NCBI RefSeq assembly: GCF_004920405.1
Contig: NZ_RFLV01000003.1
Coordinates: forward strand, 124,001 to 188,000
Length of the DNA: 64,000 bases
Reading direction: 5' to 3'
From: Pseudomonas leptonychotis
GTDB taxonomy: Bacteria; Pseudomonadota; Gammaproteobacteria; Pseudomonadales; Pseudomonadaceae
The notes beneath the pieces were generated by a model. It was not told the origin of the DNA, ran no database searches, and saw only the letters and a list, made by a program, of their open reading frames with translations. Below, piece after piece: positions 1 through 64,000 of this stretch (within the stretch, counting starts at the first letter, position 1; each line of letters begins with the position of its first letter). The position numbers and the translations under genes are program-made.

Positions 1-573
1 CACCTGGCCAGCAGCGGCCACTATGACCTGATCGTGCTGGACATCATGCTGCCTGGCATTGACGGTTATCAGGTGTGCAAACGCCTGCGCGAAGATGGCC
101 ACAGTGAAGTGCCAATCCTCATGCTGACCGCCCGCGACGCTTTGGACGACCGCTTACAGGGGCTCAATGTCGGTGCCGATGACTACCTGATCAAGCCGTT
201 TGCCCTGTCCGAGTTGGTGGCACGGATTGAAGCGATCCTGCGCCGCAGCCAAGGCAGCCGTAAACGCCAACTGAAAGTCGCCGACCTGATTTATGACCTC
301 GATACGCTGCATGTCAGCCGCGCGGGCAAACCGCTCAAGCTCAATCCCATCGGCCTCAAGCTATTGGCCGTACTGATGCAGAAAAGCCCGGCCGTGATCC
401 GCCGCGAGGCATTAGAGGAAGCCCTCTGGGGCGATGACAGCCCCGACAGCGATAGCCTGCGCAGCCATATCCACCAACTGCGCCAGGTCTTGGATAAGCC
501 CTTCGCCACACCGCTGCTGCACACCCTGCATGGGGTTGGCTATCGCCTGGCGGAGCATGCCCATGGCGTCTAA
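1..573 (+). CDS. OmpR-family response regulator, 5' end missing
   Basis: The reading frame is open from base 1, so the gene starts outside the window. The visible part begins inside the receiver domain: the phosphoacceptor Asp lies in VLDIMLPGIDG, and the conserved Lys is in LIKPF. A winged-helix Trans_reg_C domain follows and ends in LHTLHGVGYRL, typical of OmpR/PhoB regulators. It would be phosphorylated by the histidine kinase whose start overlaps its 3' end. The target genes are unknown; the dgkA and phosphoglycerol-transferase genes downstream are plausible candidates by position only. Confidence 0.93.
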   Translation, partial: HLASSGHYDLIVLDIMLPGIDGYQVCKRLREDGHSEVPILMLTARDALDDRLQGLNVGADDYLIKPFALSELVARIEAILRRSQGSRKRQLKVADLIYDLDTLHVSRAGKPLKLNPIGLKLLAVLMQKSPAVIRREALEEALWGDDSPDSDSLRSHIHQLRQVLDKPFATPLLHTLHGVGYRLAEHAHGV

Positions 574-1855
574 ACAGCCATTCGCGCGACGTATCCTGAT
601 TGCCTTTGTGCTCATGACCGTGTTGGTTAGCGGCGTGTTTTCCTTGAGCATCGTGGCCGTGGTGCACGTCATTGAAGAGCACCTGGTATCCGAGGAGCTC
701 AACCGCGAGCTGGACACGGTGCTGCATGAAGACCTCAAACATGGCATCACTCCTCGCCTCGATTCCAGCACCCGGTTCTTTGCCTCCAACCTTGCCGAGT
801 ACGCTATTCCAGAGCAGTACGCGGGACTACCGGAGGGATTTAATGAGGTGGTTGACGAGGAGAAGGCCTTTTATGTGTTTGTAAAAGAAATCAACGGCAA
901 CACCTATCAGCTGGTGCAAGAGCAACATGAGTTCGAAGCGCGTGAGCAGGCCTTGTTCAACGTGGTTTTTGCCGGCTTTCTCCTGACCGTGGTGGGTGCC
1001 TGGGCGCTGGGCCTGGTGATGGCGCGCAAAGTCATGGCCCCAGTCAGCCGGCTGGCGCAACAAGTGCGTCACCGCGACCAGCAACACACACTGGCTCCGC
1101 CCCTGGCACCGGACTATCCCGATGACGAAGTGGGTCAACTGGCTGCTGCCTTCGACAGCACCCTAGGCCAGCTACGGCATTCGCTGGAGCGCGAGCGATT
1201 GTTCACCAGCGATGTCAGCCATGAACTGCGTACACCGCTGATGGTCATCGCAACCTCCTGCGAGCTGCTTGCCGAAGCCACTCTGTCGCCCCGTGAGCGC
1301 CAACAACTTGAGCGTATCGCCAGGGCCAGCGAAGAAATGCGCGAGTTGGTGCAAACCTTTTTGCAGCTGGCCCGGGACAAAGCCAATGAAACGGCCTTTG
1401 TGGCAGACAGTAGCCTGGCCAGTGTCGCCGCGGCACAGGTCGAGCGCTGGGAACCCATGTTCAAAGGCAAGGGGCTGGCCTTTGAATTCGCAGAAGAAGG
1501 TCGCGACAGTGGCTGCTACAACGCCACATTTCTCAGCACGGTGATGGCTAACTTGCTGCGCAACGCGTTGCATTACACCGAACACGGCTTTGTCCGCCTG
1601 GTACTGGAAGGCAACGGGTTTCGTGTGGAGGACAGCGGCGCCGGCATCCCCCACGATCAACACGAACAGATTTTCCAACCATTCGTGCGCGGCCCCCAGG
1701 CGCGCGGCGAAGGACTGGGGCTGGGGCTTTCACTGGTCAAACGGATTTGTGCCAAACAAGGCTGGATGATCTCGGTGCATAACCAGACCGAGGGTGGCAC
1801 CTGCTTTAAGGTGAGCTTTAGCCAGGCAACTGACGAAATTTTCACATCCTCTTAA
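563..1855 (+). CDS. Sensor histidine kinase, partner of the upstream regulator
   Basis: This is a membrane histidine kinase of about 430 residues. TM1 lies near residues 9-31, followed by a short periplasmic sensor of about 100 residues, TM2 and a HAMP linker. The HisKA box SDVSHELRTPLMVI has the phospho-acceptor His at residue 220. The ATPase N-box (NLLRNALHYT), DSGAGI and GLGLGLSLV follow. I chose the ATG at 563, which overlaps the regulator stop; an in-frame ATG at 557 is equally possible. The overlap implies translational coupling. The sensor domain is too short and generic to suggest a ligand. Confidence 0.92.
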   Translation: MASKQPFARRILIAFVLMTVLVSGVFSLSIVAVVHVIEEHLVSEELNRELDTVLHEDLKHGITPRLDSSTRFFASNLAEYAIPEQYAGLPEGFNEVVDEEKAFYVFVKEINGNTYQLVQEQHEFEAREQALFNVVFAGFLLTVVGAWALGLVMARKVMAPVSRLAQQVRHRDQQHTLAPPLAPDYPDDEVGQLAAAFDSTLGQLRHSLERERLFTSDVSHELRTPLMVIATSCELLAEATLSPRERQQLERIARASEEMRELVQTFLQLARDKANETAFVADSSLASVAAAQVERWEPMFKGKGLAFEFAEEGRDSGCYNATFLSTVMANLLRNALHYTEHGFVRLVLEGNGFRVEDSGAGIPHDQHEQIFQPFVRGPQARGEGLGLGLSLVKRICAKQGWMISVHNQTEGGTCFKVSFSQATDEIFTSS

Positions 1856-1866
1856 CAGGCTGTTGA

Positions 1867-1919
1867 TGCATGGCTGTTTAGTGTGGCGAGCGTTCCCCCA
1901 CTGGACGCTCAGCCATGCA
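1867..1919. repeat. Long intergenic inverted repeat
   Basis: TGCATGGCTG at 1867-1876 pairs with CAGCCATGCA at 1910-1919. Inside lies a second repeat, GAGCGT with ACGCTC. The structure sits between the histidine kinase and dgkA. It lacks a T-run, so it may be an operator or processing structure rather than a simple terminator. Confidence 0.5.
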
Positions 1920-2000
1920 TGCTTTCCCCGCCCACGATTACGCGCCTCCTGTATATCCCCCGCAACGCCACTGGCAGCCTGAACAACTAGAGCTGCCAGC

Positions 2001-2396
2001 ATGAACGGCAAACCCATTTTAGATACGCATGACGCCCTGTCGCTCAAAGGCCGCACTGGACTACGACGCATTGTCGACGCCAGTGGCTATTCACTTATGG
2101 GCTTACAAGCGGCCTATCGCGGCGAAGCGGCGTTCCGCCAACTGCTCCTGCTCAATGGGCTGCTGCTGCCGCTGGCTTGCTGGGTCGACGTCACACGCAG
2201 TGAGCGTGTATTGCTGATGATCGTGCCGCTGCTGTCATTGATCGTCGAGCTGCTCAACTCTGCCATCGAAGCCACCGTCGATCGTATTTCCCTGAGCATT
2301 CACCCACTGTCCAAGCAGGCCAAAGACATGGGCAGCGCCGCGCAATTTATCGCCCTGCTCCTGATCGGCCTGACCTGGGGCTTGATCCTCATTTAA
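2001..2396 (+). CDS. dgkA: Diacylglycerol kinase (DgkA)
   Basis: This is a small integral membrane kinase of 131 residues that phosphorylates diacylglycerol to phosphatidic acid. The family signature is visible as ELLNSAIEATVDRI, and three hydrophobic segments follow the amphipathic N-terminus. The N-terminus is about 10 residues longer than in short homologues. The next gene encodes an LTA-synthase-like phosphoglycerol transferase, an enzyme type that releases diacylglycerol from phosphatidylglycerol, so DgkA probably recycles that by-product. The ribosome binding site is weak. Confidence 0.93.
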   Translation: MNGKPILDTHDALSLKGRTGLRRIVDASGYSLMGLQAAYRGEAAFRQLLLLNGLLLPLACWVDVTRSERVLLMIVPLLSLIVELLNSAIEATVDRISLSIHPLSKQAKDMGSAAQFIALLLIGLTWGLILI

Positions 2397-2432
2397 TCCG
2401 TTCGCCACTTATTCTTATAAGGCTGCTCATTC

Positions 2433-4583
2433 ATGCCCCGCCGTTCCTCTGCACGCGCAGCCACACCCGATACCTTCAACCGGATCGGTCTCGGCGAGCA
2501 TCTGGCCTTCTTATTCAGTAGCGCGGTGCTACTTGTACTGCTGCTGTCCTTGTTGCGCGTGGCGTTGCTGCTGTTTAACCGCGAGCTGCTGGACGATGCC
2601 GCCTGGCAGGGGCTGGGCGAAGCCTTTAGCAACGGCGTGCGCTTCGACCTGCGCCTGGTGGTATTTATCTGCGCCCCGCTGACGCTAGCCCTGGCCTGGC
2701 GACCGGCGATGACACATCGCACCTGGCAACGGCTGTGGCTAAGCGCCTGCGCCAGCCTGGCGATTTTGCTCGGTTTGATCGAGCTGAACTTCTATCAGGA
2801 GTTTCATCAGCGCCTTAATGCCCTGGTCTTCCAATACTTACAGGAAGACCCCGCGACCGTGCTGAGCATGCTCTGGTATGGCTTCCCCGTGGTACGCCTG
2901 CTGCTGGCGTGGGCCCTGCTGAGCAGCACATTTATCCTGTTATTGAGCAGGATCGACTGGCTCACACGCCGCAAAGACAACGACCAACAGCCACAGCTAC
3001 AACGGCCCATGGCGCTATACGCCAGCCATGGCCTGGTACTGCTGCTGTGCCTGACGCTCTCCGTACTCGCCGCGCGCGGCACCTTGCGTCAGGGCCCACC
3101 GCTACGCTGGGGCGATGCGTTTACCACCGAATCAATGTTTGCCAATCAGCTGGGTCTCAATGGCGCGCTCAGCCTGTACACCGCGGCGAAGAGTCGCTAC
3201 GCGGACGATAGCCACAAGGTCTGGAAAGCCAGCATGCCGGCTGTCGAGGCCACTGCCGTAACCCGCGAGCTACTGCTCAGCGCCCACGACACGCTGGTCG
3301 ACCCTGATACCGCTGCCGTACGCCGTGACTCACTGTCGCCCAGCGACACCCAGCTGCCTGTGCGCAATGTGGTGGTGATTCTGATGGAGAGCTTTGCGGG
3401 CCACTTTGTCGGTGCCCTGGGCAGCGACGCAGCGATCACGCCGAATTTTGACCGACTGGCTAAGCAAGGATTGTTATTCAAAAACTTCTTCGCCAATGGC
3501 ACCCACACGCACCAGGGCATGTTCGCCAGCATGGCCTGTTTCCCTAATCTGCCCGGTTTCGAATACCTGATGCAGACCCCGGAAGGCGGCCATGGGTTTT
3601 CCGGTTTGGCGCAGCTACTCAGCGCCCGTGACTACAACGATTTGTATGTCTATAACGGTGATTTTGCCTGGGACAACCAGCGCGGCTTCTTCGGCAACCA
3701 AGGCATGAGCAACTTTATTGGCCGCCATGACTTTGTGAACCCGGTGGTGGCTGACCCAACCTGGGGGGTGTCCGACCAGGACATGTTCGACCGCGCCGCC
3801 GAGGAGCTACTCAAGCAAGACCCGGACAAACCCTTCTACGCGCTGCTGCAAACACTCTCCAACCACACCCCTTACGCCCTGCCGGACGTCTTGCCGGTCG
3901 AGCAGGTTAGCGGGCATGACTCGCTTGATCAGCACCTGACAGCCATGCGTTATTCCGATTGGGCACTCGGGCAATTCTTTGAAAAAGCCAGCCAGGCTCC
4001 TTACTTCAAGAACACCCTGTTCGTGGTGGTGGGCGATCATGGTTTTGCCGCCAAAGAGCAACTGACCGAAATGGACCTGTTCCGCTTTCATGTTCCATTG
4101 CTGCTTATTGCCCCTGGCATCCAGAACACCTTCGGCGCCACCCAGGACATCGTTGCGAGCCAAGTCGATATCGTGCCAACCATCATGGGTCGGCTTGGCG
4201 GCACAGTGCGCCAGCAGTGCTGGGGCCGCGACCTGCTGAGCCTACCGGCCAACGACCCTGGCTTCGCCATCATCAAACCCTCAGGCAGCGACCAGACAGT
4301 GGCCATGCTCAAGGGTGAAGAAATCCTGATCCTGCCCAAGGATATGGAGCCGCGCCGCTACCGCTACCAACTGGGCGCACACCCGCAAGCCACCCTACTG
4401 GCGCCCCCGATGCCGGGCGACACGCTGACTCAGCAACTGCAAGCCTATCTGCAAACCGCGACAGGCAGCCTACTCGGCAACACCACCGGCGTGGCCGACA
4501 GCAGTGCCACTGCCGCCACGTCCACAGCCACAGCCACAGCCATGCAACAGACAAACGCATCCCCCGCAAAAGAGAAAGACTAG
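2433..4583 (+). CDS. LTA synthase-like phosphoglycerol transferase (sulfatase fold)
   Basis: This 716-residue membrane enzyme has about five N-terminal transmembrane segments followed by a large periplasmic alkaline-phosphatase/sulfatase domain. Metal and nucleophile motifs are visible: VILMESFAGH, NGTHTHQG with the presumed catalytic Thr, and VVGDHGF. In LtaS and MdoB/OpgB relatives this domain moves phosphoglycerol from phosphatidylglycerol to a glycan or polymer. The acceptor here is unknown. The Ala/Thr-rich C-terminal tail is low-complexity. It lies 36 bp after dgkA, consistent with an operon that makes and recycles diacylglycerol. Confidence 0.88.
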   Translation: MPRRSSARAATPDTFNRIGLGEHLAFLFSSAVLLVLLLSLLRVALLLFNRELLDDAAWQGLGEAFSNGVRFDLRLVVFICAPLTLALAWRPAMTHRTWQRLWLSACASLAILLGLIELNFYQEFHQRLNALVFQYLQEDPATVLSMLWYGFPVVRLLLAWALLSSTFILLLSRIDWLTRRKDNDQQPQLQRPMALYASHGLVLLLCLTLSVLAARGTLRQGPPLRWGDAFTTESMFANQLGLNGALSLYTAAKSRYADDSHKVWKASMPAVEATAVTRELLLSAHDTLVDPDTAAVRRDSLSPSDTQLPVRNVVVILMESFAGHFVGALGSDAAITPNFDRLAKQGLLFKNFFANGTHTHQGMFASMACFPNLPGFEYLMQTPEGGHGFSGLAQLLSARDYNDLYVYNGDFAWDNQRGFFGNQGMSNFIGRHDFVNPVVADPTWGVSDQDMFDRAAEELLKQDPDKPFYALLQTLSNHTPYALPDVLPVEQVSGHDSLDQHLTAMRYSDWALGQFFEKASQAPYFKNTLFVVVGDHGFAAKEQLTEMDLFRFHVPLLLIAPGIQNTFGATQDIVASQVDIVPTIMGRLGGTVRQQCWGRDLLSLPANDPGFAIIKPSGSDQTVAMLKGEEILILPKDMEPRRYRYQLGAHPQATLLAPPMPGDTLTQQLQAYLQTATGSLLGNTTGVADSSATAATSTATATAMQQTNASPAKEKD

Positions 4584-4603
4584 GCGCGACTAAAGAGTAA
4601 AAC

Positions 4604-4636
4604 AGCACGGCCCGCGCGCAACGGTGAGGCCGTGCT
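4604..4636 (+). terminator. Hairpin after the phosphoglycerol transferase
   Basis: AGCACGGCC and GGCCGTGCT form a perfect 9-bp stem with a 15-nt loop shortly after the stop codon. No T-run follows, so intrinsic termination is only possible. The remaining bases up to 4865 hold nothing else I can support. Confidence 0.4.
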
Positions 4637-4865
4637 AACCACGCGCAACATCCACCTTCTCGGCTAAGGTAAGTGAACTCCACTCACTCCCCCAGTGTCT
4701 GTCTGCTGTCGGCCCACTGGATGGATTGCATGGCCATTTGCCCACCTGGCAGCTCTGCTGCAGTGCGCCATCCTGATCGCGTATTTGTCTTCACTCATTC
4801 GCTTGGCCGGCTTTTATCGCACCCGTTTACAGGGTTTCGTTCAATCGCCATGTGAAGATTGCCCC

Positions 4866-5519
4866 ATGTTCCTATTTCGTCACTTCCCCTCCCGTGTCCC
4901 TTCGTTGCACAACCTCACCCTGGCTGCGTGCCTACTGGCCAGCGTTAGCGCCCACGCTGAAACAAATGCCGGTAATACGCGCTGGGTCAGTGACAGCCTG
5001 AATACCTTTGTGCGCAGCGGCCCAACCAACGGCTACCGTATCGTTGGCACACTCACCTCCGGGCAGAAGGTCACCTTGCTGCGCACCGACGGCGATTACA
5101 GCCAGGTTCGCGGCGAAGGTGGCGATGCCGTGTGGATTGCCAACAAAGACCTGCAAGAAGTACCCGGCCAGGCCGAACACCTGCCGCAGCTTGAACAAAA
5201 AGTGAGCGACCTGAGTGCCGAGCTAGAAGGCATCAATGGCACTTGGGAACCCCGCGTACAGGGCATGCAGGAAACCCTGGACTCACGCAAAACCCTGATC
5301 GACGAGCTGCAAACCGCCCGTTCGACTCTGGATATAGAGTTAAGCCGAGCCAACTCCGAGCTACGTGAGCTGCAAGCGCAATTGGGCGAAGAAAACCAAC
5401 AGGTACTGACACGCTACATGGTGTATGGCGGTGGCATTGCCGGGGCGGGGCTACTCGCTGGGCTGATCCTACCGACCATGTTGCGGGTACGGCGCAAGCG
5501 TAATGATCAGTGGGTTTGA
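4866..5519 (+). CDS. SH3b-domain membrane protein (TIGR04211/YgiM-like)
   Basis: The ATG at 4866 gives 217 residues. A cleavable signal peptide ends near AHA-ET. An SH3b domain follows (WVSDSLNTFVRSGPTNGYR onward), then a coiled coil of about 100 residues, then one C-terminal transmembrane helix with a basic cytoplasmic tail (RVRRKR). This is the architecture of the TIGR04211/YgiM family, whose role is unknown but is probably envelope related. The frame is open upstream, but the signal peptide fixes the start. Confidence 0.85.
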   Translation: MFLFRHFPSRVPSLHNLTLAACLLASVSAHAETNAGNTRWVSDSLNTFVRSGPTNGYRIVGTLTSGQKVTLLRTDGDYSQVRGEGGDAVWIANKDLQEVPGQAEHLPQLEQKVSDLSAELEGINGTWEPRVQGMQETLDSRKTLIDELQTARSTLDIELSRANSELRELQAQLGEENQQVLTRYMVYGGGIAGAGLLAGLILPTMLRVRRKRNDQWV

Positions 5520-5621
5520 CCCGCCAAGAAGCCGGCTAGCCCGGTGAAAGCCCCCCAGCAGCGCCACACACTACGGGCCTGCTGGGCGTGATCGCACAAA
5601 CCCACAATGATCTAGTTCGAG

Positions 5622-6566
5622 TTAGGCCATATGCAGCCGTTTGGGGATAACGCTGCGGCTTTCCGTGCGGATCGTCCAGCACACACCCCCTAGCACCAAC
5701 AGCATGCCGAGTACCTCCACAGCACTGGGCAGTGCCCACGCCAATAAGTAGCTGTAGAACAGCGCGCAAAGGGTTTCGAAAATAATCAATTGCCCGCCGA
5801 TAGAGACGGGCAAGCGTTGCGCCGCCGCGTTCCACAGCGCGTTAGCCACCCACGAACCGGCAATGGCCATAAACAAAGCGGTCAGCATAAAGATCGTGAG
5901 GCGTTCACGACTAAGGTCGGTGGGCACTAGCTGCGGCTGAGTCAGGATCACCATTACACTCAGCAGCAAGGCCATAAAACCGGTTGTTATGCCGAGCAGC
6001 GTTGACCACTCCCCCGGAGTGAAACGCCCTGTTTTGAGCTGATGAGCATTGCGCAGTGCAAACCACGACCATGACAGCACACCGAGACAGGCGTAACCGG
6101 CCCCCAGCATCTGCCGCATGCCGCCCTCACCGCGAATGACCGCCATAACGGCTGGAAGGTTGAGCCAGATAATGCCGGTGAAAATCAGTGCGAGCGAGAA
6201 CAGCATTGAGCGCAAACTGACCTGGCTATAACGGCGCCCCATCAGCATCACCGCGATGGGAATCAGCCCATTAATAAGCGATGCCGTTGCAACGCCGGCA
6301 TCCTGCACGGCCGCACTCAACAAGATGAAATAGAGCAGGTTGCCGGTCAGCGCCAGCTCAAGCAGGAGTCGTTGATCCTGGCGAGTCAGCCGGCGAAATA
6401 ACGCGCGAGCATTGGGCAGTGCTATCAGGGTCGCAAATAACCCATAGAGCAAAAACCGCACGCAGCTGATCACCACCGGGTGAACATCCGGAATCAATGC
6501 AGGTGCCACTATCACGGCACCCCAAAGAGCTCCTGCCATGCCACCTTGGACTACTGCCTTCTTCAT
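5622..6566 (-). CDS. EamA/DMT-family transporter
   Basis: The protein has about ten hydrophobic segments and two EamA repeats, typical of drug/metabolite exporters. The ATG at 6566 (MKKAVVQGG) is preceded by GGGAAGAG at good spacing, so I prefer it to the ATG at 6584. It is divergent from a LysR regulator, which is the usual arrangement for a regulator and the exporter it controls. The substrate cannot be told from sequence. Confidence 0.9.
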   Translation of the reverse strand: MKKAVVQGGMAGALWGAVIVAPALIPDVHPVVISCVRFLLYGLFATLIALPNARALFRRLTRQDQRLLLELALTGNLLYFILLSAAVQDAGVATASLINGLIPIAVMLMGRRYSQVSLRSMLFSLALIFTGIIWLNLPAVMAVIRGEGGMRQMLGAGYACLGVLSWSWFALRNAHQLKTGRFTPGEWSTLLGITTGFMALLLSVMVILTQPQLVPTDLSRERLTIFMLTALFMAIAGSWVANALWNAAAQRLPVSIGGQLIIFETLCALFYSYLLAWALPSAVEVLGMLLVLGGVCWTIRTESRSVIPKRLHMA

Positions 6567-6681
6567 GCCGCTCTTCCCTTTCATTCAAGGTGGCGACTTT
6601 ATGGCTAAAGCATTGAGGTCTGTAGCGACATTGCCGCATGCTGTCATTCCAAACAGGCATGCCATTTGTTGAGAACGTCTA

Positions 6682-7578
6682 ATGTCCGCACGCTTTCACC
6701 ACCTGCCTCCACTCGATACGTTAATTGCTTTCGAGTCCGTGGCTCGCTTGGGCAGCTTTACCCGCGCCGCCGATGAGTTGTGCGTGACCCAAAGCGCGAT
6801 CAGCAAACAGATACGCACCCTCGAGCAAGCTCTCGGCGTTGCGCTATTTGTCAGGGGCGCTCGCGGCGTTGAGCTGTCAACAGCAGGCGGGATCTACCAG
6901 CAAGAGGTCGTGCCGGCACTGCAACGCATACATTTAACGGGGCAGCGAATTAGTACAACCCACCATCCCAATACCGTCACCGTGTTGGCGACCCATGCGG
7001 TTTCGCAGTTTTGGTTATTCCCGCGCCTACTCGAATTCAATGCCGAACATCCGCACATCACCATCCACATCCACGCCAGTAACGACATCATGCCGTTTAT
7101 GGTGCCCGAGCATGACCTGGCGATTCTCTATGGCAGCGGTGACTGGCCGAACCTGGAGGCGACCCCGCTAATCCCCGAAGTCATCTATCCATTGGCTCGC
7201 CCAGGCGTGAGCGGTAGCGAGGTGAAAACGCTCGACGCACTGGCAAAACTGCCCTTGATCCAACTGGCGTCGACATGGGACTGCTTCGAGTGGCGCGACT
7301 GGTTTGCCCACTTTGATATGGCCTACCAACCGCCCAAATCCAACCCTACCTTCAACCAACTCACCCTGACCTACGCGGCAATTCAACAAGGCACAGGCAT
7401 TGGTCTCGCTTGGGCATTTATGGCGCAAGAGGCAATCGACAAGGGTGATTTGGTACGTGTGACAGAGCACTTTGTTGAAACGGGGCTGGCTGAATTCGTC
7501 GTACACGACCTCGCCCGCCCCCTGTCTGCTGCCACAGCGTTATTCAGAGACTGGTTAATCGCTCGTAGGATGGGTTAA
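6682..7578 (+). CDS. LysR-family transcriptional regulator (GcvA-like)
   Basis: This is a 298-residue regulator. The N-terminal winged helix-turn-helix reads LIAFESVARLGSFTRAADEL then VTQSAISKQIRTLE, followed by a periplasmic-binding-protein-like effector domain. The sequence style (PPLDTLIAFE) resembles the GcvA subgroup. It is divergent from the EamA exporter across about 115 bp, so it probably controls that gene and itself. The stop codon lies inside the left arm of an inverted repeat element. Confidence 0.93.
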   Translation: MSARFHHLPPLDTLIAFESVARLGSFTRAADELCVTQSAISKQIRTLEQALGVALFVRGARGVELSTAGGIYQQEVVPALQRIHLTGQRISTTHHPNTVTVLATHAVSQFWLFPRLLEFNAEHPHITIHIHASNDIMPFMVPEHDLAILYGSGDWPNLEATPLIPEVIYPLARPGVSGSEVKTLDALAKLPLIQLASTWDCFEWRDWFAHFDMAYQPPKSNPTFNQLTLTYAAIQQGTGIGLAWAFMAQEAIDKGDLVRVTEHFVETGLAEFVVHDLARPLSAATALFRDWLIARRMG

Positions 7579-7664
7579 GCGCAGCGATACCCATGCAGCT
7601 ATCGGCTCAGCGCTTGATTCGTCAGAGGAAGTGATGGGTATCGCGTTGCTCCACCCATCCTACG
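7564..7664. repeat. Inverted-repeat element (REP/MITE-like)
   Basis: Arms of 31 nt at 7564-7594 and 7634-7664 (CGTAGGATGGGTTAAGCGCA and its near complement) match at about 26 of 31 positions around a 39-nt centre. The GTAGGATGGGT...ACCCATCCTAC type is a familiar dispersed intergenic repeat in pseudomonads. It overlaps the LysR stop codon and may act as a bidirectional transcription end between convergent genes. Confidence 0.75.
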
Positions 7665-7729
7665 TAAGCACCAGAACCGGGCCACGACATTGGTGCAGAG
7701 GGCCGCCTCTGGCAGAGGACGTCCCTCAC

Positions 7730-8071
7730 TTAATCATCGCGCGTCAGCACTTCCAGCAGCTCGATCTCGAAGACCAGATTGGCGTGCGGCTTGATATGCG
7801 CGCCGAATTCACGCTCGCCGTAGCCTAGGTGCGAGGGCACGAACAGCTTGCGCTTGCCGCCAACCTTCATGCCCATCATGCCGATGTCCCAGCCCTTGAT
7901 GACCCGACCGGTGCCGATCACGCACTGGAAAGGCTTGCCGCGCGCATAGGAGGAATCGAACGTGCTGCCATCTTCGAGAAATCCGTTGTATTGGGTGGTG
8001 ATAAGCGCACCCTTGACCACTTCCTTGCCGTCACCCAGTTGAATATCTTCAATCACTAGTTCGTTGCTCAT
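7730..8071 (-). CDS. FKBP-type peptidyl-prolyl isomerase
   Basis: This is a single-domain FKBP of 113 residues without a signal peptide, so probably cytoplasmic. Typical motifs are present: YNGFLEDGSTFDSSY, VIKGWDIGMMGMKVGGKRKLFVP, LGYGE and LVFEIELLEV. It catalyses cis-trans isomerisation of Xaa-Pro bonds. The ATG at 8071 is preceded by GAGGTGAG; a GTG directly before it is less likely. It is the first gene downstream of the marR gene on the same strand. Confidence 0.93.
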   Translation of the reverse strand: MSNELVIEDIQLGDGKEVVKGALITTQYNGFLEDGSTFDSSYARGKPFQCVIGTGRVIKGWDIGMMGMKVGGKRKLFVPSHLGYGEREFGAHIKPHANLVFEIELLEVLTRDD

Positions 8072-8122
8072 CACTCACCTCGCTTCGTCGCCCAGTCTGC
8101 TTGCGCCGGGCTTACAGGAACA

Positions 8123-8635
8123 TCACTCGGCTACCGGCTCCAGAACAGCCAACAGCTCAGATAACCGCGCATCCAGTTGCGCTAATTCTGCGGCCGCAAT
8201 CGGCGCTAAAAGCCGCGTCTCATTGGCGACATGTGCCGTCACCGCCCGATCAATCAACTCCAGCCCGGCCGGCGTCAACTGCACCAGCATGCTACGTGCA
8301 TCGCTGGGATTGGCCAGACGACTGACCAGCCCTGACGCTTCGAGCTGCTGCAACTGCCGGGTCATGGTGCCGGAGGTAATCATCAGTGTAGAAAACAGAG
8401 TCGTCGGAGCAAGGCAGAAAGGCTCGCCGGCGCGGCGCAAGGTGGCCAGCACATCGAACTCCCAGGCGGTCATACCGAAGCTACTAAAGACTTTATCCAG
8501 TTCGCGGCGCAGTAACGCCGAGCAGCGCCCGAGCCGGCCGATCACGCCCATTGGGCTGACATCCAGATCAGGCCGTTCGCGCCCCCACTGCTGAAGAATT
8601 GCATCGACCGCATCCATCTGCCGTTGAATCGCCAT
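8123..8635 (-). CDS. MarR-family transcriptional regulator
   Basis: This is a 170-residue winged-helix regulator. The core reads LLRRELDKVFSSFGMTAWEFDVLATLRRAG, then the recognition region TLMITSGTMTRQLQQLEASGLVSR. The ATG at 8635 follows AGGGGTAAGCC; an upstream in-frame start would run into the promoter. It is divergent from an EamA exporter across a short region holding two palindromic boxes, so it very likely represses both genes and releases DNA on binding a small molecule. Confidence 0.92.
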   Translation of the reverse strand: MAIQRQMDAVDAILQQWGRERPDLDVSPMGVIGRLGRCSALLRRELDKVFSSFGMTAWEFDVLATLRRAGEPFCLAPTTLFSTLMITSGTMTRQLQQLEASGLVSRLANPSDARSMLVQLTPAGLELIDRAVTAHVANETRLLAPIAAAELAQLDARLSELLAVLEPVAE

Positions 8636-8658
8636 TGGCTTACCCCTGAAGATTTTTA

Positions 8659-8712
8659 TCTTGAACTCAAGACAAGTTGGCATTAGCCTCGCATTTTATC
8701 TTGAATGCGAGA
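8659..8712. promoter_or_regulatory. Two MarR-type operator boxes
   Basis: A perfect palindrome TCTTGAACTCAAGA lies at 8659-8672 and an imperfect copy TCTTGAATGCGAGA at 8699-8712, exactly 40 bp apart. They lie between the divergent marR and EamA genes, the second box touching the EamA start region. Binding by the adjacent MarR protein is an inference from position. Confidence 0.75.
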
Positions 8713-8719
8713 CAAATGC

Positions 8720-9685
8720 ATGGACCGCCTAACTTCGCGCAACACCTGGCTGGATGTATTGATTACCGCACTGGCACCCGCCATCTGGGGGTCGACCTAT
8801 ATCGTCACCACCGAGATCCTGCCGCCGGACCGGCCCTTTACCGCTGCGCTGCTGCGCGCCCTGCCCGCTGGTTTACTGTTGGTGCTGTACAGTCGCTACC
8901 TGCCGCCGCGCAGAGACTGGCCGCGCCTGCTGACGTTGGCAGCGTTGAATATCGGCTTCTTTCAAGCCTTGCTGTTTGTCGCCGCGTATCGCTTGCCGGG
9001 TGGCTTGGCGGCTGTAGTCGGGGCCATTCAGCCGCTGCTAGTGATGGGGCTGGTGTGGTCGATGGATCGCCAGCGACCGGCATCACTCGCGGTTGCCGCT
9101 AGCGTGGTCGGCATCGCCGGGATGGCCGCCCTGCTGTTAGCACCCGGAGCGAGCTGGGACCCGGTCGGAATTGTCGCCGCCTTTGTCGGCACCGCCTGCA
9201 TGGCCAGTGGCACCTACCTCACACGGCGCTGGTCACTCAAGTTGCCGCTCTTGGCGTTTACCGGCTGGCAGCTGTTGCTGGGCGGCCTGTTGCTGCTGCC
9301 CGTCGCCTGGTTGATGGACCCGCCACTGCCGTCCCTCAGCCTTTTGCAATGGCTCGGCTATGCCTACCTGTCGCTGTTCGGCGCGTTGCTGGCTTATGTG
9401 TTGTGGTTTCGCGGCATCGCCCGCTTAACCCCGGTGGCCGTGTCATCCCTGGGTTTGCTCAGCCCGCTCATGGCGGTGCTGCTGGGCTGGGCCTTACTGG
9501 GGCAGAGCATCACCGGCGTGGCATTACTCGGCTTATTGGCCGTATTGGGCAGCATTCTTACAGTGCAATGGGCGGCCACATCCGCTCAAACGAAAACAGC
9601 CACCGCGATGCAGACCACGCCAGTTGCAACTGTGCCCCATGCTAAAGTCGCGCCCTGCGCACCCCTGGCTCAAGGCGACGAATAG
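8720..9685 (+). CDS. EamA-family exporter controlled by MarR
   Basis: The protein has ten hydrophobic segments and two EamA domains, the first starting ALAPAIWGSTYIVTTEILPPDRP. The family exports metabolites or drugs. I chose the ATG at 8720, because the in-frame ATG at 8705 lies inside the second operator box; neither has a good ribosome binding site, so the message may be nearly leaderless. The C-terminal 30 residues are an Ala/Thr-rich tail. Divergence from marR suggests an inducible exporter. Confidence 0.9.
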   Translation: MDRLTSRNTWLDVLITALAPAIWGSTYIVTTEILPPDRPFTAALLRALPAGLLLVLYSRYLPPRRDWPRLLTLAALNIGFFQALLFVAAYRLPGGLAAVVGAIQPLLVMGLVWSMDRQRPASLAVAASVVGIAGMAALLLAPGASWDPVGIVAAFVGTACMASGTYLTRRWSLKLPLLAFTGWQLLLGGLLLLPVAWLMDPPLPSLSLLQWLGYAYLSLFGALLAYVLWFRGIARLTPVAVSSLGLLSPLMAVLLGWALLGQSITGVALLGLLAVLGSILTVQWAATSAQTKTATAMQTTPVATVPHAKVAPCAPLAQGDE

Positions 9686-9690
9686 CGACT

Positions 9691-10707
9691 ATGAAACTCC
9701 CGGCACTTACTGGCGAACTCGAAGACTGGACCACCCTGAACAGCAGCATTGGCTTTACCGAGCTGCTGATCGGCAATGGCGCGAGCCTGGCGGTATGGCG
9801 CAAGTTTGCGTATTTCTCGCTGTTTGACGAAGCGCAAACCACCAAGAACCGCCCGCTCAGCCCCACCGAACTGAGCGTGTTCCGCGCGCTGGATACCAGC
9901 AATTTCGAGCAAGTGCTCAGCGCGTTAAAGAACAGCATTCGAGTCAATGCCGCACTGACCATCAACTCATCGTCGCCGCGCCATCGCTATTTCGCCATCA
10001 AGGAAGCGCTGATCCACGCCGTGCGTTCAGTGCATATTCCTTGGAGCCAGATGCAAGCCAACAGCCTGACGCGCATCAACAGCGCACTCAGCCAGTACCA
10101 AACGGTGTATTCAGGTAATTACGACCTGCTCAATTACTGGGCCGTGATGCAGACGCCAGAGGCGTTCGAAGATTTATTCCGTGGCCCGGACTCGACCTTC
10201 GACCTCGGTAATAACAACCCTCAAGGCAGCGCCACGCGCATGCTCTACCTGCACGGCGGCATGCATCTGGTAAAGAATTTTGACGGCAGCACGCGCATCC
10301 TAAACTCATCAGAAAGCACCTTGCTGGCCAGCTTCGCCATCAATCACCTGGGCGATATTCCGCTGTTCGTCAACGAAGGCAGCAGCACCGATAAACTCAA
10401 AGCCATCCGCAGCTCGGATTACCTGTCGTTCTGCTACAGCCAGTTGGCCCAGCCCAAAGAAGCCCTGTGCATCTTCGGCCATAACCTGGCGGCGCAGGAT
10501 CAGCATCTGGTTCAGGCCTTGCAGCAGGCCCGACTGAAGACCCTAGCCATCTCGATCTACCCGCACAACCCGATGTTTATCCAGCAGCAGAAACAGCACT
10601 ACACCACGCTGTTCGCCGAACAGGACGTGGAGCTGCGTTTCTTCGATGCACTCAGCCATCCGCTGGGCGATCCGGCATTGCGCATCGCAGCCCCGCCGGC
10701 GCAATAA
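9691..10707 (+). CDS. DUF4917-like protein with SIR2-like features
   Basis: This is a 338-residue soluble protein starting 5 bp after the exporter. The N-terminal ELLIGNGASLAVWRKFAYFSLF and the later LHGGMHLV and CIFGHNLAAQDQHLV fit the DUF4917 family. Those three stretches also resemble the nucleotide-binding loop, LHG and GHS-type motifs of SIR2-like domains found in some NAD-consuming defence proteins. The SIR2 link is my inference, and no enzymatic activity is established. Its tight spacing suggests co-transcription with the exporter. Confidence 0.75.
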   Translation: MKLPALTGELEDWTTLNSSIGFTELLIGNGASLAVWRKFAYFSLFDEAQTTKNRPLSPTELSVFRALDTSNFEQVLSALKNSIRVNAALTINSSSPRHRYFAIKEALIHAVRSVHIPWSQMQANSLTRINSALSQYQTVYSGNYDLLNYWAVMQTPEAFEDLFRGPDSTFDLGNNNPQGSATRMLYLHGGMHLVKNFDGSTRILNSSESTLLASFAINHLGDIPLFVNEGSSTDKLKAIRSSDYLSFCYSQLAQPKEALCIFGHNLAAQDQHLVQALQQARLKTLAISIYPHNPMFIQQQKQHYTTLFAEQDVELRFFDALSHPLGDPALRIAAPPAQ

Positions 10708-10838
10708 GCTACTCTCGGACGGGTCGAATGCCCCAGCCAGTGGAGCGCGAACTAGACTATCTCTGGCTACGACGAGCCAATGCTAACCTGCTACCCGACC
10801 GCTTTCATGCTGGGCAAACAATTGCTTTAGGCAAAAAA

Positions 10839-10861
10839 TACCGCGCTCAATGAGCGCGGTA
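10839..10861 (-). terminator. Intrinsic terminator of the 23-residue peptide gene
   Basis: TACCGCGCTCA and TGAGCGCGGTA form a perfect 11-bp inverted repeat. Read on the minus strand it is followed by TTTTTT. It lies 35 bp beyond the stop of the small minus-strand gene. Confidence 0.8.
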
Positions 10862-10896
10862 TGGGGATAGCAATCAGTCAGCGCACAACTGTGCGA

Positions 10897-10968
10897 TTAA
10901 AGAATAATTGCAATCAAGATGATGAGCGGGATTGGCACACCGAGTACCCAGAGCAGTAAAGAGCGCAT
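10897..10968 (-). CDS. 23-residue hydrophobic peptide
   Basis: A very short gene encodes MRSLLLWVLGVPIP followed by an Ile/Leu-rich stretch, in effect a single membrane helix. It has a clear GGAG ribosome binding site 7 nt before the ATG and a strong terminator after it, which support it as real. It lies just downstream of a membrane-protein gene and a hemerythrin gene on the same strand. Function unknown. Confidence 0.65.
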   Translation of the reverse strand: MRSLLLWVLGVPIPLIILIAIIL

Positions 10969-10998
10969 AAGATTCTCCAATATTGAAAAGGTTGGGGA

Positions 10999-11907
10999 TC
11001 AGCCGAGGTCACGGCTATAGGTCACTTGATCACGCTGGCGACCACCAAAGGTTGCAGTCAGGCTGGCGATAAAGGCACCACACAACAGGGCAATAAACAT
11101 CCAAAGTGATGTCCAAGCAGCCGCTTTTTTCGCGGTATCTGCAGCGGCACGGGCTTGCTCTTCAGCCTGTTGCAAGGCCTGCACAGTACGAGCATAGGTT
11201 TCCTGCACGCGCGCCTCAGCTTGGACCTTAGTCAGGTTGGTGTTCTGGGCGACTACCTGCCCCAGATACTGCTTATCGTCTTCACTCAATTGGCCTTGAG
11301 CGATGCTGCTGGTGAAGATCCGTCCAGCCTCCATACCCGCCTGAGCCGTATCTGATGGCGGCGTCATGCCGTCAGCAGCAGGAACAGGATCAACTGAGCG
11401 GAACAACGAGTCCGTGTAATAGGACATCCAGTTTTCTTGGCTCGCCGCCGCAACCGACGTAGCAGCGGTGGCAGCACCGGAGGCCACATTCGCACCGACT
11501 TTGGCACCTGCACCCAAGATCCCACCGACGGCCCCCAACACCAGCGTTGCGCTCAGCAACGTTGCTACCGACCACGCCAAAAAGCCATGGGCTGTATCAC
11601 GAAAAAAAACTTCATCACCATGCACCGTCGCCCAGTGGGCACGTAACCGCCCGGCCAGGTATCCGCCCACTGCAGCAGCGGCTACTTGGGTTAGGGTCAA
11701 CCAAAGGATGGCTGAGATGCCCATGGTCTTGGCGCTCGCGCCTTCATTGGCCCAGGGGGAAATGGCACTGAAACCGAAACCTGCTCCCAGCAGTAGCAGA
11801 ATCAGCGACAGTGATGCTGCGGCCAGTGCCCCAGCGAATATCGCGCCCCAAGAAACGCCGGCCCCGTGGCCGGGATGAACGCGATAGGCAGTAGTAGATT
11901 CAATCAT
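10999..11907 (-). CDS. Conserved membrane protein with coiled-coil loop
   Basis: The 302-residue protein has transmembrane segments near residues 20-45, 65-88 and 110-135 and a final one near 265-288. Between the last two lies a long Ala/Glu/Gln-rich soluble region likely to be helical (VQAEARVQETYARTVQALQQ). It resembles hypothetical membrane proteins seen beside stress genes in Pseudomonas. The neighbours, a hemerythrin and a small hydrophobic peptide on the same strand, suggest an envelope or oxidative stress role, but no function can be assigned. Confidence 0.75.
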   Translation of the reverse strand: MIESTTAYRVHPGHGAGVSWGAIFAGALAAASLSLILLLLGAGFGFSAISPWANEGASAKTMGISAILWLTLTQVAAAAVGGYLAGRLRAHWATVHGDEVFFRDTAHGFLAWSVATLLSATLVLGAVGGILGAGAKVGANVASGAATAATSVAAASQENWMSYYTDSLFRSVDPVPAADGMTPPSDTAQAGMEAGRIFTSSIAQGQLSEDDKQYLGQVVAQNTNLTKVQAEARVQETYARTVQALQQAEEQARAAADTAKKAAAWTSLWMFIALLCGAFIASLTATFGGRQRDQVTYSRDLG

Positions 11908-11939
11908 GGCGCAAACTCCCTTTATTTTGATGCAAGAAT

Positions 11940-12434
11940 TTAAGCTGCATGCTGTTTTGATCCAGACTTGGCCGCCGCAGTTAGCTCTTTTTTAAGCTGA
12001 ACTTTCATTTCTTCCATTTGCACACCAAGCTCCTCCAGCTTGGCTTTACCCAGAACTTTTTTGGCTTGCACAAACATCTCGCTCTCTTCTTCTTTGATGT
12101 GGTGCTCCAACAGCTCTTTGACGACCTTGGCGCGGCCAGCAAACTCTGGGCTTTTTGGGTTGGTGTCCTTCAAGTCTGGCAGCACCAGTGAATCCACAGT
12201 GCGATGCTCTTCCTTGGCCTCGTAATACATCTCAGCCTCTTCCTTTGCGCCGGCCGCTTTAAAAGCGGGGTAAAGAATCTCCTCTTCGAGCGCTGTGTGT
12301 ACCGTCAGCTCCATTTCCAATTTGCCTACCAAGTCGGTACGCGTTTTGATCGCGCGCTCGGTGGTTTCGCTGAGCTGAGCGAGAAGGTTCTTGACTACTT
12401 TATGGTCGGCTTTGAGCAGGTCGATTGCATTCAT
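11940..12434 (-). CDS. Hemerythrin HHE-domain protein
   Basis: This is a 164-residue helical protein with the iron-ligand pattern of HHE hemerythrins: LLKADHKVV, TVHTALEEEILYPAF, EEHRTVDSLV and LLEHHIKEEESEMF. Such proteins bind O2, NO or related species at a di-iron site. The C-terminus is Lys-rich. The AT-rich 240 bp upstream holds the promoter region and no other gene. Confidence 0.93.
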   Translation of the reverse strand: MNAIDLLKADHKVVKNLLAQLSETTERAIKTRTDLVGKLEMELTVHTALEEEILYPAFKAAGAKEEAEMYYEAKEEHRTVDSLVLPDLKDTNPKSPEFAGRAKVVKELLEHHIKEEESEMFVQAKKVLGKAKLEELGVQMEEMKVQLKKELTAAAKSGSKQHAA

Positions 12435-12676
12435 GGTCGAGGTCTCTCTCTTCGGGCTGTTAGTTGGATTGGTAAATCACACGAATGAATAGAGCACCAC
12501 GCATGCCAACTCGTAGGAATATATTTAATTCTTATTAAACAAATAGTTATGAAATAAATAGCACTATAGAAGCATGCAAAATGCATGATTTTGCAAAGAC
12601 GGCCAGGGCAATTTGCACGGGAAGGATGGAATAAAAAGGAAGCTGAAGACGGTTTACCCTGACCGGTATACGAAAC

Positions 12677-12979
12677 CTATCCGATACGGCTTACGAGACT
12701 CAGATTTGAGGCTGTAGCATGGCGTTGCGCCAGATATCGAGTACAACTAACGCGCAGAAACGAGGCGAAATTAACCACTTCGCCGCGGTAATCCATGACC
12801 TCGTCATACAGCTTGGTGATCAGTTGATTGGTGGTCATGCCATCCACTTCGGCAATCTCGCGCAGGATGTCCCAGAACTGGTTTTCCAAACGCAGGGTGG
12901 TGACCACGCCGCGAATGCGCAGTGAACGGGCGCGGGATTCGTAGAGAATCGGGTCGGCTTTAACGTAAAGCTCACACAT
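12677..12979 (-). CDS. Ribbon-helix-helix domain protein
   Basis: The ATG at 12979 is preceded by GAGGGGAG and gives 100 residues. The core VVTTLRLENQFWDILREIAE then DGMTTNQLITKLYDEV matches the RHH_4 type ribbon-helix-helix. The family is common in proteobacteria and of unknown target; small RHH proteins usually bind DNA as dimers. The frame is open upstream, but the ribosome binding site fixes this start. Confidence 0.85.
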   Translation of the reverse strand: MCELYVKADPILYESRARSLRIRGVVTTLRLENQFWDILREIAEVDGMTTNQLITKLYDEVMDYRGEVVNFASFLRVSCTRYLAQRHATASNLSLVSRIG

Positions 12980-13035
12980 GACGGCTCCCCTCGTTGGATG
13001 CTGGGGCCACGCAGGCCCCAGATGTGACTTCGATT

Positions 13036-13617
13036 TTATAGCGTGATCTGAGTGCCCAGCACTTTCAAAAACGCCGCCAACCAGTTCGGGTGCGCCGGCC
13101 ATGCCGGAGCAGTGACCAGGTTACCTTGGACGTGGGCCTGATCCACGGCGATGTCGATGTACTGCCCACCGGCCATTGTCACGTCCGGGCCACAGGCTGG
13201 ATAGGCACTGCATTCGCGCCCTTTCAAAATACCGGCCGCTGCGAGCAACTGAGCACCGTGGCAAACCGCTGCAATCGGCTTAGCGGCCTTATCGAATGCC
13301 TGCACCAACGCCACAACCTGAGGGTTCAAGCGCAGGTACTCAGGCGAACGCCCACCGGGAACCACGAGGGCATCGTAGTCTTCAGCCTTAACTTGGGCGA
13401 AGTCGAAATTCAGGGCGAAGTTATGCCCCGGCTTTTCGCTGTAGGTTTGCTCACCTTCAAAATCGTGGATAGCGGTGCGTACGCTCTGCCCGGCGGTCTT
13501 GTCCGGGCACACGGCGTGCACCTGGTGACCGACCATCAACAGCGCCTGAAACGGCACCATGACTTCGTAGTCTTCGACGTAGTCGCCGACCAGCATGAGA
13601 ATCTTTTTAGCGGCCAT
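13036..13617 (-). CDS. DJ-1/PfpI family protein
   Basis: This 193-residue protein starts [20 protein letters not shown] after an AAGGGAG ribosome binding site. The nucleophile elbow is [14 protein letters not shown] with the conserved Cys. The acidic residue of the active site is in DYVEDYE. Members act as glyoxalases, deglycase-like enzymes or proteases; the substrate here is unknown. It sits with hemerythrin and RHH genes on the same strand. Confidence 0.92.
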
Positions 13618-13742
13618 TTGCGTGCTCCCTTTGTGAGTTGAGAAGCACAGAGTGTTATGCCGATTCGCCAAGCGTGGGTAATAACCCGGTACTACAGGGC
13701 GAATCGCGGATAAACGGCGCACAGCAAATAAACAGGAAACGA

Positions 13743-13766
13743 GCCGGGCCTCACAGGAAACCCGGC
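13743..13766 (-). terminator. Hairpin between 139-residue gene and pfpI-like gene
   Basis: GCCGGG and CCCGGC form a 6-bp stem with a 12-nt loop. It lies 13 bp past the stop of the upstream minus-strand gene. The following bases are only moderately T-rich. Confidence 0.45.
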
Positions 13767-13778
13767 GTTTTGATGGCG

Positions 13779-14198
13779 TTACTCGAGCACTTCTTCATCA
13801 CGGTGCAGCACATAGGTGCAGCCCGTGTCGTCATCCAGATAATCGTGCACGTAATACATCACCACCTCACCCAGGCTCGGCTGAGCCGCGACATAGTCGC
13901 CGATATCCACCGTGAAATGGCTCTTTGAGCCGGGCTTGGCTTCGCATTCAATACGCGCATTCACAAACAGCTCAGGTGCGCTGTCGCCAAAGTAATCCTC
14001 GCGCTCTGCCGCGTCCCAATCGGCCGGAGCCTCAAACGGGCCGCAGAACAGCACCTTGGCATCACCCAGATCCACTTCCTCAGCATCCGGGTCCTGATCC
14101 TTTTCATCGGCGCGATAAACCGTGCAGTCCTGCGCTTGCGGGTTTTGCAGGAGGGCCAGACGGGCCGCCAGTTGTTGCTCAGTATCCATAGGGGGCAT
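13779..14198 (-). CDS. Conserved hypothetical acidic protein
   Basis: I chose the ATG at 14198 because GGAGATAG precedes it; this gives 139 residues. The protein is strongly acidic ([16 protein letters not shown]), soluble, and ends [12 protein letters not shown] recognise no catalytic motif or named domain. It appears to be a single-gene unit with a hairpin after it. Confidence 0.75.
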
Positions 14199-14407
14199 AA
14201 CTATCTCCGAGCGGTGGCGCTTAAGGTCCAGGGATGAATAGGTTCTTTTGAGGTTGCATAGCGCTCGCCCCGAAGAGGGCGGCCGCGACGTCAAGAGAAC
14301 CTAACCATGCCCGTTTTAACTGCGCTTAGCGAGAGAAAGTCCGCCGATCAAATGGACAGAAACAACTCAGCCCAGCATCCAGGCGCACAGCCAGCAACGC
14401 CGAGGCG

Positions 14408-15175
14408 TCACAGCTTGCCGCGACGCTGCGCGCGCTCTTCACGGCGCGCCTGCTGCTGCACTTCGGCCAGCACTTCTTGCACATAGTCGATATGCCGATT
14501 GGACAGCGTGCGCGCCTCTTCGGCGCGGCCTTCGATAATCGCCTGGTACAAAGCGCGGTGTTGTTCGATCAACATGTCGCGGGTCTCGTCGCGCTGCGCA
14601 TACATGCCGCCGATGTTGGTCAGTACATTGCGTTTGAGCAGATCGAACAAACCACGAATGGTGTGCAGCAGCACGGCGTTATGGCTGGCCTCGGCAATCG
14701 CCAAATGAAAGTTGGCATCGGCGGTGCCCTCTTCGGCACGGGTCACCTTACCGCTGCGGCTGTAGCAGTCCTGCAATAGCGCAAACGCATCGCTGAGGCG
14801 CTGTCGATCCAGCTCGGTGGCGCGTTGCGCGGCGTAAAAGGCGCAGGAGCCTTCCAGGGTGTGGCGAAACTCCAGCAGATCGCGCTGGGCTTCGGGGTTA
14901 CTTTCCAGCAGGTGCAGCAGCGGATCACTGAAGGTCGACCCCAGGGTCTCGGCCACATAATTGCCGCCACCATGCCGACTGAGCAGTAAGCCCTTGGCCG
15001 CCAGTTTCTGGATCGCTTCACGCAGCGATGGCCGCGACACACCAAATTGCTCGGCCAGCACACGCTCGGCCGGCAAGCGTTCGCCGGCCTTGAGCGTGCC
15101 TTCGAGAATCATGGTTTCCAGTTGACTGACGATATCGTCCGACAAACGGCGCTGACGCACCGACCCCACTTCCAT
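14408..15175 (-). CDS. lldR: LldR, GntR/FadR-family lactate regulator
   Basis: The protein has 255 residues from the ATG at 15175. An N-terminal winged helix (IVSQLETMILEGTLKAGERL, then FGVSRPSLREAIQKL) is followed by an all-helical FCD ligand-binding domain. Length and position facing lldP match LldR, which represses lactate-use genes until L- or D-lactate binds. A long perfect palindrome lies between it and lldP. An upstream in-frame start would lack a ribosome binding site. Confidence 0.93.
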   Translation of the reverse strand: MEVGSVRQRRLSDDIVSQLETMILEGTLKAGERLPAERVLAEQFGVSRPSLREAIQKLAAKGLLLSRHGGGNYVAETLGSTFSDPLLHLLESNPEAQRDLLEFRHTLEGSCAFYAAQRATELDRQRLSDAFALLQDCYSRSGKVTRAEEGTADANFHLAIAEASHNAVLLHTIRGLFDLLKRNVLTNIGGMYAQRDETRDMLIEQHRALYQAIIEGRAEEARTLSNRHIDYVQEVLAEVQQQARREERAQRRGKL

Positions 15176-15337
15176 TATCCGTACTCCACTGGTTTGACCA
15201 CCTGCCACGGGCCTCTCGGGCCCTCTGGAGGTCAGCCTATCGCCCACTCGGCGCACAGGCAAGGCGGCACATTTCGACCAAAGTCGTAAGGCAGCTAATT
15301 GACAGGCTAAAGCGGTCACTCTTACCCTGACCGCGCA

Positions 15338-15370
15338 GTCGTGTAAATTGGTATTACCAATTTACACGAC
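15338..15370. promoter_or_regulatory. LldR operator palindrome
   Basis: Two perfect 16-bp arms flank a single central base. The core AATTGGTATTACCAATT closely matches the known LldR operator pattern AATTGGTnnnACCAATT. It lies 118 bp before lldP and 162 bp before the divergent lldR start, so one site could control both promoters. The rest of 15176-15488 shows no gene. Confidence 0.9.
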
Positions 15371-15488
15371 TAAGACAATTCCAAGAATCCAACGAGGTCA
15401 CCCCATGCCGGCTCTTGCCTATCGACTCGCCATACCGCTGCACCCGCATTTACCCATGCTCAACGCACAGCGTTAAGGGGAGGCCGTC

Positions 15489-17183
15489 ATGTCAACTGGT
15501 CTTCTTGCTCTACTCGCCTTTTCCCCCATCCTGCTCGCCGCCATTCTGCTGATCGGCCTGCGCTGGCCAGCCAAACACGCCATGCCATTGGTGTACCTGC
15601 TCACCGCCTGCGTTGGCATGGTCGCCTGGGACATGAGTTTCAACCGCGTCCTGGCCTCCACCGTGCAGGGGCTGCTGATTACCCTCGGCCTGCTGTGGAT
15701 CATCTTCGGCGCGATTCTGCTGCTCAACACCCTCAAGCATTCGGGCGGTATCACCGCGATTCGTGCCGGCTTTGCCACCATCAGCCCGGACCGGCGCATT
15801 CAGGCCATCATCATTGCCTGGCTGTTCGGCTGTTTTATTGAGGGCGCGTCCGGCTTCGGCACACCTGCCGCCATCGCCGCACCACTGCTGGTAGCCATCG
15901 GCTTCCCGGCTATGGCTGCAGTGCTGATGGGCATGCTGGTGCAAAGCACGCCGGTGTCGTTCGGCGCGGTGGGTACGCCGATCATCGTCGGGGTCAACAC
16001 CGGCCTGGACTCGGCCACCATCGGCGCACAGCTGGTTGAGCAGGGTTCTTCCTGGGCGCAGTTTCTGCAGTTGATCACCAGTGAAGTGGCAGTCATCCAC
16101 GCCATCGTCGGCACCGTGATGCCGCTGGTGATGGTGCTGATGCTGACGCGCTTCTTCGGCACCGAGAAAAGCTGGAAAGCCGGTTTTGCAGTGCTGCCGT
16201 TCGCGATCTTCGCGGGCCTGGCCTTCACCATTCCCTATGCGCTGACTGGCGTGTTCCTCGGCCCTGAATTCCCGTCCCTGGCCGGTGGCTTGATTGGCCT
16301 GGCGATTGTTACCAGCGCCGCACGCATGGGCTTTCTGCTGCCGAAAACCACTTGGGATTTCGCCCCGGCGGACAAATGGCCGGCTGAGTGGCTGGGCACC
16401 GTGGAAATGAAACTCGACCAGCTGACCGCCAAGCCGATGAGCGCCCTGCGCGCCTGGCTGCCCTATGTACTGGTGGGCTTGCTGCTGGTGATCAGCCGGA
16501 TATTCCCCGAGGTAAGCGCCGCACTCAAAGGCGTAATGCTCAACTTCCCCGATCTGCTCGGCGAAACCGGCATCAGCGCTAACTTCCAACCGCTGTACCT
16601 GCCGGGCGGGATTCTGGTGACAGTGGTAATCGCAACCTTTTTCCTGCATGGCATGAAGCTGCGCGACCTCGGTTCAGCAGTCAAAGAATCCTCTGGTGTG
16701 CTGCTAAGTGCAGGCTTTGTCTTGCTGTTTACCGTGCCAATGGTGCGCATCCTGATCAACTCCGGGGTCAATACCGCTGAGCTGTCGAGCATGCCGATCC
16801 TGATGGCGCGCTGGGTGGCTGATAGCGTGGGCGGTATCTACCCGCTGTTGGCACCGAGCGTCGGTGCCCTGGGTGCCTTTATCGCCGGCTCCAACACCGT
16901 CAGCAACATGATGTTCAGCCAGTTCCAGTTTGGCGTGGCCAACAGCCTGGGCATCTCCAGCGCGCTGATCGTCGCGGTGCAAGCCATTGGTGCGGCGGCC
17001 GGCAACATGGTCGCCATTCACAACGTGGTCGCGGCGTCAGCCACGGTCGGCCTGCTGGGCCGCGAGGGCAGCATCCTGCGCAAGACCGTCTGGCCTACCC
17101 TGTACTACGTACTGTTTACTGGCTTGATCGCACTGTTTGCGGTGTATGTACTGGGCATCAGCGACCCACTGATGGCGAGCTGA
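15489..17183 (+). CDS. lldP: L-lactate permease LldP
   Basis: This 564-residue inner membrane transporter has about a dozen hydrophobic helices. Family hallmarks include [20 protein letters not shown] and [10 protein letters not shown]. It imports lactate (and usually glycolate) by proton symport. It is the first gene of the lactate operon and directly downstream of the LldR palindrome; AAGGGGAGGC precedes the ATG. Confidence 0.96.
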
Positions 17184-17263
17184 ACTTGACCGATCGCTGC
17201 GCGTCGCCAGCCCGGCACGCAGCGTTAAACGCCTACCCCTTATTCCTGATTCCGGGTGACTCC

Positions 17264-18418
17264 ATGATCATTTCTGCCTCCACCGATTACCGCGCCGCTG
17301 CCCAACGCAAGCTGCCGCCGTTTTTGTTTCACTACATCGACGGCGGCGCTTATGCCGAGCACACCCTGCGCCGTAACATGGCGGATCTGGCCGACATCGC
17401 CCTGCGCCAGCGCGTGCTGCGCAATATGTCGGAACTGAGCCTGGAAACCCGCTTATTCAATGAAACCCTGAGCATGCCCGTGGCCCTGTCGCCCGTGGGC
17501 CTCACCGGCATGTACGCACGTCGTGGTGAAGTGCAGGCGGCCAAAGCCGCAGCGGCCAAGGGCATTCCCTTTACCCTGTCCACCGTTTCGGTGTGCCCGA
17601 TTGAAGAAGTCGCCCCGGCCATCGACCGGCCTATGTGGTTTCAGCTGTATGTGCTGAAAGACCGCGGCTTTATGAAAAACGCCCTGGAGCGCGCAAAGGC
17701 CGCGGGCGTTACCACCCTGGTGTTCACCGTGGACATGCCCGTACCGGGCGCGCGCTACCGCGATGCCCACTCCGGCATGAGCGGCCCCAATGCGCCACTG
17801 CGGCGCATGCTGCAAGCCGTGACCCACCCACGCTGGGCCTGGGATGTCGGCCTGCTGGGCAAGCCCCATGACCTCGGCAATATTTCCGCCTACCGCGGCA
17901 ACCCCACCGGTTTGGCCGATTACATCGGCTGGCTGGGCGAGAACTTCGATCCCTCCATCTGCTGGAAGGATTTGGAGTGGATTCGCGAGTTTTGGGATGG
18001 CCCGATGGTCATCAAAGGCATTCTCGACCCACAGGACGCTAAGGATGCAGTGAGCTTCGGTGCCGACGGCATCGTCGTGTCCAACCACGGTGGTCGCCAG
18101 CTTGATGGCGTGCTCTCCAGCGCTCGCGCCCTGCCGGCGATTGCCGATGCGGTTAAAGGCGATTTGGCGATTCTTGCCGATTCCGGCATTCGCACCGGTC
18201 TGGACGTGGTGCGGATGATTGCTCTCGGTGCTGACACGGTGATGCTCGGCCGCGCCTTTATCTACGCGCTGGCAGCCGACGGCGAAGCGGGCGTAAGCAA
18301 CTTGCTGGATTTGATCGAGAAAGAAATGCGCGTGGCCATGGTGCTGACCGGGGCCAAATCGATCAGCGAAATCAGCGCCGATTCACTGGTACGCGAACTG
18401 CACCACGCTGCATCCTAA
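17264..18418 (+). CDS. lldD: L-lactate dehydrogenase (FMN, quinone-linked) LldD
   Basis: The ATG at 17264 gives 384 residues, the usual length. This is a membrane-associated flavoprotein of the (S)-2-hydroxy-acid oxidase family that oxidises L-lactate to pyruvate. Diagnostic parts are [20 protein letters not shown], the active-site His region [12 protein letters not shown] and the phosphate-binding [11 protein letters not shown]. An upstream in-frame ATG would extend the protein by 26 residues that do not look conserved. Confidence 0.96.
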
Positions 18419-18443
18419 AGCCGCATTTTGATCTGGAGCCTGC

Positions 18444-21251
18444 ATGAGCCTGCCTGCCGATTTTCTCACCGCTGTTGAATGCCTGATCCCGGCCGACCGT
18501 CGTTTCGACGATCCGCTGTCGACCCTGGCCTTCGGCACCGACGCCAGCTTCTACCGGCTGATTCCCAAGCTGGTGGTGCGCGTCGAAGCGGAACAGGAAG
18601 TGGTTGAGCTGCTCAAACTGGCAGGTGTGCATCAGGTGCCGGTGACCTTCCGCGCCGCTGGCACCAGCCTGTCCGGGCAAGCCATCAGCGATTCAGTGCT
18701 GATCGTCTTGGGCGACAACTGGAACGGTCGGGAGATTCGCGGCCAGGGCACGCAGATTCGCCTGCAACCCGGCGTAATCGGCGCTCAGGCGAATGCCGTA
18801 CTCGCGCCGTTTCAGCGCAAAATCGGCCCCGACCCGGCCTCGATCAACGCCTGCAAAATCGGCGGCATCGTCGCCAACAACGCCAGTGGTATGTGCTGCG
18901 GTACTGCGCAAAATAGCTACCACACCCTGGCCGGCATCCGTTTGGTGCTGGCCGATGGCACGGTGCTGGACAGTGAAGACCCGCTCAGCGTCACGCGCTT
19001 TTTCGCCACCCACGCCGAGCTGCTGGAGCAACTCAGCGAACTGGGGCGCAGCACCCGTGCTAACACTGAACTGGCCGCGAAAATCCGCCACAAGTACCGA
19101 CTAAAAAATACCACCGGGTTGTCGCTCAACGCCCTGATCGACTTTGATCAGCCGCTGGATATTCTCAGCCACTTGCTGGTCGGCTCCGAGGGCACTCTGG
19201 GCTTTATCAGTGCGGTGACCTACAACACCGTGCCCGACTACCCGCACAAGGCCAGCGCCCTGCTGGTGTTCCCCGATGTGGAAAGCTGCTGCCGCGCGGT
19301 CAGCGTGCTCAAACAACAACCGGTGTCCGCCGTCGAGCTACTGGACCGCCGCAGCCTGCGTTCAGTACAGGACAAACCCGGCATGCCGGCATGGGTCAAA
19401 GGCTTGTCCAATAACGCCTGCGCCCTGCTGATCGAATCGCGCGCCGCCAACCAGAGCCTGCTGCACGAACAACTGCAATTGATCATGGCCTCCATCGCCG
19501 CTTTCCCCTTGGAAAAGCAGGTGGATTTCAGCGAAGACCCGAGCGTCTACAACCTGCTGTGGAAGATCCGCAAGGACACCTTCCCCGCCGTCGGCGCGGT
19601 GCGCCAAACCGGCACCACGGTGATCATCGAAGACGTGACCTTCCCCGTCGAACAGCTCGCCGAGGGCGTCAACCGCCTGCTCGCGCTGTTCGATAAGCAC
19701 AGTTATGACGAGGCGATCATTTTCGGCCACGCCCTGGAAGGCAACTTGCACTTCGTATTTACCCAGGCCTTCGAAACACCTGAACAGATCGCCCGCTACT
19801 CAGCCTTTATGGACGATGTAGCGCAACTGGTAGCGGTGGAGTTTGGCGGTTCGCTCAAAGCCGAACACGGCACCGGCCGTAACATGGCGCCCTTTGTCGA
19901 GCTGGAATGGGGCAGTGATGCCTACCAGCTGATGTGGCAGATCAAGCGCCTGCTAGACCCGCAAGGCATCCTCAACCCGGATGTGGTGCTGTCGGATGAT
20001 CCGCAACTGCACCTGAAAAACCTCAAGCCGCTGCCGGCCGCCGATGAGATTATCGATAAGTGCATCGAGTGTGGGTTCTGCGAGCCAGTGTGCCCGTCCA
20101 AAGGGCTGACCCTGAGCCCGCGTCAGCGCATCGTGATCTGGCGCGATATCCAAGCCAAGCAACGTGCCGGCATCGATACCCGCGAGCTGGAAGCGGCTTA
20201 TCAATACCAGGGCATCGACACCTGCGCCGCCACTGGCCTGTGCGCGCAGCGCTGCCCGGTGGGCATTAACACCGGCGACTTGGTGCGTCAGTTGCGTGGC
20301 CGCGACGCTAACAATCAGCGCAGCGCCGACTGGCTGGCAAATAACTTTCGCCGCGCCATGCAAGGCGCACGGGTCATGCTGCACGTGGCCAGTGGCGCGC
20401 GCATGGTCATGGGCGCGCCCCTGCTCAGTCGTACCTCGGCGGCTATCAGCAAAGCCAGCCAGGGCCGCGTACCGCAGTGGACGCCAGCCATGCCGCAACC
20501 GTTGCAGCGTTTGCAATTACCCAAATCTAATGAGGATGCACGGCCACGCGTGGTCTATCTGGCGGCCTGCGTGTCCCGCGCCATGGGCCCAGCTGCAACC
20601 GATGCCGAGCAAATGCCCCTGCTCGACAAAACCCGCGCGCTGCTGGAGAAAGGCGGCTTCCAGGTGGTGTTCCCGGATGACCTGGATAACCTCTGCTGCG
20701 GCCAGCCGTTTGCCTCCAAAGGCTATGCCGAGCAAGCCGAACGCAAAAAGCAGGAACTGATCGACGCGCTGCTCAAGGCCAGCCGTGGCGGCCTCGACCC
20801 TATCTACTGCGATACCAGCCCCTGCACCCTACGGCTGATTCAGGATGGCTTGGATTCTCGATTGAAACTGCATGACCCAGTGAAGTTTATCCGCGAACAG
20901 TTGCTCGACCGTCTCGACATCAGCCCACAGGAAAAAGCGGTGGCGGTGCATGTCACTTGCAGCACCCAACATCTGGGCGAGGCTCAAGGGCTGATCGATA
21001 TCGTGCGGCGCTGCACCTCAGAGGTGGTGATTCCCGAGGGCATTCACTGCTGCGGCTTTGCCGGCGACAAGGGCTTTACCACCCCGGAGCTGAACGAGCA
21101 TGCCCTGCGCAGCCTGAAATCCGCCGTGCAGTACTGCGAGGAAGGCATCAGCACCAGCCGCACCTGCGAAATCGGCCTGAGCCAACATGGCGGTATCGAA
21201 TACCACGGGCTGGTGTATCTGCTGGACCGGGTCAGCCGGGCACGCGCGTGA
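18444..21251 (+). CDS. dld: D-lactate dehydrogenase, FAD/Fe-S fusion type
   Basis: This 935-residue protein couples an N-terminal FAD_binding_4 domain (VTFRAAGTSLSGQA) and FAD-oxidase C domain to two 4Fe-4S motifs (CIECGFCEPVCPSKG; CAATGLCAQRCPVG) and a C-terminal pair of CCG cysteine-rich motifs (CCGQPFASKG; CCGFAGDKGF). This architecture is the quinone-linked D-lactate dehydrogenase found third in Pseudomonas lld operons, also named lldE or dld-II. It starts 25 bp after lldD, and together the genes allow use of both lactate isomers. Confidence 0.94.
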   Translation: MSLPADFLTAVECLIPADRRFDDPLSTLAFGTDASFYRLIPKLVVRVEAEQEVVELLKLAGVHQVPVTFRAAGTSLSGQAISDSVLIVLGDNWNGREIRGQGTQIRLQPGVIGAQANAVLAPFQRKIGPDPASINACKIGGIVANNASGMCCGTAQNSYHTLAGIRLVLADGTVLDSEDPLSVTRFFATHAELLEQLSELGRSTRANTELAAKIRHKYRLKNTTGLSLNALIDFDQPLDILSHLLVGSEGTLGFISAVTYNTVPDYPHKASALLVFPDVESCCRAVSVLKQQPVSAVELLDRRSLRSVQDKPGMPAWVKGLSNNACALLIESRAANQSLLHEQLQLIMASIAAFPLEKQVDFSEDPSVYNLLWKIRKDTFPAVGAVRQTGTTVIIEDVTFPVEQLAEGVNRLLALFDKHSYDEAIIFGHALEGNLHFVFTQAFETPEQIARYSAFMDDVAQLVAVEFGGSLKAEHGTGRNMAPFVELEWGSDAYQLMWQIKRLLDPQGILNPDVVLSDDPQLHLKNLKPLPAADEIIDKCIECGFCEPVCPSKGLTLSPRQRIVIWRDIQAKQRAGIDTRELEAAYQYQGIDTCAATGLCAQRCPVGINTGDLVRQLRGRDANNQRSADWLANNFRRAMQGARVMLHVASGARMVMGAPLLSRTSAAISKASQGRVPQWTPAMPQPLQRLQLPKSNEDARPRVVYLAACVSRAMGPAATDAEQMPLLDKTRALLEKGGFQVVFPDDLDNLCCGQPFASKGYAEQAERKKQELIDALLKASRGGLDPIYCDTSPCTLRLIQDGLDSRLKLHDPVKFIREQLLDRLDISPQEKAVAVHVTCSTQHLGEAQGLIDIVRRCTSEVVIPEGIHCCGFAGDKGFTTPELNEHALRSLKSAVQYCEEGISTSRTCEIGLSQHGGIEYHGLVYLLDRVSRARA

Positions 21252-21309
21252 AGGGAAACCGGAACAACGCAGTACGCAAAAAGTGAAGTGATACGCGCAC
21301 ATCCTCGTC

Positions 21310-21350
21310 AAAAAAAATGAACTTTGCCAAATACACGGCAGTCATTTTTT
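21310..21350. terminator. Terminator of the lactate operon
   Basis: An A-rich left arm (AAAAAATGA with TGCC) pairs with GGCA and TCATTTTTT, giving an interrupted stem with poly-A on the 5' side and poly-T on the 3' side. It lies about 60 bp past dld and could work in both directions. Confidence 0.65.
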
Positions 21351-21449
21351 ATGCCTGAATGATTTAGGCGGATGTAGATCTCGCCCCGTGGACCATGCCT
21401 TGAGAGGCAGCCAGGGCCGAGAAACAATCAACGATGAGAGGACTATCAC

Positions 21450-21713
21450 ATGAAGCGTACAGCCCTGTTTTTTGCCGCCGCCGTACTGGCCTCCCCTGCG
21501 TTTGCCGCTGATGACCTGTGCACGGTCAAAATGCAGCAGCTTGATGACAACACCAATGCGATGGAAACCTTAGGCTCGCCCCTTAAGGAGCAGGTTGAAG
21601 AGCATAAAATGATGGCTGAAAAAGCCAGAAGTGCGGGCAACTCAGAAGATTGCGCCACCCACGCGACTAAAGCGTTAGAGCTGTTAATGAAGACCGACAG
21701 CCAAGTCAATTAA
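21450..21713 (+). CDS. Small secreted protein
   Basis: This 87-residue protein has a clear Sec signal peptide (MKRTALFFAAAVLASPAFA, cut before ADD). The mature part of about 68 residues is helical, charged and has two Cys (DLCTVK; EDCATH) that could form a disulfide. AGAGGA precedes the ATG. It is monocistronic. I recognise no named function; similar small periplasmic proteins occur widely in pseudomonads. Confidence 0.8.
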   Translation: MKRTALFFAAAVLASPAFAADDLCTVKMQQLDDNTNAMETLGSPLKEQVEEHKMMAEKARSAGNSEDCATHATKALELLMKTDSQVN

Positions 21714-21875
21714 CACCGACTGAACAGCCTGAGCGCCCACCCACGCTGACTAATGCGTATGGGCGCCGGGCATCGGTAAGCAATCGTACGATCCATTACC
21801 TGATTACCAAAACCACTATTCCTATCGCGCGAGCGTGATTGCACCCATCTGTCGAACGCTGCAGTTCGCCAACGC

Positions 21876-24803
21876 CTAGCGCCCTCCTGGGGCCCCCTGC
21901 CCTAACAAACTGAGTGCCACGCGCCGCACCTGTGCCAAATCAATTGGCTTAGCCAAGCAGGCTTGCGCACCGCGTCGACGTGCTTCAGCAAACACCGCTT
22001 CATCCGCAGCAGCGCTGATGACCAACACAGGAACACCTTGCAGCCGCGGATTCAGACGCATGGCATCAAGCACCTGCATCCCGTCACCATCGGGTAAATC
22101 CAGGTCGAGTAATAGCAACGTCGGTGTGCATTGCTCCAGTTCGATCAGCGCGCGCTGCACCGACCCGGCACCGCGCACGTCGGCAAACTCTCGCAGCGCT
22201 TCTTGAACCACTTTCAGACAAGCCGGGTGATCTTCAACACACAACACCTCGGCCAGCTGTTTGGGCTGCATCGCCACTGCATCAATATTAGGAGCAACCT
22301 GAGCGGCTGGAGCTGCAGCGCCTGGCAGATCAATCCAGAAGCGGCTGCCGCTGCCGGCAACACTGCTAAAACCCATCTCGCCTGCCATCAAGGTGGCCAG
22401 CTCGCGGCACAACACCAAACCAATCCCAGTACCGGGAATATTGGAATTCTCTCGACCAAGACGCTGGAATGGCTGGAACAAGTTGGCCTGCTGCTCGGCA
22501 CTCAGGCCCGCACCATTATCCTCAACCCACAAGCGCACACAGTCGGAACGCACTTCATAACCAATGCGCAATAAACCCTGCGGGCTGTTGTACTTGATCG
22601 CATTGGACAGCAAATTGAGCAGCACCTGACGCACGCGGCGCATGTCCGCCTGCACATACAGACCCGTGTCCGCCTCAGCAACAACCTGCATGTGCAACTG
22701 ACGCTGCTGCACCTCCGGCAGCACCAGCTCGGCACAGCCATGCAGCAGTGCGCCGACCTCCACCGCTTGAAGCTTGAGCTGCTGACGCCGACTTTCAATG
22801 CTCGACAGATCAAGAATATCGTCCACCAATGACGTCAGATGGCGACTGGCATTGACGATCTCACGGGCATAATCGCCTTCTAGCTTGGCCTCTGGCTTGT
22901 CCTGCGCCTCCATTTCGATCAATTGGCCAAAGCCATAGATCGCATTGAGCGGCGTGCGTAGCTCATGGCTCATGCTGGAGAGGAAACGACTCTTGGCCTG
23001 GCTGGCGGCCTGAGCATCCAGGCTGGCGCGGCGCAAGTCCTCCTGCACCTGTTTAAGCCGAGTGATATCAACGTGGGTGCCAGCCACGCGCAATGCACGC
23101 CCATCAGCGTCACGTTCCAGCACCTTGCCGCGGCTGAGCAACCAGACGTATTCACCCTGCGCATCGGCGTAGCGGTACTCGGCCTCGAACTGATCTTCAC
23201 CGCTGCTGGCAAACAGCTGGCGCAGATGGCGAATCCGCTCTAGATCATTGGGATGCACACGCTGGTTAAACTCACTGAAACTCATCACCGCATGAGCCAC
23301 ACCAAAACGCTTGAGAAAGCGCTCGCTGAGGCTGATGCTCATGCTGGCCGCCTCGACTTCCCAGAGACTTTCAGTGGTGCTCTCCAGCACCAACTGAAGA
23401 ATCCGCTGCGCGTCTACACGCTGCACTTCACTGGCCTGTAACTGCTCGCCAGTATGCTGCACGGCCACCGCCATGCTCACCAGCTCGTCGATCTGGCTAC
23501 TGGGCGCACTGGGTTGATAATTGCCTTGACCCAACTCGCGCATCATCCCGACTACCCCATCAATCGGTTGCACCAACTGCTCGCTCAAACGCCGCGAGCG
23601 CACCCACATCAAGGCAAAAAACAGCAGGTAGAACAGCCCCAGGCCGACAATTAACAGATAGCCGATATGCAGGTAACGCTCAGCCAATCGGTTCGTTTCG
23701 CTGTAGATACTCGCTTCATCAACCACCAACAGCAGCTGCCAACCGGTCTGCGGAATCTCACTCCACGCGATCAGCTGCTTGCGCCCACCGAGCACCACTT
23801 CCTGCACATTGCCCTGCCCGGCCTTCATGGCCTGCAACAACGGCTGCATTTCCGCGCGCTTGGCCAGGTTGAAGTCCTCAGGCTTGAGCACCTCACGGCG
23901 CACCGCTTCGGCGTAGGAGTATTCCGTCAGCTCGCGCAGGCCAAAATCCTCTTCACCGGCACGCGGGAGGGCCATGATATTGTGATCACGGCTGACCAAC
24001 ATGGCATACCCCTGCCAAGGCACCCCCAACTCGCCAATCTCCCCCAGCATCTGTCCGACCGTGATATCCAGCCCCACTACGCCTTCGAGAAAATCATCGC
24101 GATAAACTGGCGCCACTGCCGACATCATCCAGCCCATACCCGCTGGGTCTAGATACACATCGGTCCACGCCACCTTGCGACCAGGGTTGTGCGTAGCGTC
24201 CGCCAGGTAATAGAAGTTGTAATCAGGTATCACCATGTCATGGGGATACTGCTCGGGCGTCATAAAGAAGGGGTAGATGCGGTTATAGCTATCCCAACTA
24301 TTGAAGTAGGCCGCCGCCACCATGGGGTTAGCCGCCTGGATCGAGCGCATCAAGGGGTCGAGTTGAGACAGTCGCAAAGCCTTGGCATGGTCCTGCTGCG
24401 CGACTGGCGTACTGTTGGCATAAAAGGATGCCGCTCGGCCATCATCGCTGCGACTGAAGAACACGCCGCTTTCAGACAACGCATGGCGTTGGAGCTCCAG
24501 TACATCAGGTTGAAAGCCTTCGTTACGTAACGCATTGAGCGCAGCGTCACGAAATATCTGCACCTGGGCTTCGACTGAACGCAAGCGCCCGTCGATCACC
24601 TGCCCCTCACGCATGGCCGCAGCCGAGAGATCGTCTAGCGCGCTCTCCTGCAAATGTTCAATCTGCGCATCACGAATGGCCGCATTACTCAGCAGATATA
24701 CAGTGATCAACACTGACTCGACCAGAATCAGCGGAATCAGAGCGCTTTGCACAAAAGCGCGCCAGATCCACTGGCGCAAAGGGTAACGCGTCGTGCGCGG
24801 CAT
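21876..24803 (-). CDS. Hybrid sensor histidine kinase (Cache-PAS-HisKA-HATPase-REC)
   Basis: The protein has 975 residues. TM1 is near 14-36, a large periplasmic dCache-type sensor spans roughly 45-365, and TM2 is near 372-394. A PAS/PAC region with PAC-like text (EAEYRYADAQGEYVWLLSRG) follows. HisKA reads FLSSMSHELRTPLNAIYG with the phospho-His at 613, and the ATPase has NLLSNAIKYN and DNGAGL. The C-terminal receiver has the likely phospho-Asp at 900 (LLLLDLDLPDGDG) and Lys in LAKPID. With no output domain or adjacent regulator, its phosphorelay partner is elsewhere. The ligand is unknown. Confidence 0.92.
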   Translation of the reverse strand: MPRTTRYPLRQWIWRAFVQSALIPLILVESVLITVYLLSNAAIRDAQIEHLQESALDDLSAAAMREGQVIDGRLRSVEAQVQIFRDAALNALRNEGFQPDVLELQRHALSESGVFFSRSDDGRAASFYANSTPVAQQDHAKALRLSQLDPLMRSIQAANPMVAAAYFNSWDSYNRIYPFFMTPEQYPHDMVIPDYNFYYLADATHNPGRKVAWTDVYLDPAGMGWMMSAVAPVYRDDFLEGVVGLDITVGQMLGEIGELGVPWQGYAMLVSRDHNIMALPRAGEEDFGLRELTEYSYAEAVRREVLKPEDFNLAKRAEMQPLLQAMKAGQGNVQEVVLGGRKQLIAWSEIPQTGWQLLLVVDEASIYSETNRLAERYLHIGYLLIVGLGLFYLLFFALMWVRSRRLSEQLVQPIDGVVGMMRELGQGNYQPSAPSSQIDELVSMAVAVQHTGEQLQASEVQRVDAQRILQLVLESTTESLWEVEAASMSISLSERFLKRFGVAHAVMSFSEFNQRVHPNDLERIRHLRQLFASSGEDQFEAEYRYADAQGEYVWLLSRGKVLERDADGRALRVAGTHVDITRLKQVQEDLRRASLDAQAASQAKSRFLSSMSHELRTPLNAIYGFGQLIEMEAQDKPEAKLEGDYAREIVNASRHLTSLVDDILDLSSIESRRQQLKLQAVEVGALLHGCAELVLPEVQQRQLHMQVVAEADTGLYVQADMRRVRQVLLNLLSNAIKYNSPQGLLRIGYEVRSDCVRLWVEDNGAGLSAEQQANLFQPFQRLGRENSNIPGTGIGLVLCRELATLMAGEMGFSSVAGSGSRFWIDLPGAAAPAAQVAPNIDAVAMQPKQLAEVLCVEDHPACLKVVQEALREFADVRGAGSVQRALIELEQCTPTLLLLDLDLPDGDGMQVLDAMRLNPRLQGVPVLVISAAADEAVFAEARRRGAQACLAKPIDLAQVRRVALSLLGQGAPGGR

Positions 24804-24892
24804 ACGAGGGTCTCATCCAAAAGACAAAGCGAATGTGCAGGATGCAATCATAGCCGGCAACTGTCATCAGCGTCCGACAGGCAATTGTTGGG

Positions 24893-24921
24893 TCGACGCT
24901 GTGGAACCTTTGGCGTAGACT
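24893..24921 (+). promoter_or_regulatory. Candidate ssrA promoter
   Basis: TCGACG and TAGACT are spaced 17 bp apart and match sigma70 boxes at four of six positions each. The -10 box ends 29 bp before the mature tmRNA 5' end, leaving room for the processed leader. Confidence 0.5.
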
Positions 24922-24950
24922 CGCGTCCCAGTACCAGCAACACAAGTTTT

Positions 24951-25338
24951 GGGGCCGATTAGGATTCGACGCCGGTAGTGAAACTTGAGGGGCATGCCGA
25001 GTTGGTAACAGAACTCGTAAATCCACTGTTGCAAAACTCTATAATTGCCAATGATGACAATTACGGTGCTCAACTAGCTGCGTAAGCAGCCTAGTCGCAC
25101 TTCTGGTAGCTTCGGCTCCAGCAATCATTAGGGGATGTCTGTAAACCCGAAATGATTGTCATATAGAACAGAATCGTCGCCTAGTACGTTGTGGACGAAG
25201 CGCCTAAAACTTACACAACTCGCCCAAAGCACCCTGCCCGTCGGGCGGCCAAGGGTTAACTCAGTAGACACGGCTAAGCATGTAGAACCAACAGCGGAGC
25301 ACTGGCGGACGGGGGTTCAAATCCCCCCGGCTCCACCA
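24951..25338 (+). ncRNA. ssrA: Transfer-messenger RNA (tmRNA)
   Basis: The gene starts GGGGCCGATTAGGATTCGAC and ends with the tRNA-like TTCAAATCCCCCCGGCTCCA plus an encoded CCA. The tag reading frame at 25047-25085 encodes ANDDNYGAQLAA then TAA, a typical proteobacterial degradation tag. It rescues stalled ribosomes with SmpB. The 3' end is the target of the integrase gene immediately downstream, and the gene remains intact at this junction. Confidence 0.97.
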
Positions 25339-25390
25339 AATACACATCTAAGGGCGTCCACGGACGTCCTTTTTTGTGCCTGAAATCCAG
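25311..25390 (+). repeat. attL: ssrA 3' end plus terminator copy
   Basis: The 3' end of ssrA (GGTTCAAATC...CCACCAAATAC), a GACGTCC hairpin and TTTTTTGTGCCTGAAATCCAG (25370-25390) recur in degenerate form at 60301-60374. The last block is identical in both copies. Similarity fades further on, with GGGC.TTCAG.GCCA in each. These are the ends of an integrated element. Confidence 0.88.
25351..25375 (+). terminator. Terminator after ssrA (attL copy)
   Basis: AGGGCGTCC and GGACGTCCT form a 9-bp stem with one G-T pair, followed by six T. It ends ssrA transcription at the left junction. Confidence 0.8.
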
Positions 25391-25451
25391 CAAATACGGG
25401 GCTTTCAGCGCCACCAGCGTCCACGAGCATCCACTCAAAGCCACGCCAATC

Positions 25452-25521
25452 TGTATTCCAAATTGTATTCCAAGCACTCAAGTGCTAATTTTTGGAATAC
25501 AGAATCTCTTCTTGGAATACC
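25452..25521. repeat. Left integrase arm-type sites
   Basis: TGTATTCCAA occurs at 25452 and 25464 (12-bp period). Inverted copies TTGGAATACA and TTGGAATACC lie at 25492 and 25512, just before the integrase start. The same 12-bp-spaced pair recurs at the right end of the island, which points to binding sites for the integrase N-terminal arm domain. Confidence 0.75.
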
Positions 25522-25522
25522 A

Positions 25523-26782
25523 ATGGGCGCCAAAGCTACCACCCTCTCTGAACTCAAAATCAAAGCCGCCAAGCCTAAGGACAAGGATTACGTTCTTAGT
25601 GATGGAAATGGCTTACAGATGCGAGTGAGAATCAATGGCTCTAGGCTATGGAACCTTAATTATCACCACCCCATAACGAAGAAGCGCATCAATATGGGGC
25701 TTGGCACCTATCCAGAACTCTCTCTGGCGCAAGCTAGAAAAATGACCGTTGAGGCGAGAGAGCTGCTTGCCATGGGAACTGACCCGAAAGGACATCGGGA
25801 AGCTTTAGGACAAGCCAAGAAGGCTGAAACTGAGCACACATTTCAGAATGTCGCGACCTCTTGGTATGAGCTGAAAAAGGATGCAGTGACACCTGCCTAT
25901 GCTGAGGACATCTGGCGCTCACTGACGCTGCACGTGTTTCCGGATTTGGGCACCACACCGATCTCGGCCATCACCGCACCGCAAGTCATCAACCTGCTTC
26001 GGCCACTCGAAACCAAAGGCAGCCTTGAAACCGTTAAACGGCTATCGCAGCGTCTCAACGAGATCATGACCTACGGGGTCAACTCGGGACTGATTCACGC
26101 AAATCCACTCAGCGGGATTCGCTCCGTCTTTAAAAAACCGAAAAAGAAGAACATGGCGGCACTTGCTCCCGATGAGCTGAAAGAGCTCATGGTCGCAATT
26201 GCCAATGCCAGTATAAAAAGAACGACGCGCTGCCTTATCGAATGGCAACTCAACACCATGACCCGGCCAGCAGAGGCAGCCACCACCCGCTGGGCCGATA
26301 TTGACTTCGAAAAGCGTATCTGGACGATTCCTGCAGAGCGCATGAAGAAACGGCGCATACATATCGTGCCGCTCACGGAACAAGCACTAGCGCTTTTGGA
26401 TGCAATCAAACCCTACAGCGGGCATCGGGAGTACGTGTTTCCTGCAGACCGGAATCCTCGAACCCACTGCAACAGCCAGACCGCCAACATGGCGCTAAAG
26501 CGCATGGGCTTCGAAGGGCGCCTGGTGAGCCATGGCATGCGCTCAATGGCCAGCACCATACTCAACGAGCATGGCTGGGATCCCGAACTGATCGAGGTAG
26601 CACTTGCCCATGTCGACAAGGACGAGGTTCGCAGCGCCTATAACCGGGCGGACTATATCGAGCGCAGACGGCCAATGATGGCTTGGTGGAGTGAACACAT
26701 TCAGGAAGCAGCAACTGGGAATTTTTCGGTGTCAGTTATCAAGGAAAATCACGACAAAAAAGTCGTTTCAATACGCAAATAA
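25523..26782 (+). CDS. Tyrosine-recombinase integrase
   Basis: This 419-residue integrase has an N-terminal Arm-DNA-binding (DUF4102-type) domain (LSDGNGLQMRVRINGSRLWN), a SAM-like core-binding domain, and a catalytic domain with Arg in NTMTRPAEA, HGMR in SHGMRSMAST, LAHVD and the Tyr nucleophile in the AYNRADY region. It would recombine attL and attR within the ssrA 3' end. I chose the ATG at 25523 (MGAKATT); an upstream in-frame start would translate the arm-site repeats. Confidence 0.94.
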   Translation: MGAKATTLSELKIKAAKPKDKDYVLSDGNGLQMRVRINGSRLWNLNYHHPITKKRINMGLGTYPELSLAQARKMTVEARELLAMGTDPKGHREALGQAKKAETEHTFQNVATSWYELKKDAVTPAYAEDIWRSLTLHVFPDLGTTPISAITAPQVINLLRPLETKGSLETVKRLSQRLNEIMTYGVNSGLIHANPLSGIRSVFKKPKKKNMAALAPDELKELMVAIANASIKRTTRCLIEWQLNTMTRPAEAATTRWADIDFEKRIWTIPAERMKKRRIHIVPLTEQALALLDAIKPYSGHREYVFPADRNPRTHCNSQTANMALKRMGFEGRLVSHGMRSMASTILNEHGWDPELIEVALAHVDKDEVRSAYNRADYIERRRPMMAWWSEHIQEAATGNFSVSVIKENHDKKVVSIRK

Positions 26783-26994
26783 CTGGTCTGCTACTTAACG
26801 GATAGGGGCCATGCTGATGCGGTAATGGGCAGAAATGCTAGAGGGCAGAGGCGGTTGGCCGAGGACCCAGCTGTCCGCCTGCAATCGGTTGCCCTCCACC
26901 TACACCTGACCCGAGGCATTGTCTTCACTGGCCTCTGCCAACCGCTCCCTTCTGTTTTAGGCATTAGGCGACCATAAAAGATGGCCAAAACGGG

Positions 26995-27014
26995 ATTAGG
27001 AGCTGGCTCCTAAT
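26995..27014 (-). terminator. Palindrome after gajB
   Basis: ATTAGGAGC and GCTCCTAAT form a perfect inverted repeat abutting the gajB stop; on the minus strand CCCGTTTT follows. The adjoining region 26783-26994 between the convergent integrase and gajB has another 9-bp repeat (GCGGTTGGC / GCCAACCGC) and no gene that I can support. Confidence 0.5.
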
Positions 27015-28931
27015 CTAACGAAGCGCTTCTTCTGTGAGGATTGCATCGTCAGGGAATATACCCGACGCTCTTACTTGCCGCTCAGCCGCATCTGGCGTAG
27101 TCGAAAAGTATATGACAACAAGGTCTTTTAGGGCCCGCGTACAGCACACATAGAAAAGTCTACGAGTCCTGTCGACAGACGTTTCCTTTCCATCTCGCAT
27201 GTTCTCCAAGTCGCGCTTCGACAATTCTTTCACGCCGAAATACTTGTCGTAAGAGAACTGAACATGAGTACCCTCATCGTCGTCTAGGACGACGAGCACA
27301 CGCTCAAATTCGGCCCCCTTAATGCCTTGCTGCGTGGAAAATGGGGATTGCTGCTGAATGTAGCGGCGAAATCCTCGAAACTGCTCAGCAGGGCACATGA
27401 GGAACGCTTCCATCGCAGAAATTTCACGCGAATCTTCTTCGTCGTCACCATTTTCTTCCTCAACCTGATCAGGAGGCACCTCTTCGAGGTAGGTCAGGAT
27501 GCGTGGATCGAGGGTGACTAGTTGCTGATCACGCAGCAGGACGAGCACATCACGATTGCTAGCTCCATTCCCCTCGGTCATCAACTCGACAAGACGGTGG
27601 GTTGCTGCCCTCAAGCGGCCAAGCAGTTCTGAGACGTTCTTCCCGAGTAGGGTTTCTTTGGCAAGGCACGGACAATGCTTACGCAGAAGCGCCATGGCCT
27701 CGAATTCGTGGCCCGCTTCAGTCACCTCAATCATCGGCAGGACGAACGTCTCAAAAGGCCGAAGCGGCCAGGCGCTGGCGTCCAGAAAGCCTTCGCTAAA
27801 CTTGCTCGGAGCCCTGTCATTCATTGACGCGTACAATTCACCAAACCCAAGACGTATCGCTGCCATCCGATGCACGATGACGAGGAGTTTTACCTCTGCC
27901 TCGGGTCCTTCCCGCCAAGCAGGATCATCATTTGACTGAGCAACGAATTCGCGGACAGCTGTCATAAACTCATTGCGGCGGCCGTCCGCTGGCAGGATAA
28001 AGATGCGCGCAGTGCCTTCAACAGGTAGACGCTCTCCATCAACCTCTTCGGTCCTGCCCCCGGTTTGGACCAGATCGTCGCCACTACGGCGGATCGCATT
28101 TGCGACTGCAAGGACGGTCGTTGGACAGCGAAAGTTTTCTTCCTTCTCTATTGAGGTCCAATTGTCTTCCGAATTAATGCGACCGACCCCCGTAGGAAAA
28201 ATCCGCTGCATCGGGTCACCGAAGAACCCGAGACTGAAGTTTGCACCCGCCTGAAATGCAACAGCCTTAAGCGCCTCGACAACGACGTCCTGTGTGTCTT
28301 GCCCCTCATCGACGAATACAAAGGGGAACTGTTGTGCCAGCAACGTCCGGAACAGTGGTCGCTCACGCAGGAAATCAGTCGCCATTCGAATTATATCGTC
28401 GTGCCCCAGCACACCCCTTGGATAATTGGGCCCTGTGCCGTATGTAAAGCTGCTAACGCTCTGGACGACTGCTTTCGACTCCTCATAGCGGGCGACATCC
28501 CGGCGGTTCTTGTCTCGAGTTCGCTGGTGGACCCGAGGGCCGAAAGCCGCTGCCGTTGTTTCGAGCTCAACAATCCTCTCATCAATCCTGCGGCCAACCC
28601 ATACACGGATATCATTCTGAAATGACCGTGTGATCATCCAAAGGAAACTATGGATAGTTGAAACATGAACGAGCGGGTTGCTTCCAACGTCCGCCCAGAT
28701 TTCTCCCGCAGCAATCTCGGTATAGGTAATGCAGGCGACTCGTTGGCGGTTGAGCTTCAGTGCCGCGCCATGGGCTGAAATAATTGTCGCGAGCCCCTTC
28801 ACAAGTGATGTGGTCTTACCGGAGCCTGCCCCGGCGATCATAGTGAAGCTACACTTCACGGGTGCTATCAGACAGTTCCGTAGTTGAATGTCCGCAGGCG
28901 TATCAGGTTTGTTGGCGCGGCTACTACTCAT
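27015..28931 (-). CDS. gajB: GajB-like UvrD helicase of a Gabija system
   Basis: This is a 638-residue superfamily 1A helicase. Walker A is GAGSGKT (34-40) and motif II VDEGQDT (D208-E209). Motif III region GDPMQRIF, KGAEFERVLVV and the motif VI region RRLFYVCCTRALKDLVV follow. In Gabija, GajB senses DNA ends and acts with the GajA nuclease against phage. The ATG overlaps the gajA stop by 4 bp (ATGA), showing coupling. It is longer than the prototype of about 494 residues. The order gajA-gajB matches the known system. Confidence 0.88.
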   Translation of the reverse strand: MSSSRANKPDTPADIQLRNCLIAPVKCSFTMIAGAGSGKTTSLVKGLATIISAHGAALKLNRQRVACITYTEIAAGEIWADVGSNPLVHVSTIHSFLWMITRSFQNDIRVWVGRRIDERIVELETTAAAFGPRVHQRTRDKNRRDVARYEESKAVVQSVSSFTYGTGPNYPRGVLGHDDIIRMATDFLRERPLFRTLLAQQFPFVFVDEGQDTQDVVVEALKAVAFQAGANFSLGFFGDPMQRIFPTGVGRINSEDNWTSIEKEENFRCPTTVLAVANAIRRSGDDLVQTGGRTEEVDGERLPVEGTARIFILPADGRRNEFMTAVREFVAQSNDDPAWREGPEAEVKLLVIVHRMAAIRLGFGELYASMNDRAPSKFSEGFLDASAWPLRPFETFVLPMIEVTEAGHEFEAMALLRKHCPCLAKETLLGKNVSELLGRLRAATHRLVELMTEGNGASNRDVLVLLRDQQLVTLDPRILTYLEEVPPDQVEEENGDDEEDSREISAMEAFLMCPAEQFRGFRRYIQQQSPFSTQQGIKGAEFERVLVVLDDDEGTHVQFSYDKYFGVKELSKRDLENMRDGKETSVDRTRRLFYVCCTRALKDLVVIYFSTTPDAAERQVRASGIFPDDAILTEEALR

Positions 28932-31192
28932 TCAATTCCGCCCTCAGTCTCAAGTACAGCCTCGGCAATAGCTTCCGCCTCTTGCTCCACTTCCAGATTG
29001 ACCTGCTCTCTAAGCCAAACCAGCCCCTGCTTGATGTAAAGCGGAACAGTCCATGCACCCTTGTCGCAGGCGAGCACCTGTAGCGCGAACTTCGTCTTGT
29101 CAAAGCTCTTACTGGTCACCCGCTTATGTAGACCACCCGCAAGCGCTAATGGATTTGCGGGGACAGTCTTGAGCTTCAGCCCGACAGGGCGCTGTTCAGC
29201 GGTTTGGCACCACTCGGCATTCTCAAGACCGAAGGCCTCCTCGAGTGTTCGACCACATAAGGTGGATGTTGAGGCTGCCCACGTCACATCCGTAGCCACT
29301 TGGTATGCGACACGAACCTTTGATGGCTCCGAACCGGCCAAATTCTCCACTTTCGCAAGAGCGTCCGCAGCAAGGAGATCTTCAATGGCCCGCATACGTG
29401 GGAGCCACTGAATAAGGGTCTGGTTTGAAGTCACCGCTCCGGCCACTCCCGGCAAACATGTCTTGCCGTAACGTTTGACAGGCGGTGCCTCGGGCTCATC
29501 GCTCGGGATCTCAAACTCTACTTCTTCATCCTCATCTTCAACATCGGGGCTTGGGGCGGCAGCATCTGTGACGCTGTCGATATCAGTGATAATGAGTGTG
29601 GTGATGCCAAGAAACTCTATCAGCTCCTTGAAGCGGTGGCCGAATGCCCCCCCGACTTCGAGGATGCAAAGTGCAGTTGACCGAAGTGAGCTCGCTTCCT
29701 TTTCAATCATCAGCGGCATCAGCAGCCGTTCGACGTTTCCCTCGACGAGGATGACCGCATCCGCGAAGAACAAATCGCAATGCGTAAGCTTCAGGTAGCG
29801 CTGGAGAAAGTCTCGATCTTTCGGAGCGTCACCAGCTTGAAAACTCGATAGGTTGAGAACCTGCGTGCTCTGCTCGCCACCTACAACATGGCGCCGGAAG
29901 TAACGGATTGGACCAAAGCCCCGCTCATAGATGACATGAGGGGAGTGGGTTGTGACAACGACCTGGCTCATGAATGCGCCGCCTGTTTCCCCAGCGATTT
30001 CTAACAAGCTTAGGACGTTACGAACGAACACCTGCTGAAGCTGGGCGTGGAGATGCGCCTCCGGTTCTTCGATGAAAATCAGATGGAGCGGCGGGCGGCC
30101 GTCTTCATCGACCCACTTGGCCTGAAGGTCAAGGATCTCTACAACCATGTAAATCAGATTCTTGAAGCCGAGACCGTTATAGCTGTCAGGCAGGCGAACC
30201 GCGCCTTCACCGTCGCCCAGAACATAGTGGATGCGAGCATCCTGGCTCATTACGGTCGCGGGGTTCAGCGCCGATTTTATCTCCAACCGAGGGTTGTTGA
30301 GGCCGGGGTAGCCAAGCTGTGCGATACGATTCAGGGTCGGTTCGAAAACATCCATTAGATGCTTGTTCAACCCTACTTCGGAGTCAAATAGAGCCTTGAG
30401 CGCGCTATGGTCATCATCTCGTTGCTCAAGGTTACGCTGGTAGAAGCGGCTCAGACGCCGGGAAAGGTCTTCAGACCTGCCACCGCCTCCTTGAGTATTG
30501 GAGGATGGATCCGTGAGGTGTCGCTGTGCGTTGAGGCAGTCAACCCTAACTAATGATTTTAGAATGGCTCCTCCGCTCAACTCACCGGCGAGAGGGGCAG
30601 GTTCATATTCATCGAGAGCGACAAGCTCCTCATTAAACTGCGCTCGATCCAATACGAAGTAGTGCAGATCGAACTCACTCTGGAGTTCTTTCTCAAGATA
30701 ATCCGTTAAGGATCTTGGCCATGGAACGTAGTTACCCCCCCCTCCAGGCAATGCGGCGACTCGCTGAAGAGCCTCCTGTTTTTTTGCACGGTAACGTTGG
30801 AGCAACTCGACTGCGCTTCGTGGTGCAAACTCGACCCGCAGACCAACCTGGCTACCGGCCCAGTCGCTGCTAGGGAGTATTGGAATAACGAGATGGAGGT
30901 CTGCTTCGTCAACGTGGAACCATAGATCCAACGCAATTACAGGAATACTTGCATCTGCGTCGTGAGCTGGATCCGCCTCTCCAAGCTCGTTGAGTTCTTT
31001 CCAGGTATGGGAGCTAAAGTCGAAAAGCGAAAAGCGATTCTTTGCCCCGGTCAAGAACATCACAATCGCTTCTGTCGCCGAGGTCTTACCGCTGTTGTTG
31101 GCACCAACGAAAATTGAGATATCCGAGGCAAGCTCAACTCGAGCGTCTCGCAGGCGTCGATAATTTTTCAGTCGATACGAATGCAGATGCAT
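28928..31192 (-). CDS. gajA: GajA-like OLD-family ATPase/TOPRIM nuclease
   Basis: From the ATG at 31192 the protein has 754 residues. The N-terminal ABC-type ATPase has Walker A GANNSGKT (30-37), Walker B LIFIEEPEAHLH and the H-loop TTHSPHV. The C-terminal TOPRIM nuclease has VILVEGNVE (E484) and ITDIDS (D537, D539), followed by an acidic stretch. This is the OLD-nuclease plan of Gabija GajA, which nicks DNA when nucleotide levels fall. It is about 175 residues longer than the Bacillus prototype. The UvrD gene downstream makes Gabija the best call. Confidence 0.88.
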   Translation of the reverse strand: MHLHSYRLKNYRRLRDARVELASDISIFVGANNSGKTSATEAIVMFLTGAKNRFSLFDFSSHTWKELNELGEADPAHDADASIPVIALDLWFHVDEADLHLVIPILPSSDWAGSQVGLRVEFAPRSAVELLQRYRAKKQEALQRVAALPGGGGNYVPWPRSLTDYLEKELQSEFDLHYFVLDRAQFNEELVALDEYEPAPLAGELSGGAILKSLVRVDCLNAQRHLTDPSSNTQGGGGRSEDLSRRLSRFYQRNLEQRDDDHSALKALFDSEVGLNKHLMDVFEPTLNRIAQLGYPGLNNPRLEIKSALNPATVMSQDARIHYVLGDGEGAVRLPDSYNGLGFKNLIYMVVEILDLQAKWVDEDGRPPLHLIFIEEPEAHLHAQLQQVFVRNVLSLLEIAGETGGAFMSQVVVTTHSPHVIYERGFGPIRYFRRHVVGGEQSTQVLNLSSFQAGDAPKDRDFLQRYLKLTHCDLFFADAVILVEGNVERLLMPLMIEKEASSLRSTALCILEVGGAFGHRFKELIEFLGITTLIITDIDSVTDAAAPSPDVEDEDEEVEFEIPSDEPEAPPVKRYGKTCLPGVAGAVTSNQTLIQWLPRMRAIEDLLAADALAKVENLAGSEPSKVRVAYQVATDVTWAASTSTLCGRTLEEAFGLENAEWCQTAEQRPVGLKLKTVPANPLALAGGLHKRVTSKSFDKTKFALQVLACDKGAWTVPLYIKQGLVWLREQVNLEVEQEAEAIAEAVLETEGGIE

Positions 31193-31408
31193 GTAAACCA
31201 GTCCTCCTATGACAACACGCTGCAAGAGTGAGCATCCCCGCATCATTCTTGAGCCAGACACTCCGTATGTTCGTCGTCACGCTATCGGAAGGCCATTATG
31301 GTGTCTACCTCCGATCTTGGCCGGTTCCAACCTATCAGGGGTATGCAATTCAAAAAAATCTCAACCACACATAACTGCAATGACATCACCACCAATAAGG
31401 TTCTCCCT

Positions 31409-31738
31409 ATGTCATTGCACTGCCCCCGCTGTCACTCACCCAAAGTCGCGTCCTTCCATCACGCCATGAAAATCGGCGCAACCATCGGCACCGTGGGCGG
31501 TGCTGTGCGTGGCGTCAGCGCTGCACTGGCTGGCGGCCAAGCAGGTGCGTTGATTGGCGCTTTCGCTGGCCCTGTTGGTATCACCCTCGGTTCGGTATCG
31601 GGGGCCATCCTCGGTGGCCTGGCCGGCGGGGTTGGTGGTTGTGCGCTCGGCGCGCAGCTGGGCGACACGCTCGACCGTCACGTCCTGGCCCACAACCTCT
31701 GCCTGCTCTGCGGCCACCGCTTCAACCTACCGGCCTGA
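31409..31738 (+). CDS. Zinc-ribbon, glycine-rich small protein
   Basis: From the ATG at 31409 this is a 109-residue protein. CPRC near the N-terminus and CLLCGH near the C-terminus look like split zinc-ribbon knuckles. Between them is a Gly/Ala-rich segment (GATIGTVGGAVRGVSAALAG onward) that resembles glycine-zipper membrane sequences. It is the first gene of a five-gene forward operon with DUF932 and YqaJ genes, divergent from gajA. Function unknown. Confidence 0.75.
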   Translation: MSLHCPRCHSPKVASFHHAMKIGATIGTVGGAVRGVSAALAGGQAGALIGAFAGPVGITLGSVSGAILGGLAGGVGGCALGAQLGDTLDRHVLAHNLCLLCGHRFNLPA

Positions 31739-31778
31739 CCTGGCCGCTCCATCTCTTTCTATCCATATCGTCCGGACG

Positions 31779-31803
31779 GTGCTGCGCTTTGCGCGGCGCT
31801 TTA
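31779..31803 (+). terminator. Attenuator-like hairpin before DUF932 gene
   Basis: GTGCTGCGC, TTT loop and GCGCGGCGC form a 9-bp stem with two G-T pairs, followed by TTTAT. It lies 31 bp before the next gene of the same operon. Confidence 0.55.
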
Positions 31804-31833
31804 TGCCGGCCTGCTCCCAAAGGAATCTCAACC

Positions 31834-32802
31834 ATGGCTCATCTCGTTGAAACAATGGCCTACGCTGGCAATGCTCCCTGGCATGGCCTGGGCAATCAGC
31901 TCACTCAGAAACAACCCATCGAAGTCTGGCAACGCGAAGCCGGCATGGACTGGCAGATCCAGGAAAGCCCGGTACATTTTAAATCGGACAGCATCGGCCC
32001 GCTGGGCGCTATCCACTCGTTTCCCGAGCAAAAGGTGCTGTTCCGTTCGGACACTAAGGCACCGCTGTCGGTGGTCTCCAACCGTTACCACACGGTGCAG
32101 CCTCGGGAAGTCTTAGAGTTTTACCGTGATCTGACCGAAGTCTCTGGCTACGAGCTGGAAACCGCTGGAGTGCTCAAAGGTGGGCGGAAGTTCTGGGCGC
32201 TGGCGCGTACCGGTCAAGGGGCTGCGCTAAAGGGTAATGATCAGGTCAACGGCTACCTGCTGTTGGCCACTTCCTGCGATGGCACCTTGGCGACTACCGC
32301 AACGCCCACCACCGTGCGAGTGGTCTGCAACAACACCCTGACAATTGCCTTGGACGGTACTACCCGCGCCATAAAGGTGCCGCACAACACCCGCTTTGAT
32401 CCCAAGGCAGTAAAAAATCAGCTCGGTATCGCCGTCTCGCAATGGGACGACTTCATGTACCGCATGCGTGCGCTGGCTGAACGCAAGGTGCAGTGGCATG
32501 AGTCGCTGGGCTTCTTTATGAACGTGCTGTGCGATACCTCGCCAACCGGTGCACTGCCGGAGGTGCTGCCCAATGAGCGTGCTCTGCGTAAGGTTCAAGA
32601 ACTGTACGAAGGTCGTGGAAGGGGCAGTCAACTGGCCTCGGCCAATGGCACCGCCTGGGGCTTACTCAATGCTGTGACCGAGTACGTTGACCACGAACGC
32701 CGTGCGCGCAGTAACGAGTACCGCATGGACTCGGCTTGGTTCGGCCAGGGGGCGCAGATTAAACAGCGTGCCCTGAACACCGCCCTACAACTGGTCGCCT
32801 GA
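31834..32802 (+). CDS. DUF932 (phage/plasmid-like) protein
   Basis: The ATG at 31834 follows AAAGGAATC and gives 322 residues. Family text includes PWHGLGNQL, KVLFRSDTKAPLSVVSNRYH and TPTTVRVVCNNTLTIAL. DUF932 proteins are found on plasmids and integrative elements, often next to a YqaJ exonuclease as here. Their role is not established; a part in DNA recombination or repair of the element is inferred from neighbours. Confidence 0.85.
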   Translation: MAHLVETMAYAGNAPWHGLGNQLTQKQPIEVWQREAGMDWQIQESPVHFKSDSIGPLGAIHSFPEQKVLFRSDTKAPLSVVSNRYHTVQPREVLEFYRDLTEVSGYELETAGVLKGGRKFWALARTGQGAALKGNDQVNGYLLLATSCDGTLATTATPTTVRVVCNNTLTIALDGTTRAIKVPHNTRFDPKAVKNQLGIAVSQWDDFMYRMRALAERKVQWHESLGFFMNVLCDTSPTGALPEVLPNERALRKVQELYEGRGRGSQLASANGTAWGLLNAVTEYVDHERRARSNEYRMDSAWFGQGAQIKQRALNTALQLVA

Positions 32803-32828
32803 CCTCTCTCACTTCCTTTAACCCTATT

Positions 32829-32863
32829 ACGCCCGGTCAGCCTTGTGCTGGTCGGGCGTTTTT
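32829..32863 (+). terminator. Terminator-like hairpin between DUF932 and yqaJ
   Basis: ACGCCCGGTCAGC pairs with GCTGGTCGGGCGT (13 bp, two G-T pairs) around CTTGT, followed by TTTTTAT. Position inside a co-directional operon suggests attenuation. Confidence 0.7.
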
Positions 32864-32883
32864 ATGTCCGCAAGGTGAACGCT

Positions 32884-33885
32884 ATGAAAGCTAGTCCGTT
32901 GAGCAGCACCAGCAAACTTCGCCCGGCGTTACGCCTAATAAGCACCAAGGAATTACCCCGTGAAGACTGGCTGGCGGTACGTAAGCAAGGCATCGGTAGC
33001 TCGGATGCTGGCGCTGCAGTGGGCCTAAATCCCTACAAGTCGCAGCTGGAGTTGTGGATGGAGAAAACCGGGCGTGACACCACGTTACCGAAGGCCGATC
33101 CGCACGATGAAGAAAGCCCGATGTACTGGGGCAATGTGCTGGAGCCCATCGTGGCGTGGCATTACAGCAAACGCACCACGAATAAGGTTCGGCGCATCAA
33201 CGCAGTGCTGCAACATCCGGATCCTGAGCTGCCCTGGATGCTGGCCAACATCGATCGTGAGGTGATCGGTGCTGAAGGCGTGCAGATTCTCGAATGCAAG
33301 ACAGCCGGCATAAATGGGGCACGCCTCTGGAAAGAGGGCGTACCTGAATATGTTCAGTTGCAGGTGATGCACCAGCTCGCTGTCACCGGCAAACAGGCGG
33401 CAGATGTGGCTGTATTGCTGGGCGGGCAGACGCTGGAGATTCATCGTATCGAGCGGGACGAACAGATGATTGCTCGCCTAATCGAGTTGGAGCGCAAGTT
33501 CTGGCAGTACGTGGAAACCGATACGCCTCCGCCTGCCGATGGTTCTGCTTCGGCTGAACTAGCGCTGCGTTGTTTGTATCCGCAAGACAACGGCCAGACC
33601 ATCGACTTCAGTGGTCGTGCTGGTTTGGCAGCGGCCTACCTGGAGCTCAAGGTGGTACGTCAGTCAATCAGTGAGAAGGAAACCCGCGAAGCTCAACTCA
33701 AACAGATGTTGCAGCAGGCAATGGGCGACGCCACCCGTGCAGAGTTCAGTCACGGCTTCATTAGCTGGAAGAAATCCAAGGACAGCACCGCACTCGATAC
33801 GGAGCGCATGCTCAAGGACAAACCCTACTTGCAGGTTCGCTACACCAAGCTCAAGGAAGGCAGTCGCCGTTTCCTGATCAACTGA
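32884..33885 (+). CDS. YqaJ-type viral recombinase exonuclease
   Basis: This 333-residue protein is a lambda-exonuclease-like PD-(D/E)XK enzyme. The motif GIGSSDAGAAVGLNPYKS is typical, then MYWGNVLEPIVAWHY, and the catalytic pair is in LANIDREV (Asp) and ILECKTA (Glu-x-Lys). It would resect duplex DNA to give 3' ends for annealing. The ATG at 32884 is used because an upstream in-frame start lies in the terminator hairpin. Confidence 0.9.
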   Translation: MKASPLSSTSKLRPALRLISTKELPREDWLAVRKQGIGSSDAGAAVGLNPYKSQLELWMEKTGRDTTLPKADPHDEESPMYWGNVLEPIVAWHYSKRTTNKVRRINAVLQHPDPELPWMLANIDREVIGAEGVQILECKTAGINGARLWKEGVPEYVQLQVMHQLAVTGKQAADVAVLLGGQTLEIHRIERDEQMIARLIELERKFWQYVETDTPPPADGSASAELALRCLYPQDNGQTIDFSGRAGLAAAYLELKVVRQSISEKETREAQLKQMLQQAMGDATRAEFSHGFISWKKSKDSTALDTERMLKDKPYLQVRYTKLKEGSRRFLIN

Positions 33886-33916
33886 CATCCACCCCCTTCA
33901 ACCATACCTCCCTCTT

Positions 33917-33957
33917 GGCCAGTCCATGCAGTTCGCGCTGCGTGGCTGGCCTTTTTT
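33917..33957 (+). terminator. Terminator-like hairpin after yqaJ
   Basis: GGCCAG and CTGGCC close a larger stem that also pairs GCAG with CTGC, followed by TTTTTT. It lies 20 bp before the next co-directional gene. Confidence 0.65.
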
Positions 33958-33976
33958 CATTTCCAGGAGAACCTAC

Positions 33977-34882
33977 ATGCTCAAAGGTCTGGCAATAACC
34001 CCTCCGGTACTCGGGCGGATTTCAATCGGTAAGGTCGTCGAGAGAAACGGCAAACGTCTGCCGGAGAAAGATGATCAATTCACCATCACTTCCCAGGTGC
34101 AGGGCCGGGATGGCTGGCTGCTGCACCCACTCAATGACGAGCTGCGTAAAGGTCAGGAAAACAAGCTGCGCAGTATCCCGGTGCGTCTGTTGTTCAACGA
34201 GCCAGAGCTGAACTTCCGCGCCGACTACACACTGTTTGATCGACAGTCCGGACGACCGTTGTGCGTGGGCAATGGCGAGACCTGCAAACGCGCTACATCC
34301 GAAGGAATGCAATCACTGCCTTGCCCCTCACCAGATGCCTGCTCGCTGGCAAAAGGCGGTGCCTGCAAACCCTATGGCCGATTGAACGTGCTGATTGGTG
34401 ATGACGATCCGTTGGGCAGCTTTGTATTCCGCACCACCGGTTTCAACAGCATCCGCACCCTGGCTGCTCGACTGCATTACTTCCAGGCCATCTCGGGCAA
34501 CCGTCTGGCCTGCCTACCGCTGGAGCTGCGTCTACGTGGCAAGTCGACTCGGCAGAGCCATGGCACACCGATCTTTTATGTCGACATCACCGTGCGTGGC
34601 GGTATGAGTATGGAAGAGGCATTGCTCGCGGCCAAACAACTGGATGAAGCGAGGCTATCGGCAGGCTTCGATCAGGCGGCGCTAGACAATGCAGCTCGGC
34701 AGGGACTCAGCAACGGGGCTTTCGAGGACAGCGAGGAAGACAGCGGAGCCATCGCCGAAGAGTTCTTTCCCACAGAAGGGGAGCCAGCTCAACCCCAAAC
34801 CAGCGCTAACCAGGCAGCGACGAGAAAACCCTCGCTAGCCCTAAAGCTGGAGACCCTGACTTCCGACGCACAGGCTTCTTGA
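33977..34882 (+). CDS. Cys-rich conserved integrative-element protein
   Basis: The ATG at 33977 follows AGGAGAACCTAC and gives 301 residues. A central segment holds several Cys: CVGNGETCKRA, LPCPSPDACSLA and GACKPYGR, suggesting metal binding. The rest is mixed alpha/beta, with a Ser/Glu-rich tail. Similar proteins follow YqaJ in Pseudomonas islands and are loosely annotated as hydrolase or metal-binding; similarity to recombination-directionality-factor-like phage proteins is possible. Its place suggests it is the recombination partner of YqaJ, but this is inference. Confidence 0.7.
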   Translation: MLKGLAITPPVLGRISIGKVVERNGKRLPEKDDQFTITSQVQGRDGWLLHPLNDELRKGQENKLRSIPVRLLFNEPELNFRADYTLFDRQSGRPLCVGNGETCKRATSEGMQSLPCPSPDACSLAKGGACKPYGRLNVLIGDDDPLGSFVFRTTGFNSIRTLAARLHYFQAISGNRLACLPLELRLRGKSTRQSHGTPIFYVDITVRGGMSMEEALLAAKQLDEARLSAGFDQAALDNAARQGLSNGAFEDSEEDSGAIAEEFFPTEGEPAQPQTSANQAATRKPSLALKLETLTSDAQAS

Positions 34883-34930
34883 ACGCCTAGACCAGGAGGC
34901 AATCGCCTGGCCCACATTGAGGAAATAACC

Positions 34931-35107
34931 ATGGTGTTAGTTCGCTTTCTGATTGCGCTGGTCGCCTTCATCGGCGTACTGGCGAGTTCAGCAGCAGTGG
35001 TTCTGGCTGTAATCCTGTTGCTGCGATTTCCGCCGCTCTTGGTCACAGCAGGAATTGCCTGCCTGTTCTTTTATGGAGTACTCAAACGCTTCCCAAGGAT
35101 TGGGTAA
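34931..35107 (+). CDS. 58-residue membrane peptide
   Basis: A small gene with a GAGGAAATAACC ribosome binding site encodes a very hydrophobic peptide with two likely helices (residues 3-32 and 36-50) and a basic end (LKRFPRIG). It is the last gene of the YqaJ operon and is followed directly by a strong terminator. Function unknown. Confidence 0.65.
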   Translation: MVLVRFLIALVAFIGVLASSAAVVLAVILLLRFPPLLVTAGIACLFFYGVLKRFPRIG

Positions 35108-35114
35108 GCGTTTG

Positions 35115-35165
35115 AGCATAGAGGGAGGCTCATAGCCTCCCTCTATGCTTCGATTCCTTTTTTTT
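35115..35165 (+). terminator. Strong terminator of the YqaJ operon
   Basis: AGCATAGAGGGAGGCT and its perfect complement flank CAT (16-bp stem), with a run of eight T ending at 35165. The stretch 35166-35339 between convergent operons has no gene I can support. Confidence 0.9.
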
Positions 35166-35339
35166 GTTGCTCGAGTCCGTTTTCCGCTTATGTTCTGGTT
35201 GAGTTCAGCAGGTCTTGCCCTGCATCTTTTCGCCACAACTCAAGGAACACATCCCGCCTCGATACAACGCTCAGCAGCCTCACGTGACTGCCCCTGAAAC
35301 CGGGAATCTCCTGACTGGCTTTCGGCGTAAATTGCCCAT

Positions 35340-36602
35340 TCAAGAAATCTGACGGTTTTTTTTGACCATTTGCCCTGTCGTATTATCCATCCGGAACTGC
35401 GTGATTGTTCCATCAATTATTCGGTTGATCACGTCCCTTGCCACCTCTAACGAGACAGCAAACCACTCACGCGGGCGATAGTAATTCCCGTCCCTCCCGA
35501 CTAAATTCACGTTGAGTCGTTGGACTGCCAAGAAGCCGTGAACCAGCGCCTCGAACCGCTGCGGATTCATGTTGTAACACTCAAACTCAGTAACCTTCTG
35601 CACCGGACTTTCCAAGAAAGCGATATCACGCTCTGCATTGCGAATCCGCTCATCCACCGTCAGCTCGGTGTAGCCGATTTTGTAGAGATGTGGAAACTGA
35701 GCCAGAGCGGGGTTGTTGCTCAGCGACTTGACGATATAGACCACCCCAGTTCGGCGGTCACGATGAGTCAGGCGAATGTCTTGAAACGCCTCGGCCAAAG
35801 CGTCATCTCGGTCACGCAGGATGCGCCGACCTGTTTCATCCATGTAGAGCGCGCGACCAAGTGAGCGACGCAACATGTTCGACTCAGTGCCGTTCTCGAA
35901 GATCAACCGTAGCCTTGCATCTTTATGCTCACCGCGTCCGTGCTCATCGCCAACCTCATCCACAAAGCACATGACACCGTTGAGAATGAAGGCGTCGCCC
36001 ACCGTAATCTGCCAGTTCTCAGCGAAGCGCACAGACTCCGCCTTACCACTTCTAAGGTCAGCGTGCAGATTTTTGAAAGTCGGCTCAAACTGCCAGAAGT
36101 CCTCGCACTTACTGCGCTGAGCAACTTCATCCGGCACATCTCTTTCAGCTGGAACATGCCTGATATCAAGAATGCTCATGTCGCCGACATCGAGCAACCC
36201 CAAGTCATCTCCAGCCAAAATATCGTCGATGCTCATCACGTCTTCGACGTTCACAGAAGTAGAAGGTGGTGGTGGGGCAGGTATCACGGCCTGCGCCAGA
36301 TTGAGCTTCGTAAAGACGTTGTGCCGATCAAGCGCAGCCAGTGCAACGTGATTGCCCCCCTCCAAAATAGCCTTCAGCCGCTTTGCCATTTGTCGCTCAG
36401 ACAGGCTTTCGCCGTGTTCAGACGGCAGGCGAGCGTACTGGTCAAGGAACTGATTGAGTTCTTCAAACCGAGAAGACATCAGATCATTCTTGCCGGGCGC
36501 AGCAGCGCGTGGCTTCACGTTGAGCAGGCCAAACTCATCTGACGCGTCGAAGATTTCATTCAACGAGTTGAGTTCGCGGCACTTCTTGCCACCTAGGTTC
36601 AT
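35340..36602 (-). CDS. GIY-YIG nuclease (T5orf172-type) protein
   Basis: The C-terminal third carries a GIY-YIG fold: GVVYIVKSL (about 292-300), LYKIGYTELTVDERIRNAE with the YIG-like motif and conserved Arg, then ECYNMNPQRFEALVHGFL with the acidic residue. The N-terminal 280 residues are acidic and unrecognised. I use the ATG at 36602, which has AGGGGGC upstream; a GTG at 36620 overlapping the helicase stop is the alternative. It is the last gene of the minus-strand locus and is probably the nuclease working with the helicase. Confidence 0.82.
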   Translation of the reverse strand: MNLGGKKCRELNSLNEIFDASDEFGLLNVKPRAAAPGKNDLMSSRFEELNQFLDQYARLPSEHGESLSERQMAKRLKAILEGGNHVALAALDRHNVFTKLNLAQAVIPAPPPPSTSVNVEDVMSIDDILAGDDLGLLDVGDMSILDIRHVPAERDVPDEVAQRSKCEDFWQFEPTFKNLHADLRSGKAESVRFAENWQITVGDAFILNGVMCFVDEVGDEHGRGEHKDARLRLIFENGTESNMLRRSLGRALYMDETGRRILRDRDDALAEAFQDIRLTHRDRRTGVVYIVKSLSNNPALAQFPHLYKIGYTELTVDERIRNAERDIAFLESPVQKVTEFECYNMNPQRFEALVHGFLAVQRLNVNLVGRDGNYYRPREWFAVSLEVARDVINRIIDGTITQFRMDNTTGQMVKKNRQIS

Positions 36603-36616
36603 TCCATTGCCCCCTA

Positions 36617-38695
36617 TCACGCTGTTTGCTGTTGCTGAAGCTTCTCGCGTTTACGCTTCTTGATGTACTCTAATCCCTCGGCATAGCGCACCTCAATTGG
36701 GTCATTTGAGGTCAGGGAGGGCTCTCGCCCTTTTTCTTGGCGGAATGCCACAATGCGCGGCCAGAGGATCACCGCCTCCTCATCGGTCATGTTGATCCGG
36801 CCTGCCGCAACCACACCCTGAATTGTCTTCAGCATTGCAGGGGTCACGGATTTCGACAGAATCTCGTACGCACCGTGGAACGGGTTGACCTGATCAATCA
36901 AGTCAATGGTCAAGTGCTCGATGTTTATGAACTTATCGCCCATCTTCACAAATTGCCGACTGCCTTCCGGAGCATTAGGCGGCTGAGGGGGAGCTGTGGG
37001 CTGCGTGATGTAGTGTCCACCAGACTCTTCTAGCGGATAGCAAGTGCCACCAGCAGTGTTACCGCCCTCAATGATTACCGCACCCGGAGGGAGGTCTGCC
37101 TCATCAAACAGCCCACCAGAGGTGCTGATCAATACTTTGGTCAGGACACCTTCACGTACCTGTTCGACTTCCTCAGGAGTCAAGTCGGGGTATTTCGTCT
37201 CGATGATCTTAGGCAACTCGCTCTCATTGATGACCTCAGGCTGAACACCACCACCGACCAATGACTTTCCCACTTCGGGCTTCTGGATCAGTGTGGCAAT
37301 GATGTCGTCACTGTCGCCATTCAAAATCTTGATGACCTTTTCGGAGACAGGGGCCGTTACGTCATTGATGATAATTGTGCCTGGCTCAACCCTCTCGCCT
37401 TCTTTCATCTGCGAGCGAGGTTTAAACGTCACGGTCGGGGCCAACACCTGCTCCATCAGCAGCGACAAAGTGATCGCCTTGAGCATGTTGTTTACCGACA
37501 CTTTCACGTCCTCATCCTCAGCATCCGGCTGAGCAATCAGGTTAGTGAACTGAGCGTGGGCTTTACCCTCAGAGTCGCGGGTGGCACGCCCGATGATCTG
37601 CACGACTTCCGTCATCGAGCTTCGATAGCCGATGGTCAGGACATGCTCGCACCAGGGCCAGTCGAAACCTTCCTTCGCCATGCCAAGGGCAATCACAGCA
37701 TCTAGATCATCCGCCTTCGTGATGTTGCGCAGGTATTCGACAACTAATGAGCGTGTCGGGCCGTCATCGACCAGGTTAGCCACTTTCATCAGCGAACCGT
37801 CGAGGCGCTTAACGGTGAAAATACCGGTGCTCGGATCTTGCTGAAGCACTGTCCCCATCACGTCGAGTATGTGATCGACCGCTTCATGCTTGCCCACTGC
37901 GGCCTCACCGCTGTTGACGTTCGGAATATGGATGATGGTCTTTTGGCGACTATCCAGCACATCCTTCAGCGCATCAATATAGCGCCCTTGGTAGAAATGG
38001 TAGCCAATGCCCAGCGATTTCAGGTGGCGGTAACCGTTGAGCTGTTCGTAATAGGTGTACGTCACCTTGTCGAACTGTGCCTCATCGTCCGGTAGCAAAA
38101 TCGGCACCGTGTCGCCACGGAAGTAGGAACCAGTCATCGCCACGATATGCGCACTGGATTGCTTCATCAGTGAGTCAATCAGCGCCCCCAGGCGGTTATC
38201 TCCATCGACGGAGACGTGGTGGAATTCATCAATCGCCACCAGTGTGTTGTTAAAGTCAGCAGGTATCAGCTTCTCAAATGCGAAGCGCAGGGTCGCATGG
38301 GTGCATACCAATACCTGCTCATCAGGTGCCTGCATAAAGCGGCGGAACGACTCAACTTTCGAGCCTTCACCACCCGGCAAACACAGATTGTTCGACGGCA
38401 GCACCGACCAATCAGCAAAGAAACCGTACTCGGTCAGCGCGGTGTCTCGAAAGGAGGCACCGATGGACATCTCAGGCACCGCGACGATGACCTTGCGCAG
38501 CCCTTGGTTCACCAGCTTGTCAAGTCCCAGAAACATCAGAGCTCGGGACTTGCCGCTAGCTGGAGGGGCCTTTAACAGCAGGTACTGACTGGTGCGTGAA
38601 GCAAAGGCCCGTGCCTGCATTTCGCGCATCCCCATCTCGTTAAGGTTTGCGCTCTTGCCCGTTTGGGCGTACTCCACTTTCAGCAAATCAACCAT
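36617..38695 (-). CDS. DEAH-type superfamily 2 helicase
   Basis: The ATG at 38695 follows GGAAAGGA and gives 692 residues. Walker A is APPASGKS (43-50, K49), motif II is IDEFHH (D156-E157), motif III region MTGSYFRGD, and motif VI VVQIIGRATRD. This resembles the translocase part of type I/III restriction enzymes, but no nuclease motif is seen in it. A long C-terminal extension (about residue 400 on) is unrecognised. Its end overlaps the GIY-YIG gene region and its start lies 22 bp after the methyltransferase stop. Confidence 0.88.
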   Translation of the reverse strand: MVDLLKVEYAQTGKSANLNEMGMREMQARAFASRTSQYLLLKAPPASGKSRALMFLGLDKLVNQGLRKVIVAVPEMSIGASFRDTALTEYGFFADWSVLPSNNLCLPGGEGSKVESFRRFMQAPDEQVLVCTHATLRFAFEKLIPADFNNTLVAIDEFHHVSVDGDNRLGALIDSLMKQSSAHIVAMTGSYFRGDTVPILLPDDEAQFDKVTYTYYEQLNGYRHLKSLGIGYHFYQGRYIDALKDVLDSRQKTIIHIPNVNSGEAAVGKHEAVDHILDVMGTVLQQDPSTGIFTVKRLDGSLMKVANLVDDGPTRSLVVEYLRNITKADDLDAVIALGMAKEGFDWPWCEHVLTIGYRSSMTEVVQIIGRATRDSEGKAHAQFTNLIAQPDAEDEDVKVSVNNMLKAITLSLLMEQVLAPTVTFKPRSQMKEGERVEPGTIIINDVTAPVSEKVIKILNGDSDDIIATLIQKPEVGKSLVGGGVQPEVINESELPKIIETKYPDLTPEEVEQVREGVLTKVLISTSGGLFDEADLPPGAVIIEGGNTAGGTCYPLEESGGHYITQPTAPPQPPNAPEGSRQFVKMGDKFINIEHLTIDLIDQVNPFHGAYEILSKSVTPAMLKTIQGVVAAGRINMTDEEAVILWPRIVAFRQEKGREPSLTSNDPIEVRYAEGLEYIKKRKREKLQQQQTA

Positions 38696-38717
38696 GCTCT
38701 TGGGTCCTTTCCAGTTA

Positions 38718-41474
38718 CTAGGCGGCAGTCTTGGATGCGCGGGGCTTACGGGTTTTCTTGGTCGCAGCTTGAGCAGCCAGCAGCTGACGCTCCTGCTCAA
38801 TCAGCATCTCATAACGGGCAAACAGGTGATCTAGACGTTCAGATGTGTCACGAAACGGTCGAGATCGATATAGCCGTTCAACTGCCGCATCCAGCGCCTT
38901 GTGGGCAAATGTGAGGCTATCTGGCATGCAGCTAAGGTCGTACAGGTCAGCCAGCGACTTTTCCGGATAGCGCTCTCTAACCATCAGAACCTCCTCAGCT
39001 AGAGCTTCGATCTGCGCTCGCTGAGCCTCTGAGGCCTCGGGCCATGGGAACGTGTTGTAGACCAATGAGGCTGAATAGCGGTAATCGCTTTTCATACGCC
39101 CAGCCACAACACGTATCCAGTCATTGTGCATGATTGAAGTAAGCACACCGAACTCGTAGAGAGTCGCATTAGGAATAATCTGTAAGTCGTTGTTAGCGAT
39201 AACAGAGCTATCTACATAGCCAATGGGAACGTACATTCGGTTCTCTGAGGACGTTCTTGGGATGGCCAGATAGCTACCTTCTCGAGGCTGGCGAATTTCC
39301 GTGAACAAATGAGGGGTATTGGCCTTTTTCTTCGTCTGATCCTTCGGACTGAGCAGTCGAGTAGCTTTCACACGCTCAACACGCTTCATTACACCGGGCA
39401 TACAGTTCAATTCATCTGCAGAGCAATTAGCCAGCCACAAACAATATCGAGTAATGCCAGAAAGAAGATCGTCTGCGCCACGATAGGGCTTGATCCATTT
39501 AGCAGAAGCCGGTTCAGAGGCAATAAGCTGCTCGCGCTCAGCAGCATCTAAGATAAGGTGCCCACCATCTGCGGCAATACTTCCGTTGGCAAAAGGAGTG
39601 ACTTGGGCGATTGGTTTTCGCCGCCCATAAGCGACAGTGTTGCTTCCTTCCAGTAGATATGGGCTGACATTAGAAATAATTTGAGCGTGCCATTCATTCC
39701 CAATGCTTTTAAAAAGCACTCGACTAGATGGATTGGCAGACAACCCAACAATTACGACATGGACGGCTGCGTTCTTCTTGGCACTATTTTTCCACTTGAA
39801 TGGTTGGTATGCGAAGCTGATGTGCAGGCCGAGATTAAGGATACTTGGCCAGAGCATTGCTACCTGCTCGCCTTGGCAGATTGAGTTAGTGGATACCAAG
39901 GCCAATTCAGACCGGGTGCCATCGATGTACTGTGCCCCCTTCCAAAACCAGCAAGCCACTAGGTCAAGATCCTTGTAGCTGTCAAACCCCTGAAAGACCA
40001 GGGCCATATCGTCGCCCTGTTCTTGCGACCGATCCTTACCAGATGCAACGAATGGTGGATTCCCGATCATGTACATCTCATCATCGGTCGTAATCGGGCA
40101 AACATCATTCCAATCTAAGCGCAGGCTGTTTCCATGAACAATATTGCCGCTCGCCTTCAACGGCAGCAACGGCTCCGCGTAACCAAAGGCCACCTTGAAC
40201 TCAGTGTTCATCTGATGCTCAACCAGCCATAGCGACAGTAAAGCAATCTCATGAGCAAAGTCGTCGATCTCGATGCCGTAGAATTGCGACAGCTTGATAC
40301 CTGTCATGAACATCACACGCTGCTTGCTGACTTCGTTCAGCGCACGGAACACCTCCATCTCGAAGCGGCGCAGCTCTTTGTAGGCGATGATCAGGAAGTT
40401 ACCTGAGCCACAGGCCGGGTCGAACACCTTGATGCAGGCAACCCGCTCCAATAGGTCTTTCAGCTTCTTCTCGCTACCCCGCGAACGCTCCAGCTCAGCG
40501 TATAACTTGTCTATAAATAGCGGCTTGATCACCTTCATGATGTTACTCACGGAGGTGTAGTGTTGCCCCATGGTGCTGCGCTGCTCCTCGTCGATAACGG
40601 CTTGGAACATCGAACCAAAGATATCCGGATTGATCTGTGACCAATCCAGCGTTCCGCACTCCAGCAGCAGGCGGCGCGCCCTAGCCCCGAACTCGGGGAT
40701 TACTATCTGCTGCGCGAACAGGCCGCCATTCACATACGGAAAAGCTATCAGATGTGCCGGCATGGAGAGACGCAGGCTGCCATCCTCCGGCTCACTGAGC
40801 ACTGCAAACAGCTTGCCTAGGAACTCAGCTACGTCTCCACCATCCTCACGGGTGGTAGATTTGATCGCACCACTGAATTGATGTCTGGCGAAAATTTCGG
40901 TGTCTTCAGCAAAGAAACAAAAAAGTAGACGCGTGAGGAACACGTTGAGGCCATGCACTTCGTCAGCAGTCGTGATCTGATTGCGCTCACGAATTAAGTC
41001 GAACAGTCGCCCCATCTTCTCTGCCGCTTTTACGTCCGCCACACTTTCGCTGTGGGTGTAACTCTTCTCAAGGCCAGCCAGCGGCAAGAAAAAGCTGTAC
41101 AGCTGATGCAGTTCGGTGAGTGGCGTTTCCATGCGCTCATCCGCCTTGAGGTCATAGGCCACCAGCTCTTTGTAGTCGGTGACAATGACGAAGCGGATCT
41201 TCTGTGTCTTGATGATATCGCTGGCCTTGAGACGATCAGCGGCTTCATGGACGCTCTCACCAGCCTGAGCAGGATGGAAATAGAGTTGGCCTTTTAGCCC
41301 AACATCACCGCCGATCTTGGCCACATTACGGACACCGCCGTTCCTGATCTGGGTAATCGTGCTCTTAGCGAAGCCGTAGGCATCCAGAAAACCATAAATG
41401 AACTCAGCCTGTACGTCTGCTTGCTGGGTCAGTGATTCCAGCGTGTCATAAAGCTGAGTTTGATTGATTGACAT
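38718..41474 (-). CDS. Class I DNA methyltransferase (N6-adenine type)
   Basis: This 918-residue protein has SAM-binding motif I FDPACGSGNFL (D352 onward) and catalytic motif IV GNPPF (N472-F475), the gamma-type order of type I/IIG N6-adenine methylases. The N-terminal 300 residues resemble the MmeI/YeeA group but I see no PD-(D/E)XK site with confidence. The C-terminal part probably reads the target sequence. It most likely marks self DNA for the helicase and GIY-YIG nuclease downstream. Confidence 0.88.
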   Translation of the reverse strand: MSINQTQLYDTLESLTQQADVQAEFIYGFLDAYGFAKSTITQIRNGGVRNVAKIGGDVGLKGQLYFHPAQAGESVHEAADRLKASDIIKTQKIRFVIVTDYKELVAYDLKADERMETPLTELHQLYSFFLPLAGLEKSYTHSESVADVKAAEKMGRLFDLIRERNQITTADEVHGLNVFLTRLLFCFFAEDTEIFARHQFSGAIKSTTREDGGDVAEFLGKLFAVLSEPEDGSLRLSMPAHLIAFPYVNGGLFAQQIVIPEFGARARRLLLECGTLDWSQINPDIFGSMFQAVIDEEQRSTMGQHYTSVSNIMKVIKPLFIDKLYAELERSRGSEKKLKDLLERVACIKVFDPACGSGNFLIIAYKELRRFEMEVFRALNEVSKQRVMFMTGIKLSQFYGIEIDDFAHEIALLSLWLVEHQMNTEFKVAFGYAEPLLPLKASGNIVHGNSLRLDWNDVCPITTDDEMYMIGNPPFVASGKDRSQEQGDDMALVFQGFDSYKDLDLVACWFWKGAQYIDGTRSELALVSTNSICQGEQVAMLWPSILNLGLHISFAYQPFKWKNSAKKNAAVHVVIVGLSANPSSRVLFKSIGNEWHAQIISNVSPYLLEGSNTVAYGRRKPIAQVTPFANGSIAADGGHLILDAAEREQLIASEPASAKWIKPYRGADDLLSGITRYCLWLANCSADELNCMPGVMKRVERVKATRLLSPKDQTKKKANTPHLFTEIRQPREGSYLAIPRTSSENRMYVPIGYVDSSVIANNDLQIIPNATLYEFGVLTSIMHNDWIRVVAGRMKSDYRYSASLVYNTFPWPEASEAQRAQIEALAEEVLMVRERYPEKSLADLYDLSCMPDSLTFAHKALDAAVERLYRSRPFRDTSERLDHLFARYEMLIEQERQLLAAQAATKKTRKPRASKTAA

Positions 41475-41510
41475 GAAGTACTTCCCTTAATCAGCTGGCG
41501 ACTTGCTGCT

Positions 41511-44123
41511 CTACTTACGTTGAGCTTCGATTATCTGCTTGCGCGCTTCTACTGCGGCTCTCCATGTTTCAAGCCGCTCAATATCGCCCTTAAGCTCATC
41601 TGGGTGTGGTGTTGGGAGCTGCGCAGGTGCTGCAGCATCGTGCTCGAACTTGGAGCTCTTGGTCATTCCAGCATCGATCTCTGCGTAATCATCGTCCTCA
41701 ACGACCACATAACGCAGGTTTTGAGTGGAAACACCTTCATTGAACCGCTGTATCACACTCTGAAACAGCACTTCTTCGACGGCACGCTCCCACGCAAGCC
41801 TTAGGTGGTAATAAGCATCTCGCGTCAGTCGTTTGTAATCGTCTTCTTCTCCAGCTTTGTATGCTCTCTCCACGCTGACATGCAGCTGACGAAGAGCACC
41901 GATTCGAGCCTTCGTCTTGAGCTTGTCGAAGGGAATACGATCTGTCTGAACACCAAAGCCTGCTCCCGTGCGGCGGATGCACTGTGTACTCAACTCTGCA
42001 TCAGCCTCTTCAGCCTTCTGTTGAAGGATGCACAGGAAATAGATGTCATGAGTGAATACAATCACCTGCCGTTTTTTGGCCTCAGCAGCAAGGCGTGCGG
42101 CGACCTCCCAGCGCCTGCGGTGGTCAAGTGATGAAACAGGGTCGTCAAATACAACTCCACCCAACCCTTTCCCCAGTTGCATCTCTGCCAGGAACGCTGC
42201 AATGGCAATAGCTCTCTGTTCGCCTTCACTGAGGACAGCCGCTGGAGGGCTGCCGCCTGGCAATTGCAGGGCAAGCTTGAACTGTGTCTTGCCACCAGGC
42301 GATACCGGTTTCATCACTACTTGCAACTCATGAACGTTTAAGCTGCGAAGCTCGGCATTGAGTGCATCCGCGACCTCCTGCGTAGCCGTTGTCTTTGAAA
42401 GCTCAGTGGCCTTACGGGAGATACCTGCGGGAGAGATTGACTCGATACAAGCCTGGAGCTTTGATGAGTGCTCATGCTTGGCAATGGCATCCAAGACTGC
42501 AATTTTGAAGTCAATCAGTCGCGTTCTAGCGTCTAACTCGGCTTGCTCAACAACCATGGCAGCTTTAGCTTTTTCGTCCATCGCTGCTTCGAGCGCCTTA
42601 GCATCGCTCTCTAGCCTGGTCGTAAGCTCCAACAAAACCCTGCAAGGTTCGACCGGCATCGGTTGGATACGACTCCACTCATACTTGCTAACACAGGCAG
42701 CTAAAGCTTGTGCATGTCGATCCAGTAAGACGCACTGTATCTCGGAACAGTTGACGGCTGCCTCCGGGCTAGCATCGTTCAGCTCCTGCTTGAGCGCCGC
42801 ATCAATCTGGATATTTGGCTTGGCGACTTCGAAGGCACGAAGAGCATCCATTGCAGCCTTACGGGCATCTTTCCAAGCCCGTTCGGCTGCCTGCGCAATA
42901 AAAGCATCAAAGCTAGCAAGCCGATCAACCCCTTCTTGCCCCAATGGGTTCTGGCATAACGGACACGGGGAGTCATCTGGCAAGTGAGGGTACTGGTGCC
43001 CCGCATGTGACTGAGTAGCGAATGCTCTAGCGGCATCAAGGAGTGCCTTCCACTCATCCCCACCAGTACCTGGCAGTAATCCCGGAGTTTCCTTGAATAC
43101 CCCAGCCGCAAGCTCGGCAGCCCTCCGAGCAGTACTTGAAGTTTCGACAAGCCTCTTGAGCTCTAGAATTTTTGCATCGCTGACTGAGTCAACTGCAGCT
43201 GTAATTTGGACGGAGAGATCCGTTAGCCGTTGAGCTCTCAGCTGAAGTACCTGTGCCTTTTGCTTTGGGTCGGCTTCAGCCAGCACTTTGTTGAGGGTAA
43301 TAAGACGGTCTGCTTCAAGCACGCTAAGCGTCGCCAAGGCTTCGACCTCAGGGGCTTTAGTCGCACCTGGAATTGCTTTGAGCGCCCGCCCCACCGCTGT
43401 ACTGGTCTGAGCTAAGGTTGAAAAAATAGCAATATTGGGAGTGTTGAGCCGTTTCTCAGTAGTGGCTTTATCTTTGATAGCACTGCATACAGCAACTAAG
43501 CCACCCAGGATGTCGAGCCCATAAGGGACATAAGCGAAGTCCCCTTGGTTGTCGATGTAGGCCCGAGCACAGAGGCTGTCAAATATAGCGATTTCCGAGA
43601 GTTGCTCAGGGGACTCCTTTCCATTTACCCAGTGAAGCTCAATCGGCTGACCATCTACTGTGGCTTCAAAGACCGCTTGAGCTGGCCCAACTTTACCGGG
43701 CTCCTTTCGTGCATCAGGAAGAATTAGCTCACGCTGGTCACGTGCGCGACAAGCTTGCTTAAGTACTCGTGAGTAGCCAGATTTACCAGCCCCGTTTTCT
43801 CCATAAATGACCGTCAAACCATTAGGGCTGATCGGCAGGCGCATGCCTTCAGCCAAGGCATTGACGTTCACAAAATCTTTAATCGCTGTCAGCTGAACCA
43901 AACGATTCTTGAGCGGAGCCGCTACGAACTGCCCTGCAGCTAGCGGCTTTGACTGACGTCCGCTGGGGTCGACAATCCCATGTTCCGCCTTGGCTAGTGC
44001 ATAAAGGTCCTCAAGATCGGCGTCTGCCATCGTGCGATTAACATAAAGTCTTGAGACTGCATCCTGCTGCCAAGGCGCAAGACTCTTCTGAGACCATAAA
44101 AATATCTCTTGCAGGATCGACAC
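41511..44123 (-). CDS. AAA ATPase with zinc-hook motif (RloC-like?)
   Basis: This 870-residue protein starts at a GTG behind AAGGAGG. Walker A is GENGAGKS (108-115), Walker B FDDPVSSLDH (D660-D661), H-loop VIVFTHD. Mid-protein CPLC (C387, C390), flanked by helical text, looks like a Rad50/RloC zinc hook. AAA_13 proteins with a hook include the anticodon nuclease RloC, but I cannot find a sure nuclease triad in the last 150 residues. It sits between Wadjet and the methyltransferase on the same strand. Confidence 0.8.
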   Translation of the reverse strand: MSILQEIFLWSQKSLAPWQQDAVSRLYVNRTMADADLEDLYALAKAEHGIVDPSGRQSKPLAAGQFVAAPLKNRLVQLTAIKDFVNVNALAEGMRLPISPNGLTVIYGENGAGKSGYSRVLKQACRARDQRELILPDARKEPGKVGPAQAVFEATVDGQPIELHWVNGKESPEQLSEIAIFDSLCARAYIDNQGDFAYVPYGLDILGGLVAVCSAIKDKATTEKRLNTPNIAIFSTLAQTSTAVGRALKAIPGATKAPEVEALATLSVLEADRLITLNKVLAEADPKQKAQVLQLRAQRLTDLSVQITAAVDSVSDAKILELKRLVETSSTARRAAELAAGVFKETPGLLPGTGGDEWKALLDAARAFATQSHAGHQYPHLPDDSPCPLCQNPLGQEGVDRLASFDAFIAQAAERAWKDARKAAMDALRAFEVAKPNIQIDAALKQELNDASPEAAVNCSEIQCVLLDRHAQALAACVSKYEWSRIQPMPVEPCRVLLELTTRLESDAKALEAAMDEKAKAAMVVEQAELDARTRLIDFKIAVLDAIAKHEHSSKLQACIESISPAGISRKATELSKTTATQEVADALNAELRSLNVHELQVVMKPVSPGGKTQFKLALQLPGGSPPAAVLSEGEQRAIAIAAFLAEMQLGKGLGGVVFDDPVSSLDHRRRWEVAARLAAEAKKRQVIVFTHDIYFLCILQQKAEEADAELSTQCIRRTGAGFGVQTDRIPFDKLKTKARIGALRQLHVSVERAYKAGEEDDYKRLTRDAYYHLRLAWERAVEEVLFQSVIQRFNEGVSTQNLRYVVVEDDDYAEIDAGMTKSSKFEHDAAAPAQLPTPHPDELKGDIERLETWRAAVEARKQIIEAQRK

Positions 44124-44237
44124 GCGAACCTCCTTGTTATGTCGGTAGAGACAATTGAGCTGTACTTCGGCTCACTGGTGATTGTATTGCAATGATCTCA
44201 TAGCGCGGCCTGATGTCCCTCAAAGAGGTGTTTATAC

Positions 44238-44822
44238 CTAAACGTCGAGATCTCCCTCGCTGAGCAGATCGTTGAAGAAAGCGGTACCGGACTCAGAAAG
44301 AACGAGGTTTCCCTTGCCATTCCGGTAGGCGATTGCGCGAGCCTCCAGCTTCTTGATGTGCTCCATCAGCACACCGCTTTTCATCCCACACGCCATCAGC
44401 ACCTCGATCTTATCCTCCCCCTTACCAATCTCCTCGATATGAATGTTTGACAGCCCTGCTGAATCATTCAGTAGTACGTCCATTGTGAAGCCCAGCTCCA
44501 ATGTTCCCCGAAACAGAACCAGTAGCAGACCTTGGATGTTGCGTGCCAGGTCATCTTTGACATCAGTGCCATCACTGGTCCGGATGAAGGCGAAGCCATC
44601 ACGCATGACCAGCTCATACCCAATCAGATCGTAGAGATTGCGGTAGTGATCGAAATTATTCAGCACTTCCTCGAAGTACGGATTCGATTTCAAGACCCCA
44701 TCAACCGATGCGGTGCGGTTGATCATCTTCCCGTACATGAGCTGACCATAGAGCTCTACTGACAGCTTTCGATTCATCACTTTGGCCTGCACAACTGGCA
44801 TAGAAGCTTCGTGCTCAAGCAT
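44238..44822 (-). CDS. jetB: JetB-like (MukE/MksE-type) subunit of Wadjet
   Basis: This is a 194-residue helical protein with winged-helix features, including YDLIGYELVMRDGFAFIRTSD, a pattern seen in MksE/JetB proteins. Size fits the family. It overlaps the JetA stop by 8 bp. In Wadjet, JetB bridges the kleisin JetA and the SMC-like JetC. A 114-bp gap separates it from the AAA ATPase, the largest gap in the locus. Confidence 0.78.
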   Translation of the reverse strand: MLEHEASMPVVQAKVMNRKLSVELYGQLMYGKMINRTASVDGVLKSNPYFEEVLNNFDHYRNLYDLIGYELVMRDGFAFIRTSDGTDVKDDLARNIQGLLLVLFRGTLELGFTMDVLLNDSAGLSNIHIEEIGKGEDKIEVLMACGMKSGVLMEHIKKLEARAIAYRNGKGNLVLSESGTAFFNDLLSEGDLDV

Positions 44823-46236
44823 GTTCAGTCTCCACTTGCAGCTTGTAGTACCTAAGGCTCTCGCAGTCAGTTGCGAGGTTGCCGATTTGGTAGCGCGGGA
44901 TGAGGAAAATTCCTTCTCGCTTGCGCAGCCAGCCCACCGACATTAGGAGATCGGTCAACTCGTACCCTTTAAGGCGGTCTTTCAAGTGTTCATGCATAGC
45001 GACGTGGGCGTCATCGATAAGCCGTGGCTCCCATTCCTCGACCAGACTACCTATGGCCAATAAGCGAGCATCACGCCGACGTTTGAGCTCACCCGACTCA
45101 TTGGTCTGCCCGCTGAGCTGGTGGATCTTCCCGCTACTGATCTTGATGTTGGGCAGTGTTGTGCGTAGATGCTCTGCCAACGCCAAGCGCTGGTTAGCGT
45201 CTTGCCACTCAACTTTTGCTTCGAACACTCGCATTTTCAGCCCGGAATAGGTGTTCAGGCGGGCAAATACAGGATGTGTGCTGGGCAGAATATTGTCTTT
45301 CAAGCTTCCATCATGCAGCTCGCGCACGCCCCCGTAGAGACGATTCCAAGCCTGCTCAATCTTGTCATAGGCTCGACGGTGCGCCTCACTCTGCTGGACA
45401 TAGCGCATTAACGAGCCACTGATGATCGAAATGTCGTGCCGGTATGAGCGAATCGACTCGACGGAGTAATAAACCGAGCTGGCCAGCTTGTCGTGCCCAT
45501 AGTGGGCCAGCTGGTCGCCGATACAGGTCAGTGCAGTGAGGGCAGGCTTAGTCCCCTTTAGGTCAGTGTGTTCGCCCAGGAACTGCAAGGCTGGCAGGAT
45601 GTTGCGCAGGTAGATGCTGTTGATCTCGCCTAGGGCTTCCTGAGCCTTCGCCACCTCATCGATGACGTCATAACGCATCTGATCGACGATCTCACCGAGC
45701 CGCTGGAGCCGGCTCTGTAGCGCATCCACGCACTCCTTCATCTTGGCGGTTGCAGCGCGTATCTCCTTACGCAGCACACTCACCTGCTCCTGAAACCCAA
45801 TGTCTTCGCGATTCAGAGACGGCAGAGTGATAAAAACCTCGTAGAGCCGGTTGAACGATGCCCGGATCAACTCGTAATCGGCACTGTTCAAATGACGCAG
45901 ACGCGCCCCATCGAAGTGCCGGAACATCTCGATCACGAAGGGGGCGAAAACCATCACCCCACGAGCGCTGTCTACCTGAATGACCAGGCCGACACGCTCA
46001 AGGTTTTCAATGCAAAGAGCGCTTTCCAGTTTGCGCCGCTCGGCCGGCACCTCGCGCACAACTCGCGTGCTCGGTAGCGGTGCTACAGAATCCAACAGGG
46101 CGCGTAAACTCTGCTGGTACATGACAATGCGGACTTCCTCACCCTCACCGACTTTGTCCATGTGATCAATCAGATCAAGGAAAACCCCCTTGTTCTGGAT
46201 CATGCTGATCAGTGCAATATCCGTTTTGACGACCAT
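44815..46236 (-). CDS. jetA: JetA-like kleisin (MukF/MksF-type) of Wadjet
   Basis: This 473-residue protein has an N-terminal winged-helix-like region, a long helical middle (KEIRAATAKMKECVDALQSR) and a C-terminal winged helix (LTDLLMSVGWLRKREGIFLIP), the plan of MukF/JetA kleisins. It starts 8 bp after the JetC stop and overlaps JetB. The assignment relies on size, architecture and its JetC and JetB neighbours. Confidence 0.78.
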   Translation of the reverse strand: MVVKTDIALISMIQNKGVFLDLIDHMDKVGEGEEVRIVMYQQSLRALLDSVAPLPSTRVVREVPAERRKLESALCIENLERVGLVIQVDSARGVMVFAPFVIEMFRHFDGARLRHLNSADYELIRASFNRLYEVFITLPSLNREDIGFQEQVSVLRKEIRAATAKMKECVDALQSRLQRLGEIVDQMRYDVIDEVAKAQEALGEINSIYLRNILPALQFLGEHTDLKGTKPALTALTCIGDQLAHYGHDKLASSVYYSVESIRSYRHDISIISGSLMRYVQQSEAHRRAYDKIEQAWNRLYGGVRELHDGSLKDNILPSTHPVFARLNTYSGLKMRVFEAKVEWQDANQRLALAEHLRTTLPNIKISSGKIHQLSGQTNESGELKRRRDARLLAIGSLVEEWEPRLIDDAHVAMHEHLKDRLKGYELTDLLMSVGWLRKREGIFLIPRYQIGNLATDCESLRYYKLQVETEHA

Positions 46237-46244
46237 CAGATCCT

Positions 46245-49202
46245 CTACTCGCCTATTTCGACAGCAAGAGCCGGCTCGACTGCCTCACGGTACTCCAAGG
46301 CGATCAAGGACTCACTGAGACCGGTGTAGAGAATCGTCCGGTTCGGGCTGTAGGATTGGTCGGTTGCGCTGAAGTAGTCGAGGTTCATGTAGTTACCTAG
46401 AACTTTGCTGATACCAGATGTCAGGCCAGGCGTAGCCCCGAATACACAAAAGCCATCCGCGTCGGCAATGTCGCGTGCCGAACGCAGATTCTTGTCGTCG
46501 AGGTTGGACAGCTCATCGATAAACAGTGGCAAGCTGACCTTGGTGTCGGCTTGCAGCAACTCTTTGAGTAGGAAGGCCAGCAGACGGCAGTTGATCATCA
46601 CTGAAGTACCCGTTGATTGGGCTTCGACAGTGAACTCATCGCTGCCTTGCAGCTTGACACGGTAATCGACGCTGACGATCAGGCGAGCCATATTCAGGGT
46701 TGCATCCCGACGCTGATCAGACTCGACGAACTGAGTACAGAATTTACCAAGGCGATCGTAGAGGACTTGTGGTGGCAACTCGCCTCCGGTCAGATTCACG
46801 GAGTCTACGGTCTTAAGCAGCTCGTCGAATTGGGGATGTAGCTGGCAGTCGATTGCCACAGCAGTGAGGTTAGAGACCTTGATTGACGACAGGTGATTCT
46901 CGATCTCTTTGATAAAAGTACTAATCAGGGTGCGTGCGTGCCTGATCGACTGAATCTGGATCATGGTGTCATCATTATGCTGAACCACTTGGTTGAAATG
47001 GTTGTTCTCTTCCATATCGAGACGACCATAGAGAACCCTGTACTTCTCATGCAAATTGCTCAGCGTTTCCAGGCTTACTGCACTGCGGTGGGCATGCTCG
47101 GCATCGTCGTCTAGAGCAACCGCAACTAACAGATCGGACACCAGCGACTTGATCTGGTTGAAGCTACGACTGATAGCTTGACTGCGGGTTTCGATGGCAT
47201 CCATCAACTCCTGAGTAACCACGACCTCCTGACGCTCTGCACGTTGGTAGCCGGTTTTCAGATACTCCAGACGCGAATGCAGGATGTCGTTGACCGTCCT
47301 GCTCCAGCGGAGCATGGATTGTTCACGTTCCTTAGCGGCTTCCAATGCTGTTCTGGCCTGGTCAACCAGACGGTTGGCTTCGTCGAGTTGCAGGTTGAGC
47401 TCAAGGCAGCGGGCCTCAAGAAGTTCGAACCGCTCGGTAGCTTCGCCATGTTCCCGCTCTAATCGCACGAACTCCTGCTCAATGAATTCATGACGTTTCA
47501 ACAGGGCAATGTTGCGCTCATCCTTCTCGATCTGAGCCTGTTTAGCAGCAATGGTGCTTTCGATCTGCTCGACTGACATTTTCGTCTTATTGGCAAGATC
47601 ACTGGCGCGCCGTTTTTGCTGAATAAGGCGCTTCTGGACAGATGCCAATTCGTCCTTACGGCTCTGTAGCAGCTTGCCGGCATCGTAATGTTTAACCGGG
47701 ACTGACGTCGGACTGCTCAGGAACGTGAGCGAGCCTTCCTCCTCGTTAAACAACGCGGCGAAACGTTTAATCGTCTCAATGTTACCTTCGAGCAATGGAG
47801 GGCACTCGCCGGTGAAGACCTCCTGGTTCAGCGAGTAGAGAGTGTCCGCTGTACGGCTGGGGATCTGGTCCAGATCCAGGAGTGACGGTTTCGCACCTTC
47901 AATGAGGACATCAAGATCCTTGACCTTCTGGCTGCCTTTGTTGATTTCACGTGTTAACTGCTCGAACTCACGACGAAACTCGCCGTCGTCCTTAAGAGCC
48001 TTGATGTCGGCTAGATCCTCCTCGACCTGCTCAGCCAGTGCGGCAGCTATCTCTTCCGGGGTCATGGACGAGTAGCCATGCATCGCCGTTGAGAGGTCAA
48101 TTAAATCCTTTTTGATCCGCTCGTAGTTCTTCGTGATCTCGCCGATAGCGCCTTTCAGTTCCTTGCGCTGGGTGTTTTTACTAGCCGCCTGTTCACACTG
48201 GTGATCAGCAGTTTCTTTGACCGCACTGTAGTTCGCAAAGCATTGCATACGGGCGTCGAGGTAAACCGTGCCCTGCTGGTTGATGCCCTGCTCAACGTCA
48301 CACAACAGATTCATCAGATCCGAGCTTTGGACATGAAGATCGGTGAAGTTCTGAGTAAAGCGATCCCAGTAAGGCTGCCCGTTGCGAATCACCTGGAGTC
48401 GGTTTTTTACCGCGCTGAGGGTTTCATAACGCGACAGGATTTCGATGAGGTTGACGTTCAGTTCGGCCTCAGTACGATCCTTTCTGCCCTCAATGATCGT
48501 AGCGATGGTGTCCGGCAGAGTACGTTTATCTTTGGCTGCAATGTCGAAGGCCAGGTGAATAAGGCGTTTCCAGGCATCAATCTCACGAGCTTGGCTGCCA
48601 CCGCTCTTGAGCGGCAGCAGACAAAAGCGACCAGCATCGGGGCGTGTAGGCTGGTGCCTGTAGATTCGCTCCTTGATATTCGCCACATCCTTGATCACTA
48701 CAGCGCCCAGCCTTTTCAGGGTCGGCTCAATCTGTGAAGTCGACAAGCCTTCAATCGGCGCCCCCATGCCTCCGTTGAGGCTGGATTCATGATTCCAGAA
48801 GAGGTGCTCGATTTCCGAATATGGCACTGGCACAGCAGTACGCTCATAGCTGTATTGCTTGGTGCCCATATTCAAGATGATGCAGAACGGCCCATGCGGA
48901 TTCTCCGCTTCAAGAACCATGAAGGAGTTCCGCTCTGGAAAATAGAAGCCAAAAGTCGCATCTCGGCCGTAGTGGCCTTTTGTGCTCTTGAATCCGAACT
49001 TTCGCTCACAATCGTGGAGATTTTCTTCGGGCAAGAGGAAGAACTTCAATGCATTGAGCATTGAGGTTTTGCCCTTATTGTTGTCGCCGAGCAAGGCCGT
49101 GTGTTGGTCGATTCGAACCTTCGTATAGCAGTAAGCCCCACTGTTGATCAGCACGATCTGCTTCATCTTGAAGGCTTCGTGGAACATAGATTCGATGCTC
49201 AT
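46245..49202 (-). CDS. jetC: JetC-like SMC/MukB-type ATPase of Wadjet
   Basis: In this 985-residue protein Walker A is GDNNKGKTS (39-47), a long coiled coil fills about residues 280-740, a signature-like STGTSVMINCRLLAFLL follows, and Walker B is LFIDELSNLDD (D896-E897). This is the condensin/MukB-like motor that extrudes plasmid loops in Wadjet. Its ATG overlaps the JetD stop by 4 bp. Confidence 0.87.
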   Translation of the reverse strand: MSIESMFHEAFKMKQIVLINSGAYCYTKVRIDQHTALLGDNNKGKTSMLNALKFFLLPEENLHDCERKFGFKSTKGHYGRDATFGFYFPERNSFMVLEAENPHGPFCIILNMGTKQYSYERTAVPVPYSEIEHLFWNHESSLNGGMGAPIEGLSTSQIEPTLKRLGAVVIKDVANIKERIYRHQPTRPDAGRFCLLPLKSGGSQAREIDAWKRLIHLAFDIAAKDKRTLPDTIATIIEGRKDRTEAELNVNLIEILSRYETLSAVKNRLQVIRNGQPYWDRFTQNFTDLHVQSSDLMNLLCDVEQGINQQGTVYLDARMQCFANYSAVKETADHQCEQAASKNTQRKELKGAIGEITKNYERIKKDLIDLSTAMHGYSSMTPEEIAAALAEQVEEDLADIKALKDDGEFRREFEQLTREINKGSQKVKDLDVLIEGAKPSLLDLDQIPSRTADTLYSLNQEVFTGECPPLLEGNIETIKRFAALFNEEEGSLTFLSSPTSVPVKHYDAGKLLQSRKDELASVQKRLIQQKRRASDLANKTKMSVEQIESTIAAKQAQIEKDERNIALLKRHEFIEQEFVRLEREHGEATERFELLEARCLELNLQLDEANRLVDQARTALEAAKEREQSMLRWSRTVNDILHSRLEYLKTGYQRAERQEVVVTQELMDAIETRSQAISRSFNQIKSLVSDLLVAVALDDDAEHAHRSAVSLETLSNLHEKYRVLYGRLDMEENNHFNQVVQHNDDTMIQIQSIRHARTLISTFIKEIENHLSSIKVSNLTAVAIDCQLHPQFDELLKTVDSVNLTGGELPPQVLYDRLGKFCTQFVESDQRRDATLNMARLIVSVDYRVKLQGSDEFTVEAQSTGTSVMINCRLLAFLLKELLQADTKVSLPLFIDELSNLDDKNLRSARDIADADGFCVFGATPGLTSGISKVLGNYMNLDYFSATDQSYSPNRTILYTGLSESLIALEYREAVEPALAVEIGE

Positions 49203-50017
49203 GGACGCTCCTCACATACTGCTGTCACCAAGTAGGTTTCTTGCTCAAGCACCCTGCTGCTGTCACGCATGAACCGGATCAATTGATCTGTCTCAGGTGA
49301 TAGCCCTTGATACTTAATGACCTCCTGCCGCTGTTGATCGGTCAACGCGTACTTGGACTGAGCCAACCGCTTTTCAACGTCAGGCGGGACAAGGAAAACG
49401 GGGGGCTTTTCATGCAGCAACGCTGTCAAAGAAGCGAACATCCGTAGGCCTCCCATGTCCACATCGAACAGGCAATACAGCTCATCGAACTGACTCAGCA
49501 CATTGGCATTCAGCTTGTTAGTCACCTGATTGCCCGAACCGGAGATCAGCTCAATATCACTGGCGGTACCAGCCAACATCCCAGCAATGAACGGCAGCGT
49601 TTCATCTACTCGAAGGAAATTCTCCAGGTTTTCAACAATAACCCCCACCCTGCCCAGTGCCCTCGGCAGCACCCATGCGCCAGCTTCAGTTACCGCCACA
49701 GTCGGATGCCGATGCTGAGCAGAGCGAAATATCAGTAACGACTCGGATACACCAACACGATGGCTATTGCCGTCTATAGCTGCTCCGACTCGGCCTCCAA
49801 CATCCGATGGCCTGAACCTCATCAAAAGCTCATCGAAGGCTGCCGAAAGAAGCACTTCGACGTGATAGCTATTTTTTTTAAGCTTCTTGGCCAAAAAAAT
49901 GCGACTGATGTCTTCTCGCGCAACGCCTGCAGCCACAAGCTTTGCGATCAGCGCATCAAAGTTGATGGGCTGCTGTGATTGAACTTTGGCCAGATAGCTA
50001 TAAATGACAGACGACAA
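49199..50017 (-). CDS. jetD: JetD-like TOPRIM nuclease of Wadjet, short form
   Basis: This 272-residue protein carries the JetD-type TOPRIM: VIVENLENFL (E129-N130), ISGSGNQVTNKL, and LFDVDMGGLRM (D185, D187). In Wadjet, JetD cuts plasmid DNA when the JetABC motor stalls. It is well below the usual 380-400 residues, so much of the N-terminal domain is missing or reduced. It is the first gene of the minus-strand locus, whereas jetD is normally last. It is divergent from the WYL regulator. Confidence 0.82.
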   Translation of the reverse strand: MSSVIYSYLAKVQSQQPINFDALIAKLVAAGVAREDISRIFLAKKLKKNSYHVEVLLSAAFDELLMRFRPSDVGGRVGAAIDGNSHRVGVSESLLIFRSAQHRHPTVAVTEAGAWVLPRALGRVGVIVENLENFLRVDETLPFIAGMLAGTASDIELISGSGNQVTNKLNANVLSQFDELYCLFDVDMGGLRMFASLTALLHEKPPVFLVPPDVEKRLAQSKYALTDQQRQEVIKYQGLSPETDQLIRFMRDSSRVLEQETYLVTAVCEERP

Positions 50018-50221
50018 AATCGACTTCCTTGTGAAAATTGTTAGCCCTCAGGCATTTCAATAAATGAATCACCAAATCAGGACCCTCGCGGGGCTCCCTC
50101 GAAGAGAACGATTCAACCGAATGAAAAACCTATGGATCAAGTGCGCCAAGGGAGAACCGCGTAGATCTCTCATTGAGCACAGCGCTCACGATATGTAAGC
50201 TTCAGCGACTCATCTAGAGTG

Positions 50222-50239
50222 TTTACCTGTACAGGTAAA
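50222..50239. promoter_or_regulatory. Palindromic operator before the WYL regulator
   Basis: TTTACCTGTACAGGTAAA is a perfect 18-bp palindrome, 23 bp before the WYL regulator start and about 205 bp from the divergent JetD start. It is the obvious candidate binding site for a dimeric BrxR/CapW-type WYL repressor. Confidence 0.78.
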
Positions 50240-50262
50240 GTTTTCGAGCAGGTGGAGAGCCA

Positions 50263-51138
50263 ATGAAACGAAAACAGTCGATTGAATCCATCCGCTGGGA
50301 TTTGGCCCTACGCTACCGCCTGATCGAAACAGTAGCATGGTGGGAAGGCCGCTTAACCACGGGCCATCTGATGCAGAGCTTCGGTATCAGCCGCCAGCAG
50401 GCGTCGAAAGACATCAATACCTATATCAACGACCACGCGCCTAAAAACCTGGAATATGACAAGCATTTGAAGGGGTATGTGCCGAGCAAGCAGTTCAGCC
50501 CGCTGTTTATAGACGACAGCGCCAGCGCTTATCTACACCTGGTCAGCCAAAGCCACGACCGCGCCCCGCATGTGGAGGGGTTGGCTCTAGCCTACGCCCA
50601 CACCGAAGTGCTGCAAGTGCCGGATCGCTCGGTGCGCCCTGAAGTGCTGCGCCCGCTATTGAAGGCATGCAGGGCCGGGCTACGTCTGGAGTGTGAGTAT
50701 GTGTCGTTCAATACGCCGCAGGTGGAAACTCGGCTGATCGCACCGCACACGCTGATCTACACCGGCATGCGCTGGCACCTGCGCGCCTACTGCGAGAAAA
50801 ACCGCGATTACCGGGATTTTGTGCTGAGCCGCTTTCGCGGCGTACCCGAGCTGATGGATGACGAAACCGAATACACGCGCGAGCTAGATCCTGGCTGGAG
50901 CACTAAGGTACAGGTCATTATCGAACCCGACTCACGCCTGAAACCCGAGCAAAAATCCATCATCGAAACCGACTACGCCATGCAGGACGGTCGGCTGGTG
51001 ATCGAGACCCGAGGTGCGCTGGTGCAGTACGTGCTGCAGCGCTATCAGATCGATACGACCAAAGTTCATACCAAGGCCACGGCGCAGCAGATTGTGGTGG
51101 TGAACTTGGATGAGCTGCAGGGATGGCTTTATCACTGA
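50263..51138 (+). CDS. WYL-domain transcriptional regulator (BrxR/CapW-like)
   Basis: This 291-residue regulator has an N-terminal winged helix (GHLMQSFGISRQQASKDINT), a WYL domain with PHTLIYTGMRWHLRAYCE and the Arg-rich VLSRFRG, and a C-terminal WCX domain (VQVIIEPDSRLKPEQK). GGTGGAG precedes the ATG. BrxR/CapW proteins repress adjacent defence genes and release on a phage-induced ligand. It is divergent from the Wadjet block and convergent with the CHAT gene, overlapping it by 7 bp. Confidence 0.92.
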   Translation: MKRKQSIESIRWDLALRYRLIETVAWWEGRLTTGHLMQSFGISRQQASKDINTYINDHAPKNLEYDKHLKGYVPSKQFSPLFIDDSASAYLHLVSQSHDRAPHVEGLALAYAHTEVLQVPDRSVRPEVLRPLLKACRAGLRLECEYVSFNTPQVETRLIAPHTLIYTGMRWHLRAYCEKNRDYRDFVLSRFRGVPELMDDETEYTRELDPGWSTKVQVIIEPDSRLKPEQKSIIETDYAMQDGRLVIETRGALVQYVLQRYQIDTTKVHTKATAQQIVVVNLDELQGWLYH

Positions 51139-52190
51139 GTCCTAGGCTTAACCAATATGAGGTCGCTTTCATCGACACCATCACGCAGGTACAGCTCTGG
51201 AGTGGAGTCCTCTGAAATACCCTCCAGCATCAACGCAGTCTTAGCTTGCTTGAAAGCAGCCGGAATTGAGCAGCCAAAGCCAATAGCCGAATAAAACTGC
51301 GCTGAAAATACGCGGGCAGCTTCGTCGCCAATTGACTGATTCATGCCAATTGCCGCATCCACATATTGCGTACATGCGACCGCCTGGTTGAACGAGTGGC
51401 ACGTATTAAAGAAAACCAACCGAACCGAGTCGTAAAGTTCAAAGGTGGCGACAATGCTCGCCATCGAAACCAGCTTAGCGTCGCCGTTTCGGTCTTGAAG
51501 AACGAGCTCATCCTGATCGCTGCCATGCCCACTAAAATGCACAATCGTGGGCTTAAGCTCGTTCATGTATTGCAGAATTTCTGAAGGACGCAGCGCCCAT
51601 CTCGACTCAAGCTTTACCGCGTCACGATGATCCGATAGTCGAATTTTTTGGTGAATCTCACGGACTTCTTCATCCAGCAATAGCCTGCGGTCAGAGGCTG
51701 TCGCAGGATCAGTCGCAAAGAAGGCAACCTTAATTTCCTCGGGCAGCGCAGCCAACTTATCAATACGGGCAGCAGTTTCCCTGTGCAGAGAATCATGCGT
51801 TTTCAGGCTGGACTCTACCTCTCGGAATTGCCGTTTTTGCGCCTCCTGCATTTTTTGCTGCTCCGTATTTCTTTTCTTCAGCACCTTCGCTTCTTCGCTT
51901 TCCACGCGCGACTCAGCTGTTGCCAGTTTTTTCTGCTCTGCGGCAATCTTCTTCTCCAGCTTGGCAACTTCAACCAAATGCTTCGCCTGCAAATCTGCAT
52001 ATCGGGTGGCTTCTTTAAGCTTGGAGGTAGTTGTAGATAACTGTTTGGTTTTGCTGGCGGCAGATCCAGCAGCAAGAGATTTTTTCCCCGCATCAGCCGC
52101 CTTCTGCGACTCCCCGGCCTTCAAGCTCGATAGCTTTGCTATGGCTTCACGAACGCTGGCGACTTGACGACGATACATATCAACACTCAT
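51132..52190 (-). CDS. CHAT caspase-like protease with N-terminal coiled coil
   Basis: Of 352 residues, about 30-140 are strongly helical and charged (KKLATAESRVESEEAKVLKK). A CHAT-type peptidase follows: VHFSGHGSDQDEL with the likely catalytic His222, and LVFFNTCHSFNQA with the likely Cys264, the C-terminal part ending near VKPRTQ. The region PSEILQYMNELKPTIVHFSG is typical of standalone CHAT effectors in defence loci. No TPR or gasdermin partner is adjacent; a 33-residue membrane peptide gene lies upstream on the same strand. Confidence 0.85.
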   Translation of the reverse strand: MSVDMYRRQVASVREAIAKLSSLKAGESQKAADAGKKSLAAGSAASKTKQLSTTTSKLKEATRYADLQAKHLVEVAKLEKKIAAEQKKLATAESRVESEEAKVLKKRNTEQQKMQEAQKRQFREVESSLKTHDSLHRETAARIDKLAALPEEIKVAFFATDPATASDRRLLLDEEVREIHQKIRLSDHRDAVKLESRWALRPSEILQYMNELKPTIVHFSGHGSDQDELVLQDRNGDAKLVSMASIVATFELYDSVRLVFFNTCHSFNQAVACTQYVDAAIGMNQSIGDEAARVFSAQFYSAIGFGCSIPAAFKQAKTALMLEGISEDSTPELYLRDGVDESDLILVKPRTQ

Positions 52191-52356
52191 AGGTGCCCCC
52201 TACAGTTTTCAAAAGCTGCACAGCAGTCAAACGAGCCGAGTAGATGGTGTAAAAGCATGCGGCCTTGTGAGCCAGAGCCTAGGCATAAACACAGCAAAGA
52301 CAGGCACATGTTTACGTCGTTCTGAAAAAGACTCGACGTAATGGCATGGCGGGATG

Positions 52357-52458
52357 TCAATACAGCTGACCACCATAGGCAACACGGGCCAAACCCAGCA
52401 TCAGGGTCAAAGCTGCTATCAGTACAAGATGTTCAGTCAGCGAACTCAGCATGATCAT
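52357..52458 (-). CDS. 33-residue membrane peptide upstream of the CHAT gene
   Basis: A strong AAGGAGAT ribosome binding site precedes an ATG that opens a 33-codon frame. The product is one hydrophobic helix (MLSSLTEHLVLIAALTLMLG) with a short polar tail (RVAYGGQLY). It lies 166 bp before the CHAT gene on the same strand. Size and form are those of a small membrane toxin or a protease substrate, but this is only a candidate. Confidence 0.55.
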   Translation of the reverse strand: MIMLSSLTEHLVLIAALTLMLGLARVAYGGQLY

Positions 52459-52758
52459 GGCGGATCTCCTTGGGTGGCGATGCCACAACCATAGGCATCA
52501 TTAACCTCGGAGGCGATACGTAAACTTTCGGTATGTAAACATTTAGAACGCATGCCGACCTGCGCCGACGGATGCCTCTTGCTACATCTAAAAACGGACG
52601 ACCACTGTACATAAAACAGTCATCGAGAATTTTTCATGAGCAACGCCCTGATCCTTGGCGGACTGCACGCCAGCAATGTCGCCGAAAGGCGCTTTCGAGT
52701 GCACGACACCCTAACAGGGCGACGAGGGAGGAGGTGGCGGCTAGTCCATCTACCCGCA
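52459..52758. other. Gene-poor region with repeats and an SOS-like box
   Basis: A 15-bp-period direct repeat TACGTAAACTTT / TATGTAAACATT lies at 52518-52544. ACTGTACATAAAACAGT at 52604-52620 looks like a LexA box but is one base shorter than CTG-N10-CAG. After it an ATG at 52636 opens a plus-strand frame (MSNALILGGLHASNVAERRF) that soon runs antisense to the next gene, perhaps a truncated gene start. Confidence 0.4.
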
Positions 52759-53175
52759 CTACATTTGGTGGTCATACCGCGCCTTTTGCATAATGTAGTA
52801 GACGTAGTCCAGCTTCTCTTCGGTCAGCTCATCATCACACAGCCAGCGCACCTTGATGCCTAGGTACTGCGCCCATTCAATGCCCTTCTTGAAGGCTCGT
52901 CGGTCACCATTTTTTGCCGCGACCTCGACGTATTGATTCACCAACTTGTATTGGTTTTTGCCTGCCCGGTACTTGGCATTTTCAAATGCCGCCTGAAAGT
53001 GCGGCATGGCAACCGCAAACTCATCCTTGCGGTAGTGGTAGACCCCACGCAGCCAAGGCACCATCCAGCACAACGGCTCATCAAGCCCGTATGCCGCTAC
53101 CTGAAAAGCATACTCGTCGATCTGGCCCAGTTGGGTTGCAGGATCATCCTTGAGATCAAAACCTTGGTACAACAA
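52759..53175 (-). pseudogene. 3' part of a frameshifted unknown gene
   Basis: This 138-residue reading frame reads on from the 391-codon frame above it. The frame stays open upstream to 53226 without an ATG, its first possible start being TTG. A one-base deletion in the C7 tract (G7 on the plus strand, 53190-53196) would join ...AFLTPP to HGFAELLYQGFDLKDDP..., giving one protein of about 535 residues. Aromatic, helical text such as WLRGVYHYRKDEFAVAMPHF resembles TPR-like repeats. Function unknown. Confidence 0.65.
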
Positions 53176-53176
53176 C

Positions 53177-54352
53177 TCAGCAAAGCCATGGGGGGGTAAG
53201 AAAGGCGGACTGCCGCTGAATTCGATCTAAAAGGGAGCACACGGCAAAAAGGCCGTACTTACTCTTGAGCGCCGTGAGCACTTCATCTCGTATTGGTGCC
53301 CCCAGACAAGCATTCTGGCGGCGCTGCAGAGTGTCGGCGACGGCTGCCAATTTGCTGTCGAAGAATGCCCAGTAGTGGTTGCAAGCGTTGAGCCAAACAA
53401 ATAGGGCCAACTCAGGGGACTCCTGCCGCCGTATCACCGGAGCAAGCTCGGCCTTAAATTCGTTGACATCATCGGCGATCCACAGGGTGTACTCGCGAAA
53501 CTGTTGGCAGACCTCGGCGAGGTATTGATGATCGTAGGCATCAGCAATCTCCCTTGCGAGGTAGCTCGAAAACCGAGCGACCATTAATGCCGCTAGGATG
53601 CTGGCCTGAAGCTCTTTGGGTATCTCTCGCCCGCAATGAGTCAGCGCACCGAAGGATTCTTCGAAATTTTTAAATAGGGCAGGAAGCGCCGGAAGCCTTG
53701 CGCCTCGCGTCCACTTGATTGCGTTGTCGAGATTCTGCTGAAGGGTGTTGTTGTCACTTCGCGGATTCTTGCCTGGGTAGTGAAACTGCGTCTGCGAGAG
53801 GTCACAGCGCGCATAGACCCAGCGCATGACCTTTTCTAGGGGCATTACCAGGCTGCCATCTTCAGCGACTGTCGGCAGGTACCAGAATGTGTCTTCCGGC
53901 GTGTCGAGCTCCATATCTGCGATTCTGTATTTGAGCAGGCTCTGATTCAGCGAAACGACCAGCAAAGGGATTGCCTTGGTCGAAATGAAGTACCGAAGGG
54001 TTTCAGCCTTGCTGAGGTAGGTGCCCTCTTCACGAACCAGCCGACTGTAGGCATCCAGAAGGTCATCGAGCGGGTCGCCTATGGCACTCATGATCTGAAT
54101 GCTGGGCAAATACGCTGTCAGGATGCTGCTGAGCGTTTGAATCATCTGCCCGAAATTCGACAGCAGCCCGCCTTCCTCCTCGGCAAGCCTCGCCAACTGC
54201 TTTTGAATGGACTTCTTTTGTGTCTCATCAATACCATCACGGCTGGCCTCCTTGCTCGCACGAAGGGTTCCCTTGCGGGGAAGCACGCCGAATGCATCGT
54301 AGGCCAGCTTGACCAACTCGCCCTGGGTGGCAAAGCAAGTATCTATATTCAT
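53177..54352 (-). CDS. Unknown soluble protein, probably truncated by frameshift
   Basis: The product has 391 residues from an ATG behind AAGGATTTC. It is mostly helical, without membrane segments or motifs that I recognise. It ends abruptly (FLTPPWLC) just after a seven-C tract, and the other frame continues for about 150 codons, so the complete protein was probably longer. It follows the 51-residue peptide and the NERD protein genes on the same strand and may work with them. A CCCCCGG/CCGGGGG hairpin lies just before it. Confidence 0.7.
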   Translation of the reverse strand: MNIDTCFATQGELVKLAYDAFGVLPRKGTLRASKEASRDGIDETQKKSIQKQLARLAEEEGGLLSNFGQMIQTLSSILTAYLPSIQIMSAIGDPLDDLLDAYSRLVREEGTYLSKAETLRYFISTKAIPLLVVSLNQSLLKYRIADMELDTPEDTFWYLPTVAEDGSLVMPLEKVMRWVYARCDLSQTQFHYPGKNPRSDNNTLQQNLDNAIKWTRGARLPALPALFKNFEESFGALTHCGREIPKELQASILAALMVARFSSYLAREIADAYDHQYLAEVCQQFREYTLWIADDVNEFKAELAPVIRRQESPELALFVWLNACNHYWAFFDSKLAAVADTLQRRQNACLGAPIRDEVLTALKSKYGLFAVCSLLDRIQRQSAFLTPPWLC

Positions 54353-54400
54353 CTGAAATCCTTAATACCCCCGGCCAGCGACGACCGGGGGAGCGCGTTC

Positions 54401-54556
54401 CTAGCGCTGGTTGGGGTTGAGTTGTTTCCCGCGATTGCCATGAACGTGAGCATTAGTCGGGTTGGTGCCCGACGTGCCGCGATTATTGTTCAGGGCATCC
54501 GATCTGTGGTTCTGCTGCTGGCGCTGCTGACTGGTGGAGTTGGGTTGCTTGGACAT
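54401..54556 (-). CDS. 51-residue Asn/Gln-rich peptide
   Basis: CAGGAG precedes an ATG 7 nt downstream. The peptide is polar and disordered-looking: MSKQPNSTSQQRQQQNHRSD at the start and HVHGNRGKQLNPNQR at the end. It has no Cys, no membrane segment and low complexity. A near-perfect inverted repeat sits right before its ribosome binding site. It lies between the NERD gene and the frameshifted gene. Function unknown; an RNA- or DNA-binding role would be a guess. Confidence 0.6.
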   Translation of the reverse strand: MSKQPNSTSQQRQQQNHRSDALNNNRGTSGTNPTNAHVHGNRGKQLNPNQR

Positions 54557-54571
54557 GATTGTCTCCTGCTG

Positions 54572-54600
54572 GGTGGTAAGGAAATCGCATCCTAACCACC
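54572..54600. promoter_or_regulatory. Inverted repeat before the 51-residue gene
   Basis: GGTGGTAAGGA and TCCTAACCACC form 11-bp arms with one mismatch around a 7-nt centre. It ends just before the ribosome binding site of the small gene on the minus strand, so it could be an operator or an attenuator. Confidence 0.5.
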
Positions 54601-54689
54601 TGGTTTGACGCGGTATCTAGGCTTTTTGGAGACGAACTTTCAGAAGCCTTGCAGCGCCACAGGTATGCCAAGCTGTTGCCGACCGTGCT

Positions 54690-56861
54690 TTAACAGATGC
54701 CGCGCCACAGCTCATCTGACTCAACAACAGCGACAAATCGACCAGCATTAAACCCGTCAGGAAACATTGAATCCCGAGTGCCCTCGTCACCTTCAACCAT
54801 GGGCCGGAGAAGATACTTCTCATCACGCAGGATGATCTCCAGCGCTTCACGGGACACCACCCTGAAACCATCGACGGACTCTCCATCCAACTCAATGGAC
54901 GTGTCGACGATCCAGGCATGCATATACGCTTCAGGCTGCTGGCCGTGATAGCCCAACTTGGAGCGCAGCTCTTGATCAGCCATCAGCGCACTGAGCACCG
55001 CCACCTGCTTACGCCGTAACTGCCAGGCAGCCTTGCGTAATGTGTTGGTGCGATGGAGCCAGACCTCATGGGTGGTCGAGCGGATATAGCCCGACTTGAC
55101 CTCCAAGAGCAGCAATACGCCATCTTGGTGGCAGATCAGATCCACCTCGCCGGCATCGTCTTCTTCGGTTGCCAATGGCCGATAGCCCACCTCAACGGCA
55201 AAACCGCGCTGCCTAAGACTTTCGGCTAGCGCCAGCTCTACCCGCTGGGTTTCAGCCTGCATATCGGCCCGGCGTGCATTCACGCGCCGAAGGTTATTGA
55301 TGGCTGCCGTCAGGTTGTTTTGCTGCGCGCCAACCCAAGGAAACTGAAAACTGTAGCGGCCGATTTTGTAGAAGGGCTGCTCGTAAAGCCTCGGTGCAGG
55401 CATCCGAGGTTGCAGCTTCAATTGCTGGGAGAGCGCTTTGAAGTCGCTGGTCCAAAACGTGAGGATGGCCTTGGCTGAATCAGCGCTACCTTTAGGGTGT
55501 TCGTCACAGACAGTCCAGCCGGTGATCTTGCGGATCTTTTCTTGCTCTTCGGACCAGGTCATGGGGAACCGGTTTTCCCCGGAAAGCAGGCCATTCATGG
55601 CCAAGCGTCCTAGCGCTTGGGCAAGCACGCCCGATTCGCGCAGGTGGTGCTGAAATGGCTGGATAAACTGACTTTGAAAGAAAACCGAAGTCAGTTCACT
55701 CGCCAGCAATACGTGGTGAAGCTGAACCTGGGAGCCGTCATTGAGCAACACTTGCTCATCCAGGCCGTATATCTGCTGTAACTGCAGCTTGCTGCGAACC
55801 GCCTTGATATAGGCCAGCTGGTTCAGCTCATGATTCTCAGGCGAGCCAATAGTTTGCTCAGCCATGCCGGAGTCGATGAAGGCCTGTATGGCACGCCTCA
55901 TCCAGTAGTGCCAAAGCAGATCGTTCTTACGCCCAGTCCGCTGCCACCGCTCTGTTCCCGCCTCCGACTCGTTATAGATAACCGACTCACCCGGTTTGCG
56001 CTGGTAACGGCATTCAGGGTCGAAGCAGAACCAGTCGATTGAGCCTTCGTAGTCGATCCGTTCTTGGGTTGCCCCAATCAGAACGGCTAACGATTCGAGG
56101 TTTTGACGACATGTCACCACGTCAGAATTGCTGGGCTCAGGAAAGATAATCGGTGATAGATGACGTTTCAGCGATTTCCCGAGCCGTGCCTCGCTCAGGC
56201 GGAAATCCTCTTCCGAGCATGCCCGGAGCTTGTTCAAGATAATGCGGTTGTAGACCTTCCACTGCTGACCGGAAGGGTCATCGGAACCGTCTTCAGAAAA
56301 CGCCTGATAGGCCAGCACACTGAGGTAGGAAAACAGCTCCAGCAGCGATAAGTGCTTTAGCTGTTTTCCAGCAAGGGTTATGAGCTCATCAAACGGCTTG
56401 AGCTGATCCAGTAAACGGTCGCATACGCCGAAGAAGAGTTGCCACTCTTCCCCGGCGAGCGCGGCACGGAGCGCAAGCCAAAGCGGCGACTCTGTACGTT
56501 CAAACAGCTTCGAGTAGCGAATCGCCCATCTGAGGGTGTCTGGGTTGTCGTTAGCGAGGTGCAGCAGCAGATCAACACTGACTGCATTATCGAAGTGCAG
56601 CCCTCGGCCGAGGGCTAGGCTGGCCAGCTCAGAACTTGCCACTGCCTCAACATCGAGCCAGCACGCTGCCGAAGCTAGGCCTTGCGCACGATCAATGGCA
56701 GACAGGGTCTTGCCTGCTGGGCGTTGATCCAAGAAATGATGCAGACATTCATCAAGAGCACGGCCCTTGCTGAGTTCTGGCTGATTCCTTTCATATACCA
56801 ACTGGTAATGCTGCCGGCATCGCTCTACTTTTTCTGTCACTCCTGAATTCCCTTCAGTCAT
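54690..56861 (-). CDS. NERD-domain nuclease protein
   Basis: I chose the ATG at 56861 (MTEGNSG), which follows AGGA; this gives 723 residues. An ATG at 56930 would add 23. The C-terminal third has a complete PD-(D/E)XK pattern of the NERD type: RVELALAESLRQRGF, AGEVDLICHQDGVLLLLEVKSGY and AAWQLRRKQ. The N-terminal two thirds are helical and unrecognised. NERD proteins are suspected DNA nucleases of defence islands. It leads a minus-strand cluster with the 51-residue peptide and the frameshifted gene. Confidence 0.82.
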   Translation of the reverse strand: MTEGNSGVTEKVERCRQHYQLVYERNQPELSKGRALDECLHHFLDQRPAGKTLSAIDRAQGLASAACWLDVEAVASSELASLALGRGLHFDNAVSVDLLLHLANDNPDTLRWAIRYSKLFERTESPLWLALRAALAGEEWQLFFGVCDRLLDQLKPFDELITLAGKQLKHLSLLELFSYLSVLAYQAFSEDGSDDPSGQQWKVYNRIILNKLRACSEEDFRLSEARLGKSLKRHLSPIIFPEPSNSDVVTCRQNLESLAVLIGATQERIDYEGSIDWFCFDPECRYQRKPGESVIYNESEAGTERWQRTGRKNDLLWHYWMRRAIQAFIDSGMAEQTIGSPENHELNQLAYIKAVRSKLQLQQIYGLDEQVLLNDGSQVQLHHVLLASELTSVFFQSQFIQPFQHHLRESGVLAQALGRLAMNGLLSGENRFPMTWSEEQEKIRKITGWTVCDEHPKGSADSAKAILTFWTSDFKALSQQLKLQPRMPAPRLYEQPFYKIGRYSFQFPWVGAQQNNLTAAINNLRRVNARRADMQAETQRVELALAESLRQRGFAVEVGYRPLATEEDDAGEVDLICHQDGVLLLLEVKSGYIRSTTHEVWLHRTNTLRKAAWQLRRKQVAVLSALMADQELRSKLGYHGQQPEAYMHAWIVDTSIELDGESVDGFRVVSREALEIILRDEKYLLRPMVEGDEGTRDSMFPDGFNAGRFVAVVESDELWRGIC

Positions 56862-56991
56862 AGATTCCTGGGCGGAGCCTAAACCATCGGTGGGCGAGGA
56901 CTCCACAAGCATCGCGCTAGAGAGCAGCACACTGGTAACTCATAGGCATCACCAGGACGGCTGTATTTATCAACCCAGACTGCTTGATGAA

Positions 56992-57987
56992 TCAAGCTCG
57001 CTTAGCAATGGATCGATTAGTCGTTCCGGAGGCTTTCCTTGCCTGGCCTTTGCGCAAGCAGCGAGCACCTATCGGCTTGAGCCGTAGATGCTGATCATTC
57101 TTGACCAGATAACCCATGGTGTAATGCACGTTCCCCCGCGCATGCAGATCCTTTCTATGGATTAGGCCAATCCCCAGCCTGTCTTCGTATTTGTCTTTGT
57201 CTTTGTCTAGATTGCAGTTATTGAAGTAGCCCTGACCACGGGTAATCCGCTCCCACAGCTCCCCTATTCGCTGGGCCCTGTAGATATCAGCACTCACCTG
57301 GGCACCGTTGAAGAAGAAGGCAGCGTGGATGTGATATCCATGATCTTCGCCTTGCTCAACGCTGCATATGTAGCCGATTTCATTGTCAAAGATCAGGTTA
57401 CGCTCACGCTCAGCAATCAACCGATCCAGGTCGTCGAATACCTGTTCCACACGCAACCTAGCTTGAGCCTGGGGACGGTAATACAGATCAACCCTGACAA
57501 CGCAGGTACGAGCGTAGCGATCAAGCACTGCGTCAACGTAACGACCGATTTCGATCTCCTGCTGAATCGCTAGGTGGCGCTGAACGTGCTCCTGTCGATT
57601 GACCCCCTTTCTGCCTAGAAGGCTTCGGATGCAGGTGGTCAGTTCGTTGAGCGTCTCGCTGGCACTCAGATAGCGTGACTCATCCTCGTTCAAGCAGGTA
57701 ATACCGACTGTGCTGCGTTTAATCCAAATGGCCTGACATGCGTCTCGGAACAGGTTCAAGTGCCAGCTGTACTGATACTCCCGATCGTATTCGAACAGAG
57801 CGACCATCTGCTCGATCCCATCGAAGTATTTTGACAGCCTAGTTTCACTGATCTGCTCATCACCATGCTTCGAGTAAGTGATGCGAAATGCTTGGCCATC
57901 TGTACGCTGGATGGCTTTAATAAGTCGCTCAATCCGGAGAGAGATATTGGATTGAGAATGATATGTGTAGCCGTTTTGCTTGGTCAT
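56992..57987 (-). CDS. Inovirus Gp2-type / YagK-YfjJ family protein
   Basis: This 331-residue protein contains GYHIHAAFFFNG with an HxH motif like that of HUH Rep nucleases, the downstream LGIGLIHRKD and the closing YLVKNDQHLRLKP typical of the YagK/YfjJ group. These occur in integrative elements and filamentous phage relatives and may nick DNA to replicate the element. I cannot name the catalytic Tyr. No origin or phage coat genes accompany it. The 300 bp upstream to the alpA terminator holds no gene. Confidence 0.8.
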   Translation of the reverse strand: MTKQNGYTYHSQSNISLRIERLIKAIQRTDGQAFRITYSKHGDEQISETRLSKYFDGIEQMVALFEYDREYQYSWHLNLFRDACQAIWIKRSTVGITCLNEDESRYLSASETLNELTTCIRSLLGRKGVNRQEHVQRHLAIQQEIEIGRYVDAVLDRYARTCVVRVDLYYRPQAQARLRVEQVFDDLDRLIAERERNLIFDNEIGYICSVEQGEDHGYHIHAAFFFNGAQVSADIYRAQRIGELWERITRGQGYFNNCNLDKDKDKYEDRLGIGLIHRKDLHARGNVHYTMGYLVKNDQHLRLKPIGARCLRKGQARKASGTTNRSIAKRA

Positions 57988-58283
57988 GCTGGTGTACCTG
58001 ATTGGTTAGCGGCATACCAGGTACGTGTTAAGTATTTTTTAACTGATGACCTACCCCATGGGCTGGGTAGTGGTGGTTGTATAGCTATCAGCGCTCAGGC
58101 TATTGAATGGTTATGGATTGGTAATCATCTAGAGCTATATAACTAGATCCCGCTCCGAGCCCCATGACCACCCCCAGCCTAGCAAGGCAATGGGGAGCAA
58201 CATTCCCTTGCCAACCTAGAAATTGAACCCTCTGGTTCTTGGGGGAGTTAGCTGATAATCCAGCACCTCCCATGCGGCATATA

Positions 58284-58313
58284 CGCCATGACCAGCCGAA
58301 GCCAGTCATGGCG
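58284..58313 (-). terminator. Hairpin after alpA
   Basis: CGCCATGAC and GTCATGGCG form perfect 9-bp arms around 12 nt, 8 bp past the alpA stop. No T-run follows on the minus strand. Confidence 0.45.
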
Positions 58314-58320
58314 CGTAATG

Positions 58321-58554
58321 TTAATTGCTGCTGACCATTTCTAAGCGACCGGCCCGGCTTGGTGCATCCGCAGCCAGATCGCGCTCCTCGATCCTTGCCA
58401 GGATCCAATCGCAGACCTCGCTGTAAACCCATCCGACGCAACGGTCGCCTAGCGAGACTGTTGCTGGGAACGTGCCTTCCCCGATGTACTTGTAGATTGT
58501 TGAGCGTGCCAGGCCGGTGGTGTCGATGACTTCTTTCAGGCGGATTATTCTCAT
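58321..58554 (-). CDS. alpA: AlpA-family excision regulator
   Basis: This 77-residue MerR-like helix-turn-helix protein reads MRIIRLKEVIDTTGLARSTI then GTFPATVSLGDRCVGWVYSE, the AlpA/phage excisionase signature. AlpA proteins act as directionality factors or activate integrase genes of P4-like islands. It is probably the switch that favours excision of this element. Confidence 0.88.
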   Translation of the reverse strand: MRIIRLKEVIDTTGLARSTIYKYIGEGTFPATVSLGDRCVGWVYSEVCDWILARIEERDLAADAPSRAGRLEMVSSN

Positions 58555-59298
58555 GAGCGGGCTCCTCTGTATGGCTCAGAGGATTGGTTGAGGTTGTAAA
58601 AAATGACCTGATTAACCCAGCCTAATGACCTGAGGCCTCACTCTCGGCGGCCAGGCCGCACCCTGAATCCATCGAAAACAACTCAACTCAACTCAATGCG
58701 TTTGCTCTCGCCGGGGAAGTCGCGGCCGCCAGCTCCATACCCAATTAGCACTTTCATTACGCCATCCCACTCCGCCCCTAAAGTGGCATCCCTACCGACT
58801 CATCGAGAATGAGGCGGTGCTGTACAAGCCCAAGAAATCAGCCCTCGATCAAGCCGCTCGCAGATTCAAGCATGGGACGAGGCTGGACTCCTTCCAGCAA
58901 CCAATTACCCAGATATAGCTAGAGCAGGTAGCTGGTCTTGAGAGTGACTGGCAGCCAATGGGTGACCGCCGAGGAACTCGCAACGGGAATATTCTAGAGC
59001 GGTGTACGGAACCAAAGAAAAGCGCTATAAATTAATGGGAATAAATTCGCATGTGATTTAAGGAATTGATCGACCAATGAAACCCAACAGCTACGGCTAA
59101 AAGCCGCATAACTACTAGGTTTCACAAAAAAAAACCACATAGATTAATCATAGAATATTGATATAGAATTAATATAATTCAAATAAATTACCTTATAACG
59201 CGAATAGAACATTGATAGATCATGGATAGATCAAAGCTAGGATAATATTTCAATTTAGATAAATAGTATCAATTATTAAATTACGATAGGTTTAAACT
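58555..59298. other. Gene-free, partly AT-rich region
   Basis: I see no convincing gene. A GC-rich first half includes AACTCAACTCAACTCAA near 58680. The last 200 bp before the next gene are very AT-rich (AATATTGATATAGAATTAAT) and include the tandem TGATAGATCA/GGATAGATCA near 59212-59236. It could hold promoters for divergent alpA and the ribbon-helix-helix gene, or an element origin, but I cannot show either. Confidence 0.4.
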
Positions 59299-60141
59299 AT
59301 GGCCGTCAATGACAACGTTAAGAGCGCGGATGCGCTCAGCGAGCTACTCGAGGAGAAGGGCCGCAATGCTCGCCGCGATATCTGGCTATGGCTACACCTC
59401 TACATGACCCAGAACGCTCCATTTGACCCACGCACATGCAGTGGCGAGACGATGCGAGACGAGATCGCAGTTTTTCTTAAGCGCAAAAAATACGCCCTGC
59501 ATCGCATTGCTCGGGAGAAGGACCGAAGCCTGATTCCAGATGAGTCACTGACTTGGATTGAAGAGGACGAGAGGCAGTATCAATGGCTGCTCGAAAGAGT
59601 CACGAAAATCACTGATTTCAGGCTTCCCAGGAGAGCCGTGCACCTCAAAGGTAGAGAGCACCTGATTGCTATCATTGATGTTTGGAATGCTGACCTAGAG
59701 GAAAAGTTGTACGAGGTAGAATCTCTTCGCAAGGAATGGCTTAGGCACAAAGCAAAGGACAGTGCATTTGAGTGGTTCGGAGACAAGAAGGAAGGCACCA
59801 AGCGCTGTGCATGCGCTTGGGAGTGGCTGGAAAAAGACAACCGTCTTTTGTCCAGACGAGACACTCCCATTACAAACTATAAAGAGCTACTCATGTTTTT
59901 CGACGGAGCAAGGCTCGGGCGTAACGAACAAAAAGCGATCATCAATGAGATAAAAAAGAGATGGAATCGCAAGCAGCTCGACGTCCGCAATCCTGATAAG
60001 AAGCAGCTCAACGTAATGATCCCGATAGCGGTGATCGCCCAGCTGGATGAGTTGGCCGCAAAGCACAAACTGAAGCGACCACAAGTCATCGAACGCCTGA
60101 TAACCGGTGAGTTCCAAGCAGGGATACATCTTGATTATTAG
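59299..60141 (+). CDS. Unknown protein with C-terminal ribbon-helix-helix
   Basis: The product has 280 residues. The N-terminal 220 are charged and helical with no known motif (FEWFGDKKEGTKRCACAWEW). The end, KKQLNVMIPIAVIAQLDELA followed by KLKRPQVIERLI, is a ribbon-helix-helix DNA-binding unit. Its codon use and AT-rich upstream differ from the core genes. It is the last gene before the right end of the island, so it may be a maintenance or regulatory protein of the element. Confidence 0.7.
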   Translation: MAVNDNVKSADALSELLEEKGRNARRDIWLWLHLYMTQNAPFDPRTCSGETMRDEIAVFLKRKKYALHRIAREKDRSLIPDESLTWIEEDERQYQWLLERVTKITDFRLPRRAVHLKGREHLIAIIDVWNADLEEKLYEVESLRKEWLRHKAKDSAFEWFGDKKEGTKRCACAWEWLEKDNRLLSRRDTPITNYKELLMFFDGARLGRNEQKAIINEIKKRWNRKQLDVRNPDKKQLNVMIPIAVIAQLDELAAKHKLKRPQVIERLITGEFQAGIHLDY

Positions 60142-60226
60142 CAGGCACCCCATGAACCTTCTTCTCGTAGCAAGGTGAAGCACTCACATCACCCGAAACC
60201 CCACTGAAGCAACAGCATCAAAAATC

Positions 60227-60248
60227 TGTATTCCAAACAGTATTCCAA
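60227..60248. repeat. Right integrase arm-type sites
   Basis: TGTATTCCAA at 60227 and AGTATTCCAA at 60239 repeat the 12-bp-spaced pair found at 25452 and 25464. They lie 60 bp inside the right junction. Confidence 0.75.
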
Positions 60249-60300
60249 AGGAATTTATTAACCGAATAAAATTATTTATATCAGTAGGTTACAATACCAG

Positions 60301-60374
60301 TTCAGATTACCCCGGCCCACCAAATACAAAAAAAAGACGTCCTTGGACGTCTTTTTTTTGTGCCTGAAATCCAG
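60301..60374 (+). repeat. attR: degenerate ssrA 3' end plus terminator
   Basis: TTCAGATTACCCCGGCCCAC with CAAATAC is a decayed copy of the ssrA T-arm and 3' end. It is followed by a GACGTCC hairpin and TTTTTTGTGCCTGAAATCCAG (60354-60374), identical to the left copy. This marks the right end of the island. The hairpin is probably the original ssrA terminator. Confidence 0.85.
60328..60359. terminator. Terminator at attR
   Basis: AAAAAAAAGACGTCC and GGACGTCTTTTTTTT are perfect 15-bp arms around TT. It is bidirectional and insulates the island from the flanking genes. Confidence 0.88.
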
Positions 60375-60506
60375 TTTAAACCGGGCGTTCAGTGCCATTG
60401 ACGCCGACATACGTCAATTGACGGACACGCCTTTTACATTCCCCCTGACTCAACCGCCTGACGAATCCTGAGGGCGAGCGGGTGATGAAGAAACCTGGCA
60501 GCACTG

Positions 60507-60521
60507 TAGACGACTGGTCTA
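60507..60521. promoter_or_regulatory. TetR-type palindrome, distal copy
   Basis: TAGACGACTGGTCTA has inverted TAGAC/GTCTA halves around five bases. An identical copy lies 190 bp downstream. Confidence 0.65.
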
Positions 60522-60696
60522 TTTTGAAATATATTGCAGACCACAGGTGAACTCAGACCAGCATCTGGCCTAGCAAACCAGCGCACAGAGCCCCATAGCG
60601 CAAACTCCTAGCACGCCATGGCGCACTGAACATCGAACGCCACGCACATTACGCCGCGCGCTCACGGCAACCCCGCGCGAGACTTCGCAGCAACAA

Positions 60697-60711
60697 TAGA
60701 CGACTGGTCTA
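60697..60711. promoter_or_regulatory. TetR-type palindrome, promoter-proximal copy
   Basis: TAGACGACTGGTCTA ends 14 bp before the dehydrogenase ATG. The form resembles operators of NemR-like TetR repressors that control electrophile-detoxification genes, which fits the operon that follows. No tetR gene is in the neighbourhood. The bases between the two copies (60522-60696) hold no gene. Confidence 0.7.
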
Positions 60712-60725
60712 TTAAGGATAAAGGC

Positions 60726-61883
60726 ATGTTCAACTTCGATTTTTACAACCCTACCCGTATTGTCTTTGGCCGCGACACCATCGGCCGTCTGGATGATTTA
60801 GTGCCGGTTGAGGCGCGCGTGTTGCTGCTTTACGGCGGCCAGAGCGCCGAGAAAACCGGCACCCTGGCGCAAGTGCGCGAAGCGCTTGGTGCCCGGCACG
60901 TGCAGGCGTTCGGCGGTATCGAGCCGAACCCCAGCTATGAAACATTGATGCAGGCCGTAGCGTTGGTCCGTGAGCAGCGCGTGGACTTCCTGCTCGCGGT
61001 GGGTGGCGGCTCGGTGATTGATGGCACCAAGTTCGTGGCTGCTGCGGTTGGCTATGCCGGCGATGCCTGGGACATTCTCGAAACCCGCGGCGCCAAGATC
61101 CGCCACGCCCTGCCGTTCGGTAGCGTACTGACGCTGCCTGCCACCGGCTCGGAAATGAACAACAGCGGCGTGGTCACGCGCCGGGCAACGCAAGCCAAAC
61201 TGCCGTTTCGCAGTGCTCATGTGTTCCCGCAATTTTCAATTCTCGACCCGACCAAGACCCAGACCCTCCCCGTTCGCCAGCTGGCAAACGGCGTGGTCGA
61301 TGCGTTCGTGCATGTCATGGAGCAGTACCTGACCTACCCGATCGACGCCCGCGTGCAGGACCGCTTCGCCGAAGGGCTGCTGCAAACCCTGATCGAAATC
61401 GGCCCGCTGATGCTGGAGGAATCCGCCGACTACAGCACCCGCGCCAACCTTATGTGGACCGCCACTTTGGCGCTCAATGGGTTGATTGGCGCGGGCGTAC
61501 CGCAGGACTGGTCCACCCACATGATCGGCCATGAGCTAACCGCGCTGCACGGCATCGATCACGCACGCACGCTGGCCATCGTGCTGCCCGCGAACCTGGA
61601 AGTTCGCCGTGAAGCCAAGCGCGCCAAGTTGCTGCAATACGCCGAGCGGGTTTGGCAGATCCGCCAGGGCGACGAAGAACAGCGGATTGACGCCGCCATC
61701 CAACAGACCCGGACGTTCCTCGAGAGCCTCGGCCTACCGACGCGCTTATCGGCCTACCAGCTTGGTGCTGACGCCATCGATGCGCTGATCAACCAGCTCG
61801 CCGCTCACCGCCTAACCGCCCTAGGCGAACACAACGACGTCAACTTAGACGTCAGCCGCCAGGTGCTTGAAGCGAGCCTCTAA
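60726..61883 (+). CDS. yqhD: Iron-containing alcohol dehydrogenase, YqhD-like
   Basis: This 385-residue type III alcohol dehydrogenase has MFNFDFYNPTRIVFGRDTI at the start, the nucleotide-binding LLAVGGGSVIDGTKF, ATGSEMN and the metal His region MIGHELTALHGIDHA. YqhD reduces short-chain and lipid-derived aldehydes with NADPH. It is the first gene of an operon with DJ-1-like and NemA-like genes, consistent with aldehyde and electrophile defence. Confidence 0.92.
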   Translation: MFNFDFYNPTRIVFGRDTIGRLDDLVPVEARVLLLYGGQSAEKTGTLAQVREALGARHVQAFGGIEPNPSYETLMQAVALVREQRVDFLLAVGGGSVIDGTKFVAAAVGYAGDAWDILETRGAKIRHALPFGSVLTLPATGSEMNNSGVVTRRATQAKLPFRSAHVFPQFSILDPTKTQTLPVRQLANGVVDAFVHVMEQYLTYPIDARVQDRFAEGLLQTLIEIGPLMLEESADYSTRANLMWTATLALNGLIGAGVPQDWSTHMIGHELTALHGIDHARTLAIVLPANLEVRREAKRAKLLQYAERVWQIRQGDEEQRIDAAIQQTRTFLESLGLPTRLSAYQLGADAIDALINQLAAHRLTALGEHNDVNLDVSRQVLEASL

Positions 61884-61965
61884 GCCGCGCCGCTAGCGCT
61901 GCACACCCACGCTAGCGGCACATGAGCAAACAGCCACAACCTCTTTTAACCGCAAGGTAAACCAC

Positions 61966-62643
61966 ATGAAAATCCTCCTCGTTCTGACTTCCCACGAGCA
62001 ACTTGGCGACACGGGTGAGAAGACCGGTTTCTGGCTCGAAGAGCTCGCCGCGCCTTACTACGCCTTTCTCGACGCCGGCGCGCAACTGATCCTGGCATCG
62101 CCCAACGGCGGTCAGCCACCGCTTGACCCAAAGAGTAATGAGCCTGACTTCCAGACCGACGCCACCCGCCGTTTCGAGGCCGATTCAGTCGCCACGCACG
62201 CGCTGGCCAATACGCTAAAGCTGAGCGACATAAATAGCGCCGAGTTTGATGCCGTGTTCTACCCCGGCGGCCATGGCCCACTGTGGGACCTGGCCGAAGA
62301 TGCCGCATCCATCGCCTTGATCGAGCACGCCATCGCCGCTGGCAAGCCGGTCGCCGCGGTTTGCCATGCGCCTGCGGTGCTGCGCCACATCAAGGGCAGC
62401 GACGGTCAGCCATGGGTCGCTGGCAAAGCGGTCACCGGCTTCAGCAACAGCGAGGAAGAGGCTGTGGGCCTGACTCAGGTGGTGCCGTTCCTGGTCGAGG
62501 ACATGCTCATGGCCCAGGGCGGCCACTACAGCAGGACAGCCGACTGGCAGGTGCATGTCGTCACCGACGGGTTGCTGATCACGGGCCAGAACCCGGCCTC
62601 CTCCGCAGCCACCGCCCACGCGCTGCTCAAAATGATGGCCTAA
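61966..62643 (+). CDS. DJ-1/PfpI-type protein (HchA-like)
   Basis: This 225-residue class I glutamine-amidotransferase-like protein has an acidic residue in WLEELAAPYYAF, the nucleophile elbow VAAVCHAPAVL, and GHGPLWDL. This form is close to glyoxalase III/deglycase-like enzymes acting on methylglyoxal. It lies between the aldehyde reductase and the NemA-like gene, so a carbonyl-stress role is likely. Confidence 0.9.
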   Translation: MKILLVLTSHEQLGDTGEKTGFWLEELAAPYYAFLDAGAQLILASPNGGQPPLDPKSNEPDFQTDATRRFEADSVATHALANTLKLSDINSAEFDAVFYPGGHGPLWDLAEDAASIALIEHAIAAGKPVAAVCHAPAVLRHIKGSDGQPWVAGKAVTGFSNSEEEAVGLTQVVPFLVEDMLMAQGGHYSRTADWQVHVVTDGLLITGQNPASSAATAHALLKMMA

Positions 62644-62733
62644 GGCCCGCGTCACGCCTCTGCCGACGCCGGCAGAGGCGCACTTTTTGCCCGTGGCCGC
62701 TAGGTGGCGGCGGGCCTCACCAGGAATGTAAAA

Positions 62734-63858
62734 ATGGATACCCGTCGCTTCTTTCAGTCGGTACAACTCGGCCCTTACGTGCTCAACAACCGCATCGTCC
62801 TGCCGCCCCTGACCCGCTCGCGCAGCACCCAGCCGGGGAACATCGCCAACCCGCTGATGGCCACCTATTACCAGCAACGTGCCGGCGCGGGCTTTATGGT
62901 CACCGAGGGCACGCAAATCGAACCCCGTGGCCAGGGCTATGCCTGGACACCGGGCATTCACAGCCAGGCGCAAATCGACGGTTGGCGCAACGTCACCGAT
63001 GCCGTGCATGCCGTCGGCAGCATCATTTTCGCCCAGCTCTGGCACGTCGGTCGGGTTTCGCACACCTCGCTGCAGCCCGATGGAGCAGCGCCGGTAGCGC
63101 CTTCGGCGATTGCCGCGACCAACGTCAAGGTGTTCATCGAAACCGGCCCAGGTACCGGTGCCCTGGCCGAGCCTTCAGTGCCCCGCGCACTGAGCAATGC
63201 CGAAGTCAAAGAACTGGTGCAGCTGTACGCGCAGGCCGCGCGCAACGCACTGAGTGCGGGCTTTGATGGCGTGGAGATCCACTGCGCCAACGGCTATTTG
63301 GTCAATCAGTTCATCTCTGCGCACAGCAACCAGCGCGACGATGAATATGGCGGTTCGCTGCACAACCGTTTGCGCTTCCTGCGCGAGATTGTCCAGGCCG
63401 TAGCCGAGGTTGTCGGTGCCGACCGTTTGGGCGTGCGCTTCGCGCCGTTGTTTGAAAGCACGGCCGAGGACCGGGTCTATTTGGGTCTGGTTGAAGAGGA
63501 TCCGCACAGCACCTACATCGAGGCCATCAAGGTGCTCGAAGAAGCGGGTATCGCCTACCTGTCGATCGCCGAGGCCGACTGGGACAACGCCCCGGACCTT
63601 CCCGAAGACTTCCGCCGCGAGGTTCGCCAGGCCTTTAGCGGCCGCATCATCTACGCCGGCCGCTACACCGCACAACGCGGGGCGCAAACCCTGGAGGCAG
63701 GCTTGGGTGACATGATCGCTTTTGGCCGTCCGTTCATTGCCAACCCGGATTTGCCGCAGCGCATTGCCAATGGTTGGCCGCTCAACCCGGTCGACCCAAG
63801 CAGCATGTACGGCGGCACGGAGAAGGGTTATAGCGACTACCCCACCTACACCAAATAA
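62734..63858 (+). CDS. nemA: NemA-like alkene reductase (Old Yellow Enzyme)
   Basis: The ATG at 62734 gives 374 residues. This FMN enzyme of the Old Yellow family shows RIVLPPLTRSRS, QLWHVGRVSH, the active-site region FDGVEIHCANGYLVNQF and DEYGGSLHNRLRF. It reduces activated alkenes such as N-ethylmaleimide with NAD(P)H. It is last in the detoxification operon and is followed by a terminator. Confidence 0.93.
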   Translation: MDTRRFFQSVQLGPYVLNNRIVLPPLTRSRSTQPGNIANPLMATYYQQRAGAGFMVTEGTQIEPRGQGYAWTPGIHSQAQIDGWRNVTDAVHAVGSIIFAQLWHVGRVSHTSLQPDGAAPVAPSAIAATNVKVFIETGPGTGALAEPSVPRALSNAEVKELVQLYAQAARNALSAGFDGVEIHCANGYLVNQFISAHSNQRDDEYGGSLHNRLRFLREIVQAVAEVVGADRLGVRFAPLFESTAEDRVYLGLVEEDPHSTYIEAIKVLEEAGIAYLSIAEADWDNAPDLPEDFRREVRQAFSGRIIYAGRYTAQRGAQTLEAGLGDMIAFGRPFIANPDLPQRIANGWPLNPVDPSSMYGGTEKGYSDYPTYTK

Positions 63859-63869
63859 ACCCGCCACAG

Positions 63870-63898
63870 CGGCCGTCACGGTTTAACCCTGACGGCCG
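63870..63898. terminator. Terminator between convergent genes
   Basis: CGGCCGTCA and TGACGGCCG form a perfect 9-bp stem followed by a T-rich stretch (TCTTCTTCT). It also covers the stop codon of the minus-strand gene from the right edge, so it likely serves both. Confidence 0.7.
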
Positions 63899-64000
63899 TC
63901 TTCTTCTGGGCTGCAAACGGCGACGACCGGGTGGGCCAATTCGCGCGACGCAGCAGTGATGACGCCGTCATGCAGCATCTGGATAATTGCACCCTTCTCG
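63883..64000 (-). CDS. C-terminal end of an unidentified gene
   Basis: A minus-strand frame is open from the window edge to a TAA at 63883-63885. It encodes about 38 residues including GAIIQMLHDGVITAASRELA and ends SPEEDGRQG. The stop lies in the shared terminator hairpin, which supports it as a real convergent gene. Too little is visible to name it. Confidence 0.5.
   Translation of the reverse strand, partial: EKGAIIQMLHDGVITAASRELAHPVVAVCSPEEDGRQG

Follow-up and report, generated by a model that had tools for sequence, protein, structure and literature searches.

A WYL-fronted JetDCAB set, a zinc-hook ATPase and a dnmA-yeeB-yeeC trio as probably separable modules of an ssrA-integrated island in Pseudomonas leptonychotis

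In Pseudomonas leptonychotis, the region 35340..51138 of a 64,000-nucleotide stretch of DNA (here called the window) carries eight minus-strand open reading frames and one divergent, plus-strand gene for a WYL-domain regulator, and very probably consists of three separable defence modules, one after another, that fill a slot in a genomic island integrated at ssrA. The genes, strands and order given by the first-pass annotation are all borne out by the ORF calls, and its description of short or overlapping junctions, with a 114-bp gap behind jetB as the largest, agrees with the computed values, which from jetD to the GIY-YIG gene, as called, are -4, +8, -8, +114, +36, -83 and -4 bp. The -83 overlap, between the methyltransferase and helicase genes, is the product of a TTG start at 38800 in the called helicase ORF; the annotated starts of three plasmid homologues map to residue 35-36 of this frame, and for this reason the ATG at 38695, which lies behind GGAAAGGA and leaves a 22-bp gap to the methyltransferase gene, is preferred. 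One lesson of this locus is that a tight run of genes on one strand is no evidence of a single system.

The island (24951..60397) includes the tmRNA gene (24951-25338), a tyrosine integrase gene (25376-26782; Phage_integrase, 1.4e-30) and an attR-like partial copy of the tmRNA (60300-60397), which agrees at 79 of 100 positions with the tmRNA end and the sequence just after it. It also holds a Gabija system on the minus strand (27015..31261), recognized by PADLOC through GajB (27015-28931, 1.1e-233) and GajA (28928-31261, 5.6e-272). The end of the WYL gene is overlapped by the end of a minus-strand gene (51132..52190) for a CHAT-domain (caspase-like), PDC-S66-like protein, whose CHAT match (8.4e-5, 22.6 bits) falls under the Pfam cut-off of 24 and which is matched by the PADLOC model PDLC05062 at 3.4e-14; this gene is present in the related loci L012 and L014, and was not found in L013. 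Both the CHAT gene and the surrounding integrated island were absent from the first-pass annotation.

The four genes of the first module all lie on the minus strand. jetD (49199..50017) encodes a JetD/MksG-like Toprim nuclease of 272 residues, whose JetD_C match (6.4e-5, 22.8 bits) is barely over the Pfam cut-off of 22, and which, in the Pfam search of the window protein, gave no DUF3322 match; among 16 aligned sequences E129, D185 and E258-Q259-E260 are invariant, and D187 nearly so. The SMC ATPase gene jetC (46245..49202; 985 residues; AAA_15, 2e-8) is MksB-like: profile-profile comparison with the relatives' chromosomal MksB-like proteins yields a probability of 99.9 and a pairwise E of 3e-31, and the segments that we take to be the P-loop, the signature region and the DE of Walker B are invariant in the alignment. 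The product of jetB (44238..44822; 194 residues), a KITE subunit, passes the MksE profile PF21980 (2.2e-13; 51.3 bits, cut-off 27) and aligns to MksE by profile-profile comparison with a probability of 96 and a pairwise E of 1.7e-9. The 473-residue JetA (44815..46236) shows no PADLOC Jet, Pfam kleisin or other meaningful Pfam match among 15 members, and its profile finds no match at E 10 in the MksF-like proteins by plain hmmsearch; profile-profile comparison with the same proteins, which gives a probability of 85 and a pairwise E of 6e-6 over 194 columns, together with the position of the gene, suggests with no more than moderate confidence a kleisin of the MksF kind.

The order D-C-A-B is found in the window and in 21/21 other loci that hold all four genes, a count in which jetA of L070 and L071 is assigned by position and size only. 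PADLOC models of Wadjet types I-III are weak or silent on this family, with no strong four-subunit match to one type: JetD1 and JetD3 match the JetD relatives weakly (JetD1 at most 10/16, best 5e-8), JetC1 matches at most 6/20 members (best 3e-6) and JetB1 at most 2/14 (best 6e-5), and the JetA models match none of 15. Sequence searches of the PDB revealed no Wadjet chain for JetC, JetD or JetB, the best matches being coiled coils and SMC4 (9e-5) for JetC and the Toprim region of T7 primase (0.27) for JetD; no Wadjet chain was among the PDB matches of the organism's own chromosomal MksB- and MksF-like proteins either. Neither a D-C-A-B nor a WYL-fronted Wadjet type appears in the titles and abstract openings of the literature searched. 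The WYL gene and jetD-jetC-jetA-jetB are read here as a divergent, probably unnamed type of Wadjet/MksBEFG. It is rather unlikely that JetDCAB is no anti-plasmid Wadjet but a complex that carries a Toprim nuclease and is condensin-like or acts against phages; this alternative draws on the resemblance of JetC and JetB, and less surely JetA, to chromosomal MksB/E/F, on the matches of JetC to AriA/GajA/LmuB models, and on the shortness of JetD and its missing DUF3322 match. It is, however, at odds with the lack of a JetD-like gene at the organism's own chromosomal MksFEB-like locus (L081), with the presence of a Toprim gene with conserved acidic residues in every complete JetDCAB locus, and with the sporadic distribution of the family, which occurs in 4/369 sampled genomes of the class and in 5/398 of the taxonomic family (its own genome counted in each).

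The WYL gene (50263..51138, plus strand; PF13280, 9.3e-15) is divergent from jetD and encodes a regulator of the BrxR/CapW kind with 291 residues, which by sequence search of the PDB matches BrxR (7t8k) at 3.8e-61 and CapW (7tb6) at 1.5e-38. By blastp with this protein, 11 of 23 JetD-JetC loci have a WYL gene as the immediate divergent neighbour of jetD, a sample that includes the window as well as L058, whose contig stops at the WYL position. Between the two genes of the window lies a perfect 18-bp palindrome, TTTACCTGTACAGGTAAA (50222..50239), a candidate operator for the WYL protein, which is identical in six loci (the window, L012, L013, L014, L061 and L075); the palindrome is degenerate in L063 and a different one in L039, and none was found in L059, L069 and L070. 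No second copy was detected in the whole window, the 114-bp gap included, with up to 4 mismatches allowed.

The junction behind jetB (44124..44237, minus strand) is where the homology to five relatives ends, at most 2 bp from the jetB stop. By blastn, window positions 44236-56905 match L012 at 90%, positions 44237-55007 match L014 at 91%, and positions 44237-50032 and 50172-51139 match L013, L061 and L075 at 87% and 79%, always with the edge at the jetB stop; past it, no match of these relatives to the window was found within 6 kb. Between L013 and L014 the match runs on for about 60 bp, and 9-13 bp are common to these two and L012; the flush +1/+2 edge is the window's own. A site-specific junction at jetB was rejected. 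The two edges of the cargo share no common word of 10-12 bases.

What follows jetB differs among the relatives: an SNF2 gene with a type III methyltransferase and a type III restriction enzyme in L012; a second WYL gene with SNF2 and a type III-like methyltransferase in L014; ResIII and a methyltransferase in L063; DUF6361 and a helicase in L062; PIN/GreAB in L039; and a convergent Schlafen-type helicase in L013, L075 and L061. The cargoes of L012 and L014 are partly related, in patches of 68-81%. On the L012 contig, from S. azotifigens (L060/L079), the match to the window resumes at 31350-34777, on the far side of the cargo found there; the same island backbone flanks different cargo. Co-directional sets that include a methyltransferase lie downstream in 4/9 JetDCAB loci with an identified 3' side (the window, L012, L014 and L063), and there may be an indirect association of the D-C-A-B type with restriction-modification sets; these nine, the window included, are the loci whose cargo was identified by domain among 21 readable ones, the other 12 (L040, L041, L057, L058, L066-L071, L077 and L078) lying outside the domain scan. 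E. coli genomes held no near match of 35340-51138, and among viral contigs none of the 77 stretches that fit a pattern was a relative.

In the window, the slot is occupied by two further modules, all on the minus strand. A zinc-hook-type AAA_13 ATPase (41511..44123), which contains a CPLC zinc-hook-like motif and corresponds to the PADLOC candidate PDC-S06 (PDLC04891), is a separate single-gene module; 267 plasmid records match this ATPase type, and in three that were examined the retrieved stretch held no trio or Jet genes. Behind it lies the gene for a DnmA/MmeI-like N6-adenine methyltransferase (38718..41474), which matches MmeI (5hr4) at 5e-200, has all five MmeI domains and keeps the catalytic motifs FDPACGSGNF and NPPF, and may methylate host DNA. 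The MmeI segment LLIEMKS, whose ExK is presumably the nuclease motif of that enzyme, aligns with LYFHPAQ here, and a bifunctional MmeI-type restriction-modification enzyme was rejected since the nuclease segment is not kept; a DISARM or BREX methyltransferase was likewise discarded, as the DrmMI and PglX models match only in part and the MmeI type/dnmA matches best. The next two genes encode a YeeB-like SF2 helicase (36617..38695), with weak DEAD and Helicase_C matches, both under their cut-offs, and with GKS and DEFHH conserved in 15/15 sequences, and a YeeC-like GIY-YIG (T5orf172/MUG113) nuclease (35340..36620; PF13455, 1.1e-14; PF10544, 2e-12), in which the Y, K-[IV]-G, R and E positions are conserved in 15/15. 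This trio is the published dnmA-yeeB-yeeC cluster, whose synteny and missing nuclease motif are already described in PMC9973331, where the B. subtilis cluster is reported to give no protection against three phages.

The first-pass annotation had left open whether the locus is two systems or one. The evidence favours two systems, more exactly three modules, and speaks against a single eight-gene system, which was discarded on the homology edge at the jetB stop, the swapped cargo and the co-occurrence counts. An integrated system with joint sensing of methylation and DNA topology is highly improbable, and as a conserved system it is contradicted by the sampled loci; it can appeal to the compact co-directional run and to the methyltransferase sets behind jetB in four of nine loci, but no other retrieved locus combines the two halves, near-identical jet genes front cargo of different families, and dnmA-yeeB-yeeC stands without Jet genes on four plasmids examined. 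By HMM search, none of 20 further JetDCAB loci whose 3' side could be read held a trio gene, and none of 14 trio loci held a Jet gene, so that the halves are rarely together in the loci sampled, a point that the first-pass annotation had named as one that would count against its proposal; one genome, G168, holds both, on different contigs.

A less remote alternative, to which we give a substantial though minority probability, is that two or three independent systems share one transcription unit, the WYL repressor controlling jetDCAB, the AAA gene and dnmA-yeeB-yeeC by read-through. The genes lie on the same strand with short junctions, the candidate operator is located only upstream of jetD, and PMC9122601 reports BrxR-family regulators next to clusters of mixed defence systems that include Wadjet. 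A search of the 114-bp gap found no inverted repeat with arms of at least 6 bp, no terminator-like site and no sigma-70-like promoter, so that read-through from the jetD side is possible; the strong promoter that the first-pass annotation had considered there was thus not found, in a simple scan that covered the sigma-70 consensus only, which in turn weakens the argument for a single transcript. Furthermore, the downstream cargo of L014 carries its own second WYL gene and the next large gene is convergent in L013, L061 and L075, and joint control is therefore not conserved.

On the preferred reading of three separable modules, the first would be a self-regulated, divergent Wadjet/MksBEFG-type unit, in which a dimer of the BrxR-like WYL repressor on the 18-bp palindrome would keep both divergent genes quiet until a ligand, perhaps fragments of invader nucleic acid, frees it; the JetC-JetA-JetB motor could then extrude small circular DNA, such as plasmids, for cutting by the Toprim domain of JetD. 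The lone zinc-hook ATPase would be the second module, and in the third the nuclease-less MmeI-type methyltransferase would mark host DNA while the helicase, with the GIY-YIG nuclease, would attack unmarked DNA as a restriction activity; these two modules take the place that other cargo holds directly behind jetB in relatives. More tentatively, and less likely than not, jetDCAB and its own WYL gene may form an unnamed fourth Wadjet type, near to or derived from chromosomal MksBEF and with a short JetD, whose slot behind jetB swaps restriction-type modules, placing them under, or letting them profit from, the same regulator, so that topology and modification sensing would be joined by neighbourhood and not by shared subunits. 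The D-C-A-B family forms a link between chromosomal MksBEF condensins and defence complexes armed with a Toprim nuclease, and would probably be missed by Wadjet surveys that use PADLOC-like type I-III models; its relatives offer natural module-swap pairs for asking whether neighbouring defence genes stay together through a shared regulator rather than through contacts between their proteins.

Compared with known systems, the window ATPase matches PDC-S06 end to end (1.3e-217), with no difference found. The trio has the same three genes, order and loss of the MmeI nuclease motif as dnmA-yeeB-yeeC in PMC9973331, and differs in its place behind the PDC-S06 ATPase and JetDCAB, an arrangement unseen in 14 other trio loci. 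The WYL protein shares with BrxR and CapW its sequence kinship and an inverted repeat upstream of its gene, but fronts jetDCAB and not BREX or CBASS, and its 18-bp palindrome has no spacer, whereas the R-BOXes of BrxR of pEFER are 11-bp repeats with a 5-bp spacer, as given in PMC9122601. With respect to Wadjet/MksBEFG, the order D-C-A-B differs from mksF-E-B-G (ABCD), which PMC10123090 gives for C. glutamicum and Pseudomonas, types II and III being outside this comparison; JetC, with 985 residues, is shorter than the C. glutamicum MksB of 1111 residues given there, and JetD is short (272 residues) and without a DUF3322 match. The likeness lies in the four-gene set itself, an SMC ATPase, a putative kleisin, a KITE subunit and a Toprim nuclease, in which JetB passes MksE and JetD keeps the Toprim acidic residues and the EQE C-terminal motif.

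The eight minus-strand open reading frames and the divergent WYL frame reported by the first-pass annotation are all present at the positions it gave. Domain assignment through Pfam, PADLOC and NCBIfam scans places JetD_C in jetD (49199-50017; 22.8 bits, cut-off 22), AAA_15 in jetC (46245-49202) and MksE in jetB (44238-44822; 51.3 bits, cut-off 27), with no useful match for jetA (44815-46236) in the same scans. Behind jetB, on the same strand, follow an AAA ATPase gene (41511-44123) that carries AAA_13 and matches the PADLOC candidate PDC-S06 at 1.3e-217, a methyltransferase gene (38718-41474) with five of five MmeI domains matched, a helicase gene (36617-38800 as called) whose helicase domains score below their cut-offs, and a GIY-YIG gene of the T5orf172/MUG113 kind (35340-36620). 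As called, the junctions between consecutive frames are -4, +8, -8, +114, +36, -83 and -4 bp. The -83 overlap, between methyltransferase and helicase, is by sequence comparison a start-codon artefact, because three plasmid homologues of the helicase have annotated starts at residue 35-36 of the window frame, where an ATG at 38695 gives a gap of +22 instead. On the far side of the WYL gene, a minus-strand CHAT-domain gene (51132-52190), a relative of PDC-S66, lies tail-to-tail with it, the final bases being common to both ends; it is kept in Stutzerimonas azotifigens and in a Burkholderiales MAG (L014), and was not found in Pseudomonas sp. ICMP22404.

These last three contigs (L012, L014 and L013, respectively) carry JetC at 92-96% identity, and all three have jetD-C-A-B with the WYL gene; none of the three has the AAA, methyltransferase, helicase or GIY-YIG genes in the stretches examined. 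At a threshold of E 1e-20, a profile built from 20 JetC proteins found matches in 4 of the 369 genomes sampled from the class. In the samples of 398 genomes each from the family, the phylum and the genus, 5, 7 and 6 genomes were matched, respectively; the samples overlap one another, and the own genome is included in each count. All places matched in these searches, together with a distant locus in genome G055 and a Methylophaga plasmid (L039, one of six plasmid records that matched at all), form the set of Jet loci, duplicates having been merged (L060 is the contig of L012, and L076 that of L013). Besides the window, 20 loci have the full jet set with a readable 3' side; in L065 the contig ends 17 bases past the jetB of a four-gene set, and L059 has jetD and jetC only. 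The order D-C-A-B holds in 21/21 other loci with four jet genes, the jetA of L070 and L071, unmatched by blastp with the window's JetA, being assigned by position and size; the JetA profile itself contains these two rows. In the JetC tree, the window, L012, L014, L013, L061 and L075 form one supported clade with short branches.

The first-pass annotation had proposed that the eight genes behind one WYL regulator form either one system or two under one switch. Among the 369 class genomes, 17 have a helicase match, 11 of these lying outside the own genome with E no worse than 2e-132; 263 plasmid records match as well, and four of them were examined. This yielded 14 loci with the complete methyltransferase-helicase-GIY-YIG trio (L035-L038, L042-L051), the methyltransferase frame being split in two in L042 and L050, in addition to a trio locus cut by a contig end (L052) and a fragment of the helicase (L053). 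A search with all eight protein profiles (E 1e-8), with at least 4.6 kb past jetB and at least 4.0 kb before the methyltransferase frame visible in every locus, found Jet genes in 0/14 trio loci and trio genes in 0/20 other JetDCAB loci, so that a single eight-gene system is not supported. One genome, G168, has both halves, on different contigs, and the AAA family occurs in two of the 20 Jet loci (L077 and L078, ~29% identity). That family is matched in 267 plasmid records, and in the three examined its gene is flanked in one by BREX-side genes and a toxin-antitoxin-like pair, adjoins a BsuBI/PstI-type R-M system in another, and lies near an integrase in the third. The idea of separate systems stands in an extended form: that the locus represents several systems in one exchangeable slot is well supported.

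By blastn, homology with the window spans 44236-56905 in L012 and 44237-55007 in L014, whereas L013, L061 and L075 each match 44237-50032 and 50172-51139; the left edge of the match falls one or two bases past the jetB stop (44238) in all five, and 13 bases inside jetB in the more distant L063. In an all-pairs comparison past that stop, L013 and L014 share ~60 bp, L012 shares 9-13 bp with either, and the window 1-2 bp; since its relatives share longer tails, the flush edge is particular to the window. In S. azotifigens, window 31350-34777 is also matched, beyond the cargo carried there, so that backbone and jet block are alike and the cargo between them differs. The S. azotifigens cargo comprises SNF2, a type III methyltransferase and a type III REase; L014 has WYL, SNF2 and a type III-like methyltransferase, partly related to it, in patches of 68-81%. 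Behind jetB, L063 has ResIII and a methyltransferase, L062 has DUF6361 with a helicase, and L039 has PIN/GreAB; a convergent Schlafen-type helicase takes this place in L013, L075 (97%) and L061 (98%). In L039, the stretch 16908-22875 encodes a 1366-aa PIN-domain protein and a 624-aa permuted GreAB-C protein. Of the 21 JetDCAB loci with a readable 3' side, window included, nine have an identified 3' side, and in 4/9 of these a co-directional methyltransferase set lies behind jetB.

In the 114-bp gap between jetB and the AAA gene (44124-44237), neither a promoter-like nor a terminator-like match was found; the promoter scan says little, because it returned three sites in 17.8 kb versus 11.6 expected in shuffles. 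The WYL protein is BrxR/CapW-like by sequence comparison. Between its gene and jetD lies a perfect 18-bp palindrome (50222-50239), identical in six loci spanning two otherwise diverged gap types, degenerate in L063, absent from the more distant WYL-fronted loci, and not repeated elsewhere in the window when up to four mismatches are allowed. BrxR-family genes are already reported in PMC9122601 to adjoin many kinds of defence system, among them Wadjet, so the pairing of a WYL gene with Wadjet has precedent.

The surroundings point to an integrated island of ~35 kb at the tmRNA gene (24951-25338), given the adjoining tyrosine integrase (24951-26782 with tmRNA) and an attR-like partial copy at 60300-60397 that matches the tmRNA end at 79 of 100 positions. 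Inside it lie a Gabija pair, GajA and GajB (27015-31261), and DUF932, YqaJ and RDF-like genes (31639-34882). A 746-aa protein (54690-56930) has a C-terminal match to the viperin-associated NERD model and no Pfam match at E 0.001.

The trio itself is already known. The MmeI ExK segment is lost in the window methyltransferase and in 13/13 covering homologues (of 14), and the methyltransferase, helicase and GIY-YIG motifs are all retained. In L045, L046, L047 and L049, the methyltransferase match and the helicase match are about 1.1-2.4 kb apart, an interval that may hold a further gene. As described in PMC9973331, the three genes are those of Bacillus subtilis DnmA-YeeB-YeeC in the same, conserved order, DnmA being MmeI-like without the nuclease motif; B. 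subtilis deletions left sensitivity to three phages unchanged and plasmid uptake was the same without dnmA, and Vibrio crassostreae became more sensitive to some phages when its homologues were deleted.

The WYL-JetDCAB half is the less ordinary part of the locus. Of the Wadjet types I-III, named in the review PMC10586767, the PADLOC models matched JetA in 0/15 members and the others weakly: JetB1 in at most 2/14 (best 6e-5), JetC1 in at most 6/20 (best 3e-6) and JetD1 in at most 10/16 (best 5e-8). E129, D185 and the EQE motif of JetD are present in 16/16 rows, and D187 in most. A chromosomal set labelled MksF-MksE-MksB is present in the own genome and in relatives; in the own set, the middle protein passes Pfam MksE (1.1e-41), its 944-aa neighbour matches the JetC profile (2e-16), and the MksF-like member is named by position. 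This set lies on another contig (L081, 1301-6219), where no neighbouring JetD-like gene was seen. Profile-profile comparison gave probabilities of 99.9 for JetC-MksB, 96 for JetB-MksE and 85 for JetA-MksF, with E-values that are pairwise rather than database-wide; in plain searches the JetB and JetC profiles matched their chromosomal partners, and the JetA profile did not match MksF-like proteins at E 10. What novelty is left would be a divergent Wadjet/MksBEFG type, predicted from sequence: whereas the operon of C. glutamicum and Pseudomonas is described in PMC10123090 as mksFEBG, i.e. A-B-C-D, the order here is D-C-A-B.
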